A stretch of 64,000 bases of DNA from Actinomycetota bacterium. GTDB taxonomy: Bacteria > Actinomycetota > Acidimicrobiia > IMCC26256 > PALSA-610. Each line of letters begins with the position of its first letter. The first letter of the stretch is position 1. Shown piece after piece: positions 1 through 64,000 of this stretch. The stretch spans positions 62,001 to 126,000 of the forward strand of contig PLBO01000151.1 in the NCBI GenBank assembly GCA_003134555.1. Reading direction: 5' to 3'. Under the pieces are notes generated by a model. That model saw nothing but the letters and a program-made list of their open reading frames with translations. It was not told where the DNA came from and did no database searches. Both the position numbers and the translations under genes were made by a program.

Positions 1-899
1 AGGACCGACACGAAGCGTTGCAACTCCGCGAGGAGCGGCTCCTGCCGCTCGCTGCGCATTGCCCCGAGCAGCACATCGGGGTCGGTGAGGTTGGCGATCG
101 CCTCCATCGAGGACGGATCCGAGGGATCGAAGCCACCGAGTTGGCTCTCCATTGCCTCGGCCTGCACTTCGTAGGCGCCGACGTACGCCGAGGCGCAACG
201 CAGTAGCCGCTCGCGTACCCAAGGGACCGCGCGCTGAGCGCCGTGCACGACCTCACGCAGCGCCAGCGCGTAGCTCAGCTCGTCGAGCGGCAGCGACCAC
301 TCCTGCGCGAAGGCGTCGACGTTGCGCGTGATGAACAACAGGTTCGGCGCGCCGTCGAGCGGCAGCGGCAGGTCGAACTGACCGAGCGCCCGGTGCGAGA
401 GCAGTCCGATCATCGAACCGGCCCACCCGCCGAGGAGCAGCGGCATCATCATTGCGAACAACATGTCGGGGGAGAACGCGGCGGCGGCCGGGTTGGCGGG
501 GTTCGGGTCGGGTTCGGAATCGGAGCGGCCGAGCGCGGCCGCGAGCGCGCCGAGCACAGGTTCGAGCCCGGTGAGGGTCACACTCGACCAGGTCGCCCGA
601 TCGACGCTGCGGGCCGGAACAGTCAGCGCGGCCGAGATGCCGGTTGCTTCGGAGACCATCAGCTGCGCGGCCCGGACGACGTCGTCGAGCACGCGGGACG
701 CTTCGGGGTCGATCGGCGGCTCGGCGTGTTGCTCGCCCGTCTCCATGTCGAGCTTCGCCATGGTTTCCGCGGTCCGGCGCGCGACCTCCATGTTGACGGG
801 GCCGGGCGACTGCAGCATCCGCATGATCTCGGAGACGTCGAGGCCGAACGGGTTGAACGGGTTCGGAAAACCTTCCCCCATTTGGGGAACGTCGCTCAC
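1..899 (-). CDS. DUF2342 zincin-like protein (partial at window edge)
   Basis: Reads leftward off the window, so the C-terminus is missing; 299 codons are visible. The GTG start at 899 is chosen because the protein then begins just before the conserved N-terminal NPFNPFG segment, and 918 starts the divergent neighbour. Composition and the motif LPLDELSYALALREVVH followed by a PWVRERL segment match the actinobacterial DUF2342 family, annotated as zinc-dependent metalloproteases or hydrolases. The position expected to be the first His of HExxH is Arg215 (R-E-V-V-H219), so catalytic zinc binding is doubtful. Mycobacteria keep a DUF2342 gene beside a PDZ-protease and UPF0182 gene, as this window does a few kb downstream. 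Family assignment is good; activity is unknown. Confidence 0.8.
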   Translation of the reverse strand, partial: MSDVPQMGEGFPNPFNPFGLDVSEIMRMLQSPGPVNMEVARRTAETMAKLDMETGEQHAEPPIDPEASRVLDDVVRAAQLMVSEATGISAALTVPARSVDRATWSSVTLTGLEPVLGALAAALGRSDSEPDPNPANPAAAAFSPDMLFAMMMPLLLGGWAGSMIGLLSHRALGQFDLPLPLDGAPNLLFITRNVDAFAQEWSLPLDELSYALALREVVHGAQRAVPWVRERLLRCASAYVGAYEVQAEAMESQLGGFDPSDPSSMEAIANLTDPDVLLGAMRSERQEPLLAELQRFVSV

Positions 900-917
900 T
901 ACGCCAGTCTATGGACC

Positions 918-1955
918 ATGGCCGATGAAATCGTCGTCGCGGTTGCCGGCGTGTCGGGCTTCCTCGGGCAACGACTTTTGCCTTTGCTCGACGCCAGCCC
1001 CCATGTCGACCGGATCGTCGGTCTCGACATTCGTGACCCGGCCCGGCGCGCGCGCAAGCTCGAATTCCACCGGGTCGACGTGCTCGGCACCGACCTCACG
1101 CCCTACCTGCGCGACGTGTCGTCGATCGTTCACCTCGCGGCGGCGATCGGTCCGCTGCCCGACGACGAGTTGTTCACGCGCGTCAACGTCGAAGGCACTC
1201 GGCGCGTGCTCGGCGCGGCAACGGCGGCCGGTGTGACGAAGGTCGTGCGGCCGTCGAGCACCGCGGTGTACGGCGCCTGGGCGAACAACCCGGTGCCGAT
1301 CACCGAAGACGCGCCGTTGCGACCGAGCCCCGGTTACCTGCCGGCCATCGTCGACGGTGAGTGTGAGCGCCTCCTCGCCGAGTGGGCGAGCGCTGCACCG
1401 GGGCGCACGGCGACGCGGCTGCGCATCGCGCCGATCGTCGGCGTCGGGGCGCGCTCGTTGTTCACGGCGGTCGCGACCGGTCGCGCTCCGGTGCGCGTAC
1501 GCGGCGCGTCGCCGCCGGTTCAGGTCGTCCACGTCGACGACGCCGCGGCCGCGCTCGAACTGAGCACTTCGGTCGATCTCGACGGCGCGTACAACGTCGC
1601 CGCCGACGGTTGGCTCGCGTACGAAGACGCGGGGGCGCTGCTGCCGCGCGCACGCATGCCCGCGCTTCCCGCGCAGCTCGCGACACGCGTGCTCGCGGTG
1701 AGCTGGGCGACCGGGCTGGGCGACGCGCCGCCGGCGCTCGTGCCGTACCTGGTGCATCCCTGGGTCGTCGCGAACGATCGCCTCAAGCTTGCGGGTTGGA
1801 AGCCGCGTCACTCCAACGACGAGGCGCTGCTCCTCGCGAGCGGCGCGCCCGACCCGAGCCTGGTGCCCTGGGTCGCGGGCGCGGCAGCGGTCACCGCCGG
1901 CGCCGCGTTGGGCACGTGGTGGCTGACCCGGCGGCGCGGGCACCGAGGCCGTTGA
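918..1955 (+). CDS. NAD-dependent epimerase/dehydratase-like SDR with C-terminal membrane anchor
   Basis: 345 aa, start ATG at 918, divergent from the DUF2342 gene with 18 bp between the two starts. The N-terminus carries the Rossmann glycine motif A-G-V-S-G-F-L-G (residues 9-16) and the typical HLAAAIGP and VNVEGT segments of extended SDRs. At the active site the expected Y-x-x-x-K reads P142-A-I-V-D146, so both catalytic residues seem to be replaced. The last 30 residues form one hydrophobic segment followed by RRRGHRGR, a probable membrane anchor with a cytoplasmic basic tail. It may bind a nucleotide or sugar-nucleotide without normal SDR catalysis. The fold is clear; the substrate is unknown. 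Confidence 0.8.
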   Translation: MADEIVVAVAGVSGFLGQRLLPLLDASPHVDRIVGLDIRDPARRARKLEFHRVDVLGTDLTPYLRDVSSIVHLAAAIGPLPDDELFTRVNVEGTRRVLGAATAAGVTKVVRPSSTAVYGAWANNPVPITEDAPLRPSPGYLPAIVDGECERLLAEWASAAPGRTATRLRIAPIVGVGARSLFTAVATGRAPVRVRGASPPVQVVHVDDAAAALELSTSVDLDGAYNVAADGWLAYEDAGALLPRARMPALPAQLATRVLAVSWATGLGDAPPALVPYLVHPWVVANDRLKLAGWKPRHSNDEALLLASGAPDPSLVPWVAGAAAVTAGAALGTWWLTRRRGHRGR

Positions 1956-1966
1956 CGCGATCGCGA

Positions 1967-3025
1967 TTACGCGTGGGTCGTGTGCTCGGCGTACCAGGTG
2001 TCCCAGGCGGGCGTGAAGTACTCGAGCCGCACCTTCTTGTATTCCTTCACCGACCACAAGAGGCAGAACTCGTCGACGCCGGTTTCGGAGCGGATGGCCT
2101 CGATCGTCGCTTCGCAGTCGCGCGCGGTGCGGCCGTGGACCATCGTGAAGACGCTGTACGGCCAGTCGTCGTAGGTCGGGCGCCGGTAACAGTGCGACAC
2201 CGCGGCGAAGCCGGCCATCTGCGGCCCGATCTCGTCGAGCCGATCCTCCGGGACGGCCCACACGCCCATCGCGTTCGCCTTGAACCCCGCGCTGCGATGG
2301 TTCATGACCGCCGCGAAGCGGCGCATGAGCTTGCGCTCCTTCAGTGATCGGAGGACGGCCAGCACGTCGCTCTCGGTCACGCCGCCACCGATCTGCTCCG
2401 CGTATGCCGCGAACGGTCGCTCGACGTTCGCGAGATCGTGCTGCACTACGCGGATCGTCGCGAGCTCGAGCTCGGAGAGGTCGGGCGCGGGCATCTCGGC
2501 TTTGCGCTCGGGACGTTCGTGCTCGAGCACGGTCACCTTGGCGTCGGCCGCCGTCTTCCCGGTCATGTCGAGCTTGACGCCGATCTTGTACAGCTTGATC
2601 GTCGGCAAGGTGCGCGTGACCCGTGAGCCCGACTCGCGGTGCAACACGTCGATGTGCTCGTCGAGGGACTCGCCGGGCGGAACCGCGACGGTGTACCAGA
2701 GGTTGTAGTCGTGGTTGCGCTTGTAGTTGTGACTGACACCCGGGTGCTCGCTGATCACCGCGGCGGCGTCGTCGATGTGTTCCGGATCGACCTTGGCGGC
2801 AATGAGCGCGGACGAGTAACCCAGTGCGCGCGTGTCGAAGATCGCGGAGAGCTGGCGGAGTACTCCCGTCTCTTTCACCTTCGCCACCCGGCTCCGCACC
2901 GTGGGTTCGTCGACGCCGAGGCGGTCGGCGAGCACCGCGAATGGCCGGGTCTCGAGCGGGAAGTCCCACTGGACGGCGTTCAACAGCTCGCGGTCGAGAT
3001 CGTCCAACTCGTCTGCTTGCGTCAC
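1967..3025 (-). CDS. Siroheme decarboxylase-like protein, two fused Lrp/AsnC-type domains (AhbA/AhbB, NirDL family)
   Basis: 352 aa from a GTG start. Two tandem units each contain a winged-helix part and an AsnC-like sensor part: residues about 5-160 and 175-345. Both carry AhbA/NirD-type signatures: FPLETRPF, GVSHNYKRNHDYNLWYT and IKLYKIG in the first, and ERPFAAYAEQIG, VSHCYRRPTYDDWPYSVF and CLLWSVKEYKKVRL in the second. In this family the AhbA/AhbB or NirDL proteins decarboxylate siroheme to 12,18-didecarboxysiroheme, in heme or heme d1 synthesis. Such genes are often misnamed transcription regulators. No nir or ahbC gene is visible here. Convergent with the SDR gene. Confidence 0.75.
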   Translation of the reverse strand: MTQADELDDLDRELLNAVQWDFPLETRPFAVLADRLGVDEPTVRSRVAKVKETGVLRQLSAIFDTRALGYSSALIAAKVDPEHIDDAAAVISEHPGVSHNYKRNHDYNLWYTVAVPPGESLDEHIDVLHRESGSRVTRTLPTIKLYKIGVKLDMTGKTAADAKVTVLEHERPERKAEMPAPDLSELELATIRVVQHDLANVERPFAAYAEQIGGGVTESDVLAVLRSLKERKLMRRFAAVMNHRSAGFKANAMGVWAVPEDRLDEIGPQMAGFAAVSHCYRRPTYDDWPYSVFTMVHGRTARDCEATIEAIRSETGVDEFCLLWSVKEYKKVRLEYFTPAWDTWYAEHTTHA

Positions 3026-3124
3026 CGGAGTGGGCTCCTCACGTCGATGGACGCTCCCATGCTCGCGCGTCCTGGTCGTTCCCGGAGACTCCGCCGAACC
3101 CGGTCTCGGTCTCGGTCAACCGGC

Positions 3125-4327
3125 TCACCCTGTCGTCGCGCCGAGCCGGACGCGTACCTCGAGCGCCTGTGCGCCCCGGCGCAGCTCCATCACCACGGTG
3201 AGGCCGGGGGCGAGGCCCCGCACGAGCGCCGTGACGTCGCGGATCGACTCGACCGCGCGCCCGTTGATCGATGCGACCAGATCGCTGACGTGAGCGCCGG
3301 CGCGCGCGGCGGGCGCCTCCTTCGTCATCTGCACGATCATCGGTCCGAGCGGTGTGTCGGCGCCGCGGACGCCCAACGTTCCGTGCTGGACGACACCGGT
3401 CGCGTCGAGCTGGCGCGCGACCGCGACTGCGACGTCGATCGAGACCGCATAGGTAGTCGCGCTCCCGTTGACGTGTCCGAGGACGATGCCGGCGACCGAT
3501 CCCGATGCATCGACGAGAGCGCCACCGACCACCGCCGCGGTGCTCGCGGCGTCGGTCTCGAGCAGACCGCCCGTCGAGGGGCCGAGATCGCTCACGACCA
3601 GCGCGTCGTTCGACGACGCCATCCCGGCGCTCATCCACGGCGAAGTCGTTGGGGCCGTCGGCGCGCCGAGGAGCCAAACCGGTGAGCCGGTCGGCGGCGC
3701 ATGATCGGCGAGCTGGGCGGCGGGCACGTCGGCGGCGTCCTGCAGGTCGAGGAGGACGAGATCGGTGACCCGATCGCGCCCGGCGACTTTGGCGGTGTGT
3801 TGGCGCCGGTCGGCGGTCACGACCTGGACGGTCTTCGCGGTTCCGACGACGCGCGCGCTGGTCAGCAGTTGCGTGCCGTGGCGTACGCAAACCCCCGAGC
3901 CGCGCCGCGTGCCCTGCGCGTCGCGCGCGAGCACCGCGACGACGGAAGGGCTCAGTCGCGCGAGCGTGTCGGTCGCGGTTGGCGCCCGGGTGGTCGTCGC
4001 ATCACGTGTGGCCGAGGTCGCATCCCCGGAGGACGATCGATCGAACGATCCCGTGACCGCGAGCACGGCCACGGTGAGCAGGGCTCCGGCCGCGCCGGCG
4101 AGCAGTGGCGCGAGCCACGGCAGGGTTCGGTGGCGGGCTCCACTCGCCGTTGTCGGCGGCGCGAACGCGGCGCCCAGGACCGAGAGCTCGGTCGGGTGGA
4201 GCCACACCCGGTCGAGCGGGTCGGGGAGGGGAACACGACCGCCCGCGTGCTCGTCGTCGGGCTCGTCGTCGGGACCCTCGGAGTGCTCGTCGGGGGGCTT
4301 GTCGTCGTGGCCGTTGCCTTGCCCCAT
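3125..4327 (-). CDS. HtrA/DegP-like membrane protein with degenerate protease domain and PDZ domain
   Basis: 400 aa. The ATG at 4327 is preferred over longer in-frame options because it gives a classical layout: an acidic cytoplasmic N-terminus (1-65), one membrane segment (about 70-93), a chymotrypsin-like S1C domain (about 122-310) and a PDZ domain (about 315-400). The catalytic triad is mostly lost. The His of the TxAHVV motif is Arg159 (TSARVV), the Asp is kept (VTD189L), and the GNSGG nucleophile motif reads VVGG with Val267 where Ser is expected. It is probably a non-proteolytic envelope sensor or scaffold. Divergent from moaE. Confidence 0.8.
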   Translation of the reverse strand: MGQGNGHDDKPPDEHSEGPDDEPDDEHAGGRVPLPDPLDRVWLHPTELSVLGAAFAPPTTASGARHRTLPWLAPLLAGAAGALLTVAVLAVTGSFDRSSSGDATSATRDATTTRAPTATDTLARLSPSVVAVLARDAQGTRRGSGVCVRHGTQLLTSARVVGTAKTVQVVTADRRQHTAKVAGRDRVTDLVLLDLQDAADVPAAQLADHAPPTGSPVWLLGAPTAPTTSPWMSAGMASSNDALVVSDLGPSTGGLLETDAASTAAVVGGALVDASGSVAGIVLGHVNGSATTYAVSIDVAVAVARQLDATGVVQHGTLGVRGADTPLGPMIVQMTKEAPAARAGAHVSDLVASINGRAVESIRDVTALVRGLAPGLTVVMELRRGAQALEVRVRLGATTG

Positions 4328-4409
4328 CGCCGAGCGAGTGTACCGACGCCCGTCCCGGACGCGACCGCGGGCAGGCGTGCGACCAGGGTCGTTCCGTAGA
4401 CTGAGCGCC

Positions 4410-4889
4410 GTGCTCCGGCCCATCCCCGACGCGCGCGACTGGGTCGCGCTCACTGACGAACCCCTGCCGGGCGAGATCGCGGCGCAATGGGCGACCGTGC
4501 CGTCGGCCGGGGCGGTCGTCACCTTCGCCGGGGTCGTGCGCGATCACGCCGAGGGTCGTCCGGGCGTCGAAGCCATGACCTACGAGGCCTACGAAGAGCC
4601 GGCGGTGCGGGCGCTCACCGACATCGTCGCGGAGATGCGACGCCGCTGGCCCGACATCGTGCGCGTCGCGCTCCTGCATCGCGTCGGCGATCTGAGGCTC
4701 TCCGAAGCGTCGGTCCTCGTAGTGGTGTCGGCGCCGCATCGGGGCGTCGCCTTCGAGGCCGCCGAGCTCGCGATCGACACGTTGAAACGATCAGCACCCA
4801 TCTGGAAGCAGGAGCACTGGTCGGGCGGCTCCGATTGGGCAGTCGAGCAGCATCAGATCCGTCCGGCCACATCGGCGTCGGAGCGCTGA
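4410..4889 (+). CDS. moaE: Molybdopterin synthase catalytic subunit
   Basis: 159 aa, GTG start at 4410. MoaE inserts sulfur carried by MoaD thiocarboxylate into cyclic pyranopterin monophosphate to make molybdopterin. Diagnostic segments are present: GAVVTFAGVVRDHAEG, YEAYEEPA, LLHRVGDLRLSE, VSAPHRGVAFEA and the active-site LKRSAPIWKQEHW with its two conserved lysines. Length fits the family. No other molybdenum-cofactor gene is in the window, so moaE stands alone here. Its stop is immediately followed by the GTG of the next small gene, which suggests one transcript running through to mreB. Confidence 0.93.
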   Translation: MLRPIPDARDWVALTDEPLPGEIAAQWATVPSAGAVVTFAGVVRDHAEGRPGVEAMTYEAYEEPAVRALTDIVAEMRRRWPDIVRVALLHRVGDLRLSEASVLVVVSAPHRGVAFEAAELAIDTLKRSAPIWKQEHWSGGSDWAVEQHQIRPATSASER

Positions 4890-5069
4890 GTGGGATTCCT
4901 GCTCATCGCGGTCGTCGGCAGCATTCTCGGCATCGCCGTCGTGCTGCTTCGCAACCGGCGCCCGAACTCAATGGAACACAGCATCGACGAGTTCGAGCGC
5001 AACCTGCGAGCGCTCGCGCCCGAAGGGCCGTCGCGCCGTCGCCGCCGGCCGGAGGGAAAGGCGAGCTGA
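4890..5069 (+). CDS. Small single-pass membrane protein (59 aa)
   Basis: The GTG start follows the moaE stop codon directly. Residues 2-22 form one hydrophobic helix (FLLIAVVGSILGIAVVLL) followed by NRR, then a soluble helical stretch SIDEFERNLRALAPEG and a strongly basic tail (RRRRRPEGK). The stop at 5067-5069 lies one base before the mreB start codon. No family is recognised. Its position between moaE and mreB and its one-helix layout suggest a membrane-tethered partner of the rod-type cytoskeleton, but that is inference. Coding is supported by the exact spacing on both sides. Confidence 0.65.
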   Translation: MGFLLIAVVGSILGIAVVLLRNRRPNSMEHSIDEFERNLRALAPEGPSRRRRRPEGKAS

Positions 5070-5070
5070 G

Positions 5071-6066
5071 CTGCCGCGCGACCTCGCGATCGATCTCGGG
5101 ACCGCCAACACGCTTGTCTACGCGCGCAACAACGGCATCATCCTCAACGAGCCGACCGTCATCGCGCTGAACAGCCGCACGCAGGACGTGCTCGCGATGG
5201 GACAAGAGGCGTGGCAGATGATCGGCCGCACTCCCGGATACATCGTGGCCGTCCGACCGTTGCGCGGGGGCGCGATCACCGACTTCGACATCACGCAACG
5301 GATGATCCGCCTGTTGTTCCAGCGCGCCGGGGTCAACCGCATGTCACGCGCACGGGTGCTGATCTGCGTGCCCTCCGCCATCACCCACGTGGAGAAGCGC
5401 GCCGTGCTGGAGGCCGCGCGCCGGGCCGGTTCGGCCCAGACCCACCTGCTCGAGCAGCCGATGGCGGCCGCGATCGGGGCCGGACTACCGATCCATGAGC
5501 CCATGGGCAACATGGTGATCGACGTCGGCGGCGGAACTACTGAGATCGCGGTGATATCGCTGGGCGGCATCGTCGCATTGGAAGCGTTGCGGGTCGGTTC
5601 CTTCGACCTGGACGCCGCGATACAGGCCTACGTCCGCCGGGAGTACGGCATCGCGATCGGTGAGCGCACGGCCGAGGAGATCAAGTTGGCCATCGGTTCG
5701 GCCTACGCGATCGACGACGAGTTCAAGGCGGAGGTTCGCGGACGCGATCTGATGTCGGGCCTCCCCAAGACGATCATGCTCGTGCCCGAGGAGGTGCGCG
5801 GCGCGATCGAGGAGCAACTCCGTGCGATCTGCGACGCGGTCATCTCGTGCCTGGCGCGAACGCCGCCCGAGCTCGCGCAGGATCTGATCATGAACGGCGT
5901 GCACCTCGTCGGCGGCGGTGGGATGCTGCGCGGACTCGACCGTCGCATCAGCGAGGAGACCGATCTGCCGGTGCACCTCGTCGACGCACCCCTCGAATGC
6001 GTCGTGCTCGGCGCGGGCCGCTGCCTCGAGAGCTTCGACAGCCTGCGCGATCTCTTCATGGAGTAG
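5071..6066 (+). CDS. mreB: Rod-shape actin homologue MreB, probably with a CTG start
   Basis: 331 aa. Actin-fold ATPase that organises lateral cell-wall synthesis. The phosphate-1 loop D8-L-G-T-A-N-T is intact at the N-terminus, as are the phosphate-2 segment MVIDVGGGTTEIAVI, EEIKLAIGSA, and the adenosine motif HLVGGGGMLRGL. No ATG, GTG or TTG exists in frame between the upstream gene and this motif. The first ATG (5188) would delete the nucleotide site, so CTG at 5071 is the best start, about 14 nt after a GGAGGG ribosome site at 5051. No mreC, mreD, pbpA or rodA follows, so the gene is separated from its usual partners. Confidence 0.93.
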   Translation: MPRDLAIDLGTANTLVYARNNGIILNEPTVIALNSRTQDVLAMGQEAWQMIGRTPGYIVAVRPLRGGAITDFDITQRMIRLLFQRAGVNRMSRARVLICVPSAITHVEKRAVLEAARRAGSAQTHLLEQPMAAAIGAGLPIHEPMGNMVIDVGGGTTEIAVISLGGIVALEALRVGSFDLDAAIQAYVRREYGIAIGERTAEEIKLAIGSAYAIDDEFKAEVRGRDLMSGLPKTIMLVPEEVRGAIEEQLRAICDAVISCLARTPPELAQDLIMNGVHLVGGGGMLRGLDRRISEETDLPVHLVDAPLECVVLGAGRCLESFDSLRDLFME

Positions 6067-6088
6067 CGCATCTCTACGGAGTAGGCCG

Positions 6089-6694
6089 TCACGGCGTGAC
6101 GGCCAGGAGATCCTCGGCGGCCTGGCGCACCTGCCAATCGGGATCTTCCAAGGCCGTGCGCAACCGTGCCTCGACCTCGTCACCTTCGAAGGCCGCGAGC
6201 GCGAGGACGGCACGCCGGCGGATCGCAGGCTTGTCGTCGCACGCGGCGAGCACGGCGGCAAGCGTCGCGGGATCGCCCTGCGCGCCCAGCGCCGCGACGG
6301 CCGCCTCACGAACGAGCGGGTCGGCGTGCGCGGTCGCGGCTCGTACGACCGACTTGATCGCGGCGCGCGACGGTCTCGGGTGCTCACCGATCGCGTAGGC
6401 CGCGGCTTCCGCTACCCACGCGTCGTCGTCGGCCAGCAACTCGACCAGCGCCGCGCCCGTCACCGCGCGGCCGAGCTTCGGCGCGACCTCGGCCGAGCGG
6501 CGACGCACGCGAGCGTCGGCGTCTCGGGCCGCTCGCCGCCAGACGGGCGCGCTCACGCGGCGCGGCGCCGTGCGCACGAGCGCGGCGATCGCGACCGCGC
6601 GTACACGCGGGTCGGGATCGTCGATCGCGCGCCCGGCGAGCTCGCTCGCGTCCTTTTCGACGGCGGCGGCGGCGGCTCGGGCGTTCGGGTCCAT
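6089..6694 (-). CDS. HEAT-repeat (PBS-lyase-like) protein
   Basis: 201 codons, Ala/Arg-rich. About six degenerate helical repeats of roughly 30 residues follow the pattern D-P-D-x-x-V-R-x-x-A-x-x-A-L, for example DDPDPRVRAVAIAAL, DADARVRRRSAEV, ADDDAWVAEAAAYAIG, ADPLVREAAVAALG and DPDWQVRQAAEDLL. No catalytic motif, signal peptide or membrane segment is seen. Such proteins serve as protein-binding scaffolds. Convergent with mreB, 22 bp apart. Its partner cannot be told from sequence. Confidence 0.75.
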   Translation of the reverse strand: MDPNARAAAAAVEKDASELAGRAIDDPDPRVRAVAIAALVRTAPRRVSAPVWRRAARDADARVRRRSAEVAPKLGRAVTGAALVELLADDDAWVAEAAAYAIGEHPRPSRAAIKSVVRAATAHADPLVREAAVAALGAQGDPATLAAVLAACDDKPAIRRRAVLALAAFEGDEVEARLRTALEDPDWQVRQAAEDLLAVTP

Positions 6695-6857
6695 CTCCCG
6701 CGACCGTATCGGCGCGATTCCCTACAGCGGCGCGGTTCGTTTGCCGATCGTGCCTTGACGGACCGGTCGGCCCGGGCGAACCGTACCGGCCGCTCGTCGA
6801 TCAATGCTCCGGGGTCGGTGTCGAGGACGGGGCGACACCGGCCCTGCAGATACGGCC

Positions 6858-7067
6858 TCAGCCGCCCAAGCTCGACGCGGCCATCATGATCGCGAGCGCG
6901 GCCGCTCCCGCCATGAGTGCCGTGCCGAGGGCGGTGGCCGCCATGAGGACGACGACTCGGACGAGCGCGGACCGCCGGCGTGACCTCGGCGCCGTTTGCA
7001 GCGGCGCACCCGGCCGCCGCGACCGAGCGGACGGGGTGGGCGTGGCAATCTGTTGGGCGATGGTCAC
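6858..7067 (-). CDS. Small single-pass membrane protein (69 aa)
   Basis: GTG start at 7067 with a good ribosome site, GAGGAG, 7 nt upstream. Residues 1-35 are basic and Pro/Arg-rich, and residues about 36-66 form one long Ala/Met-rich hydrophobic helix ending in SSLGG. This predicts a cytoplasmic basic N-terminus and one membrane span. Divergent from the PDZ-Lon protease gene with a 71-bp shared upstream region. No family is recognised. The ribosome site and membrane profile support a real gene. The 163 bp between it and the HEAT gene hold nothing I can identify. Confidence 0.55.
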   Translation of the reverse strand: MTIAQQIATPTPSARSRRPGAPLQTAPRSRRRSALVRVVVLMAATALGTALMAGAAALAIMMAASSLGG

Positions 7068-7138
7068 GTCGCAGCTCCTCGGTTTCGCGCGCGTTTTGTC
7101 GGCTCCTCGGTCGGCGCGCGGCGCCCAGAGCTGAACGA

Positions 7139-8320
7139 ATGACCAGAGAAGGGACGGCGACCACTGCCGGCGCCGGTCCGGAACCCGCCTTCGACGGCCC
7201 GTCCGGACCCGATCGCCGGCGAGGCACCTGGTTCACGCGGATCGGTCTCGGGCTTGGGATATTGCTGACCGCCGTGGTGATCGCGGGCTTCGCGATCCGG
7301 GTTCCCTACACGACCATCGCGCCGGGCGACGCGTTGTCGCTTCCGCCTCTCGTTTCCGTCCAGGGTGCACACACGTATCCAACCCCGCGCGGCGACATCC
7401 GTCTCCTCTTCGTGCGCGAGGCCTACCACGTGAACCTCTGGCAATACGTGCGCGCGCGTCTCGACTCCGACATCGATCTCGTCAAGGACGGAGCCGCAAA
7501 CCCGGGCCGGCTGACGCCGAAACAACTCAATGACCAAGCGCTGCAGCAAATGGCCGACGCGAAGAGCTTCGCGACCGCGGTCGCGCTGAAGACCGCCGGC
7601 CACAAGGTGAGCGTCGCGCCCGGCCTCGTCGTCAGCGATCTCACGCCGGGGATGCCGGCGATCGACGTCCTGTCCTGGGGCGACGTGATCGTGTCGGCGG
7701 ACGGGCACAAGATCGTCGCGGCGAGCGATTTGAGCGCCGCGATCGCGAAGCACAAGGTGGGCGAGCAGCTCGCGCTCGTTGTCGAGCGGGCGGGAAAGCG
7801 GCTCAGCGTGCGCGTCAGGGTCGGCGTCTTCCCCGGCGACGGCCGCTCCAACGGCCCGAAGGGGATCGGTGTCGAGCTGTCGCCGCGCTTCACGTTCCCG
7901 TTCAAGGTGAACGTCGACACGACGACCATCGGCGGTCCGTCGGCAGGTCTCGCGATGACCCTCGCGATCTTCGACGACCTGACGCCGGGCGATCTCACGG
8001 GTGGTCAACGCGTCGCGGTGACCGGCACGATCGATCCCGCGGGCAATGTCGGCGAAATAGGCGGCATCGAGCAGAAGGCGGTCGCCGCGCGCGCCGCGCA
8101 CGTGAAGTTGTTCATCGTGCCGCAATGTTCACCCGACGACCCGGCCGCGGCGCTCACGAGCTGCAAGGCGGATTTGGTCCGCACGGCCAAGCGCGCGGGG
8201 AGCAAGATCAAGGTGGTGCCCGTCTCGACGTTCGCACAAGCGCTGAAGGTGCTTCGTGACAACGGCGGTGCTCCGGTTGGACAGAGCGCTCCGACGACCT
8301 CGACGACGACTGCCGCCTGA
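7139..8320 (+). CDS. Membrane-anchored PDZ-Lon-type Ser/Lys protease (YlbL family)
   Basis: 393 aa, ATG at 7139. Order: cytoplasmic stretch to about 30, membrane helix about 35-57, a beta-rich region starting with VPYTTIAPGDA, a PDZ domain about 150-235, and a LonC-type protease domain about 240-375. The catalytic dyad is intact: Ser268 in GGPSAG and Lys313 in GIEQKAVAARAA. The C-terminus is Thr/Ser-rich. Relatives are YlbL of Bacillus and Rv3194c of M. tuberculosis, the latter next to a UPF0182 gene, matching the arrangement here. It probably cuts envelope proteins on the outer face of the membrane. Confidence 0.9.
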   Translation: MTREGTATTAGAGPEPAFDGPSGPDRRRGTWFTRIGLGLGILLTAVVIAGFAIRVPYTTIAPGDALSLPPLVSVQGAHTYPTPRGDIRLLFVREAYHVNLWQYVRARLDSDIDLVKDGAANPGRLTPKQLNDQALQQMADAKSFATAVALKTAGHKVSVAPGLVVSDLTPGMPAIDVLSWGDVIVSADGHKIVAASDLSAAIAKHKVGEQLALVVERAGKRLSVRVRVGVFPGDGRSNGPKGIGVELSPRFTFPFKVNVDTTTIGGPSAGLAMTLAIFDDLTPGDLTGGQRVAVTGTIDPAGNVGEIGGIEQKAVAARAAHVKLFIVPQCSPDDPAAALTSCKADLVRTAKRAGSKIKVVPVSTFAQALKVLRDNGGAPVGQSAPTTSTTTAA

Positions 8321-8438
8321 AACTGCGCCCGAAGTGCGCCCGGGCCGCGACGCACGGGAGCTTTCCTCGCAGCGCGCGATTATCATGTCCTTCAGGCGGA
8401 CACACGGCATCCCTCGCGTTGGGGGTATGGGGGTTCCG

Positions 8439-10175
8439 ATGAACGAGTCCGACCGGCGACAGCGATTGATCTCGAGCTCACCGCGGCTATCGACCGACGA
8501 GGTCGCGAGCCGTTCTTTCGCGAAGGGTGTGCGCGGCTTCAGCGAGACCGAAGTCAGAGCATTTCTGAAGCGCGTGTCCGAGGAGCTCGCGATCGCCCGC
8601 GGACGCGAAGCCGAGCTCGAGTCGGCGATCGACGCGCTCGAGGACCAGGTTCGCACGCCGCGCCCGCTCTCCGAACAGGAGCTGCTCGACGCCCTCGGCG
8701 AAGAGACGGCCCGGCTGTTGCGCTCCGCGCGCGAGGCGAGCGACGACATCCGCAAGAAGGCCGAAGACCGGGCGGCGCACCTGGTCGAGGAAGCGGCGAG
8801 TGCGGCGGAGCGGACGCGCGCCGAGGCCGCCGAGCTACTCGCGTCGCGCGCCGCGGAAGCCGAGACCAAAGCAGCCGACCTCCTCGCGACCTCCGAGGCA
8901 CACGCGACGTCGACGCTCGACGAGGCGAAGGCCGACGCCGAGGCTCTCGTCGACGGCGCGCGCCGGCAGGGTCGCGAGATGCTCGACGAGGCGAAGTCTG
9001 CGCGCGAGCGCGTGCTCGGCGATCTGGTGCGTCGGCGCGCGCTCCTGAACGCGCAGATCGAGGCCTTGCGCGGCGGGCGCGACCGTCTCCTTGACGCGTA
9101 CCGCACGGTCAAGCGCACGTTCCTCGATGCCACCGGAGCGCTCGCACAGGTCGAGGCGCGCGCCGCGGTCGAACGATCGGCGTCGAGCAACGAAGCGATC
9201 GATATCGCGGCCGAGATCGCCGCGGAGATCGAGAAGCTCGACGTCGCGATCCCGGCGGAGCTCGCCGACGCGACCGCTCCCGGCACAACGGGCGAGGAGA
9301 ACGCCGAAGGTTCGAGCGGTGACGAGCCCGCCGAACACGTTCGGCTCGCCCCGATGGCCCTCGCCGACGACGTCGAGACCGACGTCGCGACCGCACTGGC
9401 CGACGTCGACACGCTGTTCGCGCGGTTGCGCGCCGGCTCCGACGAGCCGGCGACGGGAACCGGCCAGCAAACCGAGACGGTCGAGGCGATCGCCGCCGCG
9501 CCCGACGTGGAGCGTTGTTCCGCCGAAGAATGGCGGACTCGGAGGGCCAAGGCGATCGATCCACTGATGACGGCGTTGCTCAAGCGGGCCAAGCGCCGGG
9601 CTCAGGACGACCAGAACGCGCTGCTCGACTCGGTGCGGCGGCACAAAGGTCGCCCGAGCGCGCAGCAGGTGCTGGGCGACGGTGACGCGGCGCGCGAGGG
9701 TTGGGTGAAGGTGCTGCGTGACGCACTCGACCGCGCGTATGGAGCCGGGCGGACTGCCGCGGGCGCGAGCGCCGAGCCCGCGAGCGACGATTTCGCGGGT
9801 GAAGCCGCCGAGGCCGTCGTGGTGCCGCTCCGTGATCGGCTCACTGTCGCGATCGACTCCGGCGAGGTGGGTGACACCGGAGGTCTCGTCGAGCGGATCG
9901 GTGCTCGCTATCGCGAGTGGAAGAACCAATCGCTCGAGCGAACACTGGGCGACGTCCTCGCGTCGGCATGGACGCGCGGCGTATACGACGCGGTCCCCGA
10001 TCAGGCGGTCCTGTGGTGGATCCCGTTCGAGGAAGGCCGGTGCTCCGATTGTGACGACAACGCGCTGGAGCCGACGGTGAAAGGCAAGCAGTTCCCAACC
10101 GGGCAGGCCTTCCCACCTGCGCATCCAGGCTGCAGGTGCCTTCTTGCTCCCTCCGGTTACGTCGAGGGTCGGTAA
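8439..10175 (+). CDS. DivIVA-like coiled-coil protein with C-terminal MuF-like Cys/His motif
   Basis: 578 aa. Of two close ATGs (8385, 8439) the second follows a G-rich ribosome site by about 5 nt and starts nearer the conserved region. Residues 26-55 (FAKGVRGFSETEVRAFLKRV) resemble the DivIVA/Wag31 N-terminal membrane-targeting motif. Residues about 45-260 are a long Ala/Glu-rich coiled coil. An acidic linker follows (about 275-385), then a helical region. The last 50 residues hold C535-x2-C538 and H562-x2-C565-x-C567 (PPAHPGCRC), the layout found at the end of phage MuF/SPP1 gp7 head-morphogenesis domains. Lies between the PDZ-Lon protease and UPF0182 genes. The combination is unusual and the function unknown. 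Confidence 0.75.
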   Translation: MNESDRRQRLISSSPRLSTDEVASRSFAKGVRGFSETEVRAFLKRVSEELAIARGREAELESAIDALEDQVRTPRPLSEQELLDALGEETARLLRSAREASDDIRKKAEDRAAHLVEEAASAAERTRAEAAELLASRAAEAETKAADLLATSEAHATSTLDEAKADAEALVDGARRQGREMLDEAKSARERVLGDLVRRRALLNAQIEALRGGRDRLLDAYRTVKRTFLDATGALAQVEARAAVERSASSNEAIDIAAEIAAEIEKLDVAIPAELADATAPGTTGEENAEGSSGDEPAEHVRLAPMALADDVETDVATALADVDTLFARLRAGSDEPATGTGQQTETVEAIAAAPDVERCSAEEWRTRRAKAIDPLMTALLKRAKRRAQDDQNALLDSVRRHKGRPSAQQVLGDGDAAREGWVKVLRDALDRAYGAGRTAAGASAEPASDDFAGEAAEAVVVPLRDRLTVAIDSGEVGDTGGLVERIGARYREWKNQSLERTLGDVLASAWTRGVYDAVPDQAVLWWIPFEEGRCSDCDDNALEPTVKGKQFPTGQAFPPAHPGCRCLLAPSGYVEGR

Positions 10176-10262
10176 TCGGGGCGCATCGAGCGCGCCGCGA
10201 ACCGAGCGACGCCGCAGAAGTTCGCGACCGGCCTCCACTGTTGCCCGTGACCTAATATCGCC

Positions 10263-13200
10263 GTGATGCGAGTTGTGCCGGTCGAGGGCCGTCGACGTCC
10301 GTTCGGCCTACGGGGCTGGCTGATCGTTGCGGCGGGCGTACTCGTCGTCTTACTCCTGAGCCTGCGCGGACTCGCGCGGTTCTACACCGACTACCTCTGG
10401 TTCAAAGACGTCGGCTTCTCGCACACGTGGCGCGCGTTGTTGTCGGCGAAGGCCGTTCCCGCCCTGATCTTCTCCGCGGTCTTCTTCGTTCTCATGCTCG
10501 TGAACCTGATCGTCACCGACCGCATCGCGCCGCGTTATCGAGGGACGGGTCCGGAAGACGAGATCATCGAGCGTTACCGCGGATATGTCGCGCCCTACGC
10601 CGGACGCGTCCGCGTGGTCGTCGCCGCCTTCTTCTCGCTCATCATGGGCTCGGGCGTGGCGGCGCAGTGGCAGAGCTGGATCCTGTTCTCGAACTCCACG
10701 TCGTTCGGGATCAAGGATCCGCAGTTCCACAAGGACATCTCGTTCTACGTCTTCCGACTGCCCTTCTTGCAGTTCGCCGCCGGTTGGACGTTCGCCGCGC
10801 TGCTCGTGATGTTGATCGTTTGCGGGGTCTTCCACTACCTGAACGGTGGAATCCGGCTCCAGAGCCCGTTCCAGCGGGTGACGCCACAGGTGAAGGTGCA
10901 CCTTTCGGTACTCCTCGGGCTGATGGCGCTGACGAAGACCTACCAGTACTACCTGGCGCAGTTCGCGCTCACGAGGTCGAAGAACGGCTTCGTCGACGGT
11001 GCGACGTACACCGACGTGCACGCGCACCTGCCCGCGCTGCGCCTGCTCATCGTGATCTCGATCGCCGCCGCGGGCCTGTTCATCGTCAACATCTGGCGCC
11101 GGGGGTGGGTCTTCCCGATCATCGCGGTCGGGTTGTGGGGCTTCATCTCCATCGTCGTCGGCACGATCTATCCCGCCGTCATCCAGAAGTTCCAAGTGCA
11201 GCCGAATGAGCTCACGCGCGAGCAGCCTTACATCGTGCGCAACATCGCCGCGACGCGAGACGCGTTCGGTCTTTCGAGTATCACGACGAAGACGTTCAAC
11301 TACGACGCGACTCTGAGCACGGCCGCGACCACCGCGGCGAAGCCGACGCTCGACAACGCGCGGCTCTACGACCCGCTGCCGGCGCAGGACGCGTTCAAGG
11401 TCACGCAGGAGATCACGCCGTTCTATTCGTTCACCGACGTCGACGTCGATCGTTACAAGATCGGCGACGAAAGATCGAAGCCGATCCTGGCGTCGGTACG
11501 CGAGCTCGACCTCGCCCATCTTCCCGACACGTCGTGGACCAGCCAACACCTGGTGTACACCCACGGCTACGGCGCGGTCGCCGCCGCCGCCAACGCGGTA
11601 AACACCGACCAGCCGAGCTACGTGCTCGAGGGCATCCCGCCGACGGGCGAGCTCAAGAGCGCGCTCGACCCGAAGTACACGGGCGTCTACTTCGGCGAGG
11701 GCGTCGGCGGTTACGCAATCGTCGACACCAAGGTCGCGGAACAGGAGGCGGCGAACGCGGGCACCACGAAGGCGACGACGTATCAAGGAAAGGCCGGCGT
11801 GAAGGTGTCGAGCCTGTTGCGCAAGACCGCGCTCGCAATCCGGTTCGGCGATTGGAACCTCTGGGTCTCGGGTCAGGTGACGAACAACTCGCGGGTCATC
11901 TACATCCGGGACATCAAGCAACGGGTGCAGACCATCGCCCCGTTCCTCAAGTTCGATTCCGACCCGTACCCGGTCATCGTCGACGGCCGCATCCAGTGGG
12001 TTCTCGACGCATACACGACCACGAACAACTACCCGTACTCGCAATCAATCCATCCGCAGGAGCCGCCGACCAGCGGGCTCGACACCGACTTCAACTACGT
12101 GCGCAACTCGGTGAAGGCCACCATCGACGCCTACGACGGAACGGTTCACTTCTACGTCGTCGACCCGGCCGATCCGATCATCAAGACCTACCGGAAGGCG
12201 TTCCCCGAGCTCTTCCAGGACATAGGCACGATGCCGCCCGACCTGCGCGCGCACATGCGCTACCCGGAAGACATCTTCAGCGCCCAAACGGAGCAGTACG
12301 CGCTGTACCACATCACCGACCCCGTTCAATACTTCAACAAGCAGGCGATCTGGGATGTCGCTCCGAGCCCCGACACGTCGAGCGCCGTAGCTGTAGCGAC
12401 CGCGGTTGCCAGCGGCAACAACGGCGGGCGCAACACGACACTGGCGGCGTCGGGCAGTCCGATCGATCCGCTCTACCTCACGATGGCGTTGCCACAGGAC
12501 CCGGGCAAGCCGCCGTCGCAGCAGGAGTTCTTACTCGAGCGGTCGTTCACGCCGCGCCTCAAGGGCGGGATCTTGTCGGCGTTCGCGTTCGCGCAATCCG
12601 ATGGCGCCAACTACGGCAAGCTCGTGCTGTACCAAGTTCCCGATACCTCCGCGCCGTCGCCCGGTCAGGCGGCGACGCTCATCCAATCGGACCAGTTCAT
12701 CAGCAGCCAGTTCACGCTGCTGGGTAGCCAGGGTTCGAAGGTGATCCAGGGCAACGTGCAGCTGATACCGATCGGCAACGCCATCATGTACGTCCGGCCG
12801 GTGTGGATCCTCGGCGAAGGAACCACGACCTTCCCGCGCTATCTCGCCGTGGCGGCAGCCGTCGGTCAGCGGGCCGTGCTCGGACGCGACATGAGCGACG
12901 CGGTCACCGCGCTCGTGACCGGAAATGACACCCAGTTGCAGTTGTCGGGCGGTGTGAAGGCGGCGCTCAACACCGGGGGGTCGACGACGACTACCACCAC
13001 AACGACGGTGCCGGGACCGCCGGTCTCGAACCCGCCAGTCAACGCGACCGTCTCGCAACTCGTGCAAAACGCGCTCGCCGAGTTCGACGCGGCCAACGCG
13101 GCGCTCGCGAAACAAGACCTCGCGGGTTATCAGACCCACCTCCGGGCCGCCCAGGCCGATCTGCGGGCCGCGGACGGAAGGTTGAAGGGGTCGGGCCCGA

Positions 13201-13271
13201 CGACGACAACGGTGCCGAGCTCCTCGACCAGTGCCCCGGCCCGGGCGACCACCACCACCGGCGCGCCCTGA
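10263..13271 (+). CDS. UPF0182 family large integral membrane protein
   Basis: 1002 aa; GTG at 10263 and ATG at 10266 are both possible starts. Several membrane helices fill residues about 15-330, with the family signatures FYTDYLWFKDVGF, YRGYVAPY and SFYVFRLPFLQ. A large extracytoplasmic region follows, with YTHGYGAVAAAANAV and DEFNY-like segments such as GLDTDFNYVRNSVKATIDAYDG (quoted in parts), ending in Thr-rich low-complexity linkers around a helical region about 925-975. This is the homologue of Rv3193c, next to the PDZ protease as in mycobacteria. Its biochemical role is unknown, and an envelope role is inferred. Confidence 0.93.
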   Translation: MMRVVPVEGRRRPFGLRGWLIVAAGVLVVLLLSLRGLARFYTDYLWFKDVGFSHTWRALLSAKAVPALIFSAVFFVLMLVNLIVTDRIAPRYRGTGPEDEIIERYRGYVAPYAGRVRVVVAAFFSLIMGSGVAAQWQSWILFSNSTSFGIKDPQFHKDISFYVFRLPFLQFAAGWTFAALLVMLIVCGVFHYLNGGIRLQSPFQRVTPQVKVHLSVLLGLMALTKTYQYYLAQFALTRSKNGFVDGATYTDVHAHLPALRLLIVISIAAAGLFIVNIWRRGWVFPIIAVGLWGFISIVVGTIYPAVIQKFQVQPNELTREQPYIVRNIAATRDAFGLSSITTKTFNYDATLSTAATTAAKPTLDNARLYDPLPAQDAFKVTQEITPFYSFTDVDVDRYKIGDERSKPILASVRELDLAHLPDTSWTSQHLVYTHGYGAVAAAANAVNTDQPSYVLEGIPPTGELKSALDPKYTGVYFGEGVGGYAIVDTKVAEQEAANAGTTKATTYQGKAGVKVSSLLRKTALAIRFGDWNLWVSGQVTNNSRVIYIRDIKQRVQTIAPFLKFDSDPYPVIVDGRIQWVLDAYTTTNNYPYSQSIHPQEPPTSGLDTDFNYVRNSVKATIDAYDGTVHFYVVDPADPIIKTYRKAFPELFQDIGTMPPDLRAHMRYPEDIFSAQTEQYALYHITDPVQYFNKQAIWDVAPSPDTSSAVAVATAVASGNNGGRNTTLAASGSPIDPLYLTMALPQDPGKPPSQQEFLLERSFTPRLKGGILSAFAFAQSDGANYGKLVLYQVPDTSAPSPGQAATLIQSDQFISSQFTLLGSQGSKVIQGNVQLIPIGNAIMYVRPVWILGEGTTTFPRYLAVAAAVGQRAVLGRDMSDAVTALVTGNDTQLQLSGGVKAALNTGGSTTTTTTTTVPGPPVSNPPVNATVSQLVQNALAEFDAANAALAKQDLAGYQTHLRAAQADLRAADGRLKGSGPTTTTVPSSSTSAPARATTTTGAP

Positions 13272-13330
13272 CGCCCGAGATAGGCGGCCGGCAGGCCCCA
13301 CGACCGGCTTGGACGGGGCCGCCGGGATTG

Positions 13331-13353
13331 TTACTATGGCCGTAGTGTTAATT
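13331..13353 (+). promoter_or_regulatory. Palindromic operator/promoter upstream of sufB
   Basis: The core ACTATGGCCGTAGT (13333-13346) is a near-perfect palindrome with one mismatch, followed by GTTAAT. The same core and flank, in the same orientation relative to the gene, occur before sufC2 at 21359-21374. Centre to start codon is about 82 nt. The shared site on two iron-sulfur units suggests one regulator, such as an iron-sulfur-sensing repressor of the SufR or Rrf2 type. No such gene lies in the window, and the identity is inference. Confidence 0.6.
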
Positions 13354-13421
13354 GCCCGACCGCCGGGGCCGGCTGCCGCCAGGCCCCCGCACCCGGTCGG
13401 AACCTGAGGAGGCGTGTGCCG

Positions 13422-14822
13422 ATGGCCGTTTCGGGCATCGATCTGGGCAAGTACAAGCTCGGCTGGCACGACACCGAGAGCTATGCCGTCACGCCGAAGA
13501 AGGGGCTGAACGAGCAGGTCGTTCGCGACATCTCGTATCACAAGTCCGAGCCGGAGTGGATGACGAAGTTCCGGCTCAACGCGTTGAAGCGTTTCGAGCG
13601 CAAGCCGATGCTCGACTGGTTCGCGAAGAACATGCCGACCATCGACTTCGACGACATCTACTACTACTTGAAGCCCACGCAGGGCGCCGTCTCCGACTGG
13701 GACATGCTCCCCGAGGAGATGAAGGCCACCTACGAGAAGCTCGGCATCCCGGAAGCGGAGCGCAAGTTCCTCGCGGGCGTGACGAGCCAGTACGACTCCG
13801 AGGTCGTCTACCACAAGAACCGCGAAGACCTCGAGCGGCGCGGCATCCTCTTCACGAGCATGGACCAGGCGCTCATCGACTACCCCGAGATCGTGCAGAA
13901 GTACTTCGGCACGGTCATCCCGCCGGGCGACAACAAGTTCGCGGCGCTCAACTCCGCGGTGTGGTCGGGCGGCTCGTTCATCTACGTGCCGCCGGGCGTG
14001 CACGTCGACATGCCGTTGCAGGCGTACTTCCGCATCAACGCCGAGAGCGCGGGCCAGTTCGAGCGCACGTTGATCATCGCCGACGAAGGCGCGTCGGTGC
14101 ACTACGTCGAGGGCTGCTCGGCTCCCGTCTACACGAACGACTCGTTGCACTCGGCCGTGGTGGAGCTCATCGCGAAGCCGGGCGCCCGCATCCGGTACAC
14201 GACGATCCAGAACTGGTCGCCGAACGTCTACAACCTCGTCACGAAGCGGGCGCGTGCCGAAACCGAGGCGACCGTCGAGTGGATCGACGGCAACCTCGGT
14301 TCCAAGCTCACGATGAAGTACCCGGCCGTCGTGATGACCGGTCCGAAGGCGCACGGCGAAGTGCTGTCGGTTGCGTACGCGGGCGCGGGGCAGCACCAGG
14401 ACGCGGGCGCCAAGATGACGCACGCCGCGCCGGAGACGACCTCGATCATCGACTCGAAGTCGATCAGCAAGGACGGTGGTCGCACGACCTACCGCGGTCT
14501 GGTCCGGGTCGAAGAGGGCGCACACAACGTGAAGAGCCACGTGCGTTGTGACGCGCTGATCCTCGACGAGGAGTCGCGCAGCGACACCTACCCCTACATG
14601 GAGATCGAAGAGAAGGACGCGCGCATCGGTCACGAGGCGACGGTCTCGAAGGTCGGCGACGACCAGCTCTTCTATCTCCAGAGTCGAGGCCTGAGCGAGC
14701 AACAGGCCACGGCGATGATCGTGAACGGGTTCATCGAACCGATTACGAAGACGCTCCCGATGGAGTACGCGGTCGAGTTGTCGCGTCTCATCGAGCTGAA
14801 CATGGAAGGCGCGGTCGGCTAG
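13422..14822 (+). CDS. sufB: Fe-S cluster scaffold subunit SufB
   Basis: 466 aa. The ATG at 13422 lies 9 nt after a strong GAGGAGG ribosome site; a GTG at 13416 is too close to it. SufB forms the SufBC2D scaffold on which iron-sulfur clusters are built. It has [30 protein letters not shown], and the Cys of [11 protein letters not shown] that corresponds to the essential Cys405 of E. coli SufB. The Glu of [19 protein letters not shown] corresponds to Glu434. Length is normal. First gene of sufB-sufD-Rieske-sufC1, under the palindromic site at 13333. Confidence 0.97.
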
Positions 14823-14825
14823 GAG

Positions 14826-16124
14826 ATGACCGCCGCGTTCACAGCCGATGCTGCGCGCGCGCTCGGAGGGCCGGAGTGGTTGGTCCGCCGGCGGTTGGCG
14901 GCGGTCGAACGACTGACGCAGGCGGCCTGGCCGACGCCGTCGGAAGAGATCTGGCGCTACTCGCGCATCGATCAACTCGACCTCGATCGCTACCGCCCGT
15001 TCGCCGCGGAAGAGCTCGGAGCGCCGGGCGACGAGCGCGCACCGGGCGGAGGCCCGTGGGCCGCGGAAGCCGGCAAGCACGCGGGCATGATCGTCGTGCG
15101 CGACGGCCGGGTCGTCCATCACGAGCTCGATCCCGGCCTCGAGGCGAAGGGCGTGCGCGCGTGCGGGATCGCCACGTGTGAGGACGATCTCGTCTCGACG
15201 CTCGTCGGGCGCGCGTCGAGCGCGAGCGAGGACGCGTTCACGGTGTTGCACGACGCCTTCCTCGCCGGCGGCGCGTTCGTGCACGTTCCCGCGGGAGTCG
15301 TGGTCGAGGATCCGATTCTCGTCCTCCATTGGTGCGAAGGCGACGGCCGGGCGTCGTTCCCGCACACGCTCGTCTCGCTGGGCGAGGGCGCGCAGGCGAC
15401 GGTGCTCGACCGGTTCGGCTCCCCGCAGACCGACCACCTCGTCGACGCCGTCACCGAGCTGCTCGTCGACGACAACGCGCACCTGCGTTATCTCACCGTG
15501 CAGGAACACGGCACGCGCACCTGGCATCTCGGGCTGCTGCGCGCGCACGTCGGCCGCGACGCGACCCTGCGCACGTCGGCGGTGGCGCTCGGCGGCGACT
15601 ACGCGCGGCTGCGCAGCGAGGCTCTCCTCACGGGTCAGGGCGCCGAGAGCGACCAGCTCGCGGTCTACTTCGGTGACGGCGAGCAGATGCTCGACTTCCG
15701 GACGCTGCAAGACCACGACGCGCCCAACACCCGCAGCGACCTGTTGTTCAAGGGCGCGGTCGAGGACAAGGCCCGTTCGGTGTATTCCGGCCTCGTCCAC
15801 CTGCGTCCGGCGGCGAAGAAGGCGAACGCGTCGCAGACCAATCGAAATCTCGTGCTCACCGAAGGCGCGAGCGCGGAGTCGATCCCGAACCTCGAGATCG
15901 AGGCGAACGACGTCCGCTGCTCGCACGCGTCGACCGTCGGGCCGATCGACGACGAGCAGCTCTACTACCTCGAGTCGCGCGGCATCCCGCCGGAGGAGGC
16001 CGAGCGGCTGATCGTGCTCGGATTCTTCGACGACGTGTTCGAGCGGCTTCCCGTCGGCGCGCTCACGCGTGGTCTGCGGCGATCGGTCGTCGACAAGCTC
16101 GAGCACGCGCGGGCGAGGCGATGA
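14826..16124 (+). CDS. sufD: Fe-S cluster assembly protein SufD
   Basis: 432 aa, ATG 3 nt after the sufB stop. The beta-helix core shared with SufB is visible: GGAFVHVPAGVVVEDPI, DRFGSPQTDHLVDAVTELLV, NTRSDLLFKGAVEDKARSVYSG and QTNRNLVLTEGASAESIPNLE (given in parts). The His in RCSHASTVGPIDDEQLYYL matches E. coli SufD His360, needed for cluster formation. The N-terminal region carries the usual WRYSRIDQLDLDRY segment. The stop overlaps the start of the Rieske gene (ATGA), so translation is probably coupled. Confidence 0.95.
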   Translation: MTAAFTADAARALGGPEWLVRRRLAAVERLTQAAWPTPSEEIWRYSRIDQLDLDRYRPFAAEELGAPGDERAPGGGPWAAEAGKHAGMIVVRDGRVVHHELDPGLEAKGVRACGIATCEDDLVSTLVGRASSASEDAFTVLHDAFLAGGAFVHVPAGVVVEDPILVLHWCEGDGRASFPHTLVSLGEGAQATVLDRFGSPQTDHLVDAVTELLVDDNAHLRYLTVQEHGTRTWHLGLLRAHVGRDATLRTSAVALGGDYARLRSEALLTGQGAESDQLAVYFGDGEQMLDFRTLQDHDAPNTRSDLLFKGAVEDKARSVYSGLVHLRPAAKKANASQTNRNLVLTEGASAESIPNLEIEANDVRCSHASTVGPIDDEQLYYLESRGIPPEEAERLIVLGFFDDVFERLPVGALTRGLRRSVVDKLEHARARR

Positions 16125-16441
16125 TGGGCACGGTCGTGCGCGTGTGTTCCCGGGACGAGATCGCGCCCGGCACCGCCCGCCGCTTCGACGTCGACGGTCA
16201 CTGCATCGCGATCGTGCGCATCGGTGACGACTTCTACGCGATCGGCGATCGCTGTTCGCACGCCGACTACTCGCTCTCCGAGGGCGACGTGTGGGAGGAC
16301 GAGCGCGAGATCGAGTGCCCGAAGCACGGCTCGACCTTCTCCGTGATCACCGGCGAGCCGCAGACCCTGCCGGCCACGCAGCCGGTTCCCGTGTATTCGA
16401 CGCAAGTCGACGGCGACGATGTTTCGGTGGTGCTTCCGTGA
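16121..16441 (+). CDS. Rieske-type [2Fe-2S] ferredoxin
   Basis: 106 aa. The cluster ligands are plain: C45-S-H47 and C66-P-K-H69, the spacing of small soluble Rieske ferredoxins (C-x-H ... C-x2-H). No membrane segment, so it is cytoplasmic. Tandem ATG codons at 16121 and 16124 overlap the sufD stop, and its own stop overlaps the sufC GTG, so it is embedded in the suf operon. Rieske ferredoxins inside actinobacterial suf operons are common. It may give electrons during cluster assembly, or simply be a client made where clusters are built. Confidence 0.92.
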   Translation: MMGTVVRVCSRDEIAPGTARRFDVDGHCIAIVRIGDDFYAIGDRCSHADYSLSEGDVWEDEREIECPKHGSTFSVITGEPQTLPATQPVPVYSTQVDGDDVSVVLP

Positions 16442-17277
16442 CTGCCGAGCACCTACTGCGCATCACCGACCTGCACGCGACCGTCGCACGCCACGAGATC
16501 CTGCGGGGCGTCGACCTCGAGGTCCGCACCGGCGAGGTGCACGCGTTGATGGGTCCGAACGGCTCCGGAAAGTCGACGCTCTCGCATGCGTTGATGGGCA
16601 GCGGCGAATACGAGGTGACGCGCGGCTCGGTCTCGATCGACGGCGAAGAGCTGCTGGGCCTTCCCACCTGGCAGCGCGCGCAACGCGGGCTCTTCCTCGC
16701 GATGCAGTATCCGGTCGAGGTGCCCGGTGTGCCGCTCGAAGAGGTCGTCGGCGCGGCGTTGGACGCGCGTGGTGCGTCGCGCGCCGATCTGCACGACCGC
16801 ATCGTCGCCGAGGCCCGCACGCTCGGCGTGCCCGACGAGCTCCTGGGTCGCGGCGTGAACACCGAGTTCTCGGGCGGCGAGAAGAAGCGCGCCGAAACCG
16901 TGCAGCTCGCCGTTCTCGAACCGAAGTTCGCGGTGCTCGACGAGATCGACTCCGGTCTCGACGTCGACGCGTTGCGCGATGTCGCGCGGCGTGTCTACGC
17001 GCTTGCTCGTGAGCGGCAAGTCGGCGTGCTCGCGATCACGCACTACGCCCGGTTGTTGGCCGAACTGCGACCGGATCGCGTGCACGTCTTCCTCGCGGGC
17101 CGCATCGTCAAGAGCGGCGGGCCGGAGCTCGCCGACGAGCTGGAGCGCACCGGCTACGAGGGAATCGCGGCCGAGCTCGGCATCGACGAGCTCACGGTCG
17201 TGCAGCCGTTGCCGGACGCCGACCCGTTCGGCGATCCCACCATCGGCTCGAATCCGTTCGCCGATCCACTCGCCTGA
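16438..17277 (+). CDS. sufC: SufC ATPase, copy 1
   Basis: 279 aa, GTG start overlapping the Rieske stop (GTGA). ABC-type ATPase subunit of the SufBCD complex. It shows Walker A GPNGSGKST, the Q-loop region AMQYPVEVPG, signature FSGGEKKR, Walker B VLDEIDSGLD and the H-loop ITHYARLL. A C-terminal tail of about 25 residues, rich in Asp and Pro, extends beyond the usual family end. A second SufC (20509-21342) is encoded in the convergent sufC-sufS-sufU unit. The two share motifs but differ clearly elsewhere. Confidence 0.95.
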   Translation: MTAEHLLRITDLHATVARHEILRGVDLEVRTGEVHALMGPNGSGKSTLSHALMGSGEYEVTRGSVSIDGEELLGLPTWQRAQRGLFLAMQYPVEVPGVPLEEVVGAALDARGASRADLHDRIVAEARTLGVPDELLGRGVNTEFSGGEKKRAETVQLAVLEPKFAVLDEIDSGLDVDALRDVARRVYALARERQVGVLAITHYARLLAELRPDRVHVFLAGRIVKSGGPELADELERTGYEGIAAELGIDELTVVQPLPDADPFGDPTIGSNPFADPLA

Positions 17278-17285
17278 CCCAGGCT

Positions 17286-18386
17286 CTACGTCGTCGTCGT
17301 GTTCTTGGGCGGCTTCGTCGTCGGCGGCGCGTGGGTGGTGGGCGTGGTTTTCTTCACGGTCGTCGGAGGCGCCGGCTGGGCGACGGTCGTGGGCGCGGTC
17401 GTCGTCGGCGGGGCCGGACGCGGTGTGGGGGCCGGCCCGACGTACCCGTTGCCGCGTTGCTTCGCGGTGCCGACGACGAACACCGACAAGCCGTTGTGCA
17501 CGAGCGTGTAGAAGTAGTTCGCGATGTGCATCGGGATGCGGGCGCACCCGTGCGAAGCCGGGTAGTTCGGCACCGACTGCAGGCCGTGCACCGCATCGCT
17601 GCCGTTGAAGTAGTACGGGTTCCACATCGTCCCGAGCTTCCCCTTCTGCCACCCGTGTATGAGCGTGTAGAAGTGGAAGTGACCGGTAGGAGTGATGGCG
17701 TACTGGCAGCCGTCGACCCCGCCGCAGAAGTGCTCGCCGCTGCCGGTCGAGGTCGTGGTCAGCAATTGCGGCTGCCAGTCCTTGTAGAGCGTGAGCACCT
17801 GCGTGTCGAGGTCGATCTCGACGCGATCAGGTTCGCTCTTCGGCTCCGCGGGCTTGTACTGGAAGTGGGTGAGCGCGAAGTCGACACCAGCATCGATCAC
17901 GCCGGTGCGGGGGAGTCCGTAGTACTTCTGCACCGTCGAGACCGCGTACTGCATGTCCTGGTCGAAGTAGCCGTCGATCGTGCCGGGATCGAAGTGCAGG
18001 TCCTTCAGGCGGGCTTCGTAGATGAAGACGCTCGCGCCCCGGTTCCCTTGGCGAATCCCGCTTCCCGGCGCGGGCAGCACCTGGTCCTTGGGTTGCTTGA
18101 CCGCGGGAATCGTGCTGGTCGTCGTGGGCGCCACGGTGGTGCTGGTCGTCGAGCGGGTCGTGCTCGGCGCCGGAGGCAATGTGCTTTCGTCTGCACGGGC
18201 CGCCGTTCCCGAGGCCTGTTGAGAATTGGCGACCGCTGCGTAGGTACCGGCTGCCCCCGCCACGATCACGACCGCGATCGATGTGACGAGCGCACGTCGT
18301 CTCCAGCTTCCTCGTCGATGCGCGAGACGTGTGGCCCGGTCGATCTCGTCGGACACGTCGTCCGTGCGTGTCTCGTCAGCGTCCAC
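17286..18386 (-). CDS. Membrane-anchored L,D-transpeptidase (YkuD) with peptidoglycan-binding-like domain
   Basis: 366 aa. Cytoplasmic N-terminus to about 30, one membrane helix about 31-52, Thr/Pro-rich linker about 65-95, a peptidoglycan-binding-like helical domain about 100-175, the YkuD catalytic domain about 188-318, and a Pro/Thr-rich tail with poly-Thr. The active-site motif H-G-L-Q-S-V-P-N-Y-P-A-S-H-G-C-A-R contains the catalytic Cys. These enzymes form 3-3 cross-links in peptidoglycan or attach proteins to it. Convergent with sufC1, 8 bp apart. A direct repeat resembling an MtrA box lies upstream of the preceding small gene. Confidence 0.93.
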   Translation of the reverse strand: MDADETRTDDVSDEIDRATRLAHRRGSWRRRALVTSIAVVIVAGAAGTYAAVANSQQASGTAARADESTLPPAPSTTRSTTSTTVAPTTTSTIPAVKQPKDQVLPAPGSGIRQGNRGASVFIYEARLKDLHFDPGTIDGYFDQDMQYAVSTVQKYYGLPRTGVIDAGVDFALTHFQYKPAEPKSEPDRVEIDLDTQVLTLYKDWQPQLLTTTSTGSGEHFCGGVDGCQYAITPTGHFHFYTLIHGWQKGKLGTMWNPYYFNGSDAVHGLQSVPNYPASHGCARIPMHIANYFYTLVHNGLSVFVVGTAKQRGNGYVGPAPTPRPAPPTTTAPTTVAQPAPPTTVKKTTPTTHAPPTTKPPKNTTTT

Positions 18387-18448
18387 CGGCGTTGAATGCT
18401 ACTGGACGATTAGGTCGTAAACGCCGCATGGCGGCGCGACGAAAACCG

Positions 18449-18622
18449 TCAGTGCGCGGGCTCGGTCTCGGATTCGATCAACGCGGCGAGTGCGGCGTCG
18501 GAGACGACGGCACTGCGCAGGTCGAGGAGGAAGTCGACGACCTCCGAGGAGCCGATCAGGTCGCGAGAGGCGAAACGCTCGATTGCCTCGTCGATGATCG
18601 TGACGATCCCAGCCTGATCCAC
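18449..18622 (-). CDS. Small acidic helical protein (57 aa)
   Basis: GTG at 18622 lies 4 nt after an excellent AGGAGGAG ribosome site. The product is acidic and amphipathic: it begins VDQAGIVTIIDEAIERF, continues with SSEVVDFLLDLRSAVVSD and ends ESETEPAH. No membrane segment, no cysteine, and no recognised family. It sits 62 bp upstream of the L,D-transpeptidase gene on the same strand and about 145 bp downstream of sufU, so it may be the first gene of a short unit with the transpeptidase. Reading frame, ribosome site and composition make coding likely. Confidence 0.6.
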   Translation of the reverse strand: MDQAGIVTIIDEAIERFASRDLIGSSEVVDFLLDLRSAVVSDAALAALIESETEPAH

Positions 18623-18719
18623 GTGGCTCCTCCTGCTCTGAACATTCAGCGTAGCCGCCCGGCTCCGCTATCAGTTGCAACGTCGGTATCGGCGGTCGAG
18701 TTCCCGCAAAACCGCCAAA

Positions 18720-18735
18720 TGTGACGTTCTGTGAC
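18720..18735 (-). promoter_or_regulatory. Direct repeat resembling an MtrA box
   Basis: On the minus strand, GTCACA-GAAC-GTCACA is a perfect 6-bp direct repeat with a 10-bp period, about 98 nt upstream of the 57-aa gene that precedes the L,D-transpeptidase. Published MtrA response-regulator sites in actinobacteria are direct repeats built on GTCACA, and MtrA controls cell-wall hydrolases. Regulation here is inference. No mtrA gene is in the window. Confidence 0.4.
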
Positions 18736-18767
18736 CCACGCCACTCCGCGGCGGCTCGGACGGCGCG

Positions 18768-19265
18768 TCACGCCTGCGCTTGCGCGGTTTCGTCGAGGGC
18801 CTGCTGGAGGGTGTTCCACGCCAAGGTCGCGCATTTGATACGTACGGGGAATTTCACGACGCCCTGGAGCGCCTCGAGGTCGCCGAGCCGGACTCCGGCC
18901 AGCTCGGCGGCCAGGTCGCTGCCGTCTCCCTCGCCGTCGCCCTCGAGCTTCGACTCGTGGATGGACATCAGCGCCTTGAACGCGCGGATGAGCTGGCGAA
19001 CCTCGGCGAGCGGACGGCCCTTCACCGCTGCGCTCATCATCGATGTGGACGCCTGGCTGATCGAGCAGCCCTGTCCGGCGATCTTCACGTCGCGCACCAT
19101 GTCGGACTCCGGGTCGACGTCGAGGTAGAGCACGACCTCGTCGCCGCAGAGGGGGTTGAAGCCCTCGACCTTGTGTGCGGGCGGCACCGGGAGCTCGCCG
19201 CGATTACGTGGCGAGCGGTAGTGGTCGAGGATGATCTCGCGGTACAGGTCTTCGAGTCCGGCCAT
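18768..19265 (-). CDS. sufU: SufU zinc-dependent sulfurtransferase
   Basis: 165 aa, ATG at 19265. SufU takes persulfide sulfur from SufS for cluster assembly in Gram-positive bacteria. The four expected zinc-site residues are seen: C40 and D42 in NPLCGDEV, C67 in GQGCSIS and C145 in RIKCATLAW. The insertion typical of SufU compared with IscU (here about 100-135, acidic) is present. Starts 11 nt after the sufS stop and closes the sufC2-sufS-sufU unit. Confidence 0.95.
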   Translation of the reverse strand: MAGLEDLYREIILDHYRSPRNRGELPVPPAHKVEGFNPLCGDEVVLYLDVDPESDMVRDVKIAGQGCSISQASTSMMSAAVKGRPLAEVRQLIRAFKALMSIHESKLEGDGEGDGSDLAAELAGVRLGDLEALQGVVKFPVRIKCATLAWNTLQQALDETAQAQA

Positions 19266-19276
19266 CTGCTGCGATC

Positions 19277-20512
19277 CTAAACCGCGAAGAACTTCTGAGC
19301 CTTCGCCAGCGCTTCGACCAGCGCGTCGACGTCGGCTTCGTCGTTGTACAAGTAGAACGAGGCGCGCGTCGTCGCCGGCACTCCCAGCTGACGCATCAAC
19401 GGCTTCGCGCAATGGTGGCCGGCTCGTACGCACACCGCGTCCTCGTCGAGAACCTGGCTGACGTCGTGCGCGTGGATTCCGTCGAACAGGAACGACACCG
19501 CCCCGCCCCGACGATCGACGCCGGTAGGACCGTAGATCGTGAGGCTCTCGCCGAACCGGTCGCGGAGCGCCTCCAGCGCGTAGCCGGTGAGCGAGACCTC
19601 GTGGGCACGCACCGCGTCCATCCCCAACGCGGAGAGATAGTCGACCGCAGCGCCGAAACCGACGGCCTCGACGATGGCCGGGGTGCCCGCCTCGAACTTC
19701 CACGGCACGTCGTTGGTCGTGAAGCCGTCGAGCCGGACGTCGCGGATCATCTCGCCGCCCCCGAGGAAGGGGGGCATTGCCTCGAGCAACTCGAGGCGCG
19801 ACCACAGCGCGCCGATCCCAGTGGGCCCCAACAACTTGTGGGAGGAGAACGCGATGAAGTCGGCGTCCCATTGCTGGACGTCGGTCGCGACGTGCGGCAC
19901 GTACTGGCACGCGTCGACAAGCACGAGCGCGCCGTGCGCGTGCGCGGCGTCGGCGAGCGGACGGATGTCGTTGATGGTGCCGAGGACGTTCGACATCGCG
20001 CTGATGGCGAGGAGCCGGGCGCCGTCGAGCAGCGCGTCGAGATTCGAGAGATCGAGGCGGAAATCGGGGGCGAGTGGGATCCAGCGCAGCTCGACGCCAC
20101 GTTCGGCCGCGAGCATCTGCCAGGGAACGACGTTGGAGTGGTGCTCCATGTGCGAGAGCACGATCGCGTCGCCGGCGCGCAGGTTGGCGCGCGCCCACGA
20201 GTACGCGACCAGGTTGATCGCCTCGGTCGCGTTACGGGTGAAGATGATCTCCTCGGCGCGGGGAGCGTTGACGAACTGTGCGACCTTGCGCCGGGCGGCC
20301 TCGAAGGCGGCCGTCGCCTCCTCCGCGATCGTGTACACGCCGCGGTGGATGTTCGCGTAGTAGTTCCGGTGGCATTCGTCCATCGCGTTCAGGACCGCGA
20401 GCGGCTTCTGGGCCGACGATGCGGAATCGAGGTATACGAGGCGCTTGCCGTTGACCTTGCGTTCGAGGATGGGGAAGTCGCGCTTGAGCTTCGCGATGTC
20501 GAGCGCGGTCAT
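19277..20512 (-). CDS. sufS: Cysteine desulfurase SufS
   Basis: 411 aa, ATG at 20512 overlapping the sufC2 stop (ATGA). PLP-dependent enzyme that converts cysteine to alanine and an enzyme-bound persulfide. The PLP lysine is K226 in SSHKLLGPTG and the catalytic cysteine is C368 in RAGHHCAKPLM, the short-loop arrangement of group II (SufS) enzymes. Other hallmarks are YLDSASSAQKP, SHMEHHSN and WKFEAGTP. Length is normal. It works with SufU encoded directly downstream. Confidence 0.97.
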   Translation of the reverse strand: MTALDIAKLKRDFPILERKVNGKRLVYLDSASSAQKPLAVLNAMDECHRNYYANIHRGVYTIAEEATAAFEAARRKVAQFVNAPRAEEIIFTRNATEAINLVAYSWARANLRAGDAIVLSHMEHHSNVVPWQMLAAERGVELRWIPLAPDFRLDLSNLDALLDGARLLAISAMSNVLGTINDIRPLADAAHAHGALVLVDACQYVPHVATDVQQWDADFIAFSSHKLLGPTGIGALWSRLELLEAMPPFLGGGEMIRDVRLDGFTTNDVPWKFEAGTPAIVEAVGFGAAVDYLSALGMDAVRAHEVSLTGYALEALRDRFGESLTIYGPTGVDRRGGAVSFLFDGIHAHDVSQVLDEDAVCVRAGHHCAKPLMRQLGVPATTRASFYLYNDEADVDALVEALAKAQKFFAV

Positions 20513-21342
20513 ACCGGCGCCTCCTCGTGCGCGCGGAAGGCGTCGAAGCCGCGCGCTTCGACCTCGAGCGAGATCTCGGGACCGCCGGTCGCGACGATGC
20601 GGCCGTCGACGAGGACGTGAACCACGTCGGGAACGAGATGCTCGAGGAGTCGTTGATAGTGCGTGATCGCGAGGATGCCGAGGTGCGGGCGGGCCTTGCG
20701 GACCTCGCCGATGCCGGCCGCAACCTGGCGGAGCGCGTCGATGTCGAGCCCGGAGTCGGTTTCGTCGAGCACCGCCACGTCGGGCTCCATCATCGCCATC
20801 TGCAAGACCTCGTTGCGCTTCTTCTCACCGCCCGAGAAACCCTCGTTCAGGTATCGCTCCTGGAAGCGGGTGTCCATGCCCAGGCGCTTCGTCCAATCGA
20901 TGAGGCTGAGCCGCACCTCGAGCACGGAGAAGTCGTCGATCCCCTTGCGGCGCGCGATCGCCTGGCGCAAGAAGTTGAGCACCGACACGCCGGGGATCTC
21001 CTCGGGGTGCTGGAACCCGAGGAACAGGCCGCGCCGGGCGCGTTCGTCGGTGGGCAGATTGGTGACGTCCTCGCCGTCGAGGAGGATGCGACCCGCGGTC
21101 ACCACGTACGCGGGGTTCGCGAGAAGGGTGTTGGCGAGGGTCGACTTGCCGGAACCGTTCGGACCCATGAGGGCGTGCAGTGAGCCGGGCTCGACCTGGA
21201 GCGACACGCCGCGCAGGATCTCGCGATCGTCGACCGAGACGTGCAGGTCGTCGATCTGGAGCGCAGGGACCGAGGAGCCCGGATCGGCAGGCGTGGGGCC
21301 GTTGGGCGCGACCGGGTCGGGGCGGGGCGAGGAGGGAGCCAC
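20509..21342 (-). CDS. sufC: SufC ATPase, copy 2
   Basis: 277 aa, GTG at 21342, only 17 bp from the operator palindrome at 21359, so the mRNA leader must be very short or absent. Walker A GPNGSGKST, Q-loop FQHPEEIPG, signature FSGGEKKR, Walker B VLDETDSGLD and H-loop ITHYQRLL are intact. A Pro-rich N-terminal extension of about 27 residues precedes the ATPase core. This copy looks closer to typical actinobacterial SufC than copy 1. Why one genome region keeps two is unknown; alternating SufB and SufD partners is one idea. Confidence 0.95.
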   Translation of the reverse strand: MAPSSPRPDPVAPNGPTPADPGSSVPALQIDDLHVSVDDREILRGVSLQVEPGSLHALMGPNGSGKSTLANTLLANPAYVVTAGRILLDGEDVTNLPTDERARRGLFLGFQHPEEIPGVSVLNFLRQAIARRKGIDDFSVLEVRLSLIDWTKRLGMDTRFQERYLNEGFSGGEKKRNEVLQMAMMEPDVAVLDETDSGLDIDALRQVAAGIGEVRKARPHLGILAITHYQRLLEHLVPDVVHVLVDGRIVATGGPEISLEVEARGFDAFRAHEEAPV

Positions 21343-21358
21343 GCCGTCATTGTAATAA

Positions 21359-21374
21359 CACTACGGCCGTAGTG
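21359..21374 (-). promoter_or_regulatory. Palindromic operator/promoter upstream of sufC2-sufS-sufU
   Basis: CACTACGGCCGTAGTG is a perfect 16-bp palindrome. On the minus strand it is followed by TTATTACAAT, which could supply a -10 element. It overlaps the last codons and stop of the upstream glycosyltransferase gene, so the suf promoter lies inside the end of that gene. It matches the site before sufB (13333-13346 plus flank) in sequence and orientation. One shared regulator is inferred. Confidence 0.65.
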
Positions 21375-22428
21375 GAAATCCGCCTTGGGGGTTTTCCGGC
21401 TGCTCGCCCCGGATCGCACGTTGGTAGACGGCCTCGTAACCGCGGACCATCGCCTCGGCCGAAAAGAGCTGCTCGACGCGGGTCCGGCAGGCCGCGGGCG
21501 AGAGTGTGCGCGCCGCCGCGATCGCCTCCACGAGCTCGTCGTCGCCGTCGCGGCAAAAGCCGGTGACGCCGTCGGCGACGAGCTCGGGAGCCGCGCCCCA
21601 GTTGGTCGTGACGACCGGCGTTCCGCATGCCATCGCCTCGACCATCACGAGCCCGAACGGCTCGGGCCAGCGGGTCGGGAAGACCATCGCGCACGCCCGG
21701 CCGAGCATGTCGACCTTCGTCTCCTGGGACACGTTCTCGTGGAGCTCGATGTCGCTGCCGAGGAGCGGCTCGATCTCGTACTGGAAGTACGCGCGCTCGG
21801 CCGGCTCGCTGCGCTTGAGGATCATCTGCAAGGGCAACCCGGCCCCCCGGGCGATCATGATCGCTTCCTTCGGGCCCTTGTCGGGGTTCGACCGTCCGAT
21901 GTAGACGAGAACGTCCTCCTTTTCCGCGCGAAAGTGATACGAGTCGAGATCGATGCCGTTGTGGACGGTGCCGATATACGGCAGATCGGGATTGTCGGCG
22001 CGCTGCGCGTCGCTGATCGCGACGAGACGCACATGCCGGCCGGCGACGCCGTACAGCAAGCGGGTCTCGCGTGTCCACGGTCCGTGCAACGTGTGGACCA
22101 CGGGCGGGCGGCCGTGGAGCATCGCACCGCAGATCGGCCCCACGATCCCCGCGTGGTCGTGCACCACGTCGAACCCATCGACCTGCAGGTACGACGAGAG
22201 TGCGTGGTAGGCGTCGTACCACGCGTTGCCGAGCTCGCGGGGGTCGGGCGGCGACTCCATCGGTGAGACCAACCGGCCCGAGGTTTTCGAGCCGCCGCTG
22301 GCGAAGAGCGTCACGTCGTGACCGGCGTCCACGAGTCCTTCGGTGAGCAACGACACGACGAGCTCGATGCCGCCGTACCCGGTCGGGGGAACGGTGAACC
22401 AAACCGGGGCGACGACCGCGATTCGCAT
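21361..22428 (-). CDS. GT4-family glycosyltransferase
   Basis: 355 aa, ATG at 22428. GT-B fold: N-terminal segment MRIAVVAPVWF with the donor-side GYGGIE loop, and C-terminal domain with VYIGRSNPDKGPKEAI. The retaining GT4 E-x7-E motif is E-P-F-G-L-V-M-V-E, followed by GTPVVTTNWGAAPELV. Divergent from the debranching-enzyme gene, so the pair may act on one glucan or on compatible-solute metabolism. The acceptor cannot be told. Its 3' end contains the suf operator. Confidence 0.88.
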   Translation of the reverse strand: MRIAVVAPVWFTVPPTGYGGIELVVSLLTEGLVDAGHDVTLFASGGSKTSGRLVSPMESPPDPRELGNAWYDAYHALSSYLQVDGFDVVHDHAGIVGPICGAMLHGRPPVVHTLHGPWTRETRLLYGVAGRHVRLVAISDAQRADNPDLPYIGTVHNGIDLDSYHFRAEKEDVLVYIGRSNPDKGPKEAIMIARGAGLPLQMILKRSEPAERAYFQYEIEPLLGSDIELHENVSQETKVDMLGRACAMVFPTRWPEPFGLVMVEAMACGTPVVTTNWGAAPELVADGVTGFCRDGDDELVEAIAAARTLSPAACRTRVEQLFSAEAMVRGYEAVYQRAIRGEQPENPQGGFPLRP

Positions 22429-22526
22429 CGGGCGCCGAGGGTAGTCCCGCCGCGCAGCGGGTCCGGCCCAGTCGAGGCGGGAACCCTCGGCAGAGGCGCG
22501 GCAATCTCGGTAGTAGTTTCTCGGCG

Positions 22527-24665
22527 ATGCCGGAGCCCTGGACGACCAGCGCCAGCGCGAGCATCGGGGCCGACGGCATCGTGACGCTCGTCGAGGGCTC
22601 GGCGTTCTGCATCTCGAGCCGGTCCGGCGAGATCGACCCCTCGCGACCGCAGGGTCTGTTCTTCCGTGACACGCGATTCATCTCCGAGCTGCGCTGCACC
22701 TTGAACGGGCTGAGCCCGGAGCCGCTCGCCGCGACCGCGCCGGATCCGTTCAGCGGCGTCTTCGTGCTGCGCGGTCATCCGTCGAAGGGCCACGCCGATT
22801 CGCACCTCGTGCTCTTCCGCCGCCGCTACGTCGGCCGGGGCATGCGCGAAGACCTCGAGCTCGAGAACTTCGGCGAGGAGGCGGCGTTCTGCTCGATCGA
22901 GCTGCTGGTCGACGCCGACTTCGCCGACCTCTTCGAAGTGAAGGAGGGTCGCGTCCGCAAGCAGGGCGAGCTCGGCGTCGTCCACGAGGGCTCGAGGCTC
23001 ACCTTCCGCTACAAGCGCCATGCGTTCGAGCGCGCCACGCACGTCCAGTTCAGCGGGACGCCGCGGATCGAGGGCACCCATGTGGTCTACGAGACCGTCG
23101 TCCCGCCGCACGGGACCTGGTCGGCGTGCATCGAGGTGACGCCGGTGATCGGCGATCACGAGGTGACGCCGCGCTACCAGTGCGGGCAGCCGGTGGAGCG
23201 ATCCACGCCCGTGGCGCGGCTCGAGGAATGGCGCGCGCGGATGCCCGTGGTCACAAGCGACGACGACCAATTCCGCGCGTTGCTCGATCGCTCGACCCGA
23301 GACCTCGCCGGGCTGCGCATCTTCGACCCCGAGTTCCCCGACCGCGCGGTGGTTGCCGCGGGCGCGCCCTGGTTCATGACGTTGTTCGGCCGCGACTCGT
23401 TGCTCACCTCGTGGATGACGATGCTCGTCGATCCCGATCTCGCGCTCGGCACACTCCAAACGCTCGCGCGCTTCCAAGGTCAAGACGTCGACGCGCGCAC
23501 CGAGGAGGAGCCGGGCCGGATCCTGCACGAGATGCGATTCGGCGAGACGGCGTCGCTGGCCCTCGGCGGCGGTCGCGTCTATTACGGCACGGTCGACGCC
23601 ACACCGCTGTTCGTCATGCTGGTCGGCGAGTTGTCGCGGTGGGGCTTTCGGCGCGAGGAGGTCGACGCGCTCCTGCCCGCGGCCGACGCGGCCCTGCGCT
23701 GGATCACCGACTTCGGCGACCGCGACGGCGACGGGTACGTCGAGTACCAACGCACCACCGACCACGGCTTGCAGAACCAGGGCTGGAAGGACTCGTGGGA
23801 CTCGATGCGCTTCGCCGACGGCGCGCTCGCGGCGACTCCGATCGCGTTGTGCGAGGTGCAGGGCTACGTGTACGCCGCGCTGATCGCGCGTTGCCACTGC
23901 GCGACCGAGGCCGGCGACCACGCGCTCGCCGCGTCGTTGACGGCGCGCGCCGCGGAGCTGAAGCGCCGCTTCAACGAGGACTTCTGGGTCGAGACGGACG
24001 ACGGCGGCTACTTCGCACTCGGGCTCGACCGGGACAAGAAGCGGATCGACGGCGTGGGCTCGAACATGGGCCACTGTCTGTGGACGGGCATCGTCGACGA
24101 GGAGAAGGCGCCGCAGGTCGCGCGTGTGCTGCTCTCCGACGGCATGTTCAGCGGGTGGGGCGTGCGCACGTTGTCGGCGATGAACGGGGGCTACAACCCG
24201 ATCTCGTATCACTGCGGCAGTGTCTGGCCCCACGACAACGCGCTGTGCGCCGCCGGATTGATGCGGTACGGCTTCGCCGACGAAGCACATCGCGTGATGC
24301 GCGGGATGGTCGACGCTTCGCGATGGTTCGGCGACCTGCTGCCCGAGCTCTTCGCGGGGATGCCACGCGATGGTCTCAGATTCCCGGTCAGCTACCCGAC
24401 GTCGTGCTCACCCCAGGCGTGGGCCGCGGCGTCGCCCTTGCTGTTCCTCCGCACGCTCCTGCGATTCGAGCCTGACATCCGGGCGAACAAGCTGCATCTC
24501 GCGCCCGCGGTGCCCGATTGGATCGGCACGTTGCGACTCGAACGCATCCCGATCATGGGCGGTCATCTCGGGGTGGAGGTGACGGGGGAGGTGGTGAAAG
24601 TCCTCCAGGTGCCCGAGGACCTCACGATCGTCTCCGATCCTCGCCGCCCGACTATTCCCCAGTAG
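22527..24665 (+). CDS. Glycogen-debranching-like amylo-alpha-1,6-glucosidase
   Basis: 712 aa. N-terminal beta-sandwich domain of the GDE_N type (about 15-215: [13 protein letters not shown] and related segments), then an (alpha/alpha)6 glycosidase domain (about 240-690). Catalytic-region segments are [55 protein letters not shown] (in parts) and [17 protein letters not shown]. Family members hydrolyse alpha-1,6 branches or small glucosides such as glucosylglycerate. Cytoplasmic, no signal peptide. Its end overlaps the convergent egtD by 14 bp. Confidence 0.88.
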
Positions 24666-25587
24666 GTCGACGCGCGAGCGAGAGGGCGAAGTCGCCCTCG
24701 GGGTCGGTCCACCATTCGACGAGCTCCATCCCGGCCGCGCGCAGCTCCCGATCGACGCGTTCGCGCGTGAACTTCGCGCTCACCTCCGTACGCATCTCCT
24801 CACCTGCAGCGAATTGCACCTCCAGCTCGAGCGCCCGCACGTGCACCGTCTGGGCACGGATCGATCGGAGCCGCATCTCGATCCGTTCGAGTTCGGTATC
24901 GAACCCGGCGACGTGCTCGAACGCGTCGACATCGAAGTCGGCGTCGAGTTCGCGATTGATCACGTGGAGCACGTTCTTGTTGAACTCGGCCGTCACGCCT
25001 TGCGCGTCGTCGTACGCGGACTCGAGGCGAGCGATGTCCTTGACGAGGTCGGTGCCGAGCAGGAAGTAGTCGTCGCGGCCGAGCATCGCCGCGACGTCGC
25101 GCAGGAACACCGACCGGGCTTCGGGCAGCAGGTTGCCGATCGTGCCACCGAGGAACGCCACGAGCCGGCGACCGCCTCGGGGAATCTTCTCGAGATCGAG
25201 CGTGAAGTCGCCGACGACGGGCTGCACGTCGATGCCGGCATACTCCCGCTCGATGGCGGCCGCGGCATCGTGCAGCGTCTGTTTGCTCACGTCGAACGGC
25301 ACGAAGCGCCGCAGCGTGCCGGCGTCGCGCATTCCGTCGAGCAGCACCCGCGATTTGTCGGACGTTCCGGAGCCGAGCTCGACGAGTGTGTCGGCGTTCG
25401 TGCGCCGGGCGATCTCCGGGGCGCGCGCCTCGAGGATCGCCCGCTCACATCGGGTGGGGTAGTACTCCGGGAGCCGCGTGATCTCGTCGAAGAGCGACGA
25501 ACCGCGGTCGTCGTAGAACCACTTGGGTGGGAGATCCTTCGGGTGCGCGGTCAACCCGCGCTGCACGTCCTGTTCGATCGTGCTCAC
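24652..25587 (-). CDS. egtD: L-histidine N-alpha-methyltransferase EgtD
   Basis: 311 aa, GTG at 25587 overlapping the egtB stop. Trimethylates histidine to hercynine with SAM, the first ergothioneine step. Hallmarks: [31 protein letters not shown], the SAM loop [52 protein letters not shown] (in parts) and a C-terminal [10 protein letters not shown]. Length matches characterised EgtD. Co-transcribed after egtB. Confidence 0.96.
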
Positions 25588-26819
25588 GAAGTCGTTTCCT
25601 GGCCGATGTCCCGGGCGATGCGCACGCCGCCGAACATCCAGCGGCTGGCGGGTGGGAAGAAGTTGCGATACGTGACGCGCTTGTGGCCCGGCGGCGTCTC
25701 GTGCGCGCCGCCGCGGAGCGTCATCTGACCGCTCATGAACTTTCCGTTGTACTCGCCCACTGCACCGTCTGCGGTTCGAAAACGCGGATACGGGAGGTAG
25801 GCGCTCGAGGTCCACTGCCAGGCGACGGTGTCGAGCTCGCGCAGCATCCCCGGCGGGGAGTACCGGGCCGCGTGCTCCCACTCGAACTCGGTCGGCAGCC
25901 GGGCGTCGCGCCAGCGCGCGTACGCGTCGGCCTCGTAGTGGCTGACGTGCACGACCGGTTCGTTCGGGTCGAGCGCGCGCCGCCCGCCGAGCGTGAAGAC
26001 GCTCCAAACGTCGGCGCCGTCGTCGCGCCAATAGAGCGGCGCCTCCCAGCCGTTCTCCTGCACCGCGTGCCAGCCGTCGGAGAGCCAGAGCTCGGGACGG
26101 TGGTATCCGTCGTCGGCGACGAACTCGAGCCATTCGCGCGCGCAGACGAGCCGGTCGCCGAGCTCCATCGACTCGAGGTGCACGAGATGCCGCGGGCCTT
26201 CGTTGTCGAAGGAGAACGCCGGGCCGTCGTGACCGATCTCCGTATTGCCGCCGGGCACCGCGGTGAAGCGCAACGGTGTCGCGGGGTTGGGGGTGTACGG
26301 CTCGGCCGCGTAGACGGGGTCGGTCGGATTGCAGTGCAGCACGTGCTTGATGTCCATGAGCAACAGCTCTTGGTGCTGCTGCTCATGGTGCAGACCGAGC
26401 TCGACGAGCGCGGCGGCGTCGGCATCGCATTCGTCGATCAGGTCGTGCATCGCGTCGTCGACGTGAGTGCGGTAGCGCGCGATCTCGGCGACCGACGGAC
26501 GCGAGAGCAAGCCTCGCTGCGGCCGCGGATGACGCGGGCCGACCGCTTCGTAGTACGAGTTGAAGAGATACGCGTACGCGGGATCGAACGGTGCGTAACG
26601 CTCGACGAGCGGCGTGAGAAGGAACGTCTCGAAGAACCACGTGGTGTGCGCACGATGCCATTTCGTCGGGCTGACATCGGGAATCGACTGGACGACTTGG
26701 TCCTCGTCGGAGAGTGGCGTGGCGAGATCGTCGGTGAGATCTCGAACCCGGCCGTAGTGATGGTGCAAGGCGACGCGGTCGGCCGCGTCGAGGGAGGAGC
26801 CGGTTGCGAGCGCGGTCAT
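25584..26819 (-). CDS. egtB: Hercynine oxygenase EgtB (sulfoxide synthase)
   Basis: About 411 aa from ATG 26819; an upstream in-frame start at 26879 would add 20 Arg-rich residues and looks less likely. N-terminal DinB-like helices carry the iron ligands in H144-H-E-Q-Q-H149-Q-E and probably the His of RAHTTWFFE. The C-terminal formylglycine-generating-enzyme-like fold shows [48 protein letters not shown] and [17 protein letters not shown]. It joins hercynine to a cysteine-containing thiol with O2. The EgtA, EgtC and EgtE steps are not encoded here. The 177 bp upstream (26820-26996) hold no recognisable gene. Confidence 0.94.
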
Positions 26820-26996
26820 CGGTCGACCGACCCGAAACACGCGGCGACCCACGCGGAGTTGCGAACCGGAGCGGTCCATTCGACGACACCGACCATCGGA
26901 TCCCCTTTCGTACCGACGGAGTTGCGTACGAAACCCATCGTTCCTCGGTTCATCACCGTAGCCACGATGCGCGAGCGGCGAGTCGCGGTTCCGGGG

Positions 26997-27620
26997 CTAC
27001 CAGCCCCGCTCTACCCATTCGTCGAGGTGCGGGCGCTCGGTGCCGATCGTCGTGTCGAGTCCGTGACCCGGCAGGACGAGCGTCTCGGCCGGCAGGGGGA
27101 ACAGGCGCCGGTCGACCGACCGGATGATGGTGGGGAAGTCGCCGCCCTCGAACTTGGTGTTCCCCACGCCGCCCGGGAAGAGCGTGTCTCCGCTGAACAG
27201 CACCGGATGACCCTCGAGCAGGAAGCACGTCGAGCCCCGGGTGTGGCCGGGGGTGTGAATGGTGCGGAGGCGGAGGTCGCCGACCTCGATCACGTCGTCG
27301 TCGGGGATGGTGAAGTCGTAACCCGGCAGCATCTCCGCGTCCTCGGTCGCGATGCCCACGTCGATTCCGGCGTCCCGCATCTGCGTGACCGCCTGGATGT
27401 GGTCGAAGTGGCCGTGGGTCGTGAGGACTCGCCGAACGCCGGTGGCGCGTGAGACCTCGAGCAACAACTCGTGCTCGTTCGCGGCGTCGACGAGCACCGC
27501 GTCGCCCGTTCCCTTGTCGCGCAGAACGAAGACGTTGTTCTCGTACGGCCCGACGACGAGCTTGTCGATGCGGAGGTCGGTCGTCTCGTAGTGTGCGGGA
27601 CGAGCCGTCGTGCGAGGCAT
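26997..27620 (-). CDS. Glyoxalase II-like metallo-beta-lactamase-fold hydrolase
   Basis: 207 aa. The binuclear zinc motif T-H-G-H-F-D-H is followed by HTPGHTRGSTCFLL, FSGDTLFPGGVGNT and a late PGHGLDTTIGTE, the pattern of small MBL-fold thioesterases related to hydroxyacylglutathione hydrolase. Actinobacteria lack glutathione, so the natural thiol ester is probably another one, such as mycothiol. Cytoplasmic. Located between egtB and the acyl-CoA dehydrogenase unit, divergent from the latter. A link to ergothioneine is possible but not shown. Confidence 0.88.
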   Translation of the reverse strand: MPRTTARPAHYETTDLRIDKLVVGPYENNVFVLRDKGTGDAVLVDAANEHELLLEVSRATGVRRVLTTHGHFDHIQAVTQMRDAGIDVGIATEDAEMLPGYDFTIPDDDVIEVGDLRLRTIHTPGHTRGSTCFLLEGHPVLFSGDTLFPGGVGNTKFEGGDFPTIIRSVDRRLFPLPAETLVLPGHGLDTTIGTERPHLDEWVERGW

Positions 27621-27672
27621 GGATCGAGGCTACCGCCGCCCGGACGGGCCCGGGCGGGCCGACCTGGAAACA

Positions 27673-27686
27673 TGACCGGTCGGTCA
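27673..27686 (+). promoter_or_regulatory. TetR-type operator upstream of the acyl-CoA dehydrogenase pair
   Basis: TGACCG-GT-CGGTCA is a perfect inverted repeat with a 2-bp centre, 17 bp before the ATG at 27704. The ACCGGTCGGT type is common for TetR-family repressors of acyl-CoA metabolism in actinobacteria. The repressor gene is not in the window. A divergent promoter toward the MBL-fold gene could share the site. Confidence 0.6.
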
Positions 27687-27703
27687 AGTAGCGTCGGCCC
27701 GCC

Positions 27704-28891
27704 ATGGATTTCGTCGACACGCCCGCGGAAGCGGCCTTCCGAGCGGAGGTGCGCGCCTGGCTGGGCGAGCACCTGACGGGCGAGTTCGCCGCGCTCGGGC
27801 CGGGGAACGGGCCGAGCGACGAGACGGGCTGGGAGGTGCGGGTCGAGTGGGAGAAGTTGCTCGGCGCCGATCACTGGGTCGGGCTGACGTGGGCGAAGGA
27901 ATACGGCGGTCGGGCCGCGAACCTCGCGGAACAGATCATCTTCAACGAGGAGTACACACGCGCCAACGCGCCGACGCGCATCTCGTTCTTCGGTGAGGGC
28001 CTCTTCGCCCCGACGCTGATCCAGTTCGGCACCGACGCGCAGAAGCAGCGCTTCCTGCCGAAGATCCAGCGGGTCGAGGAGTTGTGGTGCCAGGGGTTCT
28101 CCGAGCCCAACGCGGGCAGCGATCTCGCGAACATCCAGACCCGCGCCACGCTCGACGGTGACGAGTGGGTGATCACGGGCCAGAAGGTGTGGACGACGCT
28201 CGCGCACCGCGCCGACTGGTGCTTCGTCGTGTGCCGCACCGACCCCGACTCGAAGTCGCACCACGGTCTCACGTACCTGCTCTGCCCGATGGATCAACCG
28301 GGAATCGAGGTGCGCCCGCTGCGCCAGATGACCGGCAGCTCGGAGTTCAACGAGGTGTTCTTCGACGGTGCCCGCACCGCGAAGGAGAATGCACTCGGGC
28401 CGGTCGGCGAGGGCTGGAAGGTCGCGATGGCGACGCTCGGCTTCGAGCGCGGCACGGCCTTCATGTCGTCGCAGCTCGCGTTCGAGGGTGAGTACGCCGA
28501 GCTGCTCGAGATTGCGCAGAAGAACGGAGCGGCCGAGCAGCCCGCGCTGCGCGACGAGCTGGCGCAGCGATACGTCGGCCTGCAGGTGATGAAGTACAAC
28601 GGCATGCGGATGCTCACGAATCTCGTGAAGCGGGGCGACGTCGGCCCCGAGGCGAGCATCGGCAAGCTGTTCTGGACGACGTGGCACCGGAACTTCGGCG
28701 AGACGGCGATGCGCGTCCTCGGCGCCGACGCGCTTACGGTGCAGCGCGCGCAGGGTCGTGAGTACGAGATCGACGATCTGCACTACATATTCATGGCAAG
28801 CCGCGCGGAGACCATCTACGCAGGCGCCAGCGAGATTCAACGCAACATCATCGGTGAACGAGTTCTCGGGTTGCCGAGAGAACCCCGGTAA
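27704..28891 (+). CDS. Acyl-CoA dehydrogenase, subunit with complete C-terminal flavin loop
   Basis: 395 aa. FAD enzyme that introduces the alpha-beta double bond into acyl-CoA. Domains: N-terminal helices 1-125, beta domain about 126-235 (CQGFSEPNAGSDLANIQTRA, VITGQKVWTT), C-terminal helices to 395 with GASEIQRNIIGERVLGLPR, the canonical FAD-contacting end. It most resembles the FadE/ChsE proteins that occur as gene pairs. Immediately followed by a second acyl-CoA dehydrogenase gene, so a heteromeric enzyme is likely. A TetR-type operator precedes it. Confidence 0.93.
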   Translation: MDFVDTPAEAAFRAEVRAWLGEHLTGEFAALGPGNGPSDETGWEVRVEWEKLLGADHWVGLTWAKEYGGRAANLAEQIIFNEEYTRANAPTRISFFGEGLFAPTLIQFGTDAQKQRFLPKIQRVEELWCQGFSEPNAGSDLANIQTRATLDGDEWVITGQKVWTTLAHRADWCFVVCRTDPDSKSHHGLTYLLCPMDQPGIEVRPLRQMTGSSEFNEVFFDGARTAKENALGPVGEGWKVAMATLGFERGTAFMSSQLAFEGEYAELLEIAQKNGAAEQPALRDELAQRYVGLQVMKYNGMRMLTNLVKRGDVGPEASIGKLFWTTWHRNFGETAMRVLGADALTVQRAQGREYEIDDLHYIFMASRAETIYAGASEIQRNIIGERVLGLPREPR

Positions 28892-28932
28892 GGCCCGCGC
28901 GGCCTTCTGAGCGGGAGACATAGGGAGCAGAC

Positions 28933-30063
28933 ATGAACTTCGCTTTTTCCGAGGAGCAAGAAGAGCTGCGGCGCACGGTGCGGCAGTTCCTCGAGGCCAA
29001 GTCGCCGGAGACGGAAGTACGCCGCCTCATGGAGACGACCGAGGGTTACGACCCCTCGGTGTGGAAGCAGATGGGCCAGGAGCTCGGGCTGCAGGGTCTC
29101 GCGATCCCGGAGGAGTTCGGCGGCCAGGGTTACACCTTCATCGAGCTCGGCATCGTGCTCGAGGAGATGGGCCGAGTCCTGTTGTGCGCGCCCTACTTCG
29201 CGTCGGCGGTGCTGGCGGGCAACGCCATCCTCAATGCCGGCACCGACGCGCAGAAGTCGGCGCTCCTGCCCGGTATCGCGAGCGGCGACACGATCGCGGC
29301 ACTGGCGTTCACGGAGCCGTCCGGCAAGTGGGACGCGGCCGGCATCACGCTCGAGGCGGCCGAGTCCGGCGGGAGGTACACGCTCTCGGGCGAGAAGATG
29401 TTCGTGATCGACGGCCACGTCGCCGACCTGATCGTCGTGGTGGCGCGCACGGCCGGTACGACGGGCGCCGACGGCATCTCGTTCTTCACGGTGCGGGGTG
29501 ACGCGGAAGGCCTCACCCGGACGAGCCTCTCCACGATGGACATGACCCGCAAGCAGGCGAAGCTCGAGTTCAACAACGTCGCCGCCGAGCCGCTCGGCAC
29601 GCCGGGTTCCGGTTGGCCCGCGTTCTCCAAGACGCTCGACCAGGCCGCCGTCGCGCTGTCGAACGAGATGATGGGCGGGGCGCAGAAGGTGCTCGAGATG
29701 TCGGTGGAGTACGCAAAGGTGCGGGTCCAGTTCGGGCGCCCGATCGGATCGTTCCAGGCGATCAAGCACAAGTGTGCCGACATGCTGCTCGAGGTCGAGT
29801 CCGGCAAGTCGGCCGCGTACTACGCGTCGTGGGCCGCAGCCGAGGACAACGACGAGTTGCCCGTCGTCGCCGCGCTGTCGAAGGCGTACTGCTCGGAGGC
29901 GTACTTCCACGCGACCGCCGAGAACATCCAGATCCACGGTGGCATCGGCTTCACCTGGGAGCACCCGGCGCATCTGTACTTCAAGCGCGCCAAGAGCTCC
30001 GAGATCTACCTGGGTGACCCCACGTACCACCGCGAGCTGCTTGCCCAGCGCATCGGGATCTGA
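28933..30063 (+). CDS. Acyl-CoA dehydrogenase, partner subunit
   Basis: 376 aa, ATG at 28933 after a GGGAG ribosome site, 42 bp after the first gene. It has the acyl-CoA dehydrogenase fold with AFTEPSGKWDAAG, YTLSGEKMFVIDG, and the flavin-binding YAKVRVQFGRPIGSFQAIKH. The usual C-terminal loop with S-E-I-Q-R-N is replaced by KSSEIYLGDPTYHRELLAQ, as in non-identical subunits of alpha2-beta2 acyl-CoA dehydrogenases known from mycobacterial steroid catabolism. The substrate is unknown. Its end overlaps the next gene by about 20 nt. Confidence 0.92.
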   Translation: MNFAFSEEQEELRRTVRQFLEAKSPETEVRRLMETTEGYDPSVWKQMGQELGLQGLAIPEEFGGQGYTFIELGIVLEEMGRVLLCAPYFASAVLAGNAILNAGTDAQKSALLPGIASGDTIAALAFTEPSGKWDAAGITLEAAESGGRYTLSGEKMFVIDGHVADLIVVVARTAGTTGADGISFFTVRGDAEGLTRTSLSTMDMTRKQAKLEFNNVAAEPLGTPGSGWPAFSKTLDQAAVALSNEMMGGAQKVLEMSVEYAKVRVQFGRPIGSFQAIKHKCADMLLEVESGKSAAYYASWAAAEDNDELPVVAALSKAYCSEAYFHATAENIQIHGGIGFTWEHPAHLYFKRAKSSEIYLGDPTYHRELLAQRIGI

Positions 30064-30799
30064 GCGCGACTTCACCGTCGCGGCGTTCAACGCACACTGG
30101 GGGGTCGGCCGATTCGGCCGGTCTCACGGTGTTCGTTTCGACGTCGCGCGCGTCGTGCGCACCTTCGGCGCCGACCTCGTCGTCGTGCCGGAAGCCTGGC
30201 GCGACGACACCGGCGCGGGCGTGCTCGATGCGTTGCGCGACGACGGCTACCACGTCGACACCGTCGAGCTGATGCGGATGGAGTTTCGGAGGCGGACGCG
30301 CAACAGTGAGCGAGGCGGCGTGCCGCGAACCGGCGCGTGGGAGCTCGCGGTGTGCTCACGTTTCCCGGTGCTCGACCGCCGGTTGATCCCGATGGGCATC
30401 GTCCCGTCCGACCCGCCGGGATTGCGGCACGCGCTCGCGCTCACCGTCGCGATCGATGGCGTTCCCGTCGAGATGATCGGCCTGCACGTCTCGTCGAGGG
30501 TGTGGCGGCTCGCGCCGGTGCGTCACCTGCGGACACTCCGGCGCGGCCTGGTCGAGGGCGGGCCGCAGATCCTGGCCGGCGACTTCAACTTCTGGGGACC
30601 GCCGGTCGACGCGCTGATGCCGGGCTGGGCGCGTCCCGTTCGGGGCCGTACCTATCCTTCGCGGCGCCCGCACAGTCAGATCGATCACGTGCTCGTGCGC
30701 GGCGGAATCGAGGTGCTCGCAGGCGAGGTGCTGGCGGCCACACCGTCGGATCACCGTCCGATCCGGACCCGGCTGCGGCTGGCCGGAGGAGTAACGTGA
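30041..30799 (+). CDS. Endonuclease/exonuclease/phosphatase-fold protein
   Basis: 252 aa from a TTG at 30041; no ATG or GTG fits before the conserved FTVAAFNAHWGVGRF, so the start is uncertain. The DNase I-like fold is shown by VVPEAWRDD (metal-binding Glu), GLHVSSRV, the catalytic LAGDFNFWGPP and the terminal SDHRPIRTRL. Family members cut nucleic acids, sphingolipids or phosphoesters. No signal peptide. It lies directly before the polysaccharide exporter genes, and its stop overlaps the permease start. Confidence 0.8.
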   Translation: MPSASGSERDFTVAAFNAHWGVGRFGRSHGVRFDVARVVRTFGADLVVVPEAWRDDTGAGVLDALRDDGYHVDTVELMRMEFRRRTRNSERGGVPRTGAWELAVCSRFPVLDRRLIPMGIVPSDPPGLRHALALTVAIDGVPVEMIGLHVSSRVWRLAPVRHLRTLRRGLVEGGPQILAGDFNFWGPPVDALMPGWARPVRGRTYPSRRPHSQIDHVLVRGGIEVLAGEVLAATPSDHRPIRTRLRLAGGVT

Positions 30800-31722
30800 C
30801 CCACATGTCCGCGCCGCCGAGCCGAGTGCCGCGCGCCCCGGGCGAAGCGCATGTCGTGCGCCCGAGCATGTCGGCCCGCGAGCGGCTCGCGCGGATCATT
30901 CAACGCCGCGAGCTCCTCGTCGGGATGGTTCGCAACGAACTGAAGATCAAGTACAAGAACAGCGTCCTCGGTTTCGCGTGGTCGCTGCTGAACCCCTTGC
31001 TGTACCTCGTGGTGTTCTACGTCGCGTTCACGATCATCCTCGGTTCGGGCATCCCCGCCTTCCCGATCTGGCTTCTTTCGGGTCTGCTCGTGTGGAACCT
31101 GTTCTCGACCGGGCTGGGCGCGGCGACCGGGTCGGTCGTTGCCAACTCCGGTCTGGTGAAGAAGGTCTCGTTCCCGCGCGAGATCCTGCCGCTGGCGTCG
31201 GTCGGCAGCATGCTGGTGCACTTCTTCTTGCAGAGTCTCGTGTTGTTCGTGGTGCTCGCAGCCGTGCGTTGGCACGTGGCCTGGGCGTACATCCCGCTGA
31301 TTCCTCTGGCGCTCATCGCGCTGCTACTGGTGACCAGCGCACTGGGAATCCTGCTTTCCGCGATCAACGTGTACCTCCGGGACACCTCGCACTTTCTCGA
31401 GCTCGCGCTGCTGGCATGGTTCTGGGTCACTCCTGTCGTGTACTACTTCCAGCTCGTCGGTCATCGCCACGGTTGGTCGAAGTATTTGTGGTTGGCCAAC
31501 CCGGTCACGCCCATCGTCTTGATCTTCCAGCGCGCGATCTACGCGAAGTTGACGAATCCCCATCCGGCTGGTGGCGGCCCCCCGATCCAGCTGCTTCCGC
31601 ACTGGCCCTACTGGGGCTTCCTTGCCTATCTCGGGTGGTCGTTCGCGTTCGGGCTCGTCACCCTCACGATCGCGGTGCGGGTGTTCGGGCGTTCGGAGGC
31701 GAACTTCGCGGAGGAGCTCTGA
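30796..31722 (+). CDS. wzm: Polysaccharide ABC transporter permease (Wzm/TagG type)
   Basis: 308 aa. The GTG at 30796 lies 5 nt after GGAGGA and overlaps the previous stop (GTGA); ATG 30805 is an alternative. ABC-2-type permease with six membrane helices between about 55 and 295 and the conserved N-terminal signature VRNELKIKYKNSVLGFAWS and SLLNPLLYLVVFYVAF. With the ATPase encoded next it moves lipid-linked glycan across the cytoplasmic membrane. It starts the polysaccharide locus. Confidence 0.94.
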   Translation: MTHMSAPPSRVPRAPGEAHVVRPSMSARERLARIIQRRELLVGMVRNELKIKYKNSVLGFAWSLLNPLLYLVVFYVAFTIILGSGIPAFPIWLLSGLLVWNLFSTGLGAATGSVVANSGLVKKVSFPREILPLASVGSMLVHFFLQSLVLFVVLAAVRWHVAWAYIPLIPLALIALLLVTSALGILLSAINVYLRDTSHFLELALLAWFWVTPVVYYFQLVGHRHGWSKYLWLANPVTPIVLIFQRAIYAKLTNPHPAGGGPPIQLLPHWPYWGFLAYLGWSFAFGLVTLTIAVRVFGRSEANFAEEL

Positions 31723-31723
31723 G

Positions 31724-32983
31724 ATGGCGGCGGCGATCGAGGTCCGCAGCATCTCGAAGCAATTCAAGCTCTACCACGAGCACTACACCTCGCTGAAGGA
31801 ACGGGTCATCCATTACGGCCGGATCCCCTACGAGCCGTTCATGGCCCTGGAGGACGTCGACTTCGATGTCGAGGCGGGCTCGACGGTCGGCATCCTCGGG
31901 CACAACGGCTGCGGCAAGTCGACGCTGCTCAAGTGCGTCGCCGGCATCCTGCAGCCGACCCGGGGCGAGATCGTCACGCGGGGACGCGTGGCCGCGCTGC
32001 TCGAGCTCGGCGCGGGGTTCAACCACGAGCTCACGGGTCGCGAGAACGTCTTCATGAATGCGTCGATCCTCGGATTGTCGAAACGCGACACCGCGAAGAT
32101 CTTCGACGAGATCGTCGCGTTCTCCGAGCTCGAGCGCTTCATCGACATGCAGGTGCGGCACTACTCGTCGGGCATGTACGTACGCCTGGGCTTCGCGGTC
32201 GCCGTGAACGTCGAGCCCGACATCCTTTTGGTCGACGAGGTCCTGTCGGTCGGCGACGAGGCCTTCCAGCGCAAGTGCATCGAGCGGGTCAAGAAGTTCC
32301 AGCAAGAGGGCCGGACGATTCTGTTCGTCACCCATGCCGCCGACCTCGTGCGGCGCATCTGCGAACGGGCGATCGTGCTCGACCACGGCAAGTTGGTGAT
32401 CGATGCGGCGCCCGGCGAAGCCGTGCGGGTGTTCCGCGAGTCACTGCACGGTGGCGAGCTGAACGAGCCCGAGGAGACTCCGGAAGCCGAGGCGGCGTCT
32501 CCCGAGTTCGTGGCCGCGAAGCCCGAGGTGACGAACCGGGTGCACATAACCAATGTCGCGATCGACCATCCCGGCTTGCGGCTGAATCGCACCTGGATGC
32601 TGCCCGACGAAGCGATGACCATACGTGTCAGCTACCACGCGACCGAGCGCACCGACGACATCCTCTTCGGAATCGCCATCCACGACGAAAACGGCAATCA
32701 CCTCTTCGGAACGAACACTCGCCTGCTCGGGGTCGACGTTCCTCCGGCCGACGGCGACGGCGAGATGTCGTTCGAATTCCATCGTGTTCCTCTGCTCGAC
32801 GGCACGTATCTGGTCACCCTTGCGATCCAGTCGAGCGACGAGGGGACCGTGTACGACTGGCGGGAGCAACAGGCCCGCTTCGAGGTGATGAACCCGTCGA
32901 GTACGAACGGCCTCGTGTCGTTCCCGATGGATGTGCATTTCGGTGAACCCGGGATGCATCTTGCGGAGGGCACCGGGGCGTGA
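31724..32983 (+). CDS. wzt: Polysaccharide ABC transporter ATPase with C-terminal glycan-recognition domain (Wzt)
   Basis: 419 aa, ATG 1 nt after the permease stop. N-terminal ATPase: Walker A GILGHNGCGKST, ELGAGFNHELTGRENV, signature YSSGMYVRLGFAVAV, Walker B ILLVDEVLSVGD, H-loop VTHAADLV. After an acidic linker (about 245-270) comes a beta-sandwich, about 275-410, of the Wzt C-terminal type that binds the finished O-chain end. Long Wzt proteins of this kind imply that polymer length and end-capping are recognised before export. Overlaps the following methyltransferase start. Confidence 0.94.
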   Translation: MAAAIEVRSISKQFKLYHEHYTSLKERVIHYGRIPYEPFMALEDVDFDVEAGSTVGILGHNGCGKSTLLKCVAGILQPTRGEIVTRGRVAALLELGAGFNHELTGRENVFMNASILGLSKRDTAKIFDEIVAFSELERFIDMQVRHYSSGMYVRLGFAVAVNVEPDILLVDEVLSVGDEAFQRKCIERVKKFQQEGRTILFVTHAADLVRRICERAIVLDHGKLVIDAAPGEAVRVFRESLHGGELNEPEETPEAEAASPEFVAAKPEVTNRVHITNVAIDHPGLRLNRTWMLPDEAMTIRVSYHATERTDDILFGIAIHDENGNHLFGTNTRLLGVDVPPADGDGEMSFEFHRVPLLDGTYLVTLAIQSSDEGTVYDWREQQARFEVMNPSSTNGLVSFPMDVHFGEPGMHLAEGTGA

Positions 32984-33963
32984 ATGTCCGCCGGATGCTC
33001 GTCGCGCCGGTCCGGAAGGCGTTGCACGAGGGCGCGGCCCGGTGGCCCTGCTTTCGGCGAGTCGTCGAGATCGGCGCGCGCGAGCTGGGACGGGCCCTGC
33101 ACGACGACCTGTACGCCGAGGGCTACTACGGCGAAGCGAGCGGCTCGGTAACCGCGGTCGACATCGGTACGGCCGAGTACACGCGCACCGCGACCCACGC
33201 CGACGAGGGTGCGTACCTCGTGTGGCGGTTCCTGCCCGTGCGGCGCACGCTCGATGTCGGTTGCGCGTTCGGTTTCTTCGTGGAGGCCGAGCGCGAGCTC
33301 GGCCTCGATGCGCTCGGTGTCGACGTGAGTCAGTACGCGCTCGACCACGCCGCGTTCGGGGCGCGGGGGCACGTGCGGTACGGCAACCTGCTGCACCGCC
33401 TGCCGTTCGGTCGAGGCGCGTTCGAAGGTGTGTCGCTCTTCGAGACCCTCGAGCACCTCCCGCCCGAGGTGGTGCCGCGCGCGTTGCGCGAAGTCCGCCG
33501 GATGACCACGAAGTACGTGATCGCGACGATCCCCTCTTTCGGACCCAATCCCAACGGTCCCGGTGGATGGTTCGACGTGAAGGTCCGACCCGAGCGCCTC
33601 GACCACTACCGGTCGCTCGGCGATGGCTACGACGGTCCGGTCGCGTACGACGACCTCTACCGCGACGAGGACGGCGCGCCGATCGAGGGTCACCTCACGA
33701 TTGCGTCGTTCGCGTGGTGGACCCGCCAGTTCGAGGCGGCCGGCTTCGTGCGCGACGGCGAGTTGGAGCGGCGCATCCATCCGGAGCTCGCCCGGTTGGG
33801 CCTCACCAAGTATTGGAACCTGTACGTGTTCCGGGTTTTCGGCGTCCCCGCAGAGAGCGCTGAACCGCGCTCCGCTTCGGAGATCGCCGACGTCGAGAAG
33901 CGATTCGGCTTCGACCGCCGGGTGGCCGATCCCGAAGACCTCGCCCGCGTGCAAGCGACGTGA
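32980..33963 (+). CDS. SAM-dependent methyltransferase in exporter operon
   Basis: 327 aa, GTG overlapping the wzt stop. Class I Rossmann methyltransferase: motif I LDVGCAFGFFVEAERELG, post-I LGVDVSQYAL, motif ETLEHLPPEVVPRALRE and a late FEAAGFVRDGELERR. No membrane segment. A methyltransferase next to a Wzt with a binding domain may cap the non-reducing end of the glycan, as WbdD-type enzymes do. It could equally methylate sugars. Substrate unknown. Confidence 0.85.
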   Translation: MNVRRMLVAPVRKALHEGAARWPCFRRVVEIGARELGRALHDDLYAEGYYGEASGSVTAVDIGTAEYTRTATHADEGAYLVWRFLPVRRTLDVGCAFGFFVEAERELGLDALGVDVSQYALDHAAFGARGHVRYGNLLHRLPFGRGAFEGVSLFETLEHLPPEVVPRALREVRRMTTKYVIATIPSFGPNPNGPGGWFDVKVRPERLDHYRSLGDGYDGPVAYDDLYRDEDGAPIEGHLTIASFAWWTRQFEAAGFVRDGELERRIHPELARLGLTKYWNLYVFRVFGVPAESAEPRSASEIADVEKRFGFDRRVADPEDLARVQAT

Positions 33964-34919
33964 ACCGGCTCGGTCGGCTGCTCCCGCGGCGCGCGCAGGA
34001 CGCGGTGCACGTCTGGCGAGTTCGCACCCGTGATCGGCTGTTGTTCGGCGGCGACTGGGACATTCGCGACGCGATGCCGGAGCGATTCGTCCGAGCCGCG
34101 TTCCAGATCATCTTGCGCCGCAACCCCGATCCCGGCGGTTTGCAGAATTACGTGACCGTTCTCGAAGAGCGGAAGATGACGACGGATGGTGTTCTCGACG
34201 AGCTCCTCACCTCCATGGAGCTGCGCGTCGGGGTTCCGTACGAGAACATCCTGCGCTCGCTGCACCAGTCGCGATGCGACTTCGTGCGCATGCTGCCGCG
34301 CGCGGCGCGGATCCTCGATCTCGGCGGAACCGACCAGGCCGAAGACGCGGGCGCGCTCGTTTCCATGGGATACCCGTACCGGTTCGAGCTCCTGACGATC
34401 GTCGACCTGCCGGGTGGCGAGCGCCACGAGCTGTACGGCTATCTGGCGTCGTCGGAGACCGTTGGATCGCGGTGCGGTCCGGTGCAATACCGGTATCACT
34501 CGATGGTCGACCTGTCGCCCTACCCCGACGCCTCCTTCGATCTCGTCTTCAGCGGCGAGACGATCGAGCACGTCACCGAGGACGAGGCCAAGAAGATGCT
34601 CGCCGAGATCCGGCGCGTGCTCGCACCCGGCGGCTGGTTCTGTCTCGACACGCCCAACCGGCTGGTCACCGCGTTGCAGCTCGGCGCCGACGTGCTCTCG
34701 AACCCCGATCACAAGCTCGAGTACACGCACGAACAACTGTCGACGCTGCTGCGCGACGCGGGCTTCGACATCGTCGGAGCGTATGGGCTGAGCCTCGCCG
34801 ACCAGTCACTGGCCCACGCCGAGTTCGACGTCGCCGAGGTCGCGGCCAAGCACGGCGTGTACGCGGAGGCGGCCGACTGCTACCTCCTCGCCTACATGTG
34901 TCGCACTCCCGCGCCCTGA
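33960..34919 (+). CDS. DUF4214-methyltransferase fusion
   Basis: 319 aa, GTG overlapping the upstream stop. Residues about 35-95 (FQIILRRNPDPGGLQNYVTV, then LLTSMELR) match DUF4214, a short helical module usually found in secreted or S-layer-associated proteins and glycosyltransferases. Residues about 110-315 form a class I methyltransferase: ARILDLGGTDQAED, SFDLVFSGETIEHVTEDEA, ARRVLAPGGWFCLDTPN (in parts) and LRDAGFDIV. The module may hold the enzyme on the glycan or its carrier. Last plus-strand gene of the exporter operon. Confidence 0.82.
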   Translation: MNRLGRLLPRRAQDAVHVWRVRTRDRLLFGGDWDIRDAMPERFVRAAFQIILRRNPDPGGLQNYVTVLEERKMTTDGVLDELLTSMELRVGVPYENILRSLHQSRCDFVRMLPRAARILDLGGTDQAEDAGALVSMGYPYRFELLTIVDLPGGERHELYGYLASSETVGSRCGPVQYRYHSMVDLSPYPDASFDLVFSGETIEHVTEDEAKKMLAEIRRVLAPGGWFCLDTPNRLVTALQLGADVLSNPDHKLEYTHEQLSTLLRDAGFDIVGAYGLSLADQSLAHAEFDVAEVAAKHGVYAEAADCYLLAYMCRTPAP

Positions 34920-34923
34920 GCCG

Positions 34924-35802
34924 TCAGCGGCGGGATCGCTGCACCACGAGCCCGAACGATGTGTGCGTGCAACCGAGCGTCTGGGTGCGGATGTGTGTGT
35001 TCGTGAAGGGCGGCGTGTCGACGTGAAGGTCTTCCGGCTGGGCGCCGGTCCGGAACGTGATCTTCATCCGATGACCCTGCCGGCGCATGGCGTGCACCAA
35101 TGCCTCGAGTTGCGGTCGTTGGTAGAGCACGGTCAGGCCATCTGACAACGTCGGGCCGAAAGGGTCGACGTTGTACTCCGTCGTGTGCACGCCGACACCG
35201 CCCGGTCTCATGCACGCGAGCTGGCGCTCGAAGAACTCGAGCCCGGCATCCAGCGAACCAAGGTGCTCCATCGCGCACGACGACCAGACGAAGTCGAACG
35301 ATCGAAGATCGTCGGGGATCTCACGCATGTCGACGGGACGAAAAGAAGCCCGCTCCCTGAACGCGGCGTCGTCGCAGAGTCCGGCGGAATTGAGATCGGC
35401 CAACTCATTGGCGTGCTCGCCGGATTCGCGCCACTCGTCGGCACGCTCGGCGCTCGCGGGTAGGTCGGTCGCCACGATGCTCACCGACTTGTCCGCGGCG
35501 TAGGCGGCGATGGGTTCGTTCCCGACCCCGAAGCCGAGGCCCCGCCGTCCTGGACGCAACATTGCGTGATCTTCCAGGACCTGCAGGATGTACACCCACT
35601 CCCACGTTTTCCGGTGGTGAAGTGGACGGATCCGGAGCCGGTCGCACCATTGCGTGTATTCACCCGAGCGGATCTGATCGAAGGTGCACGCCTGCGATAT
35701 CGCGTTACGAAGCTTCGCGGGGCGACGGTATGAAACACCTCGAGCGGATCGAAGAGCACTTGTCGCAGCTCGACGGGGCGAGGTGAGAAGCGACACGTGC
35801 AC
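34924..35802 (-). CDS. SAM-dependent methyltransferase-like protein
   Basis: 292 aa. Class I methyltransferase-like core: LRPGRRGLGFGVGNEPIAAY replaces the usual E/D-x-G-x-G loop and keeps GFGVG. Then SIVATDLPAS, FDFVWSSCAMEHLGSLDAGLEFF (in parts) and CMRPGGVGVHTTEYNV. The N-terminal 80 residues are basic. Head-to-head convergence with the DUF4214 fusion gene leaves 4 bp between stops. It ends the minus-strand arm of glycosyltransferases (35806-42002), so sugar methylation is the likely job. Substrate unknown. Confidence 0.78.
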   Translation of the reverse strand: MHVSLLTSPRRAATSALRSARGVSYRRPAKLRNAISQACTFDQIRSGEYTQWCDRLRIRPLHHRKTWEWVYILQVLEDHAMLRPGRRGLGFGVGNEPIAAYAADKSVSIVATDLPASAERADEWRESGEHANELADLNSAGLCDDAAFRERASFRPVDMREIPDDLRSFDFVWSSCAMEHLGSLDAGLEFFERQLACMRPGGVGVHTTEYNVDPFGPTLSDGLTVLYQRPQLEALVHAMRRQGHRMKITFRTGAQPEDLHVDTPPFTNTHIRTQTLGCTHTSFGLVVQRSRR

Positions 35803-35805
35803 AAC

Positions 35806-36984
35806 CTATCGGCGCGTGCCCACGCGTCGGACGAAGTCCGAGTATCGATCGATCACGTCGCTCCAGGTGTAGTGCCGGTCGACATAGGCCTTCCCGGCAC
35901 GACCGAGCGCGGCGCGCAGTGTGGCGGAGCCGGCCAGCCGATCGATCTCGACCTCGAGCTCGGCGTAGTTGCCGAACGCGAGACCTCCGCCGGAGCGCAG
36001 GGCGTGGTCGCGGGTCACTTCGCAGCGGCTGTTGACGAGCGCCGGAGTCCCGACCGACCACGCCTCCATCAGGACGATCGAGAAGGATTCGAACGCGCTC
36101 GCCGACACGAGCGCGTACGCGCCGCGCAACAAGCCCCACTTCACGGCTTCGTCGACCGCTCCCGCCGTCACGATGTCGGGATGCACCGGGGGCTCGTTGA
36201 TCACCGGCCCCGCGAAGACGAGCTGCAGCGGTCCGGGCCGGCGGCTCTTGTAGCGCGCGAAACACTCCGCGAGCAGCCGTGCGCCTTTCCCGTCGTCGAC
36301 CCGGCCGAGACAGATCAGGTAGGGACGATCGTCGAGTCCGATCGCATTCCGGGCCGCGGTGGTGCGTCCTTCGCCGACGTCGACGCCGAGCCCGACGACG
36401 ACCGCGGGTTTCGACGCGACCGCGAAGCGCCCCTCGACGAGGCGTCGTTCCGGATCGCTCCAGTACGCGAGGCCGGCCGCGGCGCCGAACACCGACCGGT
36501 AGAGCGGCAGCTTCAGTATGGGCTCGTCGTGCGCGGCGGGGTGAAGGACGGCGCGATCCGCGACGCGCGGCAGCCCCGCGACCGTCGGGTGGTACAGAAA
36601 GGGGTGGAACGCGATCGCGTCGGCGTCGCACTGCGCGATCGCGTCGATCAATCCGGGCGCGACCGGGCCTTGCTTGTTGATCCACTCACGCTGCTGCGCC
36701 TCGGTCACCCGGCGCCCGCGGCGAACGACGAGATCGGTGCTCGCGTCGAAATCGGCCGCCCGCCGGCCCTTGACCGGGAAACGATGTACCTGCACGCCGT
36801 CGAGCTCCGTCGTCCCACTCGGATACTGATCGTCCCAGGTGGTCGCGTCGAGCGCGCAGGTGGTGAGCGCGGAGACTGCGAAACCGGGGCGCGTCGCGAG
36901 CCGCGTCGCGAGGAGACGGGCCGCCGTCTCGGCACCGCCGGCGACCTCGCGGCCGTAGCGGGGCGTGACGACGGCGAGCTTCAT
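35806..36984 (-). CDS. GT4-family glycosyltransferase (AGGAE type)
   Basis: 392 aa from ATG 36984, where beta-strand 1 MKLAVVTPRYG begins; ATG 37005, overlapping the previous stop, would add seven residues. It has VAGGAETAARLLA, LHPAAHDEPILKLPLY, the nucleotide-binding YLICLGRVDDGKG and the E-x7-E motif E-S-F-S-I-V-L-M-E. Clearly paralogous to 46768-47970 on the opposite arm, which shares AGGAE, LHPxxHDEPxL, GRIDxGKG and ESFSxxLxEA. Cytoplasmic. Donor and acceptor unknown. Confidence 0.87.
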   Translation of the reverse strand: MKLAVVTPRYGREVAGGAETAARLLATRLATRPGFAVSALTTCALDATTWDDQYPSGTTELDGVQVHRFPVKGRRAADFDASTDLVVRRGRRVTEAQQREWINKQGPVAPGLIDAIAQCDADAIAFHPFLYHPTVAGLPRVADRAVLHPAAHDEPILKLPLYRSVFGAAAGLAYWSDPERRLVEGRFAVASKPAVVVGLGVDVGEGRTTAARNAIGLDDRPYLICLGRVDDGKGARLLAECFARYKSRRPGPLQLVFAGPVINEPPVHPDIVTAGAVDEAVKWGLLRGAYALVSASAFESFSIVLMEAWSVGTPALVNSRCEVTRDHALRSGGGLAFGNYAELEVEIDRLAGSATLRAALGRAGKAYVDRHYTWSDVIDRYSDFVRRVGTRR

Positions 36985-37001
36985 CGCCTGATCTTCGATG
37001 T

Positions 37002-38066
37002 TCATGCCGGGCGTGCCGCCGACGTCACGGCTTCGACGAACGCGGGCCCGGTGTGCGACACGTCGAAATCGTGCACGCGTCGCGCACCGGCATCGACCAG
37101 CTGGCGGCGCAGCGCGGCGTCGCCGACAACGCGATCCACGGCGGCCGCGATGGTGCACGGGTCCTTGACGTCGAAGAGCAAGCCCGCCTCGCCCAGCGTC
37201 TCGGGCACCGCGGCCGCCGAGAACGCGACGATCGGCACGCGGTGGTGCATCGCTTCGAGCAGTGGTACGCAGAAGCCCTCGTGTTCACTGCATACGACGA
37301 ACACGTCGGCGGCTCGGTAGTACGCGGCCAGCTCCGATGGCGAGACCCCGCCGGCGAGGGTCACCGCGTCGTCGAGGCCGAGGGCATGGATGAACCGCTG
37401 GAGGGTGTGCGCGTACCCGTCTTCGCGGCCGCCGCCGACGAGGTGCAGACGCGCGTCGGCGTTGTGGAAGCGACGGTACGCGGCGAACGCCTTGACGATG
37501 TCGTGTTGGGCTTTGTTCGGCGCGAGGCGGCCGACGAACAGCCAGTTGACGACGTCGGTGCGCGCCGGCGCCGGCGCCGGCGCGGGTCCGGGCTCGACGT
37601 CGAGCGAGGCGAGATCGACGAGCACGGGAACGACGGTGGTGCGGGGGAACCCGGCCTCGATCAGGTCGTGTTCGTTGTAGCTCGAGACCGCCACCCCGAG
37701 CCGCGCCTGCGCGGCCAGCTCGCGGAGTTGCCCGCGACCCCACGTCACTCCGTACGCGGCCACGGGTTGCCAGCCGGCGATGTAGCGCATTGGCGTGAGG
37801 TTGTGATGGTTGACCACTATCGGCTCTTCCCGTGCGAGGACGGCGTCGGCGACGACGGATCCGATCGCCATCTGGTACACGATGACGTCGGCACGACCGC
37901 GCGCGTCTCGCAGCAGGTGAACGCCGCGGTCGGCCCACGCGGGATCGATCTCGGACGCGTAGATCTCGGACGTGTGCCCCGCGGCGCGCAGCACGTCGCG
38001 CGCGACCAGCGTGTGTGCGCCGACCGCCCCGGGCTCGAGGGTCGGGGCGAACTGATGGACGATCAT
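37002..38066 (-). CDS. GT4-family glycosyltransferase (VHQFAPTL type), tandem copy A
   Basis: 354 aa. Begins MIVHQFAPTLEPGAVGAHTL, then VVNHHNLTPMRYIAGW, the donor-site WLFVGRLAPNKAQHDIVKAF and E-x7-E motif in EHEGFCVPLLEAMHHRVPIV. Tandem paralogue of the next gene (38063-39157): a stretch of more than 20 residues around GRLAPNKAQHDIVKAFAAYR and the HHRVPIVA/SAAAVPETLG block are almost the same. An Ala-Pro-rich run (PAPAPAPA) sits in the interdomain linker. Its start overlaps the upstream stop. Confidence 0.87.
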   Translation of the reverse strand: MIVHQFAPTLEPGAVGAHTLVARDVLRAAGHTSEIYASEIDPAWADRGVHLLRDARGRADVIVYQMAIGSVVADAVLAREEPIVVNHHNLTPMRYIAGWQPVAAYGVTWGRGQLRELAAQARLGVAVSSYNEHDLIEAGFPRTTVVPVLVDLASLDVEPGPAPAPAPARTDVVNWLFVGRLAPNKAQHDIVKAFAAYRRFHNADARLHLVGGGREDGYAHTLQRFIHALGLDDAVTLAGGVSPSELAAYYRAADVFVVCSEHEGFCVPLLEAMHHRVPIVAFSAAAVPETLGEAGLLFDVKDPCTIAAAVDRVVGDAALRRQLVDAGARRVHDFDVSHTGPAFVEAVTSAARPA

Positions 38067-39157
38067 GACGCGGGCCCGACCACGCCGTCGATCGCGTCGA
38101 GGAGCTTGCGTCGCGACTTGGCGATGTCGAACTCGCGCAGCCGTTCGACCCCGGCGCCCACGAGTTGCAACCGCAGGTCGGGATCGGTGACGACGCGATG
38201 CACGGCCGTCGCGATCGTGTATGCGTCCTTCGCGTCGAGGAGGAGACCGGCGTCGCCCAGCGTCTCGGGTACGGCGGCGGCCGAGTAGGCGACGATCGGG
38301 ACGCGATGGTGCATGGCCTCGAGGAGGGGGACGCAGAAGCCCTCGTGGTCGCTCGCGATGACGTATACGTCGGCTGTCTCGTAGTGCGCGGTCAGCGCGC
38401 CTGCGCTGACGGGTCCGGTGATCTCGACCGCGTCACCCAGACCGAGGGCGTCGACGAAGTCGCAGAGCGCGGTCTCGTATCGATGCGACGACGAGCCGCC
38501 GACCAGATGTAGGCGCGCCCGTTCGTCGTACAGGCGGCGGTACGCCGCGAATGCTTTCACGATGTCGTGTTGCGCCTTGTTCGGTGCGAGCCGGCCGACG
38601 AAGAGCCAGTCGGCTCCGCCGCGGGCCCGCGCGTCCGCCAGTCGGCCGAGCGTCGCGGGGTCGGGTGGCGCCGCGAACGCTTTCACGACGTCGATCAGGA
38701 TAGGGACGACCGAGGTTCGTTCGAATCCGATGTCGGTCAATTCCTGCGCGTTGAACGCGGAATCGGCGATCCCCAGCTGGGCGCGGGTTTCGAGCGCGGC
38801 GAGCTGCCGTCGTCCCTTCATGAGCGCGCCGGCGACCGCGGGCTCCCACCGAGAGAAGAACGGCGCGGGCGTGATGTTGTGATAGTCGACGATGAGCGGT
38901 TCGTCGCGAGCGGCGACGAAGTCGGCCACGGGCGAGCCGACCGAGGAGTGGTAGAGCAGCCACGTCGGCTCACCGCGCCCGTCGCCCGTGAACGACGTGA
39001 ACGAGCGGGCGAGACGCTTGTACTCGTCCTTGGCTTCGTACGAGTAGATGTCGGAGCGGTAGCCGGCTCCGCGCAGCGTCTCCTGCACCGCGAGGTAGTG
39101 CCCGCCGACGGCGTCTCGCGGTGCGAGCGTGGGGACGAATTGGTGAACCGCGGTCAT
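38063..39157 (-). CDS. GT4-family glycosyltransferase (VHQFVPTL type), tandem copy B
   Basis: 364 aa, ATG at 39157 overlapping the upstream methyltransferase stop. MTAVHQFVPTLAPRDAVGGH, LIVDYHNITPAPFFSRWEPA, GIADSAFNAQELTDIGFERT, then GRLAPNKAQHDIVKAF and E-x7-E in DHEGFCVPLLEAMHHR. Near-duplicate of copy A in the C-terminal domain but more divergent in the N-terminal, acceptor-binding half, which suggests same donor and different acceptors. A more distant relative (45668-46768) occupies the same place in the plus-strand arm. Confidence 0.87.
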   Translation of the reverse strand: MTAVHQFVPTLAPRDAVGGHYLAVQETLRGAGYRSDIYSYEAKDEYKRLARSFTSFTGDGRGEPTWLLYHSSVGSPVADFVAARDEPLIVDYHNITPAPFFSRWEPAVAGALMKGRRQLAALETRAQLGIADSAFNAQELTDIGFERTSVVPILIDVVKAFAAPPDPATLGRLADARARGGADWLFVGRLAPNKAQHDIVKAFAAYRRLYDERARLHLVGGSSSHRYETALCDFVDALGLGDAVEITGPVSAGALTAHYETADVYVIASDHEGFCVPLLEAMHHRVPIVAYSAAAVPETLGDAGLLLDAKDAYTIATAVHRVVTDPDLRLQLVGAGVERLREFDIAKSRRKLLDAIDGVVGPAS

Positions 39158-40107
39158 TCGTCGGCGCGGGTCGCGGTGACGACGTAGGCGTCGGCGCCCG
39201 CGGCATGGACCTGTATGTCGACGAAACCCTGCTCGGGGAGCACCGCGTTCCAGGTGTCGGGATGCAGTGGACGGCCGGCGACGAGATCGGCTTCGGCCGC
39301 GGTGGCGTCGCGTCCCCATGACTCACGCCGGAGGCTGCAGACGACCAACCGTCCTCCGGGCACGAGCTTGGCTGCGGCCGCGTCGACGAGCAGCAACAGC
39401 TCGCCCAGCGGTGCGCGCTCCACGAGCCCGCGCAGCACCAGACCGCCCAATGCGGCCGCGCCGACGGCGTGGAGGTGCGCAGCGCCGTCATCGATGCGGA
39501 CCTCGAGCCCGCGCGCGAGCGCGGCATCGGCAACCGACGCACGCGGCTCGACGCCGTACGCATCGAGGCCGGTGCTCACCAGCGCGTCGAGCAATACACC
39601 GTCGCCGCATTCGACGACGGCGATTCGACCGGCGCAACCTTGCAACGCGTTCGTCACCGATGTCTGCCACGCGCCGTCGTCGCGACGCGCGGGGATCCGG
39701 GCTCCGACACCGCGTGCCCGAGCGATGTCGCCGGTGACGTGCTCCAGGTCGACGACGCGCCCGCCGAGGAGTCGGAGCGCGGTGTTGATCGCAGTCGCCA
39801 GCGCGCTGATCTGTTGCGCGAGCCAGACGTGATACCACCCGAGCAGCTTCGACATGACCCGCTTGACGGCGCCCAGGACCGGGCTGCGGGACGCGACGGG
39901 GATCACCGGGTCGACGATGACGAGATCCTCGGAGCGCTCGAGCGCGGCTTCGAAGTCGTTACTCACCTCGGGCGGCGCGAACCGATCGAACATCCGGTCT
40001 AGCTCGCGCTCGAAGCCCGGCGGGTACTCGCCCGCGGCCCGTCGCGCCCGCACCTCCGCTTCGATCTCGGCGGCGAGCTTGTGGATGTCGACGTGGTCGT
40101 CCGTCAA
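39154..40107 (-). CDS. Methyltransferase-like protein with N-terminal EYPPG helical motif
   Basis: 317 aa. The TTG at 40107 is chosen because a GGAGG site lies 8 nt upstream and no ATG or GTG precedes the conserved region. The N-terminus has RRAAGEYPPGFERELDRMF, shared with 44457-45671 (RRVDGEYPPGLEAELDGHF). A helical region about 75-135 follows, then a degenerate methyltransferase core: IAVVECGDGVLLDAL, YGVEPRASV, LVPGGRLVVCSLR. It lacks the usual GxGxG loop, so activity is uncertain. It precedes the GT4 pair in the minus arm. Confidence 0.72.
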   Translation of the reverse strand: MTDDHVDIHKLAAEIEAEVRARRAAGEYPPGFERELDRMFDRFAPPEVSNDFEAALERSEDLVIVDPVIPVASRSPVLGAVKRVMSKLLGWYHVWLAQQISALATAINTALRLLGGRVVDLEHVTGDIARARGVGARIPARRDDGAWQTSVTNALQGCAGRIAVVECGDGVLLDALVSTGLDAYGVEPRASVADAALARGLEVRIDDGAAHLHAVGAAALGGLVLRGLVERAPLGELLLLVDAAAAKLVPGGRLVVCSLRRESWGRDATAAEADLVAGRPLHPDTWNAVLPEQGFVDIQVHAAGADAYVVTATRADE

Positions 40108-40163
40108 GACCGAATCCTCCGAATGCGGGACAGTATCGCCGTCTCCGAGTTTCGCCGGTGTTG

Positions 40164-42002
40164 CTACTGCGCCAGCTCGACCAGGATGCCACCGGGTAGG
40201 CGGTCGACGCGTGCGGCGACTCCGCGCGGGATCTGCCGCACGAGAAGCTCGGCCGTCGCCGGCGCGTAGCGGCCCGCGCCGTCGCGGGCGATCTGAGGGA
40301 GCAATCCGGCGGGGGTCAGCACGCCGACCAGCGCTGTCCGCATCACGACGTAGCGCACGCGCAGCCGGCGCAGCGCGGTGAGGGCGTCCGGATTCGGGAA
40401 CTGATCGAGCGCAGCCGCGAGCGCGTCGAAGCCCTTCGGCTGGAAGCCGGAGTATCCGTTGATCCGGGGGTCGTGGTCGCGCAGGGCCAGCAACTGGCGG
40501 GGTGACTCCACGTACGGCCACATGACTCCACGCGCCGCCGACGCGAGGGGGAGCTCGACCGCGATACCCGGCGGCCGGGCCCGTAACGCGAGGTCGATGC
40601 CGCCATCGGCCGCAGATGTCGGCACGCGTACGAACACGACGGGGAGCGCCGACTCCGCGATCACGATCGCTATCAAACTGAGGACGAGCCCCATCCGGAC
40701 GCGCCGGCTCAGCCGTCGGAGCGCGAACTCGATGCCGACCGCCGCCAACAATGCCAGCGCGAGCTCGAAACCGAGCGCGAGTCGAGCCACCGCTCGGATC
40801 CCGGCAAAGCCCGGCACGAAATGACGGAACACGACGAACGGCAGGAATATGCGGTGACCGCCGATACGAGTCCAGTCGCCGAACGCCAGCACGAGGCACG
40901 CGAGACCGGCCAGTGTCACGAACAACAACTCCCGGGCCCGACCTGTCCGCCAGGCGCGTCGCCGGATCTCGCGCACCGCGGCGATGGCTCCTACGACACC
41001 AAAGGCGAGTCCGACGAATCCCGGGAAGAGTCGATTCTCGATGAGCCTGCTGCTCGGAAGCGACCGCGACGCGATGAACGGGACATGCGAGAGCACACGA
41101 CTGCTGCTCCCGGTCGCAAGGAAGTCCTGGACGTGCGCAGCGCTGTCGCGAGCGAAGCTTCGTCGGAATTCCGGATGACGCTCGAGGCGCAGGTACCGCA
41201 CGCCGAACGGGGCGATGAGCGCCAAAGCGACGATCGCGGCCACAGCGAGCGCGCCGACGACGGGGCGCACGGCCTGTGGTCGCTGCGCGAGCACCCACCC
41301 CGTGGCGACGATCGCGACGATCACGCCCATCATCGCGCCGTAATAGCTCGCAGTCAGTGTGAGTGCGGCCAGGCTGAGGCTGAGCACTACTGCCCGACTC
41401 GCGCTGGGCGAGTCGAGGCAACGCAGCAGCAGCAGTAGCACGAGCGGGACGAGCGCTCCCCCGACGACCAGCTGGAAATGACCGTGGTGCACGAGCCGCA
41501 TCGCCGAGTACGTGTAGACGAGCGCGGCGACGAACGCTGCGCCCCAATGCGTGACGACGCGGCGGGCGAGGCGGTACATGCACCACGACGACCCGACCCA
41601 CGACCCGAGATAGATCAGGTTGAACGCGAGGACGTCGCCGAAGAGGGTACGCAGCGGCCAGTGCACGAGCGCCACCGGGAAGAGGGTGTCGCTGTACGCG
41701 AGCGTGTCGTGCGCCGGGACGAAGATCGGCGCGTTCCACAGAACGTGCCATCCGTGGGGCAGGCCGATCTCGACGCGCCGAAGGACCCACATTTCGAGGA
41801 GTGAGTCGCCGGAGTCGCCGGCGATGAATGTGCGCATCCGCGAGATCTGCGGGTAGGTGAGGACGATGGCGATGAGGGTGAACGCCGCCAGCAGCAAGAT
41901 CGTGGCGGGCTCGCGGGCAGGAGAGATGACGGTCGAAGCGTCCGAGGGATCCTCGGGCGAGGACGACTCGCCGCCGGACTCGGCCGCCGTCTCGCTGTGC
42001 AC
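40164..42002 (-). CDS. GT-C-like polytopic membrane protein
   Basis: 612 aa, GTG at 42002. After a 30-residue acidic N-terminus come about 10-12 membrane helices (35-485) and a C-terminal soluble part (about 490-612). Loop 1 has acidic residues after helix 1 (AGDSGDSLLEMWVLRR), the place of the catalytic Asp/Glu in lipid-linked-sugar GT-C enzymes. The C-terminal domain contains INGYSGFQPKGFDALAAAL and RRLRVRYVVMRTAL, typical of actinobacterial GT-C or YfhO-like proteins. It probably adds sugars outside the membrane. Divergent from the FG-GAP gene. Confidence 0.7.
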   Translation of the reverse strand: MHSETAAESGGESSSPEDPSDASTVISPAREPATILLLAAFTLIAIVLTYPQISRMRTFIAGDSGDSLLEMWVLRRVEIGLPHGWHVLWNAPIFVPAHDTLAYSDTLFPVALVHWPLRTLFGDVLAFNLIYLGSWVGSSWCMYRLARRVVTHWGAAFVAALVYTYSAMRLVHHGHFQLVVGGALVPLVLLLLLRCLDSPSASRAVVLSLSLAALTLTASYYGAMMGVIVAIVATGWVLAQRPQAVRPVVGALAVAAIVALALIAPFGVRYLRLERHPEFRRSFARDSAAHVQDFLATGSSSRVLSHVPFIASRSLPSSRLIENRLFPGFVGLAFGVVGAIAAVREIRRRAWRTGRARELLFVTLAGLACLVLAFGDWTRIGGHRIFLPFVVFRHFVPGFAGIRAVARLALGFELALALLAAVGIEFALRRLSRRVRMGLVLSLIAIVIAESALPVVFVRVPTSAADGGIDLALRARPPGIAVELPLASAARGVMWPYVESPRQLLALRDHDPRINGYSGFQPKGFDALAAALDQFPNPDALTALRRLRVRYVVMRTALVGVLTPAGLLPQIARDGAGRYAPATAELLVRQIPRGVAARVDRLPGGILVELAQ

Positions 42003-42136
42003 GGGACGACGCTATTCGCCCGACCGCGGCGGGCCCGGTTTCTTGGGCGACTTCTGGAATGGTTCGTCGGGACGTCAAGTGCTTGCGTGATGGCGCCGAT
42101 ACTCGCTCTGGGCATGAACAGAGAGGCTCCCGTTCG

Positions 42137-44413
42137 GTGCGTGTTCGACTCTTGCCGTTGGCGACGTCGGTCGCGCTCGCAGTAGGCGCTCTCGTCGTCG
42201 CGCCGTCCCCGCCCGCGAGCGGGTCGACCGTCTCGGCGAAGCCCTCCTGGACCGATGGCTCGAGCGGCTGGGACCGCACCTCGTCGCCCACCATCGCCGA
42301 CGTCAATGGTGACGGCCGACGCGAGATCGTCATCGGGCACCAGAACGGTCTCCTTCACGTCATCAACGCCGCCAACGGTCGAGACCTCGCAGGATGGCCG
42401 CAGCAGACGGGCTCCGCGATCGACAGTACGCCGGCCGTTGGTGATCTCTTCAGCAACGGTAGGCAGGAGATCGTCGTCGGCCTCGGCTCCACCTGGGTGC
42501 GCAATCAGCAGGGTGGCGTCGCGGTGTTCAACTCGAACGGCTCCTTGCACTGCGTGTTCCGGACGCTCGACTACGGGAACATCTGGGCCAACACGCCTGG
42601 CCCGGATGGCTACGCCGACGCAGTGTTCTCGTCACCGGCCATCGGCGACATCAACGGCGACGGCTTTCCCGACATCGTGTTCGGCGGCTTCGACCTGCAC
42701 GTGCACGCGATCGACCGCAACTGCCACGAGATCATGAGCGACAATACCGAAGACAGCGTCTGGTCGTCGCCGGCGCTGTACGACGTCAACGGTGACGGTC
42801 GACTCGACATCCTCATCGGCGGCGATCAGTCCGCGGGTGGCGCGATCAACTGGTCGGGTGGCGAGTTCCGTGCGATCGAGTACACGCCCGGCGACTCGGT
42901 CGGATGTTCGCATTGCCACGAGATCTGGAAGCACCAGGTCAACGACACCGTCTGGTCGAGCCCTGCCATCGGCGACATCGACGGCGACGGGCGTCCCGAG
43001 GTGATCGTCGGCGGCGGAAACTTCTATAACCGCTCCGACGGGCACAAGGTCTTCGCCTGGCACGTCGACGACGGCTCGAGCCTGCCCGGTTGGCCGGTTG
43101 CGACGGGCGGCTCGACCATGCCATCGCCCGCGCTCGGCGATCTCACCGGTGACGGGATCCCCGAGGTCGTCGTTTCCAGCGCCGACGGTTGGGTGCGCGC
43201 CTACAACCCCAACGGATCACTCCACTGGGCGACGCACCTTTGGGCGTTCAGTCCGCAACAGGGGGGTGGCCCCGTAGCGTCGCCGATCATCGCCGACATG
43301 AACGGTGACGGTCGCAACGACGTCGGTGCGGGCAACAACTTCGCCTACTTCGTCCTGAACGGTGTGAACGGTGTGATCATGTCGGTCGTCGACGCCTACC
43401 AGTCGCACGAGAGTGCAGCCGCGGTGGGCGACTTCGGTGCCGGAGTCGGTTGGCGCCTGGTCGTCGCCGGGTTCGACACACCGAACCTTCGGAGTCGGCT
43501 GCAGTCGTTCCCGATGCCGGCGCCACGCACCGCGCCGCCGTGGCCCATGTTCCGGCGCGAGGCTTTCCACCACGCGGGGCCCGTTGCGCTGCGCCTGCTG
43601 CCGCCGGGACAGTGCCGGGCCAGCCTGTATCCCGCGGGGCATCCGCTCGCCGCTTCCTCGAAGGGCTACTGGGTCGCGGGCGCGGACGGGGGCGTCTACG
43701 CGCTGAAGGGCGCGCCGTTCTACGGGAGCGCGGCGGGCCGCATTCGCGGCACCGCGGTCGCGATGGCCGCGACACATTCCGGCCTCGGCTACTACCTCCT
43801 CGACAACAGCGGCAGCATCCTTCCGTTCGGTGATGCTCGGTCCCTCGGCTCGATGGCGGGTTTGCGTCTCAACGCGCCGATCATCGCGCTCGCGCCGACC
43901 CCGTCCGGGCGGGGCTATTGGCTGCTCGGTTCGGACGGCGGCGTGTTCAGCTTCGGCGACGCGCGCTTCTACGGCTCCATGGGCGGGACGCACCTCAACG
44001 CGCCGGTGATCTCGATGGCCGCGACGCGCACAGGCCGCGGCTACTGGTTGCTCGCGTCGGACGGCGGCGTGTTCAGCTTCGGTGACGCGCGGTTCCACGG
44101 CTCGACCGGCAGCATGCGACTGAACTCTCCTGTCATCTCGATGGCGACGGCACCATCCGGCCGCGGTTACTGGCTGGTCGCGGGCGACGGTGGCATCTTC
44201 AGCTTCGGCGTTCCGTTCTACGGCAGTCTTCCGGGGCTCGGACTCTGCCAGTTGGCGGCGGGAGTGCAGATCCGGCCGACGCTCACGGGGAACGGCTACT
44301 TCGTGCTCGCACGCAACGGCCGGGTCTTCGCGTTCGGTGACGCGTTGGCGGGTCCTTCGGCTCCGAACCTGGGTGGTTGGAGTTTCGCGGTCGACCTCGC
44401 CGTGCGGCCCTGA
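42137..44413 (+). CDS. Secreted FG-GAP protein with C-terminal six-unit GYW propeller
   Basis: 758 aa. The GTG at 42137 gives a clean signal peptide (VRVRLLPLATSVALAVGALV, cleavage near SGS), with GAGAGG about 10 nt upstream. Residues about 50-400 hold seven FG-GAP/VCBS calcium-loop units of the form D-x-N-G-D-G-x-x-D/E-I-V: DVNGDGRREIVIG, DLFSNGRQEIVVG, DINGDGFPDIVFG, DVNGDGRLDILIG, DIDGDGRPEVIVG, DLTGDGIPEVVVS and DMNGDGRNDVGAG. These suggest a seven-bladed propeller. Residues 510-758 hold six GYW units of about 42 aa. Probably a surface carbohydrate- or protein-binding adhesin. Divergent from the GT-C-like gene. Confidence 0.85.
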   Translation: MRVRLLPLATSVALAVGALVVAPSPPASGSTVSAKPSWTDGSSGWDRTSSPTIADVNGDGRREIVIGHQNGLLHVINAANGRDLAGWPQQTGSAIDSTPAVGDLFSNGRQEIVVGLGSTWVRNQQGGVAVFNSNGSLHCVFRTLDYGNIWANTPGPDGYADAVFSSPAIGDINGDGFPDIVFGGFDLHVHAIDRNCHEIMSDNTEDSVWSSPALYDVNGDGRLDILIGGDQSAGGAINWSGGEFRAIEYTPGDSVGCSHCHEIWKHQVNDTVWSSPAIGDIDGDGRPEVIVGGGNFYNRSDGHKVFAWHVDDGSSLPGWPVATGGSTMPSPALGDLTGDGIPEVVVSSADGWVRAYNPNGSLHWATHLWAFSPQQGGGPVASPIIADMNGDGRNDVGAGNNFAYFVLNGVNGVIMSVVDAYQSHESAAAVGDFGAGVGWRLVVAGFDTPNLRSRLQSFPMPAPRTAPPWPMFRREAFHHAGPVALRLLPPGQCRASLYPAGHPLAASSKGYWVAGADGGVYALKGAPFYGSAAGRIRGTAVAMAATHSGLGYYLLDNSGSILPFGDARSLGSMAGLRLNAPIIALAPTPSGRGYWLLGSDGGVFSFGDARFYGSMGGTHLNAPVISMAATRTGRGYWLLASDGGVFSFGDARFHGSTGSMRLNSPVISMATAPSGRGYWLVAGDGGIFSFGVPFYGSLPGLGLCQLAAGVQIRPTLTGNGYFVLARNGRVFAFGDALAGPSAPNLGGWSFAVDLAVRP
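43664..44410 (+). repeat. Six tandem GYW-DGG-FSFGDA protein repeats (about 42 aa each)
   Basis: Units begin at GYWVAGADGG, GYYLLDNSGS, GYWLLGSDGG, GYWLLASDGG, GYWLVAGDGG and GYFVLARNGR. The consensus is G-Y-W-L-x-x-x-D-G-G-x-F-S-F-G-D-A-x-F-x-G-S. The period is exactly 42 residues between the best units. The same six-unit block ends the amidase at 59919-61460. Confidence 0.85.
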
Positions 44414-44456
44414 GCTGGTCCGCTCCGGAGGGACGTCCCAAGGTACATTCGGCGGT

Positions 44457-45671
44457 GTGGCCGACGCGCAGCCCCCGTCCTCGCCCGAGCAGAGTCCGCC
44501 CGATCTCCGGCGCCTCCTCGCGGCTCTACGCGCTCGAGTAGAAAAGCGGCGCGTCGACGGCGAGTACCCGCCCGGCCTCGAAGCCGAGCTCGACGGGCAC
44601 TTCGAGCGTTTGACGGGCGATCGCCCGCCCACCCCTTCGTTCCTGCTCGCCGAGCTCGAACACGCGCTCGACGACCTCGATCACTTCGAGTATCGCCGTG
44701 ACGCCATCAGCTACGACAGCCGCATACCCGGAGGCTCGGCAATGCACCGGGCAATCGCGAAAGGCGTCGGCCGTCAGATCCAGAGCGTGCTGGAGCAGAC
44801 GCAGGACCAGTCGCACCGGGTCGTCCGCACGATCGCGCTGATGGCGCGCGCGACGAACATGCTTGCCGACGCCTACGACACCCGCGTCATCCAACAGCTC
44901 GACGACCTACAGCTCCATCTCGCGCAGGAGCAGGATCGATTGCAGCAGGTTCTCGCTCGTCTCACCGAGGTCGCGGCGCGCGTCCCGGGCGTGGCCGTCG
45001 ACAGGTGGTACGAGGAAGATGCGTTCAACGCGCACTTCCGGGGGGATCCCGGCGACATCGCCGACCGCTACCGCGACCTCGCCGCGCGCTTCGTGGGCTG
45101 CGATCCGGTCCTCGACATCGGCTTCGGACGCGGGGAGTTCCTCGAGTTGTTGCGCGAGCTCGACGTGGACGCCCGCGGTATAGAAACCGAGCCGCGCCTC
45201 GTCGAGTGGGCACGGTCCAGGGGCTTGCGGGCCGATGTCGGTCGAGCAGTCGAGTACCTGAGCCAGCTCGACGGTGCGAGCCTCGGCGGCCTGGTGATGA
45301 TCCAGGTCATCGAGCACCTCTCGCCGCAGCACGTCATCGACGTCGTGCGGCTGTCCGCGGAGAAGGTACGGCCGGGCGGCCGTGTCGTCATCGAGACCGT
45401 GAACCCCATGTCGCTGTACACGTTCGCCCACGCGTTCTGGGTCGATCCCGATCACGTTCGGCCGGTACACCCGAACTACCTCGGCTTCTTGTTCGCGGAG
45501 GCCGGATTCGCGAACGTCGAGCGAGTCGACCGCTCACCTGTCCCCGCCGACGAGAGTCTCGAGTTGATGCCCGGCGACGACGAGCTCTCCAAGCGTCTCA
45601 ACGCGAACTTCGATCGCATCAACGCGTTGTTGTTCGGCCCGCAGGACTACGCCATCGTCGCAACGCGGTGA
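44457..45671 (+). CDS. Coiled-coil SAM-dependent methyltransferase with N-terminal EYPPG motif
   Basis: 404 aa, GTG at 44457. Residues about 35-60 contain RRVDGEYPPGLEAELDGHF, the motif shared with 39154-40107. Residues about 100-180 are helical and include LHLAQEQDRLQQVLARLTEV, a probable coiled coil. The methyltransferase core (about 195-404) has a full motif I, VLDIGFGRGEFLELL, then ARGIETEPRLVEWA, VIQVIEHLSPQHVIDVV (as MIQVIEHL) and VRPGGRVVIETVNPMS. The stop overlaps the next GTG. Likely modifies the glycan made by the two GT4 enzymes encoded downstream. Confidence 0.85.
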   Translation: MADAQPPSSPEQSPPDLRRLLAALRARVEKRRVDGEYPPGLEAELDGHFERLTGDRPPTPSFLLAELEHALDDLDHFEYRRDAISYDSRIPGGSAMHRAIAKGVGRQIQSVLEQTQDQSHRVVRTIALMARATNMLADAYDTRVIQQLDDLQLHLAQEQDRLQQVLARLTEVAARVPGVAVDRWYEEDAFNAHFRGDPGDIADRYRDLAARFVGCDPVLDIGFGRGEFLELLRELDVDARGIETEPRLVEWARSRGLRADVGRAVEYLSQLDGASLGGLVMIQVIEHLSPQHVIDVVRLSAEKVRPGGRVVIETVNPMSLYTFAHAFWVDPDHVRPVHPNYLGFLFAEAGFANVERVDRSPVPADESLELMPGDDELSKRLNANFDRINALLFGPQDYAIVATR

Positions 45672-46768
45672 GCACCCCGGCGCTGAGCGAGCCGGCCGGC
45701 GTCGGCATCCATCAGGTGCTGGTCGCGGCGTCGCCGGGCGACGCGATCACGAATATGGCACTCGGTGTTCGGCGCCTCCTGCGCCGCGTCGGCCCCTCGG
45801 AGATCTACGCCCGGCACATCGCGCCCGCGCTCCACGAGGATGTACTTCCGCTCGAGACCTACGGGTCGCATCAGCCCTCCGGAAGTGTGCTGATCTTCCA
45901 CGCGTCGATCGGCCAAGCCGAAGTGCACGAGTTCTTGACGTCTCGGCCGGAACCGCTCGTCCTCGTGTATCACAACGTCACGCCGGGTTGGTACTTCGAA
46001 CGATACGACCCCGTGTTCGCGGATCTGCTCGCGCTCGGACGTCGAGAAGTCGAGCGTCTGCGTCCGCGGGTCGTGGGCGCGATCGCCGATTCGCAGTACA
46101 ACGCGCGCGAGCTCGAGGAGATGGGCTACTCGGATGTGCGCGTCGTTCCGCCGATCGTCGATCTTCGGCATCTTTCGACGGTCGAACCGCGCGCGTCGAC
46201 CATGCATCACCTCGCGTCGCTCGATGGCCCGATCCTGCTCTCGGTCGGCCAGCTGATGCCGCACAAGCGTCCCGACTTCCTCGTGGAGATGATGCACATC
46301 GCCGCGACCTACCAAGAGATGGACGGGTATTTGATGCTCGTCGGACATCAGCGACTCGAGCGTTACGCGCGCGCCATACGGGAGCAGGTCCAAGAGCTCA
46401 ACCTTTCCGATGTTCACGTCGTCGGCGCGGTCGACGAGGCCGACCTGGCCGCGATGTTCCGTTCGGCCGACGCGATCGTGACCGCGAGCGAGCACGAAGG
46501 CTTCTGCCTGCCTCTTCTCGAGGCGATGACGTTCGAGACCCCGATCGTCGCCCGCGCCTGCGCCGCGATACCGGAGACCGTCGGCGCCGCCGCGCTCCTG
46601 CTCCCGCCCGATGAGGGTCCGGTGCTCTTCGCCGAGGCGGTCACGGAGTTGCTTTCCAACGAACCCCTGCAGCGAGAGCTGGTTGCCGGTGGAAGGCGCC
46701 GGCTGGCCGAGCTCGAACGCTGCCCGCCGGATGCCGCGCTCGTCGAAGCACTGCTCGAGGTCGTCTGA
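45668..46768 (+). CDS. GT4-family glycosyltransferase (IHQ type)
   Basis: 366 aa, GTG overlapping the upstream stop. GIHQVLVAASPGDAITNMAL, LVLVYHNVTPGWYFERYDP, ADSQYNARELEEMGYSDVRV, ILLSVGQLMPHKRPDFLVEM and the E-x7-E motif within SEHEGFCLPLLEAM. It is the counterpart of the VHQ-type genes 37002-39157: the HQ start, YHNxTP, SxxNxxEL and EHEGFCxPLLEAM segments align. The Lys of the donor site is kept (PHKRPD). Its stop overlaps the next start. Confidence 0.87.
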   Translation: MSTPALSEPAGVGIHQVLVAASPGDAITNMALGVRRLLRRVGPSEIYARHIAPALHEDVLPLETYGSHQPSGSVLIFHASIGQAEVHEFLTSRPEPLVLVYHNVTPGWYFERYDPVFADLLALGRREVERLRPRVVGAIADSQYNARELEEMGYSDVRVVPPIVDLRHLSTVEPRASTMHHLASLDGPILLSVGQLMPHKRPDFLVEMMHIAATYQEMDGYLMLVGHQRLERYARAIREQVQELNLSDVHVVGAVDEADLAAMFRSADAIVTASEHEGFCLPLLEAMTFETPIVARACAAIPETVGAAALLLPPDEGPVLFAEAVTELLSNEPLQRELVAGGRRRLAELERCPPDAALVEALLEVV

Positions 46769-47970
46769 TGCGTCTCCTCTATGTCGTGCAGCGCTATGGC
46801 GACACGATCGCGGGCGGCGCCGAGCAACACTGCCGGGAGATGGCCGAGCGGATGGCCCGGCGCGGCCATCACGTCGAGGTCGCCACCACCTGCGCGAAGT
46901 CGTACGTCGACTGGGCCAACGCGTACGAGCCGGGTGAGTCATTCGTCGGTGGCGTGCTCATACATCGGTTCCGCGTCGCGGCGCCGCGCGAGAGCACACG
47001 GTTCAACGAGCTGAATCGGCGCCTGGTGCGCGGGCGCGGTTCGCGCCCGCTGTTCCTCCAAAAGGAATGGATGCGAGAGCAGGGTCCGTGGTCGCCCGAC
47101 CTGGTCACCTGGCTCGAGCGCGACGCCAAGCGATTCGATTGCGTGATCTGCTTCACGTACCTCTACTGGACGACCTGGGCGGCGCTCGACGCCCTGCGCG
47201 GCCTCGTTCCTTTGGTCCTGCATCCGACCGTGCACGACGAACCGCCATTGCGGCTCTCGTTGTTCGACGAGGTGTTCCACGCACCGGACGCATTCGCACT
47301 TTCGGCACCCGAGGAGCTCGACCTCATTCGCTCGCGGTTCGGCTTCGACCCGCCGTGCGAGGTGGTCGGCATCGGAGTCGAGGTGGGTACGGCGGAACCG
47401 GAACGATTCCGCGCGGCCTACGGACTCGGAGCCAAGCCGTATCTGCTCTACGTCGGCCGCATCGACGAAGGCAAGGGTGCGCTCGCGCTCGTCGACTTCT
47501 TCGTTGCCTACAAAGAACGTCATCCGACCGACGACCTCGCGCTCGTGCTGGTCGGTGACGACCTGATCCAGATTCCCGAACGCGACGACATCGTCGTCAC
47601 CGGGTTCGTCGACTACCAGACTCGCGACGACGCCCTGGCCGGCGCGCTCGCGCTCGCGCAACCGTCGTTCTTCGAGAGCTTCTCGATGATCTTGACCGAA
47701 GCCTTCGCGTTCGCGCGACCCGCGCTCGTGCAAGGCAAGTGCGAGGTGCTCAACGGACACGCGCAGCGCAGCAATGCGGCGATTCCGTACGACAGCTACG
47801 CGGAGTTCGAAAGCGCGGTAGAGATGTTCCGCGACGACCCGGCGCTCGCCGACGCGATGGGCGCCGCCGGACGCGCGTATGTCGAGCGGGAGTACACCTG
47901 GGATGCGGTGCTCGACCGTTACGAGGCCTTGCTCGAACGCACGGCGAGGCTCGTGAAAGACGACGTCTAG
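46768..47970 (+). CDS. GT4-family glycosyltransferase (AGGAE type)
   Basis: 400 aa. MRLLYVVQRYGDTIAGGAEQ, PLVLHPTVHDEPPLRLSLFD, YLLYVGRIDEGKGALALVDF and E-x7-E in ESFSMILTEAF. Paralogue of 35806-36984 on the minus arm. Ends the plus arm methyltransferase-GT4-GT4. Cytoplasmic, no membrane segment. It converges on the nucleotide-sugar dehydrogenase gene with 30 bp between stops. Confidence 0.87.
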   Translation: MRLLYVVQRYGDTIAGGAEQHCREMAERMARRGHHVEVATTCAKSYVDWANAYEPGESFVGGVLIHRFRVAAPRESTRFNELNRRLVRGRGSRPLFLQKEWMREQGPWSPDLVTWLERDAKRFDCVICFTYLYWTTWAALDALRGLVPLVLHPTVHDEPPLRLSLFDEVFHAPDAFALSAPEELDLIRSRFGFDPPCEVVGIGVEVGTAEPERFRAAYGLGAKPYLLYVGRIDEGKGALALVDFFVAYKERHPTDDLALVLVGDDLIQIPERDDIVVTGFVDYQTRDDALAGALALAQPSFFESFSMILTEAFAFARPALVQGKCEVLNGHAQRSNAAIPYDSYAEFESAVEMFRDDPALADAMGAAGRAYVEREYTWDAVLDRYEALLERTARLVKDDV

Positions 47971-48000
47971 ATGTAGAGCGCGGTCGCCCGTGTGGACGGT

Positions 48001-49308
48001 CTACAACGTCTCGCCGCGAAAGCCGGTGCCGCGCAGTCGCCCCCGGGTGTCGAGGACGAGCCGGGCGTGCTCGGCAATGTCGTCGTAAGGCAAGTCGGGA
48101 TGGTCGACGCACAACACGACGAGGTCGGCCGCCGCGATCTCTTCGACCGTGCATTCGACGCGCGGCGTCGGCGGACCGAGGCGGGCGTCGGCCGGGACGT
48201 GCGCGTCGTGCGCGCGCACATCGGCTCCGAGGGCGAGGAGTTGCTCGGCGATGGCCATCGCCGGAGATTCGCGCCAGTCGCTCGTTCCCGGCTTGTAGGC
48301 GAGACCGAGCAACAAGATGCGGGAGCCGTTGACGGCGCGCCGCTCCTTGTTCAGCAGCGAGATGATGCGGCTGACGACGTACTCGGGCATGCCGCGGTTG
48401 ACCTCGTTCGCGAGCTCGACGAAGCGGAAGCGGTGTCCGAGCTGCCGCTCGACCCGCCACGCGAGGTACGAGGGATCGATCGGGAGGCAGTGGCCGCCGA
48501 CCCCTGGCCCCGGTGTGAACCGCATGAAGCCGTACGGCTTGGTTGCGGAGGCGTCGATCGCCGACCAGATGTCGACGCCGAGGTCGCGCGCGAACATCGC
48601 GAGCTCGTTGACGAGGGCGATGTTCACGTGGCGGAATGTGTTCTCGAGCAGTTTGGTGAGCTCGGCTTCGCCGGTCGATGCGACCGGAACGATCTTGTCG
48701 ACGATGCTCTCGTAGAACGCTTCGACTGCCGAGAGCGAATTGGGACCGACGCCCGAGACGACCTTCGGGGTGTTCACGAACGTCCAAATGGTGTTACCGG
48801 GGTCGATCCGCTCCGGCGAGTAACCGATGAAGAAGTCGACCTCGGCCCGCAGCCCCCCGGCTTCGAGAATCGGCCGCAGGAGCTCCTCGGTCGTTCCGGG
48901 GTACGTGGTCGACTCGAGCACCACGAGCGCGCCGGGCGACAGGAAGCGGGCGAGGTCGCGCCCGGCCGCCTCGATGAAGGAGAGGTCGGGGGTTCCTTCG
49001 TCGAGGGGGGTCTGCACGGTGATGACTGCGATATCGAAGTCGCGCAGATCATCGACGTCACACGAGGGCACGTAGCCGGCCCGGAGCGCCTCGGCGAGTT
49101 GGGCGTCGGGGACGTCCTCGACGTACGAACGACCGGCGCGCAACTCGTCGATGCGCGCCGGAGTGACGTCGTAGCCGACGACGGGGAACGCCATCTCCGC
49201 CGCGCGTATCGCGACTGGCAACCCGACGTATCCCTGACCGACCACGACGACCTTGGCCTGACGGTCCTCGATCCGAGACTTCAGCCGGCGCAGCTCCGGC
49301 AGCGTCAT
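48001..49308 (-). CDS. Nucleotide-sugar dehydrogenase (UDP-glucose/GDP-mannose dehydrogenase family)
   Basis: 435 aa, ATG at 49308 overlapping the GT2 stop. Oxidises the C6 hydroxyl of a nucleotide sugar to a uronic acid in two NAD-dependent steps. N-terminal Rossmann VVVVGQGYVGLPVAIRAAE, central ESTTYPGTTEELL, SPERIDPGNT, KLLENTFRHVNIALVNE, the active-site cysteine in GPGVGGHCLPIDPSYLAW, and a C-terminal domain with LLLGLAYKPGTSDWRESP. The sequence resembles the WbpA/VipA (UDP-HexNAc) branch more than glucose enzymes, but the substrate is not certain. It would supply a uronic acid for the polymer. Confidence 0.93.
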   Translation of the reverse strand: MTLPELRRLKSRIEDRQAKVVVVGQGYVGLPVAIRAAEMAFPVVGYDVTPARIDELRAGRSYVEDVPDAQLAEALRAGYVPSCDVDDLRDFDIAVITVQTPLDEGTPDLSFIEAAGRDLARFLSPGALVVLESTTYPGTTEELLRPILEAGGLRAEVDFFIGYSPERIDPGNTIWTFVNTPKVVSGVGPNSLSAVEAFYESIVDKIVPVASTGEAELTKLLENTFRHVNIALVNELAMFARDLGVDIWSAIDASATKPYGFMRFTPGPGVGGHCLPIDPSYLAWRVERQLGHRFRFVELANEVNRGMPEYVVSRIISLLNKERRAVNGSRILLLGLAYKPGTSDWRESPAMAIAEQLLALGADVRAHDAHVPADARLGPPTPRVECTVEEIAAADLVVLCVDHPDLPYDDIAEHARLVLDTRGRLRGTGFRGETL

Positions 49309-50255
49309 GGCCGGCCGGGTTGCGTCTCCGTAGCGACCGGTACCTCGTCGCGGTCGCGCGACACGCGCACGACGAGGTCGGCGAGCAAGCCGATCGCGAA
49401 GACCTGGAAGGCGGCGAAGAGAATGAGCAGCGTGTTCGTCGTGACGCGGAGGTCGTACCGGGTGATGTCGTACACGAGTTTGCCGAGCCCGGCGGCCAAC
49501 AACACGAAGCCGGTCGGAAGGAAGATGCGAAGCGGGTTGTACGAGAGCACCATGCGGACGACCTGGACGCCGTAGCGACGCGTGTCCTTGATCGGGTGGA
49601 ACTTGGATTGACCGGCCCGCTTGCCGTATTCGATGGGGATGTACTTCACCGAGTACCCGCCGGAGAGAAATGTCATGGTCATCGTGGTGACGCACGAGAA
49701 GCCCGGAGGTAGATGGCGAAGGTACTGGCGGGCGACGTCGGTTCGAAACGCGCGGAAGCCGGAGTTGAGATCGGGGATCTTGGTCTTCGTGAGGAAGCTC
49801 GCGAGCCGGCGGATCAACCATTTGGCGGGAACCCGCAGGCTCTTCATGGTGCCCTGCTCGGTCGTGCGCGCGCCGACGACCTGGTCGTACCCGTCGAGCT
49901 CCTTCACGAGCCGAGGAATGGTGTCGTTGGGGTACGTCATGTCGACGTCGGTCCACACGGTGACCCGGCCGCGCGCAGCCGCGGTTCCGGCCTTGCGCGC
50001 CGATCCCGAGCCTCGGTTCTGCAGGAAGCGGATGACGCGCAGGCCGCCGATCGCTTCGGCGGCCGCGCCCGAACCATCCGACGATCCGTCGTCGACGACG
50101 ATAATCTCGTAGTCGTAGTCGGACGCGTTCATGGCAGCCCGAATGCGGTCTACTTCCTGCTTGAGGTGCTCGACCTCGTTGTACACCGGCAGGATGATCG
50201 ACACGTCGAGTTCGGCGCTGGCGGCAGGAGCGCCGAGTGACGCGTGCTCAGTCAT
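49305..50255 (-). CDS. GT2-family polyprenyl-phosphate glycosyltransferase (DPM1/GtrB-like)
   Basis: 316 aa from ATG 50255, which starts just before the conserved VSIILPVYNEVEHLKQEV; a longer reading to 50378 would add a Pro/Arg-rich stretch and is unlikely. GT-A fold with IIVVDDGSSDGSG, the DxD-like WTDVDMTYPNDTI, and LNSGFRAFRTD. Two C-terminal membrane helices (about 225-295). Such enzymes make polyprenyl-phosphate sugars used by GT-C transferases, which fits the GT-C-like gene next door on the opposite strand. Confidence 0.9.
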   Translation of the reverse strand: MTEHASLGAPAASAELDVSIILPVYNEVEHLKQEVDRIRAAMNASDYDYEIIVVDDGSSDGSGAAAEAIGGLRVIRFLQNRGSGSARKAGTAAARGRVTVWTDVDMTYPNDTIPRLVKELDGYDQVVGARTTEQGTMKSLRVPAKWLIRRLASFLTKTKIPDLNSGFRAFRTDVARQYLRHLPPGFSCVTTMTMTFLSGGYSVKYIPIEYGKRAGQSKFHPIKDTRRYGVQVVRMVLSYNPLRIFLPTGFVLLAAGLGKLVYDITRYDLRVTTNTLLILFAAFQVFAIGLLADLVVRVSRDRDEVPVATETQPGRP

Positions 50256-50320
50256 GGACGGCCAGCCTACGCGACGATTTCGCCGGAGGATGGGTTGCGC
50301 AGGTGCGAGAAGGTCTGTCG

Positions 50321-52405
50321 ATGACTCGGGAAGACACTGAGCGCACGGCCGACGACGAGGATTCGGCCGGGAGCTCACCCCCGATCTGGTTGCGATCGTT
50401 CGCCTTGGCTTCGGCAGCGGGCGTCCTGACCTTCGGGTCGGTCGGGTTGCTCCTGGCTGTGAACGGCTGGTACCGGCCCGCGCTGGCCTTTCCGGTCGGT
50501 GCGGTTGTGTGGATCGCGGTGCTCGCGTTGGCGCGGCCTGCGCTCGTGTCCGAGGCGACCGTCTCGCGCGACGCGCACGTATACGCCGCCGTCGGTGTTG
50601 CTGCGATCCTCGCGATCACGGCATGGAACGCGGCGCACGCGTCGCAACATGTTCTGGTCAATCGTGACGGCGGTTCGTACGCCAACACCGCGCGTTGGAT
50701 CGCGCGTGACGGTTCACTGGCTGTGAAGCCGCGCGTCGGTCCGTTCGCGAACCCGCCGACGGTGGGGTTCGAGTCGTTTGCCGTCTATCAGATGCCCGAC
50801 GGAACATTGCAGTTCCAGTTCGCGCATCTCCTCCCGGTCGTAATGGCCGAGGCTTTCGCCATCGGAGGTGACGCCGGCCTCTTCCATGCCCCCGAGGTGC
50901 TCGGCGGGATCGCGTTGCTCGCTTTCTACGTGCTCGCGTGGCGACTCCTTCGCCGTCCCCTCTTCGCGCTCGCGGCCATGCTCGCGCTCGCATTCATCAT
51001 TCCGCAGGTCTCGTTCTCCCGCGATTCGTATTCCGAGATCCCGTCGCAGATCCTGTTGTTCACGGCGCTCTGGCTACTCGTCACGCCGCGGTTCTTGCCA
51101 ACGTGGCGGGTCGCGCTCGCGAGCGGTCTGTTCCTCGGCGCGCTCGAGGCCACGCGAATCGACGCGATCGTCTTTCTGATCGGCGTCCCCGCGCTGTTGG
51201 CCGTCGCGTGGTTGCGCGCCGATCGCGATGTTCGTCGTCGCGCCGTGCTGCCCGCGATCTGCGCGTTCGTCGCCGGGCTGGTTCCCGGTTTGACACTGGG
51301 ATTGATCGACCTCACTCGTCACAGCGGGAAGTACTACGGCGACCTCTCGCACAACGTGCGCACGCTCATCCTGGTCGCGATCGGATCCGCCGTCGTGTGC
51401 GCGATCGCGGTCGCGGCTGGTTCCTGGCCGAACTTGGTTCGCGGCCTGCGCAGACTTCCCTGGCCGGCACTCGCGACCGCGGCCGGGGTGCTGGCCGGGT
51501 GCGCGGGATTCTTCGCTTGGTTCGTACGGCCGCGCATCCAACACTTGCACGGCGCGTCGATCGGGCTCGTCGGCGGTCTCCAGGCCGCCGAGCACGTAGC
51601 CGTCGATCCGACGCGTACCTACTTCGAGCGTTCGTTGGTCTGGATGAGCTGGTACCTCGGGCCGCTCACGCTGGCCGCGGCCATCGTCGCCGCCGCCCTG
51701 CTCGTTCGGCAACTGTTGCTCGGGCGCATGACCAGGGTCATCGGTGTCCTGGTCGTGCTCGCGCCCGGGAGCGTGTTGTATCTCTACAAGGCCGACGCCG
51801 TTCCCGATCACGTATGGGTCACGCGGCGATTCCTCGTCAGCGCGTTCCCGCTGCTGATCCTCCTCGCGCTCGGTCTGGCCGCGGCGTGCGCCGGTACACG
51901 TCTGCGCAATCGGTTCGGCGCCGCACCTCGATTGGCCGCGGTCGCCTTTGCGGTCCTTGCGGTTGCGTATCCGATGTACACGATCGTCGGACTGCGCTCG
52001 ATGACCGATGATCGTGGCTTCCTCGCGGTCGTCCACGACGCGTGCGCCGACGTCGGCGACCATGCTGCCGTGGTCGTGTTGGAGCGAGACGACAAAGATC
52101 TCTTCGACGATTGGATACCGCAGGCTTTGCGGAGTTGGTGCGGCGCCGAGGTGGGTGTCACTCGTGGTCCGGCTCGAGCCGACGCGCTCGGCCGTCTCGC
52201 CCGTGCATGGAAAGCGAGCGGACGGCAGCTCTTCGTCGTTGCCGTGTCGCCCGAAACGGTGCACAAGGTGTTTCCGAAAGCCACGATCACGTCGACGCGT
52301 GTCGGCATCAACACGAAGTTCCTCCGACAGACGTTGACGCACCGGCCCGACTCGTACGCGCGTCAGTCGCTCTCCATGGTGGTCGCGCCGGTCCCGACCG
52401 GATAG
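50321..52405 (+). CDS. GT-C-like polytopic membrane glycosyltransferase
   Basis: 694 aa, ATG at 50321 after a GAGAAGG site. About 12-13 membrane helices up to residue 560, then a soluble C-terminal domain. The first large outside loop holds HVLVNRDGGSYANTARWIAR, where Asp after N-R is the likely GT39/GT83-type catalytic acid. Middle loops contain SFSRDSYSEIPSQ, another acidic site usual in these enzymes. It probably uses a polyprenyl-phosphate sugar made by the adjacent GT2 enzyme. A decayed paralogue follows directly. Confidence 0.8.
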   Translation: MTREDTERTADDEDSAGSSPPIWLRSFALASAAGVLTFGSVGLLLAVNGWYRPALAFPVGAVVWIAVLALARPALVSEATVSRDAHVYAAVGVAAILAITAWNAAHASQHVLVNRDGGSYANTARWIARDGSLAVKPRVGPFANPPTVGFESFAVYQMPDGTLQFQFAHLLPVVMAEAFAIGGDAGLFHAPEVLGGIALLAFYVLAWRLLRRPLFALAAMLALAFIIPQVSFSRDSYSEIPSQILLFTALWLLVTPRFLPTWRVALASGLFLGALEATRIDAIVFLIGVPALLAVAWLRADRDVRRRAVLPAICAFVAGLVPGLTLGLIDLTRHSGKYYGDLSHNVRTLILVAIGSAVVCAIAVAAGSWPNLVRGLRRLPWPALATAAGVLAGCAGFFAWFVRPRIQHLHGASIGLVGGLQAAEHVAVDPTRTYFERSLVWMSWYLGPLTLAAAIVAAALLVRQLLLGRMTRVIGVLVVLAPGSVLYLYKADAVPDHVWVTRRFLVSAFPLLILLALGLAAACAGTRLRNRFGAAPRLAAVAFAVLAVAYPMYTIVGLRSMTDDRGFLAVVHDACADVGDHAAVVVLERDDKDLFDDWIPQALRSWCGAEVGVTRGPARADALGRLARAWKASGRQLFVVAVSPETVHKVFPKATITSTRVGINTKFLRQTLTHRPDSYARQSLSMVVAPVPTG

Positions 52406-52410
52406 CCGGG

Positions 52411-53112
52411 GTGTCCGTGCAGCTGCGCGAGGATCAGTCCTCGATGTCGAGCGGAGCGGAAGACGGGCGGGACGCGCGCGATACGGCCCGCCCGGCTCGT
52501 CCGCTTCCGTCCTGGTTCGTCACCGGTCTCGTCTCGGCGGTCGCGTGGCCTCGGGCGGCGCGCGCCCGCCGACCACGGCGCCGCGCTCGTTGCAGTGGGT
52601 CTGTTCGTCGCGTTCTTCGCCTTCGCGGGCGCGTTCCACTCGGAGCACTTGTTGGCCGACCGCGATCCCGCGATCTATATCGACACCGGACGCTCGATCG
52701 CGCGTACGCATGAGCTGAAGCCGAAGATCCAGCGCGGCGCGTTCACCGACCGCGTCTTCGGAACGACATACGGACGGTACCGGCCGGACTTCTTCCCGAT
52801 GCTTCCGGCCTGCTCGCGATGGGTTGGTCGGTCGGCGGTGATACCGGAATGTTGCTCGTCGGTCCGTTGCTCGGCGCGCTGGGTCTCCTCGCGTGCTACG
52901 CGCTGGCCTCACGCGTCGTGGGCCCGCGCGCCGCATTTGCCACGGCCGTGCCGGACGTCGTGCTGAAGCGTGCGCCCGGTGCCACGATCGTCGGTCACGA
53001 GGTGATCTCCGACGACGACGAACCCGAGCGGGTTTTCGATCGGGCGCCGCGGCGAAACAAGGCGATCCCGGTCGAGATCTGGCTGCTCCAGGTCCCCGCG
53101 AACGGGAGCTGA
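52411..53112 (+). pseudogene. Decayed paralogue of the upstream GT-C-like gene
   Basis: Three reading frames are needed. The start region (from GTG 52411 or ATG 52444) gives PLPSWFVTGLVSAVAW. A different frame gives FHSEHLLADRDPAIYIDTGR (about 52635-52695), the counterpart of HVLVNRDGGSYANTARW in 50321-52405. After an indel near 52802-52810 a third frame gives GDTGMLLVGPLLGALGLLAC, matching GDAGLFHAPEVLGGIALLAF. The text then jumps near 52950 straight to a C-terminal-like soluble tail ending VEIWLLQVPANGS. Two frameshifts and the loss of most helices make it non-functional unless assembly errors are present. Confidence 0.75.
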
Positions 53113-53179
53113 GCAGATGAGTCCTCGAGCCGACGCCGCGAGTTGCCTGCCGTCCGCCACGTGACCTAGACGCTCACCT

Positions 53180-53623
53180 GTGGGGCTCGTGACCGCGTTG
53201 TTGGTGATCGGCATCGCGTGCGCGATCGCGGCGTGGTTCGTCGTACGGGAGGCGGGCCGGATGGCCGCCGAACCGCCGCCGCCGGTGTTCGACCCCGAAG
53301 AGGCATACGAGTGGGTCGTCGAGCACCTGCCCGACGTCGCCGCCGCCACGCTGACGCCCGACGACGTGCGCCGGATTCTCGAGTTCCAGCTCGAGTACTT
53401 CCAACGCAAGGGTGTGACGGGCAACGGCTCGTCGTCGCACCCGCCGGGCGATGTCGTCGTCGGCGGGGCCGAGACCGTCGAATACATCCTCGAACGGGCC
53501 CTGGCCACGGGGGAGGAGTATCTGCCCGAACAGGTGCACGCCGTCATCGAGACGCAGCTCGCGTACCTCCGGGCGATTGGCGCCATCGGACCTCCTGCCG
53601 GCGGCGGCGCCGCGCCCGCGTGA
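53180..53623 (+). CDS. Small membrane-anchored helical protein (147 aa)
   Basis: GTG at 53180. One N-terminal membrane helix (MGLVTALLVIGIACAIAAW), then a Pro-rich spacer (AAEPPPPVFDPEEA), then a soluble helical domain with LTPDDVRRILEFQLEYFQRK and EEYLPEQVHAVIETQLAYLR, which look like two related helix-turn segments. Gly/Ala-rich end. No enzyme motif. Probably displayed on one side of the membrane as a small adaptor. The 67 bp before it hold nothing recognisable, and the ribosome site is weak. Confidence 0.65.
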   Translation: MGLVTALLVIGIACAIAAWFVVREAGRMAAEPPPPVFDPEEAYEWVVEHLPDVAAATLTPDDVRRILEFQLEYFQRKGVTGNGSSSHPPGDVVVGGAETVEYILERALATGEEYLPEQVHAVIETQLAYLRAIGAIGPPAGGGAAPA

Positions 53624-53703
53624 TGAGTCCGCTCGCAAAGAGTTCCACCGGCCGGCCGGATCTGCTACAAATTTGCTACCGGAGAAAGGAGGTGGTCCAT
53701 CAG

Positions 53704-53745
53704 ATGCACGATAAATCTGGGACTTCGGAGGTGCACGGCCGCTAG
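53704..53745 (+). CDS. Possible 13-codon peptide in the ultra-Shine-Dalgarno unit
   Basis: ATG at 53704, 11 nt after AAGGAGG, encodes MHDKSGTSEVHGR and stops at TAG 53743-53745. An in-frame GTG at 53692 would add V-V-H-Q. No similarity is recognised. It could be a leader peptide, because the hairpin partner of the ribosome site lies just after its stop. Coding rests on the ribosome site alone. Confidence 0.3.
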   Translation: MHDKSGTSEVHGR

Positions 53746-53858
53746 GCCGTCGTTCTCGACTGGACCACCTTGCGGAATCCAAACCGCTGCACCACCGTCG
53801 TAGCTGCCGGCAATGGTCCCACTGGCACATAGGCGCGACGGGTCCGAATCAGTCGAAC

Positions 53859-53894
53859 GAACGGGGGGTGCTTCGGCGCCCCCCGTTCACCTTT
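53859..53894 (+). terminator. Intrinsic terminator with UUCG loop
   Basis: A 13-bp stem, 53859-53871 with 53876-53888 (GAACGGGGGGTGC / GCGCCCCCCGTTC, one G-U), closes on a TTCG tetraloop and is followed by ACCTTTT. Such clear Rho-independent terminators are scarce in this window. It ends transcription 32 bp before the ATG at 53926. Confidence 0.88.
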
Positions 53895-53925
53895 TCGGCT
53901 TCGGGCAACAGTAGATTCCGCGCGC

Positions 53926-54162
53926 ATGGCCCGGCCCGCGCACTTCGAGCATTACCGCTACCTCGGCGACAAGCGTTCGCAGGTCGTGTACGACCTCGAT
54001 CTCTACGGCGTCGATCCCGCCGTGACCGCCGCCGTCGACGGAGTGCTCGCCTCCGAGCGCTTCGTCGCGATCTCGCCCCACACCCTTGCCGAGGCGCGCA
54101 ACCGGGGTTATCGCCCGCATCGATCGATCCGCGCGCAGGCGGCGACCGACTCCGATTCTTAG
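53926..54162 (+). CDS. Conserved-looking small protein (78 aa)
   Basis: Starts MARPAHFEHYRYLGDKRSQV, continues with VYDLDLYGVDPAVTAAVDGV and SPHTLAEARNRGYRPHRS. Soluble, mixed charge, no membrane helix and no cysteine. No family recognised. Just downstream of the UUCG terminator, so it is either expressed by read-through or has its own promoter in the 30 bp between. Its end overlaps the stop of the DUF1802 gene on the other strand by 4 bp. Confidence 0.6.
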   Translation: MARPAHFEHYRYLGDKRSQVVYDLDLYGVDPAVTAAVDGVLASERFVAISPHTLAEARNRGYRPHRSIRAQAATDSDS

Positions 54163-54788
54163 GGCTCGGTCGGGTTCCAGCACTCCGCGGGCAGCGCGTC
54201 GCGGATGCCCTTGTGCTTGGCCTCGAACGCGACGTCGGAGAGCACCAGCTCGGACGGCAGCGTCGCGGGGTCGTCCGGGAGCTCGTCGTAGGTGACCCAC
54301 GAGGTGCAACCGCCGTACTCGTCCTTCCAGGGCGCGGCGACGGGCTCGGCGAGCCGGTGCGCGCGCAGCACGAGCACCCACAGCGGGTCGCGCCGCTTCC
54401 ACTTGAACCTCGACTCCACGTAGTCGCGCGCCCATACGAGCTTGGAATCGAGCGCGTCGAGATGCTCGGGCTCGGTGATCGTCGCGACGTCGACGATGTC
54501 GGCCCAGCCGTGGACGGTGATCGGTTGGCCGACGGGTGATGCGTCGGCCAGATCGACCCAATGGGCGTATGCCGGCTTGAGCAATCCGGCCTGTTGGTGC
54601 TCGGCAGTGGGCGAGAGCCAGAACCGCCGGGACGTGAGACCGAAGTGGCGCCCGTCCTCGTGCAGCCCGCCTTTGCGGATGTCGACGATCTGCTCGCCCT
54701 CGAGGAGTGCGTGAACGATCGCCGCCCACTCTTTGAGCGCGGGGGACTTCGACGCGGCAGTGCCCTGGTTCGTGGTCGAGGCGGTCAC
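54159..54788 (-). CDS. DUF1802 family protein
   Basis: 209 aa from GTG 54788; an in-frame ATG at 54812 would overlap the start of the divergent hydrolase gene. The family pattern is visible: ALKEWAAIVHALLEGEQIV, DIRKGGLHEDGRHFGLTSR, RFWLSPTAEHQQAGLLKPAY and DPLWVLVLRAHRL. DUF1802 proteins have no known activity and occur scattered in bacteria. Soluble. The last third (PWKDEYGGCTSWVTYDELPD) resembles the DUF1802 C-terminus. Confidence 0.8.
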   Translation of the reverse strand: MTASTTNQGTAASKSPALKEWAAIVHALLEGEQIVDIRKGGLHEDGRHFGLTSRRFWLSPTAEHQQAGLLKPAYAHWVDLADASPVGQPITVHGWADIVDVATITEPEHLDALDSKLVWARDYVESRFKWKRRDPLWVLVLRAHRLAEPVAAPWKDEYGGCTSWVTYDELPDDPATLPSELVLSDVAFEAKHKGIRDALPAECWNPTEP

Positions 54789-54810
54789 GCGGGCCAGGAT
54801 AACCACCGAC

Positions 54811-55554
54811 ATGGAAGAGCTCGTCTCGGAAGGACTGCGCCTCGGAGCGCATTTCGCGCGTCCGGCCGGCGTCACACGGGTGCCCGGACTGCTCGTGCTT
54901 CCCGGATTTCCTCGCGGCACCGGTGGCGCCGCGGCGCTCGGGAACACCGATCAGACCCTGTGCGATCGCATCGCGCGCGAATCGGGCTGGGCCGGCCTCA
55001 CCTTCACCTTCCGGGGGACCGGCCCGTCGGCCGGCGATTTCTCGATCGAGGGCTGGCTCGCCGACGTGCGCGCCGCGGTCGACGCCCTGCACGCGCGTAC
55101 CGACGTCACAGGGGTCTGGATCGCGGGGTTTCGTCTCGGCGGGACGCTCGCGCTCGTCGTGGCCGCCGACGACGAGCGAGTGCGCGGCATCGCGACCTTC
55201 GCCGCGCCCGCGTCGCTGCGGACCTGGGTGCGCGAGCCCGCGTGGTTCCTCGAGTACGCGCGCCGAACGGGCGTGTTGCGTACGCCGGAATTTCCGACCG
55301 ATCCCGAAGCGTGGATCCGGGCAATCGCGAATCTCGATCCGATCGCGGCCGCGCGACGCATCGGGCCTCGACCCTGGCTGCTCGTGCACGGCAGTGCCGA
55401 CGACGTCGTCCCGGTCGACGACGCGCGGCGGCTGGCCGATGCGGGCGGAGACTGCGTCGATCTGCGGATCGTGGCGAACGGTCCGCACCGCCTGCGTCAC
55501 GACCCCCGAGCGATCGCGGCACTGCTCGGGTGGCTCGACCGTCAGGAGCCCTGA
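54811..55554 (+). CDS. Alpha/beta-hydrolase-fold protein with altered nucleophile elbow
   Basis: 247 aa, ATG at 54811. Fold signatures: GLLVLPGFPRGTGG (oxyanion region), LTFTFRGTGPSAGDFS, WIAGFRLGGTLALVVAA, LLVHGSADDVVPVDDARRLA (acid) and a late GPHRLRHDPR with the His. The nucleophile elbow reads G-F-R-L-G-G, with Arg where Ser is expected in G-x-S-x-G. It may have lost hydrolase activity. Convergent with the Rmd-like gene, whose stop it overlaps by 13 bp. Confidence 0.82.
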   Translation: MEELVSEGLRLGAHFARPAGVTRVPGLLVLPGFPRGTGGAAALGNTDQTLCDRIARESGWAGLTFTFRGTGPSAGDFSIEGWLADVRAAVDALHARTDVTGVWIAGFRLGGTLALVVAADDERVRGIATFAAPASLRTWVREPAWFLEYARRTGVLRTPEFPTDPEAWIRAIANLDPIAAARRIGPRPWLLVHGSADDVVPVDDARRLADAGGDCVDLRIVANGPHRLRHDPRAIAALLGWLDRQEP

Positions 55555-56444
55555 GCCCGCGCGTCGGCCAGGACGGCGTCGAGCGTCTCGTCGAGCGTGT
55601 GTCGCGGCGACCATCCGGTTGCGTCGACGAGCTTGGTCGGATCGCCGACGAGGCGCGGTACCTCGACCGCCCGCACCAGTGCCTCGTCGACCACGACGTC
55701 GAGACCGCCACCGGCGCGGGCGATGAGGCGGTCCGCGATCTCGCCGATCGATGTCCCCGCGCCGCTACACACGTTGTACGGCTCGCCCGGTTTCCCATGC
55801 TCGACGAGGAGACGGTAGGCGCGGACGACGTCGCGCACGTCGGAGACATCGCGCACCGGCTCCCGAGCGCCGGCCGTGATGGTCGTCGCGTGCTCGCGCT
55901 GTGCGTCGACGATGCGGCGCGCCAGCGCGGGGACGACGAAGCGCGCGGATTGACCCGCGCCCGTGTGCGAGAAGGCGCGGACGCGCACCGTCTCGAGACC
56001 GGCGCCGAGCCAGGCTTGTAGTGCCAGGAACGACGCCGCGACCTTGCTCGCGCCGTAGGGCGTGATCGGCCGGAGGGGAGCGTCCTCGCTCAGGCGCGGG
56101 CTCTCGGCGTCGATCTTGCCGTACTCCTCGGAGCTCCCCACGACGAGGACGCGTCGCACTCCGGAATCACGAGCGGCGTCGAGGACGTTCGCCGTTCCCT
56201 CGACGTTGACGCGCAAGCACATGGTCGGATCACGCCACGATGCGCCGACGTCCGACCACGCGGCCAGGTGGTAGACGACCTCGGGCCGCGCCGCGTCGAA
56301 CACTTCCCGAACTGTCCGCCGGTCGGTGATGTCGAACGCTCCGCTCGCGTCTCCGGGAACTATGACCTCGTCGTCGCATTCGTGGAGATGGGCGAGGAGG
56401 TGTGGGCCGACGAAGCCGGTCGCGCCGGTTATCAGCGCCCTCAT
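55542..56444 (-). CDS. rmd: GDP-6-deoxy-D-mannose reductase-like epimerase/dehydratase
   Basis: 300 aa, ATG at 56444 overlapping the upstream stop. Extended SDR with an intact NAD(P) loop ITGATGFVGPHLLAHL, VYHLAAWSDVGASWRDP, VVGSSEEYGKID, catalytic Y-G-A-S-K, RAFSHTGAGQSARFVVPAL and DVSDVRDVVRAYRLL. The pattern is that of Rmd, which reduces GDP-4-keto-6-deoxymannose to GDP-D-rhamnose. The upstream dehydratase gene gmd is not in the window. Followed upstream by three GT4 genes, as in rhamnan loci. Confidence 0.82.
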   Translation of the reverse strand: MRALITGATGFVGPHLLAHLHECDDEVIVPGDASGAFDITDRRTVREVFDAARPEVVYHLAAWSDVGASWRDPTMCLRVNVEGTANVLDAARDSGVRRVLVVGSSEEYGKIDAESPRLSEDAPLRPITPYGASKVAASFLALQAWLGAGLETVRVRAFSHTGAGQSARFVVPALARRIVDAQREHATTITAGAREPVRDVSDVRDVVRAYRLLVEHGKPGEPYNVCSGAGTSIGEIADRLIARAGGGLDVVVDEALVRAVEVPRLVGDPTKLVDATGWSPRHTLDETLDAVLADARAQGS

Positions 56445-57598
56445 CCGGGCACGGCCGCCCGGCGCCCGCGACCGCTCGTCCCGCGACCGATGGCCCGGCG
56501 GTAGGCATCGACGTGCGCGTCGATCGAGCGCTCCCAGGTGAACGTCGCGGCGCGGGCGGGCCCGGCCGCGCGCAACCGCTCCGCGACGTTCGCATCGTCG
56601 AGGACGGTCGACAGCGCGCGGGCGAGCGCATCGGGATCGGCCGGCGGGACGAGCAGCGCCGCATCGCCGACCACCTCTTCGAGGGCCGAACCCGAAGTCG
56701 TCACGAGCGGGGTGCCGCTCGCGAGCGCCTCGAGCGCCGGCATGCCGAAGCCCTCGACGAGCGACGGATACGCGATGACCTCGGCTCGCCGGAAGAGGGC
56801 GGCGAGTGTGGCGTCGTCGACGTAGCCGGGACGCAGGATGCGCGTCGCGACGCCGCTCGACGCGATCGCGGCGCGCGCCTCCGCCACACCCCACCCGTCA
56901 CCGCCGGCGAGGACGAGCTGGAGGTCGGGGTGCGCCGGTGCGATACGCGCGAACGCGCGCACGAGAGTGGGAACGTCTTTGCGAGGCTCGATGGTGCTCG
57001 CGAACGCGACGTAGGGGCTCGTGATTCCGTGCTTGGCCAGCGCGGCTCGGTCGGCCGCGTCGTCGCCCGTCGGGGAGAAGCGCAGATGATCGACGCCGTG
57101 ATGCACGACCACGATCTCGCCCTGCAGTCGGAAACGTGCGCGCAGGCCCTCGGCGGCGTCGTTGCTCCCGGTGATGATGACGTCGGCGCGGCGGGCGGAC
57201 GCGGCGATCATGCGGCGGAAGTAGATGACCTTCGAGCGCTCGTGCCATTCGGGATGATCGAAGAAGGTGAGGTCGTGCATGGCGACCACGGTCGGAACAG
57301 TCGAGCGCAGGGGCATCGTGTAGTGCGGACCGTGCCAGACGTCGGGTCGGATCCGCTGCGCGACGCGTGGCCCGGCCGCCTGTTCCCAAGCCAACCGGAC
57401 TGGCCGGTGCTTCGGTGCGAGCGCGTGCAGTTCGGCCCTCGGCGCGAGGTCGGTCCAGCGTGTGATGTCGTCGCGGCGCGTCAGCAGGTGCACGTCGATG
57501 TCGTCGCGCGCCGAGATCCCGCGCGCGATGGCGATCGTGTACACACCCGCGCCGACCGGGCGGGCGGGGACGGCCGAGACATCGAGGAGCACGCGCAC
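56441..57598 (-). CDS. GT4-family glycosyltransferase (WbpY/WbdA-like)
   Basis: 385 aa, GTG at 57598. MRVLLDVSAVPARPVGAGVY, VWHGPHYTMPLRSTVPTVVA, MHDLTFFDHPEWH, FASTIEPRKDVPTLVRAF and the E-x7-E motif in LVEGFGMPALEAL. The GxGxYT / MHDLTFF / TIEPRKD set is typical of mannosyl- and rhamnosyltransferases of homopolymer O-chains. First of three tandem GT4 genes upstream of rmd. Cytoplasmic. Linkage unknown. Confidence 0.87.
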   Translation of the reverse strand: MRVLLDVSAVPARPVGAGVYTIAIARGISARDDIDVHLLTRRDDITRWTDLAPRAELHALAPKHRPVRLAWEQAAGPRVAQRIRPDVWHGPHYTMPLRSTVPTVVAMHDLTFFDHPEWHERSKVIYFRRMIAASARRADVIITGSNDAAEGLRARFRLQGEIVVVHHGVDHLRFSPTGDDAADRAALAKHGITSPYVAFASTIEPRKDVPTLVRAFARIAPAHPDLQLVLAGGDGWGVAEARAAIASSGVATRILRPGYVDDATLAALFRRAEVIAYPSLVEGFGMPALEALASGTPLVTTSGSALEEVVGDAALLVPPADPDALARALSTVLDDANVAERLRAAGPARAATFTWERSIDAHVDAYRRAIGRGTSGRGRRAAVPG

Positions 57599-57607
57599 GG
57601 GCGGAGT

Positions 57608-58693
57608 CTACGAAGCCGGGTACGTGAGCGCGCGAGCGTAGGCGCGGCTGTGACCCTCGGCCGAGCGGTTCCAGTTGAGCTCGGCCGCGCGGGCGAGCCC
57701 GGCGCGTCCGAGGTCGATACGAAAGTTGTCGTCGTCGAGCATGCGCCCGATCTGTTCGACGCACGCGTCGACGTCGCCGGGGGCGAAGAGCGCTCCCGCG
57801 CCCTCCACGACCTCTTCGAGCGACGAGCCGGTCGTGACGATCGTCGGAACACCTCGGGCCATAGCCTCCGCCGCCGGGAGTCCGAATCCCTCGTACAGCG
57901 ACGCCAGGCAGAACGCGGACGCCCGACGGTAGAGCGCGTCGAGCACCGACCAGGGTTGCGCGCCGATCACGCGCACGAACGATCTGTCGAGACCGTGTAC
58001 CTCTCCCCAGCCGCGCGGACCGGCCACGACGAGCGTGAGGTCGGGTCGCGTGCGGCGGAGACGCTCGACGGCGCGCACGATCGTGATGACGTCCTTGCGC
58101 GGCTCGACTGTCCCGACCGTGAGCACGTACGGAGGTTGCACTCCGGCACGCGCGACGGCCCGGTCGATCTCGTCGGGATCGCGTGGCAACGGCGCGTCGA
58201 CGCCGAACGGAACGACTTCGATTCGGTCGAGGTCGAATCCCTCGCGCGCGAGCTCCTCGCGTGTGAACATCGACGGTACGACGACGATGCTCGCGTGGCG
58301 CCGCGCGAGCGTGAGGCCGCGCGTGTGGAAGTTGACGCCCCGTCTGGTCGTCACCTCCGGCAGCCGGCGGAAGGCGATGTCGTGCACGGTCACTACCAGC
58401 GGGCGGTCGCGCACCGGCGGTATCGCCAGGCTCGGCGCGTGCACCACGTCGGCCTCGATCCGGACGCGCGGTCGTTGCAGGCGGTGCCAGAGCTCGTAGC
58501 GCACGCTGCCGTGGGGAGGTCCGAGGTCGATCCACGGGACGCGCGGAGCGACCCCGCGGGGTCTTTCACCGGCCGCGAAGGCGATCGGCTCGACCCCGAA
58601 GTCGGGGAGGTGGCGGAGAAGCGCGATCTCGTAGCGACCGATGCCGCCGGGCACCGGCTGCAGCAATTGACCTGCGTGCACCGCAACTTTCAC
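57608..58693 (-). CDS. GT4-family glycosyltransferase
   Basis: 361 aa. The GTG at 58693 overlaps the upstream stop (GTGA) and begins VKVAVHAGQLLQPVPGGIGR, so a longer reading to 58753 is not needed. TVHDIAFRRLPEVTTRRG, VLTVGTVEPRKDVITIVRAV and E-x7-E in LYEGFGLPAAEAMARG. Same subfamily as its two neighbours. The three differ mostly in the N-terminal acceptor domain. Nine base pairs separate it from the next gene. Confidence 0.87.
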   Translation of the reverse strand: MKVAVHAGQLLQPVPGGIGRYEIALLRHLPDFGVEPIAFAAGERPRGVAPRVPWIDLGPPHGSVRYELWHRLQRPRVRIEADVVHAPSLAIPPVRDRPLVVTVHDIAFRRLPEVTTRRGVNFHTRGLTLARRHASIVVVPSMFTREELAREGFDLDRIEVVPFGVDAPLPRDPDEIDRAVARAGVQPPYVLTVGTVEPRKDVITIVRAVERLRRTRPDLTLVVAGPRGWGEVHGLDRSFVRVIGAQPWSVLDALYRRASAFCLASLYEGFGLPAAEAMARGVPTIVTTGSSLEEVVEGAGALFAPGDVDACVEQIGRMLDDDNFRIDLGRAGLARAAELNWNRSAEGHSRAYARALTYPAS

Positions 58694-59832
58694 GCCGGCT
58701 GCTCCACGACTCTCCGGTAGCAGGACGCGAGCGCGCGCGCGGTGTGGTCCCACGAGAAGGCGTGCACTCGATCGCGTCCGCGCGCGACGAGCTCGGACCG
58801 GAGCGTTTCGTCGGTCATCACGCGATCTATCTCGTCGGCGAGGTTCTGCTCGTTGGTCGGTTCGAACAGCAGCGCGGCATCGCCCGCGACCTCGGGGATC
58901 GCCCCCGCGCGCGCGGCAACGACCGGGACGCCCGCGGTCATCGCCTCGAGTACCGGGAAGCCGAAGCCTTCGTAGATCGACGGGTAAGCGAGCAGCGTTG
59001 CGTTCTCCAGGAGCGCCCGCCGGCCCGCGTCGGAGACTCCGCCGGCCAGCACGACGCGTTCGCGGGCGCCCGGAGGCAGACGAGCGATCGCGGCTTCGAT
59101 CTCGGGCCGGCCCGGCCCGTCGTGACCGGCGATGACGAGGCGTACGTCGGCGTGGCGCGCCGCGAGCTCGCCGAACGCGCCGACAAGGTGCGCGAAGTTC
59201 TTGCGGGGTTCGAGCGTGCCGATCGCGACGATGAACGGGGCACCGCCGAGGGCGGCCGCGACGGCAGGAGGCATCTGGGCCGCGTCACCCAGTGACGGAA
59301 TACCGAGCGGGATCACGACGAGCCGCCCGGCCGCGCGCAGGCCCCGACCGAAGATCTCCTCGATCTCGTCGGCCACGAACTCCGATCCGGTGTGAAGCGT
59401 CGCGCCGCGTGCGACGGCCCGCCGGATTGCGGGTTCGAACGCGCGTACTTCCGGAGTACAGAGCTCCGGATAGCGGACGAACGAGCAGTCGTACACGCTG
59501 ACGACCGTCGGCAACCGGCTCGGAGGCGCGAGGTAGTTGGTCGCGTGGACGACGTGCGCGGGGCGCAACCATCGATCGATGCTCGGCGCGTCGGCTCGTA
59601 CCCACGATCTGAGCAGGATGCGCGCCGGAATCGGTACGAAGCGCGTGTTCGGTGGCACCGCGTCGCGGTGCAGGCGCGCCCGGACGCTGAGTGTGTACGG
59701 AACGAGGTCCGGGCCGGCTTCGAGCGCGCGCAGCGCGTCGATGATCTCCGCGACTGCGGCGCCGATGCCGGAACGCGCGCCGAGCAATGGCGTGACGTCG
59801 ATCGCAACGGTCGGACGCGCCGTCGGAGACAC
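58690..59832 (-). CDS. GT4-family glycosyltransferase
   Basis: 380 aa, GTG at 59832. VAIDVTPLLGARSGIGAAVA, VVHATNYLAPPSRLPTVVSV, YDCSFVRYPELCTPEV, VAIGTLEPRKNFAHLVGAF and E-x7-E in YEGFGFPVLEAMTAG. First gene of the minus-strand operon GT4-GT4-GT4-rmd. Divergent from the amidase gene, with an 86-bp shared upstream region that holds no clear operator by eye. Confidence 0.87.
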   Translation of the reverse strand: MSPTARPTVAIDVTPLLGARSGIGAAVAEIIDALRALEAGPDLVPYTLSVRARLHRDAVPPNTRFVPIPARILLRSWVRADAPSIDRWLRPAHVVHATNYLAPPSRLPTVVSVYDCSFVRYPELCTPEVRAFEPAIRRAVARGATLHTGSEFVADEIEEIFGRGLRAAGRLVVIPLGIPSLGDAAQMPPAVAAALGGAPFIVAIGTLEPRKNFAHLVGAFGELAARHADVRLVIAGHDGPGRPEIEAAIARLPPGARERVVLAGGVSDAGRRALLENATLLAYPSIYEGFGFPVLEAMTAGVPVVAARAGAIPEVAGDAALLFEPTNEQNLADEIDRVMTDETLRSELVARGRDRVHAFSWDHTARALASCYRRVVEQPA

Positions 59833-59918
59833 CGCAGGTTGCTACCACACATCGACCGGTACGCTGTAGCTTCGAAGGCGGGCTGAGTTGCCGATGACCC
59901 TGGTGGAGAGCTGGACCA

Positions 59919-61460
59919 GTGCAGCACGACGACAGCCACGATTCCGTTTCTCGTCGTCTCACTCGCCGCGCCGCGTTGCAGCTCGGCGCCGGAGCAGGCG
60001 TCGCCGCAGTAGCGGCGCCATATGTCGCGCGTCACTCCGGCGGCACTCACGCGGTCGATCTGGGCGATGTGCAGTCGGTGTTCAGCGCCGTACCCAACTG
60101 GCCCGTACCGTCGATCGTGACGCGCCCGCGCTGGGGCGCCAACGAGGGTCTGCGCAAATCCGGCCAGAGTTACGACACGCGGATCACGAAGATCGTCGTG
60201 CATCACACGGGAACGCCGAACGACATCACGGACTACGCCGGGTTGTGCCGCGGGATCCTCGCGAACGAGACATCCGGCGAGTACATCGACATCGCGTACA
60301 ACTGGCTCATCGATCCGAACGGTCGGATCTACGAAGGTCGCTGGGCCCAGGATTATCCGTCGGGCGCGGCGCACACCGGAGAGCGCAGCGGTGCCAACGT
60401 GCGCGGCGCGCACGCGATCTATCACAACACGAGCACCATCGGGATCGCGCTGATGGGCACCTACGACACCGTCGATCCATCACCCGCGATGCTCGATGCC
60501 CTCGTCTCGCTGCTCGCCTGGAAGTGCGCGCGTTGGGGGATCGATCCGCTCGGCCGTGGTTCGTTTCTCGCGACGAACGGCAGGCTCGAGAATCTGTTCA
60601 ACATCTGCGGCCATCGCGACACCTCCGCGACCGACTGCCCGGGCCAGCGCGTCGAGCCGATGTTGCCGGCGATCCGCGCGCGGGCGGCGAGCCGCGTCGC
60701 CGGTTCCGGCTACTGGATCGCGACCGAGCTCGGCGAAGTGCTGGCGTTCGGCGGTGCGCCTCTCGTGAGCACGGCCGGGTTCCGGCTGACGAGCCGGATC
60801 GTGGGGATCGCCGGTCACCCCTCGGGCACGGCGTACTGGTTGTTCGCGGGTGACGGCAGCGTGTACGCGTTCGGCGGCGCCGGGTTCTACGGCGGCATGA
60901 ACGGGCGCCACCTCAACGCGCCCCTCGTCGGCATGGCTGCGACTCCGTCGGGTCGGGGCTACTGGTTGGTTGCCGGCGACGGCGGCATCTTCAGCTTCGG
61001 CGACGCCCGGTTCTTCGGTTCGACGGGAGGGATGCGACTGAACGCGCCGGTTCTCGGCATGACGCCGACGCGCACCGGACAGGGCTATTGGCTCTACGCG
61101 CGAGACGGTGGCGTCTTCAGCTACGGCGACGCCGTGTTCCACGGCTCGACCGGCGGCATCCGCCTGAATCAGCCCGTCACGTCGATGGCCGCGCGGCCGC
61201 AAGGCGACGGTTACTGGATGATCGCCCGTGACGGCGGCGTCTTCTCGTTCGGACGGGCACCGTTCGAGGGTTCGGCCGCGAGCTCGCGATCGCCGTTGCC
61301 GTTCGTCGCGATGCTGCCGTCGACGACGGGCAAGGGCTACGTCATGTTGCGTGAGGACGGCCGGCTGGCCGCGTTCGGCGACGCACCGATCCTCGGCGAC
61401 TCGCAGGGAAACGTGTTCGGACGCGCGGTCGGCATCGCGGGCCGGCTGAGTCCGCTGTAG
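59919..61460 (+). CDS. Tat-exported N-acetylmuramoyl-L-alanine amidase with six-unit GYW propeller
   Basis: 513 aa, GTG at 59919. The N-terminus has a Tat-type signal (SRRLTRRAALQLGAGAGVAA). Residues about 70-255 form a PGRP/amidase_2 domain: VTRPRWGANEGLR, KIVVHHTGTPND (first zinc His), YNWLIDPNGRIYEGRW, AHAIYHNTSTIGIALMG and ICGHRDTSATDCPGQ (later zinc His and Cys-containing loop). It should cut the amide between MurNAc and the peptide stem. Residues 264-513 are six GYW repeats like those in 42137-44413, perhaps for binding the surface polymer. Confidence 0.9.
   Translation: MQHDDSHDSVSRRLTRRAALQLGAGAGVAAVAAPYVARHSGGTHAVDLGDVQSVFSAVPNWPVPSIVTRPRWGANEGLRKSGQSYDTRITKIVVHHTGTPNDITDYAGLCRGILANETSGEYIDIAYNWLIDPNGRIYEGRWAQDYPSGAAHTGERSGANVRGAHAIYHNTSTIGIALMGTYDTVDPSPAMLDALVSLLAWKCARWGIDPLGRGSFLATNGRLENLFNICGHRDTSATDCPGQRVEPMLPAIRARAASRVAGSGYWIATELGEVLAFGGAPLVSTAGFRLTSRIVGIAGHPSGTAYWLFAGDGSVYAFGGAGFYGGMNGRHLNAPLVGMAATPSGRGYWLVAGDGGIFSFGDARFFGSTGGMRLNAPVLGMTPTRTGQGYWLYARDGGVFSYGDAVFHGSTGGIRLNQPVTSMAARPQGDGYWMIARDGGVFSFGRAPFEGSAASSRSPLPFVAMLPSTTGKGYVMLREDGRLAAFGDAPILGDSQGNVFGRAVGIAGRLSPL
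60708..61457 (+). repeat. Six tandem GYW-DGG-FSFGDA protein repeats (about 42 aa each)
   Basis: Units start at GYWIATELGE, AYWLFAGDGS, GYWLVAGDGG, GYWLYARDGG, GYWMIARDGG and GYVMLREDGR. The three middle units keep the full consensus ending F-S-F/Y-G-D/R-A. Number and period of units equal those in the FG-GAP protein. Confidence 0.85.
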
Positions 61461-61469
61461 TAGCTCGCG

Positions 61470-62618
61470 TCAGGAGGAGCGCCGGCGCAGCAGGTCGCGG
61501 GCGCGGCGCCGGGTGCGCGGAGTGCCTTCCGGCTTCACCGCGACGTACCAGTAGTCGCGCCAGCCCGCGGCCTTGTCGGTCTCTTGCACCGCGACGATCG
61601 AGAAGTCGCGCGCGTTCAGCATCGCCTCGACCTCCGCGCGCGGAATGCCGTGGATCTCCATCACCGGCAGGATCTCGGGCTCATCGCGCGAGGACGCGGT
61701 CGTGCGGGGCACGACCCGGACGGGGATGGTGGTCGTCGGCGACCCGCGATCCGCGAACCAGGCGACGCCCTCGAGCACGAGATCCAACTCCATGAGGTAC
61801 GCGCCGGGGTCGGTCGGCGCCTGCATCTCCAGGGTCAGCTGGACCGTGTCGCCGGGCTGCAACGTTGCTCCCATCGAGGCCCGGCCGTCGTCGATCCGCA
61901 AGAGCTCGCCGCCGGCACTACGCCAATGATTGCCGAGGTTCACGAACCGATCGGCGGGCCAGGGGGCCGTACTCACATTGCGCACGCGGACATCGATCTC
62001 ACCGATGACACCGGCCTCGAGCTCGAGCGCGTCGTCGACGGGGAGGATCTCCGCGCGATACGCGTCGTCGGCGATCGATGCAAGCCCCGGAGTGCGTTCG
62101 TCGGCTGGCAGCGGATGACTCGGCAGCTGGAAGACCATCACGCCCCCGGGCGCGAGCACCCGCGTGAACTCGCGCACGTAGTTCGCGCTGAATTCCGGGG
62201 AGATATGTTGCAGGACGATGTCGGAGTAGATGAGGTCGAAGACCCCGTCGTCGAAGAGCTTCAGGTCGTCGCGGTCGTTGACGTGGTAGCGGCAAGCATC
62301 GCCGAATCTATTCAGCTCGTGCGCGCGTTCGATCATCGACGGCGCGATGTCGACGCCGTCGCACTCTTCGAACGTGCGCGCGAGCGCCTGGGTGAGGCGG
62401 CCGACACCGCAACCGAAGTCGAGTGCGCGTCCTCGTCGCAACCCGACGTCGAGCTCCTCCAACCAGGCGAACAGCGCGTCGATCTCGTCGATACCCGTGC
62501 GGAGGAACTCGTCGAGATCCCAGCGGTTCCCGCGTCGATCGGGACGCGAGATGATCGCCCAGTACGGATCACGACGACCCCACTCGTCCCAGTTGCGCTG
62601 GAGATCGTCGAGGTCCAC
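61470..62618 (-). CDS. SAM-dependent methyltransferase with inserted beta-sandwich-like domain
   Basis: 382 aa, GTG at 62618. Residues about 40-180 form a class I methyltransferase: ALDFGCGVGRLTQALARTF, VDIAPSMIERAHEL, FDLIYSDIVLQHISPEFS and VLAPGGVMVFQLPSHP. Residues about 195-315 are beta-rich (ELEAGVIGEIDVRVRNVSTA, LQPGDTVQLTLEMQAP, GAYLMELDLVLEGVAWF) and look like an Ig-type or Wzt-C-like domain. The methyltransferase-type C-terminus then resumes (MEIHGIPRAEVEAMLNARDF, WYVAVKP). The insert may bind glycan. Convergent with the amidase gene. Confidence 0.82.
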   Translation of the reverse strand: MDLDDLQRNWDEWGRRDPYWAIISRPDRRGNRWDLDEFLRTGIDEIDALFAWLEELDVGLRRGRALDFGCGVGRLTQALARTFEECDGVDIAPSMIERAHELNRFGDACRYHVNDRDDLKLFDDGVFDLIYSDIVLQHISPEFSANYVREFTRVLAPGGVMVFQLPSHPLPADERTPGLASIADDAYRAEILPVDDALELEAGVIGEIDVRVRNVSTAPWPADRFVNLGNHWRSAGGELLRIDDGRASMGATLQPGDTVQLTLEMQAPTDPGAYLMELDLVLEGVAWFADRGSPTTTIPVRVVPRTTASSRDEPEILPVMEIHGIPRAEVEAMLNARDFSIVAVQETDKAAGWRDYWYVAVKPEGTPRTRRRARDLLRRRSS

Positions 62619-62627
62619 GAGCGGATG

Positions 62628-63239
62628 CTACCGGCGCATCCGGCCGCGTCGAGCTCGGACGGGATGCTGCGCGAGGGCGAGCATCTCGTCGTCGCCGCCG
62701 CTGTTGCCGTAGGCCCACAACTCGACGTCGTCGTCACCGAGGAGCGCGCGCAACCGCGTTGCTTTCTCGGCGCCGCGGCAGTTCGCGCCCCGCAGCTTTC
62801 CGGTGCAGCGGCCGCGCTCGTCGACGCCGAGACTCGTGCACAGGACGTGCGCGACTCCCAACGTCCGCGCAACCTCGTCGAGGTACACGTCGAGTGAGGC
62901 GGAGACGATCACCACCTCGTGACCTTCGCGCAGGTGCCACGCGATGCGGTCGCGTCCTTCGGTCGTGATCGCAGATCGTGCCAGCTCGGCTCCAAAGAGC
63001 CGTCCGGCGGCCGCGACCGCGGCGTACGAGCGCCCGGCCAGCACTCGGGTCAGCACCCGCTCCTTCACGACGTCGCGATCGCCGCGACCGGCGCCCGCGA
63101 GCGCGAGCCGCGCCGATTCAGCCGCGAGGGCGCGGAGCACTGATCCGCGCCCGGCAACGGTCGCGAGGAACGGCGCCAGCGTGTCGCTGCGGGTCAGCGT
63201 GCCGTCGAAATCGAAGGCGGCGAAGGTCCGCCGGCTCAC
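62628..63239 (-). CDS. HAD-IB family phosphatase (SerB-like)
   Basis: 203 aa, GTG at 63239. Motif I is D-F-D-G-T-L-T with the nucleophile Asp, motif II is IVSASLDVYLDEVA, and motifs III-IV are AEKATRLRALLGDD and AYGNSGGDDEML. Related HAD-IB proteins occur beside DprE1/DprE2 genes, where a phosphatase acting on decaprenyl-phosphoryl ribose 5-phosphate is needed. That role is inference. An 8-bp unit repeated three times lies between it and the upstream reductase. Confidence 0.87.
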   Translation of the reverse strand: MSRRTFAAFDFDGTLTRSDTLAPFLATVAGRGSVLRALAAESARLALAGAGRGDRDVVKERVLTRVLAGRSYAAVAAAGRLFGAELARSAITTEGRDRIAWHLREGHEVVIVSASLDVYLDEVARTLGVAHVLCTSLGVDERGRCTGKLRGANCRGAEKATRLRALLGDDDVELWAYGNSGGDDEMLALAQHPVRARRGRMRR

Positions 63240-63257
63240 GAGCTCACGAGCTCACGA
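63234..63257. repeat. 8-bp tandem repeat, three copies, between DprE2-like and HAD genes
   Basis: GCTCACGA is repeated three times without interruption. On the minus strand each unit contains GTG and TGA overlapping, so the repeat carries the stop of the upstream reductase gene and the GTG start of the HAD gene. Copy-number change would alter the spacing between the two genes. Confidence 0.7.
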
Positions 63258-63995
63258 GATGGGCAGGCGTCGGAACACCGCGACGGGCAGGTGCCGGAGC
63301 ACGGCCATCACGTAGCGCATCGCGGGCGGCACCCACACGATGCCCCGCCCGAGGGCGAGCCCGCGCACCACTGCGTCGGCGACCTCGTCGGGTGTGACCG
63401 AAAGGGGAGCAGCCTTCAACCCGTCGGTCATCTTCGTGTGCACGAACCCGGGGCGGACGATCATGACGTGCACGCCACTCGACGCGAGCGACGCGGCGAG
63501 GCCCTGGTAGTAGCCGTCGATGCCGGCTTTCGAGGAGCCGTAGACGAAGTTCGATCGGCGCACCCGCTCGCCCGCGACCGACGACAGGAGCACCAGGGCT
63601 CCGTGGCCCTGGGCGCGCAGGCGGGTGACCACCGGCACCGTTACCGACACCGTTCCCGTGAAGTTGGTCTGCACGATCTCGAGCGCGGCGGCCGGATCGC
63701 GCTCGGCCCGATCCTGGTCGCCCAACACGCCGAACGCGACGAGCACGAGGTCGAAGTCGCCGCATCGATCGAACGTCGCGCGCACGAATCCCTCGTGCGA
63801 CGCGAAGTCGGTGGCATCGAACGCGACCGAATGAACCTCTGACGCGCCGGCGGCGCGCAACTCCGCTTCCGCCGCCTCGCAGGCCTCGGGCTTGCGCGCG
63901 GCCAGCACGACGCGCGCGCCGCGCCGCGCAACGATCCTGCGGACGGTCGCGAGCGCGATGTCGGAGGTCCCGCCGAGCACCAGGACCGACTGCAT
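63252..63995 (-). CDS. dprE2: SDR reductase of the DprE2 type
   Basis: 247 aa, ATG at 63995, five bases from the window end. Classical SDR with VLVLGGTSDIALATVRRIVA, NFTGTVSVTVPVVTRL, LLSSVAGERVRRSNFVYGSS and catalytic Y-G-S-S-K, then VMIVRPGFVHTKMTDGLKAA. The TSDIA loop, VRRSN-VYGSSKAG block and C-terminal basic tail match DprE2, which reduces decaprenylphospho-2-keto-ribose to decaprenylphosphoarabinose. DprE1, its usual partner, would lie beyond the window. This hints at arabinose in the wall polymer. Confidence 0.85.
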   Translation of the reverse strand: MQSVLVLGGTSDIALATVRRIVARRGARVVLAARKPEACEAAEAELRAAGASEVHSVAFDATDFASHEGFVRATFDRCGDFDLVLVAFGVLGDQDRAERDPAAALEIVQTNFTGTVSVTVPVVTRLRAQGHGALVLLSSVAGERVRRSNFVYGSSKAGIDGYYQGLAASLASSGVHVMIVRPGFVHTKMTDGLKAAPLSVTPDEVADAVVRGLALGRGIVWVPPAMRYVMAVLRHLPVAVFRRLPIS

Positions 63996-64000
63996 CTCGC

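What the first reader, a model, noticed from the sequence alone, without database searches (positions are those of the whole stretch)
35806..47970. Two divergent paralogous arms: EYPPG-methyltransferase, HQ-type GT4, AGGAE-type GT4
Seen: minus arm 40107-35806 and plus arm 44457-47970 contain the same gene order with related proteins: the methyltransferases share R-x-x-G-E-Y-P-P-G-x-E-x-E-L-D, then HQ-type GT4 (duplicated in tandem on the minus arm), then AGGAE-type GT4. Between them lie a GT-C-like gene and the FG-GAP propeller gene, divergently transcribed. Inference: an old inverted module duplication that diversified to build two branches or repeat units.
Basis: partly seen in the sequence, partly recalled or inferred. 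Interest (0 to 1): 0.68.

Follow-up and report, generated by a model that had tools for sequence, protein, structure and literature searches.

The report
Paired glycan-assembly modules sharing an adaptor
Two look-alike sets of sugar-polymer-building genes stand head to head beside one polymer exporter in an actinobacterium; they are not a fresh inverted copy but two ancient module types, both starting with a previously unnamed 'EYPPG' adaptor domain that often persists after its methyltransferase half has been lost.

Summary
The minus arm (MT-HQ-HQ-AGG, 40107-35806) and plus arm (MT-HQ-AGG, 44457-47970) are homologous gene by gene (28%, 35%, 40% identity). Trees and AU tests reject duplication within this genus (p 3e-9, 4e-23, 5e-36). 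Each arm has its own orthologues across the class, often as a lone module and often beside Wzm/Wzt. Where both modules occur, their orientation varies (tandem, divergent or distant), so the inversion is not a scar of duplication. The GT-C gene between the arms is absent from the nearest relatives and is probably a late insertion.

The defining part of the 'EYPPG methyltransferase' is its N-terminal ~115 aa (RRxxGxYPPxxExELDxxF plus a helix), which Pfam and NCBIfam lack. It occurs with a canonical MT, with a divergent MT (minus arm), or alone (21 of 99 non-redundant copies). It almost always directly precedes an HQ or AGG GT4 gene. Several genomes with two or three such modules hold a single Wzt with a glycan-binding C-domain, including this one.

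Best reading: two ancient paralogous glycan assembly/termination modules of the ABC-transporter-dependent pathway, probably feeding one exporter. The EYPPG protein would be the membrane scaffold (WbdD/WsaE-like in logic, not homologous). The mechanism is inferred.

The parts
39154..40107 (-). minus-arm EYPPG protein (mMT): N-terminal EYPPG/helix domain (aa ~1-125) plus divergent class I methyltransferase-like domain (motif I E-C-G-x-G, third Gly and EHL motif missing)
38063..39157 (-). HQ-type GT4 (mHQ1)
37002..38066 (-). HQ-type GT4 (mHQ2), tandem paralogue of mHQ1 (51%); both copies have orthologues in other genera, so the tandem duplication is also old
35806..36984 (-). AGGAE-type GT4 (mAGG)
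44457..45671 (+). plus-arm EYPPG protein (pMT): EYPPG/helix domain, ~110-aa helical linker, canonical class I methyltransferase (DIGFGRG, EHL, DPDHVRPVHP)
45668..46768 (+). HQ-type GT4 (pHQ)
46768..47970 (+). AGGAE-type GT4 (pAGG)
42059..44413 (+). FG-GAP propeller protein with C-terminal GYW..DGGVFSFG repeats; lies between the arms in G107, G103 and BP_122 too
40164..42002 (-). GT-C-like membrane protein; no Pfam hit; absent at this site in G107, G103 and BP_122, so probably a late insertion
30805..31722 (+). Wzm-type ABC-2 permease of the polysaccharide exporter
31724..32983 (+). Wzt ATPase with C-terminal glycan-binding domain (Wzt_C, E 5.9e-25); the only Wzt_C match in the assembly
32980..34919 (+). 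two methyltransferase genes (MTa, MTb) overlapping the wzm-wzt operon
34924..35802 (-). methyltransferase-like gene (MTc) 3 nt downstream of mAGG, end of the minus operon

Best explanation
The arms are two anciently diverged copies (m-type and p-type) of one kind of cytoplasmic glycan-assembly module of the ABC-transporter-dependent (Wzm/Wzt) surface-polysaccharide pathway. Each module is an EYPPG protein translationally coupled to one or two HQ-type GT4s and an AGGAE-type GT4. Shown: gene order, homology, deep m/p split, frequent neighbourhood with wzm-wzt, CBM domain on Wzt, dispensability of the MT domain, and one Wzt_C exporter in several multi-module genomes. Inferred: the EYPPG/helix domain sits at the membrane and recruits the GT4 polymerases; the C-terminal MT, where intact, methylates the finished non-reducing end; Wzt_C checks that end before export. 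The two modules make successive blocks, or main and side chain, of one exported glycan. They lie head to head here because ancient modules were rearranged next to each other, not because one was copied here.
For: Trees: m and p clades each hold many other genera, and for HQ and AGG also families outside the class; AU rejection of within-genus duplication for HQ, AGG and MT. Synteny: Wzm-Wzt-EY-HQ/AGG single-module loci in the class (G009, G004, G111, G127) and phylum (G153, G181, G211, G367). The EY domain is found alone before pHQ-pAGG or mHQ in 21 of 99 non-redundant copies, with canonical motif I in 16, with an MT-like tail lacking it in 62; the next gene is HQ/AGG in 97 of 99. In the phylum scan seeded by EY alone, every full-length EY gene is followed by HQ/AGG. 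Wzt_C on the exporter, one per assembly in G000, G103, G079, G138, G281, G320 despite 2-3 EY modules. Model logic from published systems: coiled-coil protein carrying the terminator, amphipathic membrane helix and polymerase recruitment (WbdD, PMC11231755); MT-GT-GT WsaE next to wzm-wzt (PMC2943079).
Against: No biochemical data and no sugar structure. The helix is only weakly amphipathic by hydrophobic moment (p 0.003-0.23), and heptad periodicity shows in just part of the pMT linker; AF2 linker confidence is low in pMT. G107, G139, G119 and G232 show two Wzt_C matches (some fragments or weak), and distant Wzm homologues without a CBM exist in G000, so a second exporter cannot be excluded. 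In G138 the exporter lies on a contig without the modules. Neighbour counts are biased, because those loci were fetched by AGG similarity.
Confidence: 0.6

Rival explanations
1. Local inverted duplication in this lineage: one arm was copied and inverted here, then diversified.
For: Same gene order, divergent orientation, significant homology of all three gene types.
Against: AU tests reject it for all three genes. Each arm has separate orthologues in the same and other families. In G079 and G119 the same two modules are in tandem, in G138 and G139 far apart.
Confidence: 0.03
2. Two independent glycans: each module makes its own polymer with its own exporter and merely lies close by.
For: Modules occur singly (m alone in G127, G020, G015, G056, G009; p alone in G111), and either type can sit beside wzm-wzt. 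Distant Wzm homologues exist elsewhere in G000.
Against: Only one Wzt_C exporter in G000, G103, G079 (99% complete), G138, G281 and G320, all with two or three EY modules.
Confidence: 0.25
3. The EYPPG proteins are ordinary decorating methyltransferases that methylate internal sugars; the N-terminal domain is only a membrane anchor without a role in termination or GT recruitment.
For: The locus holds several other methyltransferases (MTa, MTb, MTc); the pMT domain is a typical class I fold (3dli, TM 0.89).
Against: The EY part persists without an MT domain in 21 of 99 copies and still precedes the GT4s; the minus-arm MT lacks canonical motif I in all 22 aligned members.
Confidence: 0.25
4. Convergent assembly: m and p modules were put together independently from common GT4 and MT families, so the shared order is not module duplication.
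For: Module make-up varies (one, two or three HQs; AGG before or after HQ; MT present or absent); AGG has a third mixed clade outside m and p.
Against: MT/EY and HQ, and largely AGG, show the same m/p bipartition, and the EY domain itself is shared.
Confidence: 0.15

Closest known systems
WbdD/WbdA of E. coli O9a / Klebsiella O3 (ABC-dependent O antigen)
   Same: Methyltransferase on a helical protein paired with a polymerase of glycosyltransferase modules, next to Wzm and a Wzt with C-terminal glycan-binding domain (PMC11231755).
   Different: No significant sequence match to a solved WbdD; no kinase domain found; domain order reversed (EY/helix N-terminal, MT C-terminal); GTs on separate polypeptides; MT often lost; two module types per genome.
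WsaE of Geobacillus stearothermophilus (S-layer glycan)
   Same: One MT and GT domains acting together beside wzm-wzt; MT methylates the terminal rhamnose (PMC2943079).
   Different: WsaE is one trifunctional polypeptide; here EY-MT, HQ and AGG are separate genes. No sequence comparison with WsaE was made.
3dli, SAM-dependent methyltransferase of Archaeoglobus fulgidus
   Same: Same fold and detectable sequence relation to the pMT C-terminal domain (31% identity in the structural alignment, TM 0.89; E 9e-36).
   Different: Covers only the MT domain (query 190-403); lacks the EYPPG domain and linker.

Membership tests
ABC-transporter-dependent (Wzm/Wzt) polysaccharide locus | ABC-2 permease and Wzt ATPase in the locus | tested here: met
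ABC-transporter-dependent (Wzm/Wzt) polysaccharide locus | Wzt C-terminal glycan-binding domain (terminated-chain type) | tested here: met
   PF14524, E 5.9e-25
ABC-transporter-dependent (Wzm/Wzt) polysaccharide locus | chain is terminated and only terminated chains are exported | not testable with these tools
   needs glycan chemistry and deletion strains
WbdD family of chain terminators | sequence homology to WbdD over MT and kinase domains | tested here: not met
   no WbdD among the PDB sequence matches shown; no kinase domain found
WbdD family of chain terminators | coiled-coil separating terminator from membrane/polymerase-binding end | tested here: inconclusive
   AF2 gives long helices (50 aa in mMT; 43 and 34 aa in pMT, the latter at low confidence); weak heptad signal
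Class I SAM methyltransferase (plus arm) | Rossmann-like MT fold with motif I D-x-G-x-G-x-G | tested here: met
   DIGFGRG, fold match TM 0.89
Class I SAM methyltransferase (minus arm) | canonical motif I and EHL motif | tested here: not met
   E-C-G-x-G only; canonical in 0 of 22 family members, although the MT fold is predicted
GT4 glycosyltransferases (HQ, AGG) | GT4/Glycos_transf_1 domain with E-x7-E motif | tested here: met
   Pfam hits above cut-off; EHEGFCVPLLE, FESFSMILTE in the translations
Recent inverted module duplication | matched genes of the two arms are closest relatives | tested here: not met

The most novel reading that the evidence does not exclude
The EYPPG/helix domain is an undescribed scaffold of ABC-exported glycan assembly in Actinomycetota: it recruits HQ and AGG GT4s at the membrane, is the constant part of the module, and carries an optional, replaceable terminator methyltransferase. 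Two such modules work in turn to build a two-block glycan that leaves through one CBM-gated exporter.
Probability: 0.35. Interest if true: 0.7.

Novelty: new variant of a known kind. Interest (0 to 1): 0.5.

Why it matters
ABC-transporter-dependent glycan assembly is understood mainly from Gram-negative O antigens, where a coiled-coil terminator protein sets chain length. These data point to a widespread actinobacterial counterpart built on a different, unnamed domain, with the methyltransferase detachable from the scaffold and two ancient modules sharing one exporter in several genomes. That makes it testable whether scaffold and terminator are separable functions, and gives a marker domain for finding such loci in genomes where cell-surface glycans are unknown.

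Tried and rejected
Recent local duplication: rejected. Minus-arm MT as a plain dead enzyme: not claimed, since E-C-G-x-G, the acidic end of strand 2 and RP-x-HP are kept. Homology to WbdD: no hit. A fission theory in which EY-only modules are completed by a convergent pMT-like gene downstream: those MTs carry their own different coiled N-termini and are poor matches (30-38%), so no fission is claimed; G142 has an unrelated MT gene inserted instead. Alignment A1 was too diverse for the search for related loci. 'of' with a locus id not accepted, so spread outside the phylum was not surveyed. Literature: no paper found for Acidimicrobiia plus Wzt, for Actinobacteria plus Wzt CBM, or for 'EYPPG'. 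PDB hits of the EY profile are a designed helical protein and a fusion scaffold, judged chance helix matches.

Full report
WHAT IS THERE. The window lies in a high-GC actinobacterial assembly of 154 contigs, 98% complete, whose nearest named relatives are Acidimicrobiia-type metagenome genomes. Between 30.8 and 48 kb there are four gene blocks: a plus-strand wzm-wzt-MTa-MTb block (30805-34919); a minus-strand block running from the GT-C-like gene (42002) through mMT, mHQ1, mHQ2 and mAGG to MTc (34924); a plus-strand FG-GAP propeller gene (42059-44413); and the plus arm pMT-pHQ-pAGG (44457-47970). Junctions inside the arms are 1-4-nt overlaps or gaps under 20 nt. Between-arm BLASTP gives 28% (MT), 34-36% (HQ) and 40% (AGG), E 4e-22 to 2e-77; the tandem HQs share 51%.

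ORIGIN. Class-wide searches show that the two methyltransferase genes have separate sets of relatives: pMT hits G107 (82%), G103, G139, G111 and others, mMT hits G107 (86%), G103 (57%), G139, G142, G138, G119, G079, G123, G127, G020 and others. Trees of HQ, AGG and MT place the plus-arm and minus-arm genes in different clades, each with many genera. In wider trees the HQ split (97 support) holds families outside the class on both sides; AGG has an m clade, a p clade and a third mixed clade of other families. Forcing the genus's own m and p copies into one clade is rejected for HQ (AU p 2.6e-9), AGG (4e-23) and MT (5e-36). The tandem HQ pair is old too: mHQ1 and mHQ2 each have orthologues in G139.

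SYNTENY. The minus-type module stands alone beside wzm-wzt in G009, G004 and G127, and alone in G020, G015 and G056; the plus-type module stands alone beside wzm-wzt in G111. Both occur in tandem on one strand in G079 and G119 and far apart on one strand in G138 and G139. The head-to-head form with the FG-GAP gene between is seen in this genome, BP_122 (L157) and G103, and fits the two contig ends of G107. L179 (a record labelled Chloroflexi) has the modules directly head to head without the FG-GAP gene. Single-module loci of the form wzm-wzt-EY-AGG-HQ occur in other families of the phylum (G153, G181, G162, G211, G367, G280). The GT-C gene of the window is missing at the same site in G107, G103 and BP_122, so it is probably a late insertion.

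THE EYPPG DOMAIN. The shared motif marks an N-terminal domain of about 115 aa: a short helix, the RRxxGxYPPxxExELDxxF stretch, then PxxSxxPGxxxxK and a long helix with a near-invariant Gln (AF2 model, helix 76-125). Pfam and NCBIfam have no model for it, and no paper held here prints EYPPG. In G138 (178 aa) and G142 the plus-type module starts with this domain alone; G281, G232 and G320 have it alone before minus-type HQ genes. Among 99 non-redundant full-length copies 16 carry an MT with canonical motif I, 62 an MT-like tail without it, 21 no MT; in 97 the next recognised gene is HQ or AGG. Part of that set was fetched through AGG, but in the phylum scan seeded with the EY domain only (28 of 396 genomes) every full-length case is also followed by HQ or AGG. 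The helix segment alone also appears at the C-terminus of other proteins and in small proteins, several near wzm-wzt, so it may be a general docking helix.

THE METHYLTRANSFERASES. pMT has DIGFGRG, EHL and DPDHVRPVHP and matches 3dli (TM 0.89). mMT keeps the fold, E-C-G-x-G and RPLHP but lacks the third glycine and EHL in all 22 aligned members. The plus-type copies of G119 and G079 have degenerate motif I. Activity of these divergent forms is unknown.

MECHANISM. Wzt carries Wzt_C, which in studied systems binds the finished chain end (PMC11231755). In such systems a coiled-coil protein holds the terminator, a membrane helix and the polymerase recruitment site (same paper), and in WsaE an MT and two GTs act together beside wzm-wzt (PMC2943079). 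By analogy I infer that the EYPPG protein is scaffold plus optional terminator for the GT4s. G000, G103, G079, G138, G281 and G320 hold two or three EY modules but one Wzt_C, which favours one exported glycan assembled by two modules. Against this stand second Wzt_C matches in G107, G139, G119 and G232, distant Wzm homologues, weak amphipathicity and heptad statistics, and the lack of any chemistry.

VERDICT. Real, ancient, not a local inverted duplication; a new variant of the known ABC-transporter-dependent glycan assembly scheme with an unnamed core domain. The genomic statements are well supported; the scaffold/terminator and two-block steps are inference.

Noticed in passing
G000:C58 (L069:232-3637): A 4375-base contig of the same assembly carries a third plus-type module (pMT 53%, HQ and AGG 52-57%, the latter two split between frames, 14 Ns). 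Its MT groups with G139 rather than with the window, so it may be a paralogue or a contaminant contig.
   Followed up: partly
52600-53000 +: Broken remnant of a second GT-C gene (about 33-41% to the 50.3-52.4 kb gene, split in two pieces); BP_122 has a longer second copy at the same place (L157:14017-14904).
   Followed up: partly
42059-44413 and 59919-61460: The FG-GAP protein and an amidase-like secreted protein share C-terminal GYW..DGGVFSFGDA.F.GS repeats; such genes recur beside the glycan modules in many relatives.
   Followed up: no
L099:16752-18086, L098, L100, L077: The PxSxxPGxxxLKRxxRxLTxW..P...Q helix of the EYPPG domain recurs at the C-terminus of otherwise unrelated proteins, and as small coiled proteins (L150, L151), several near wzm-wzt: a possible general docking helix.
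   Followed up: partly
L083:10938-11993, L085:5204-6355: In G119 and G079 the plus-arm methyltransferase has lost canonical motif I although the module is otherwise complete.
   Followed up: no
L179: A contig filed as Chloroflexi has both modules directly head to head without the FG-GAP gene; transfer or mis-binning is possible.
   Followed up: no
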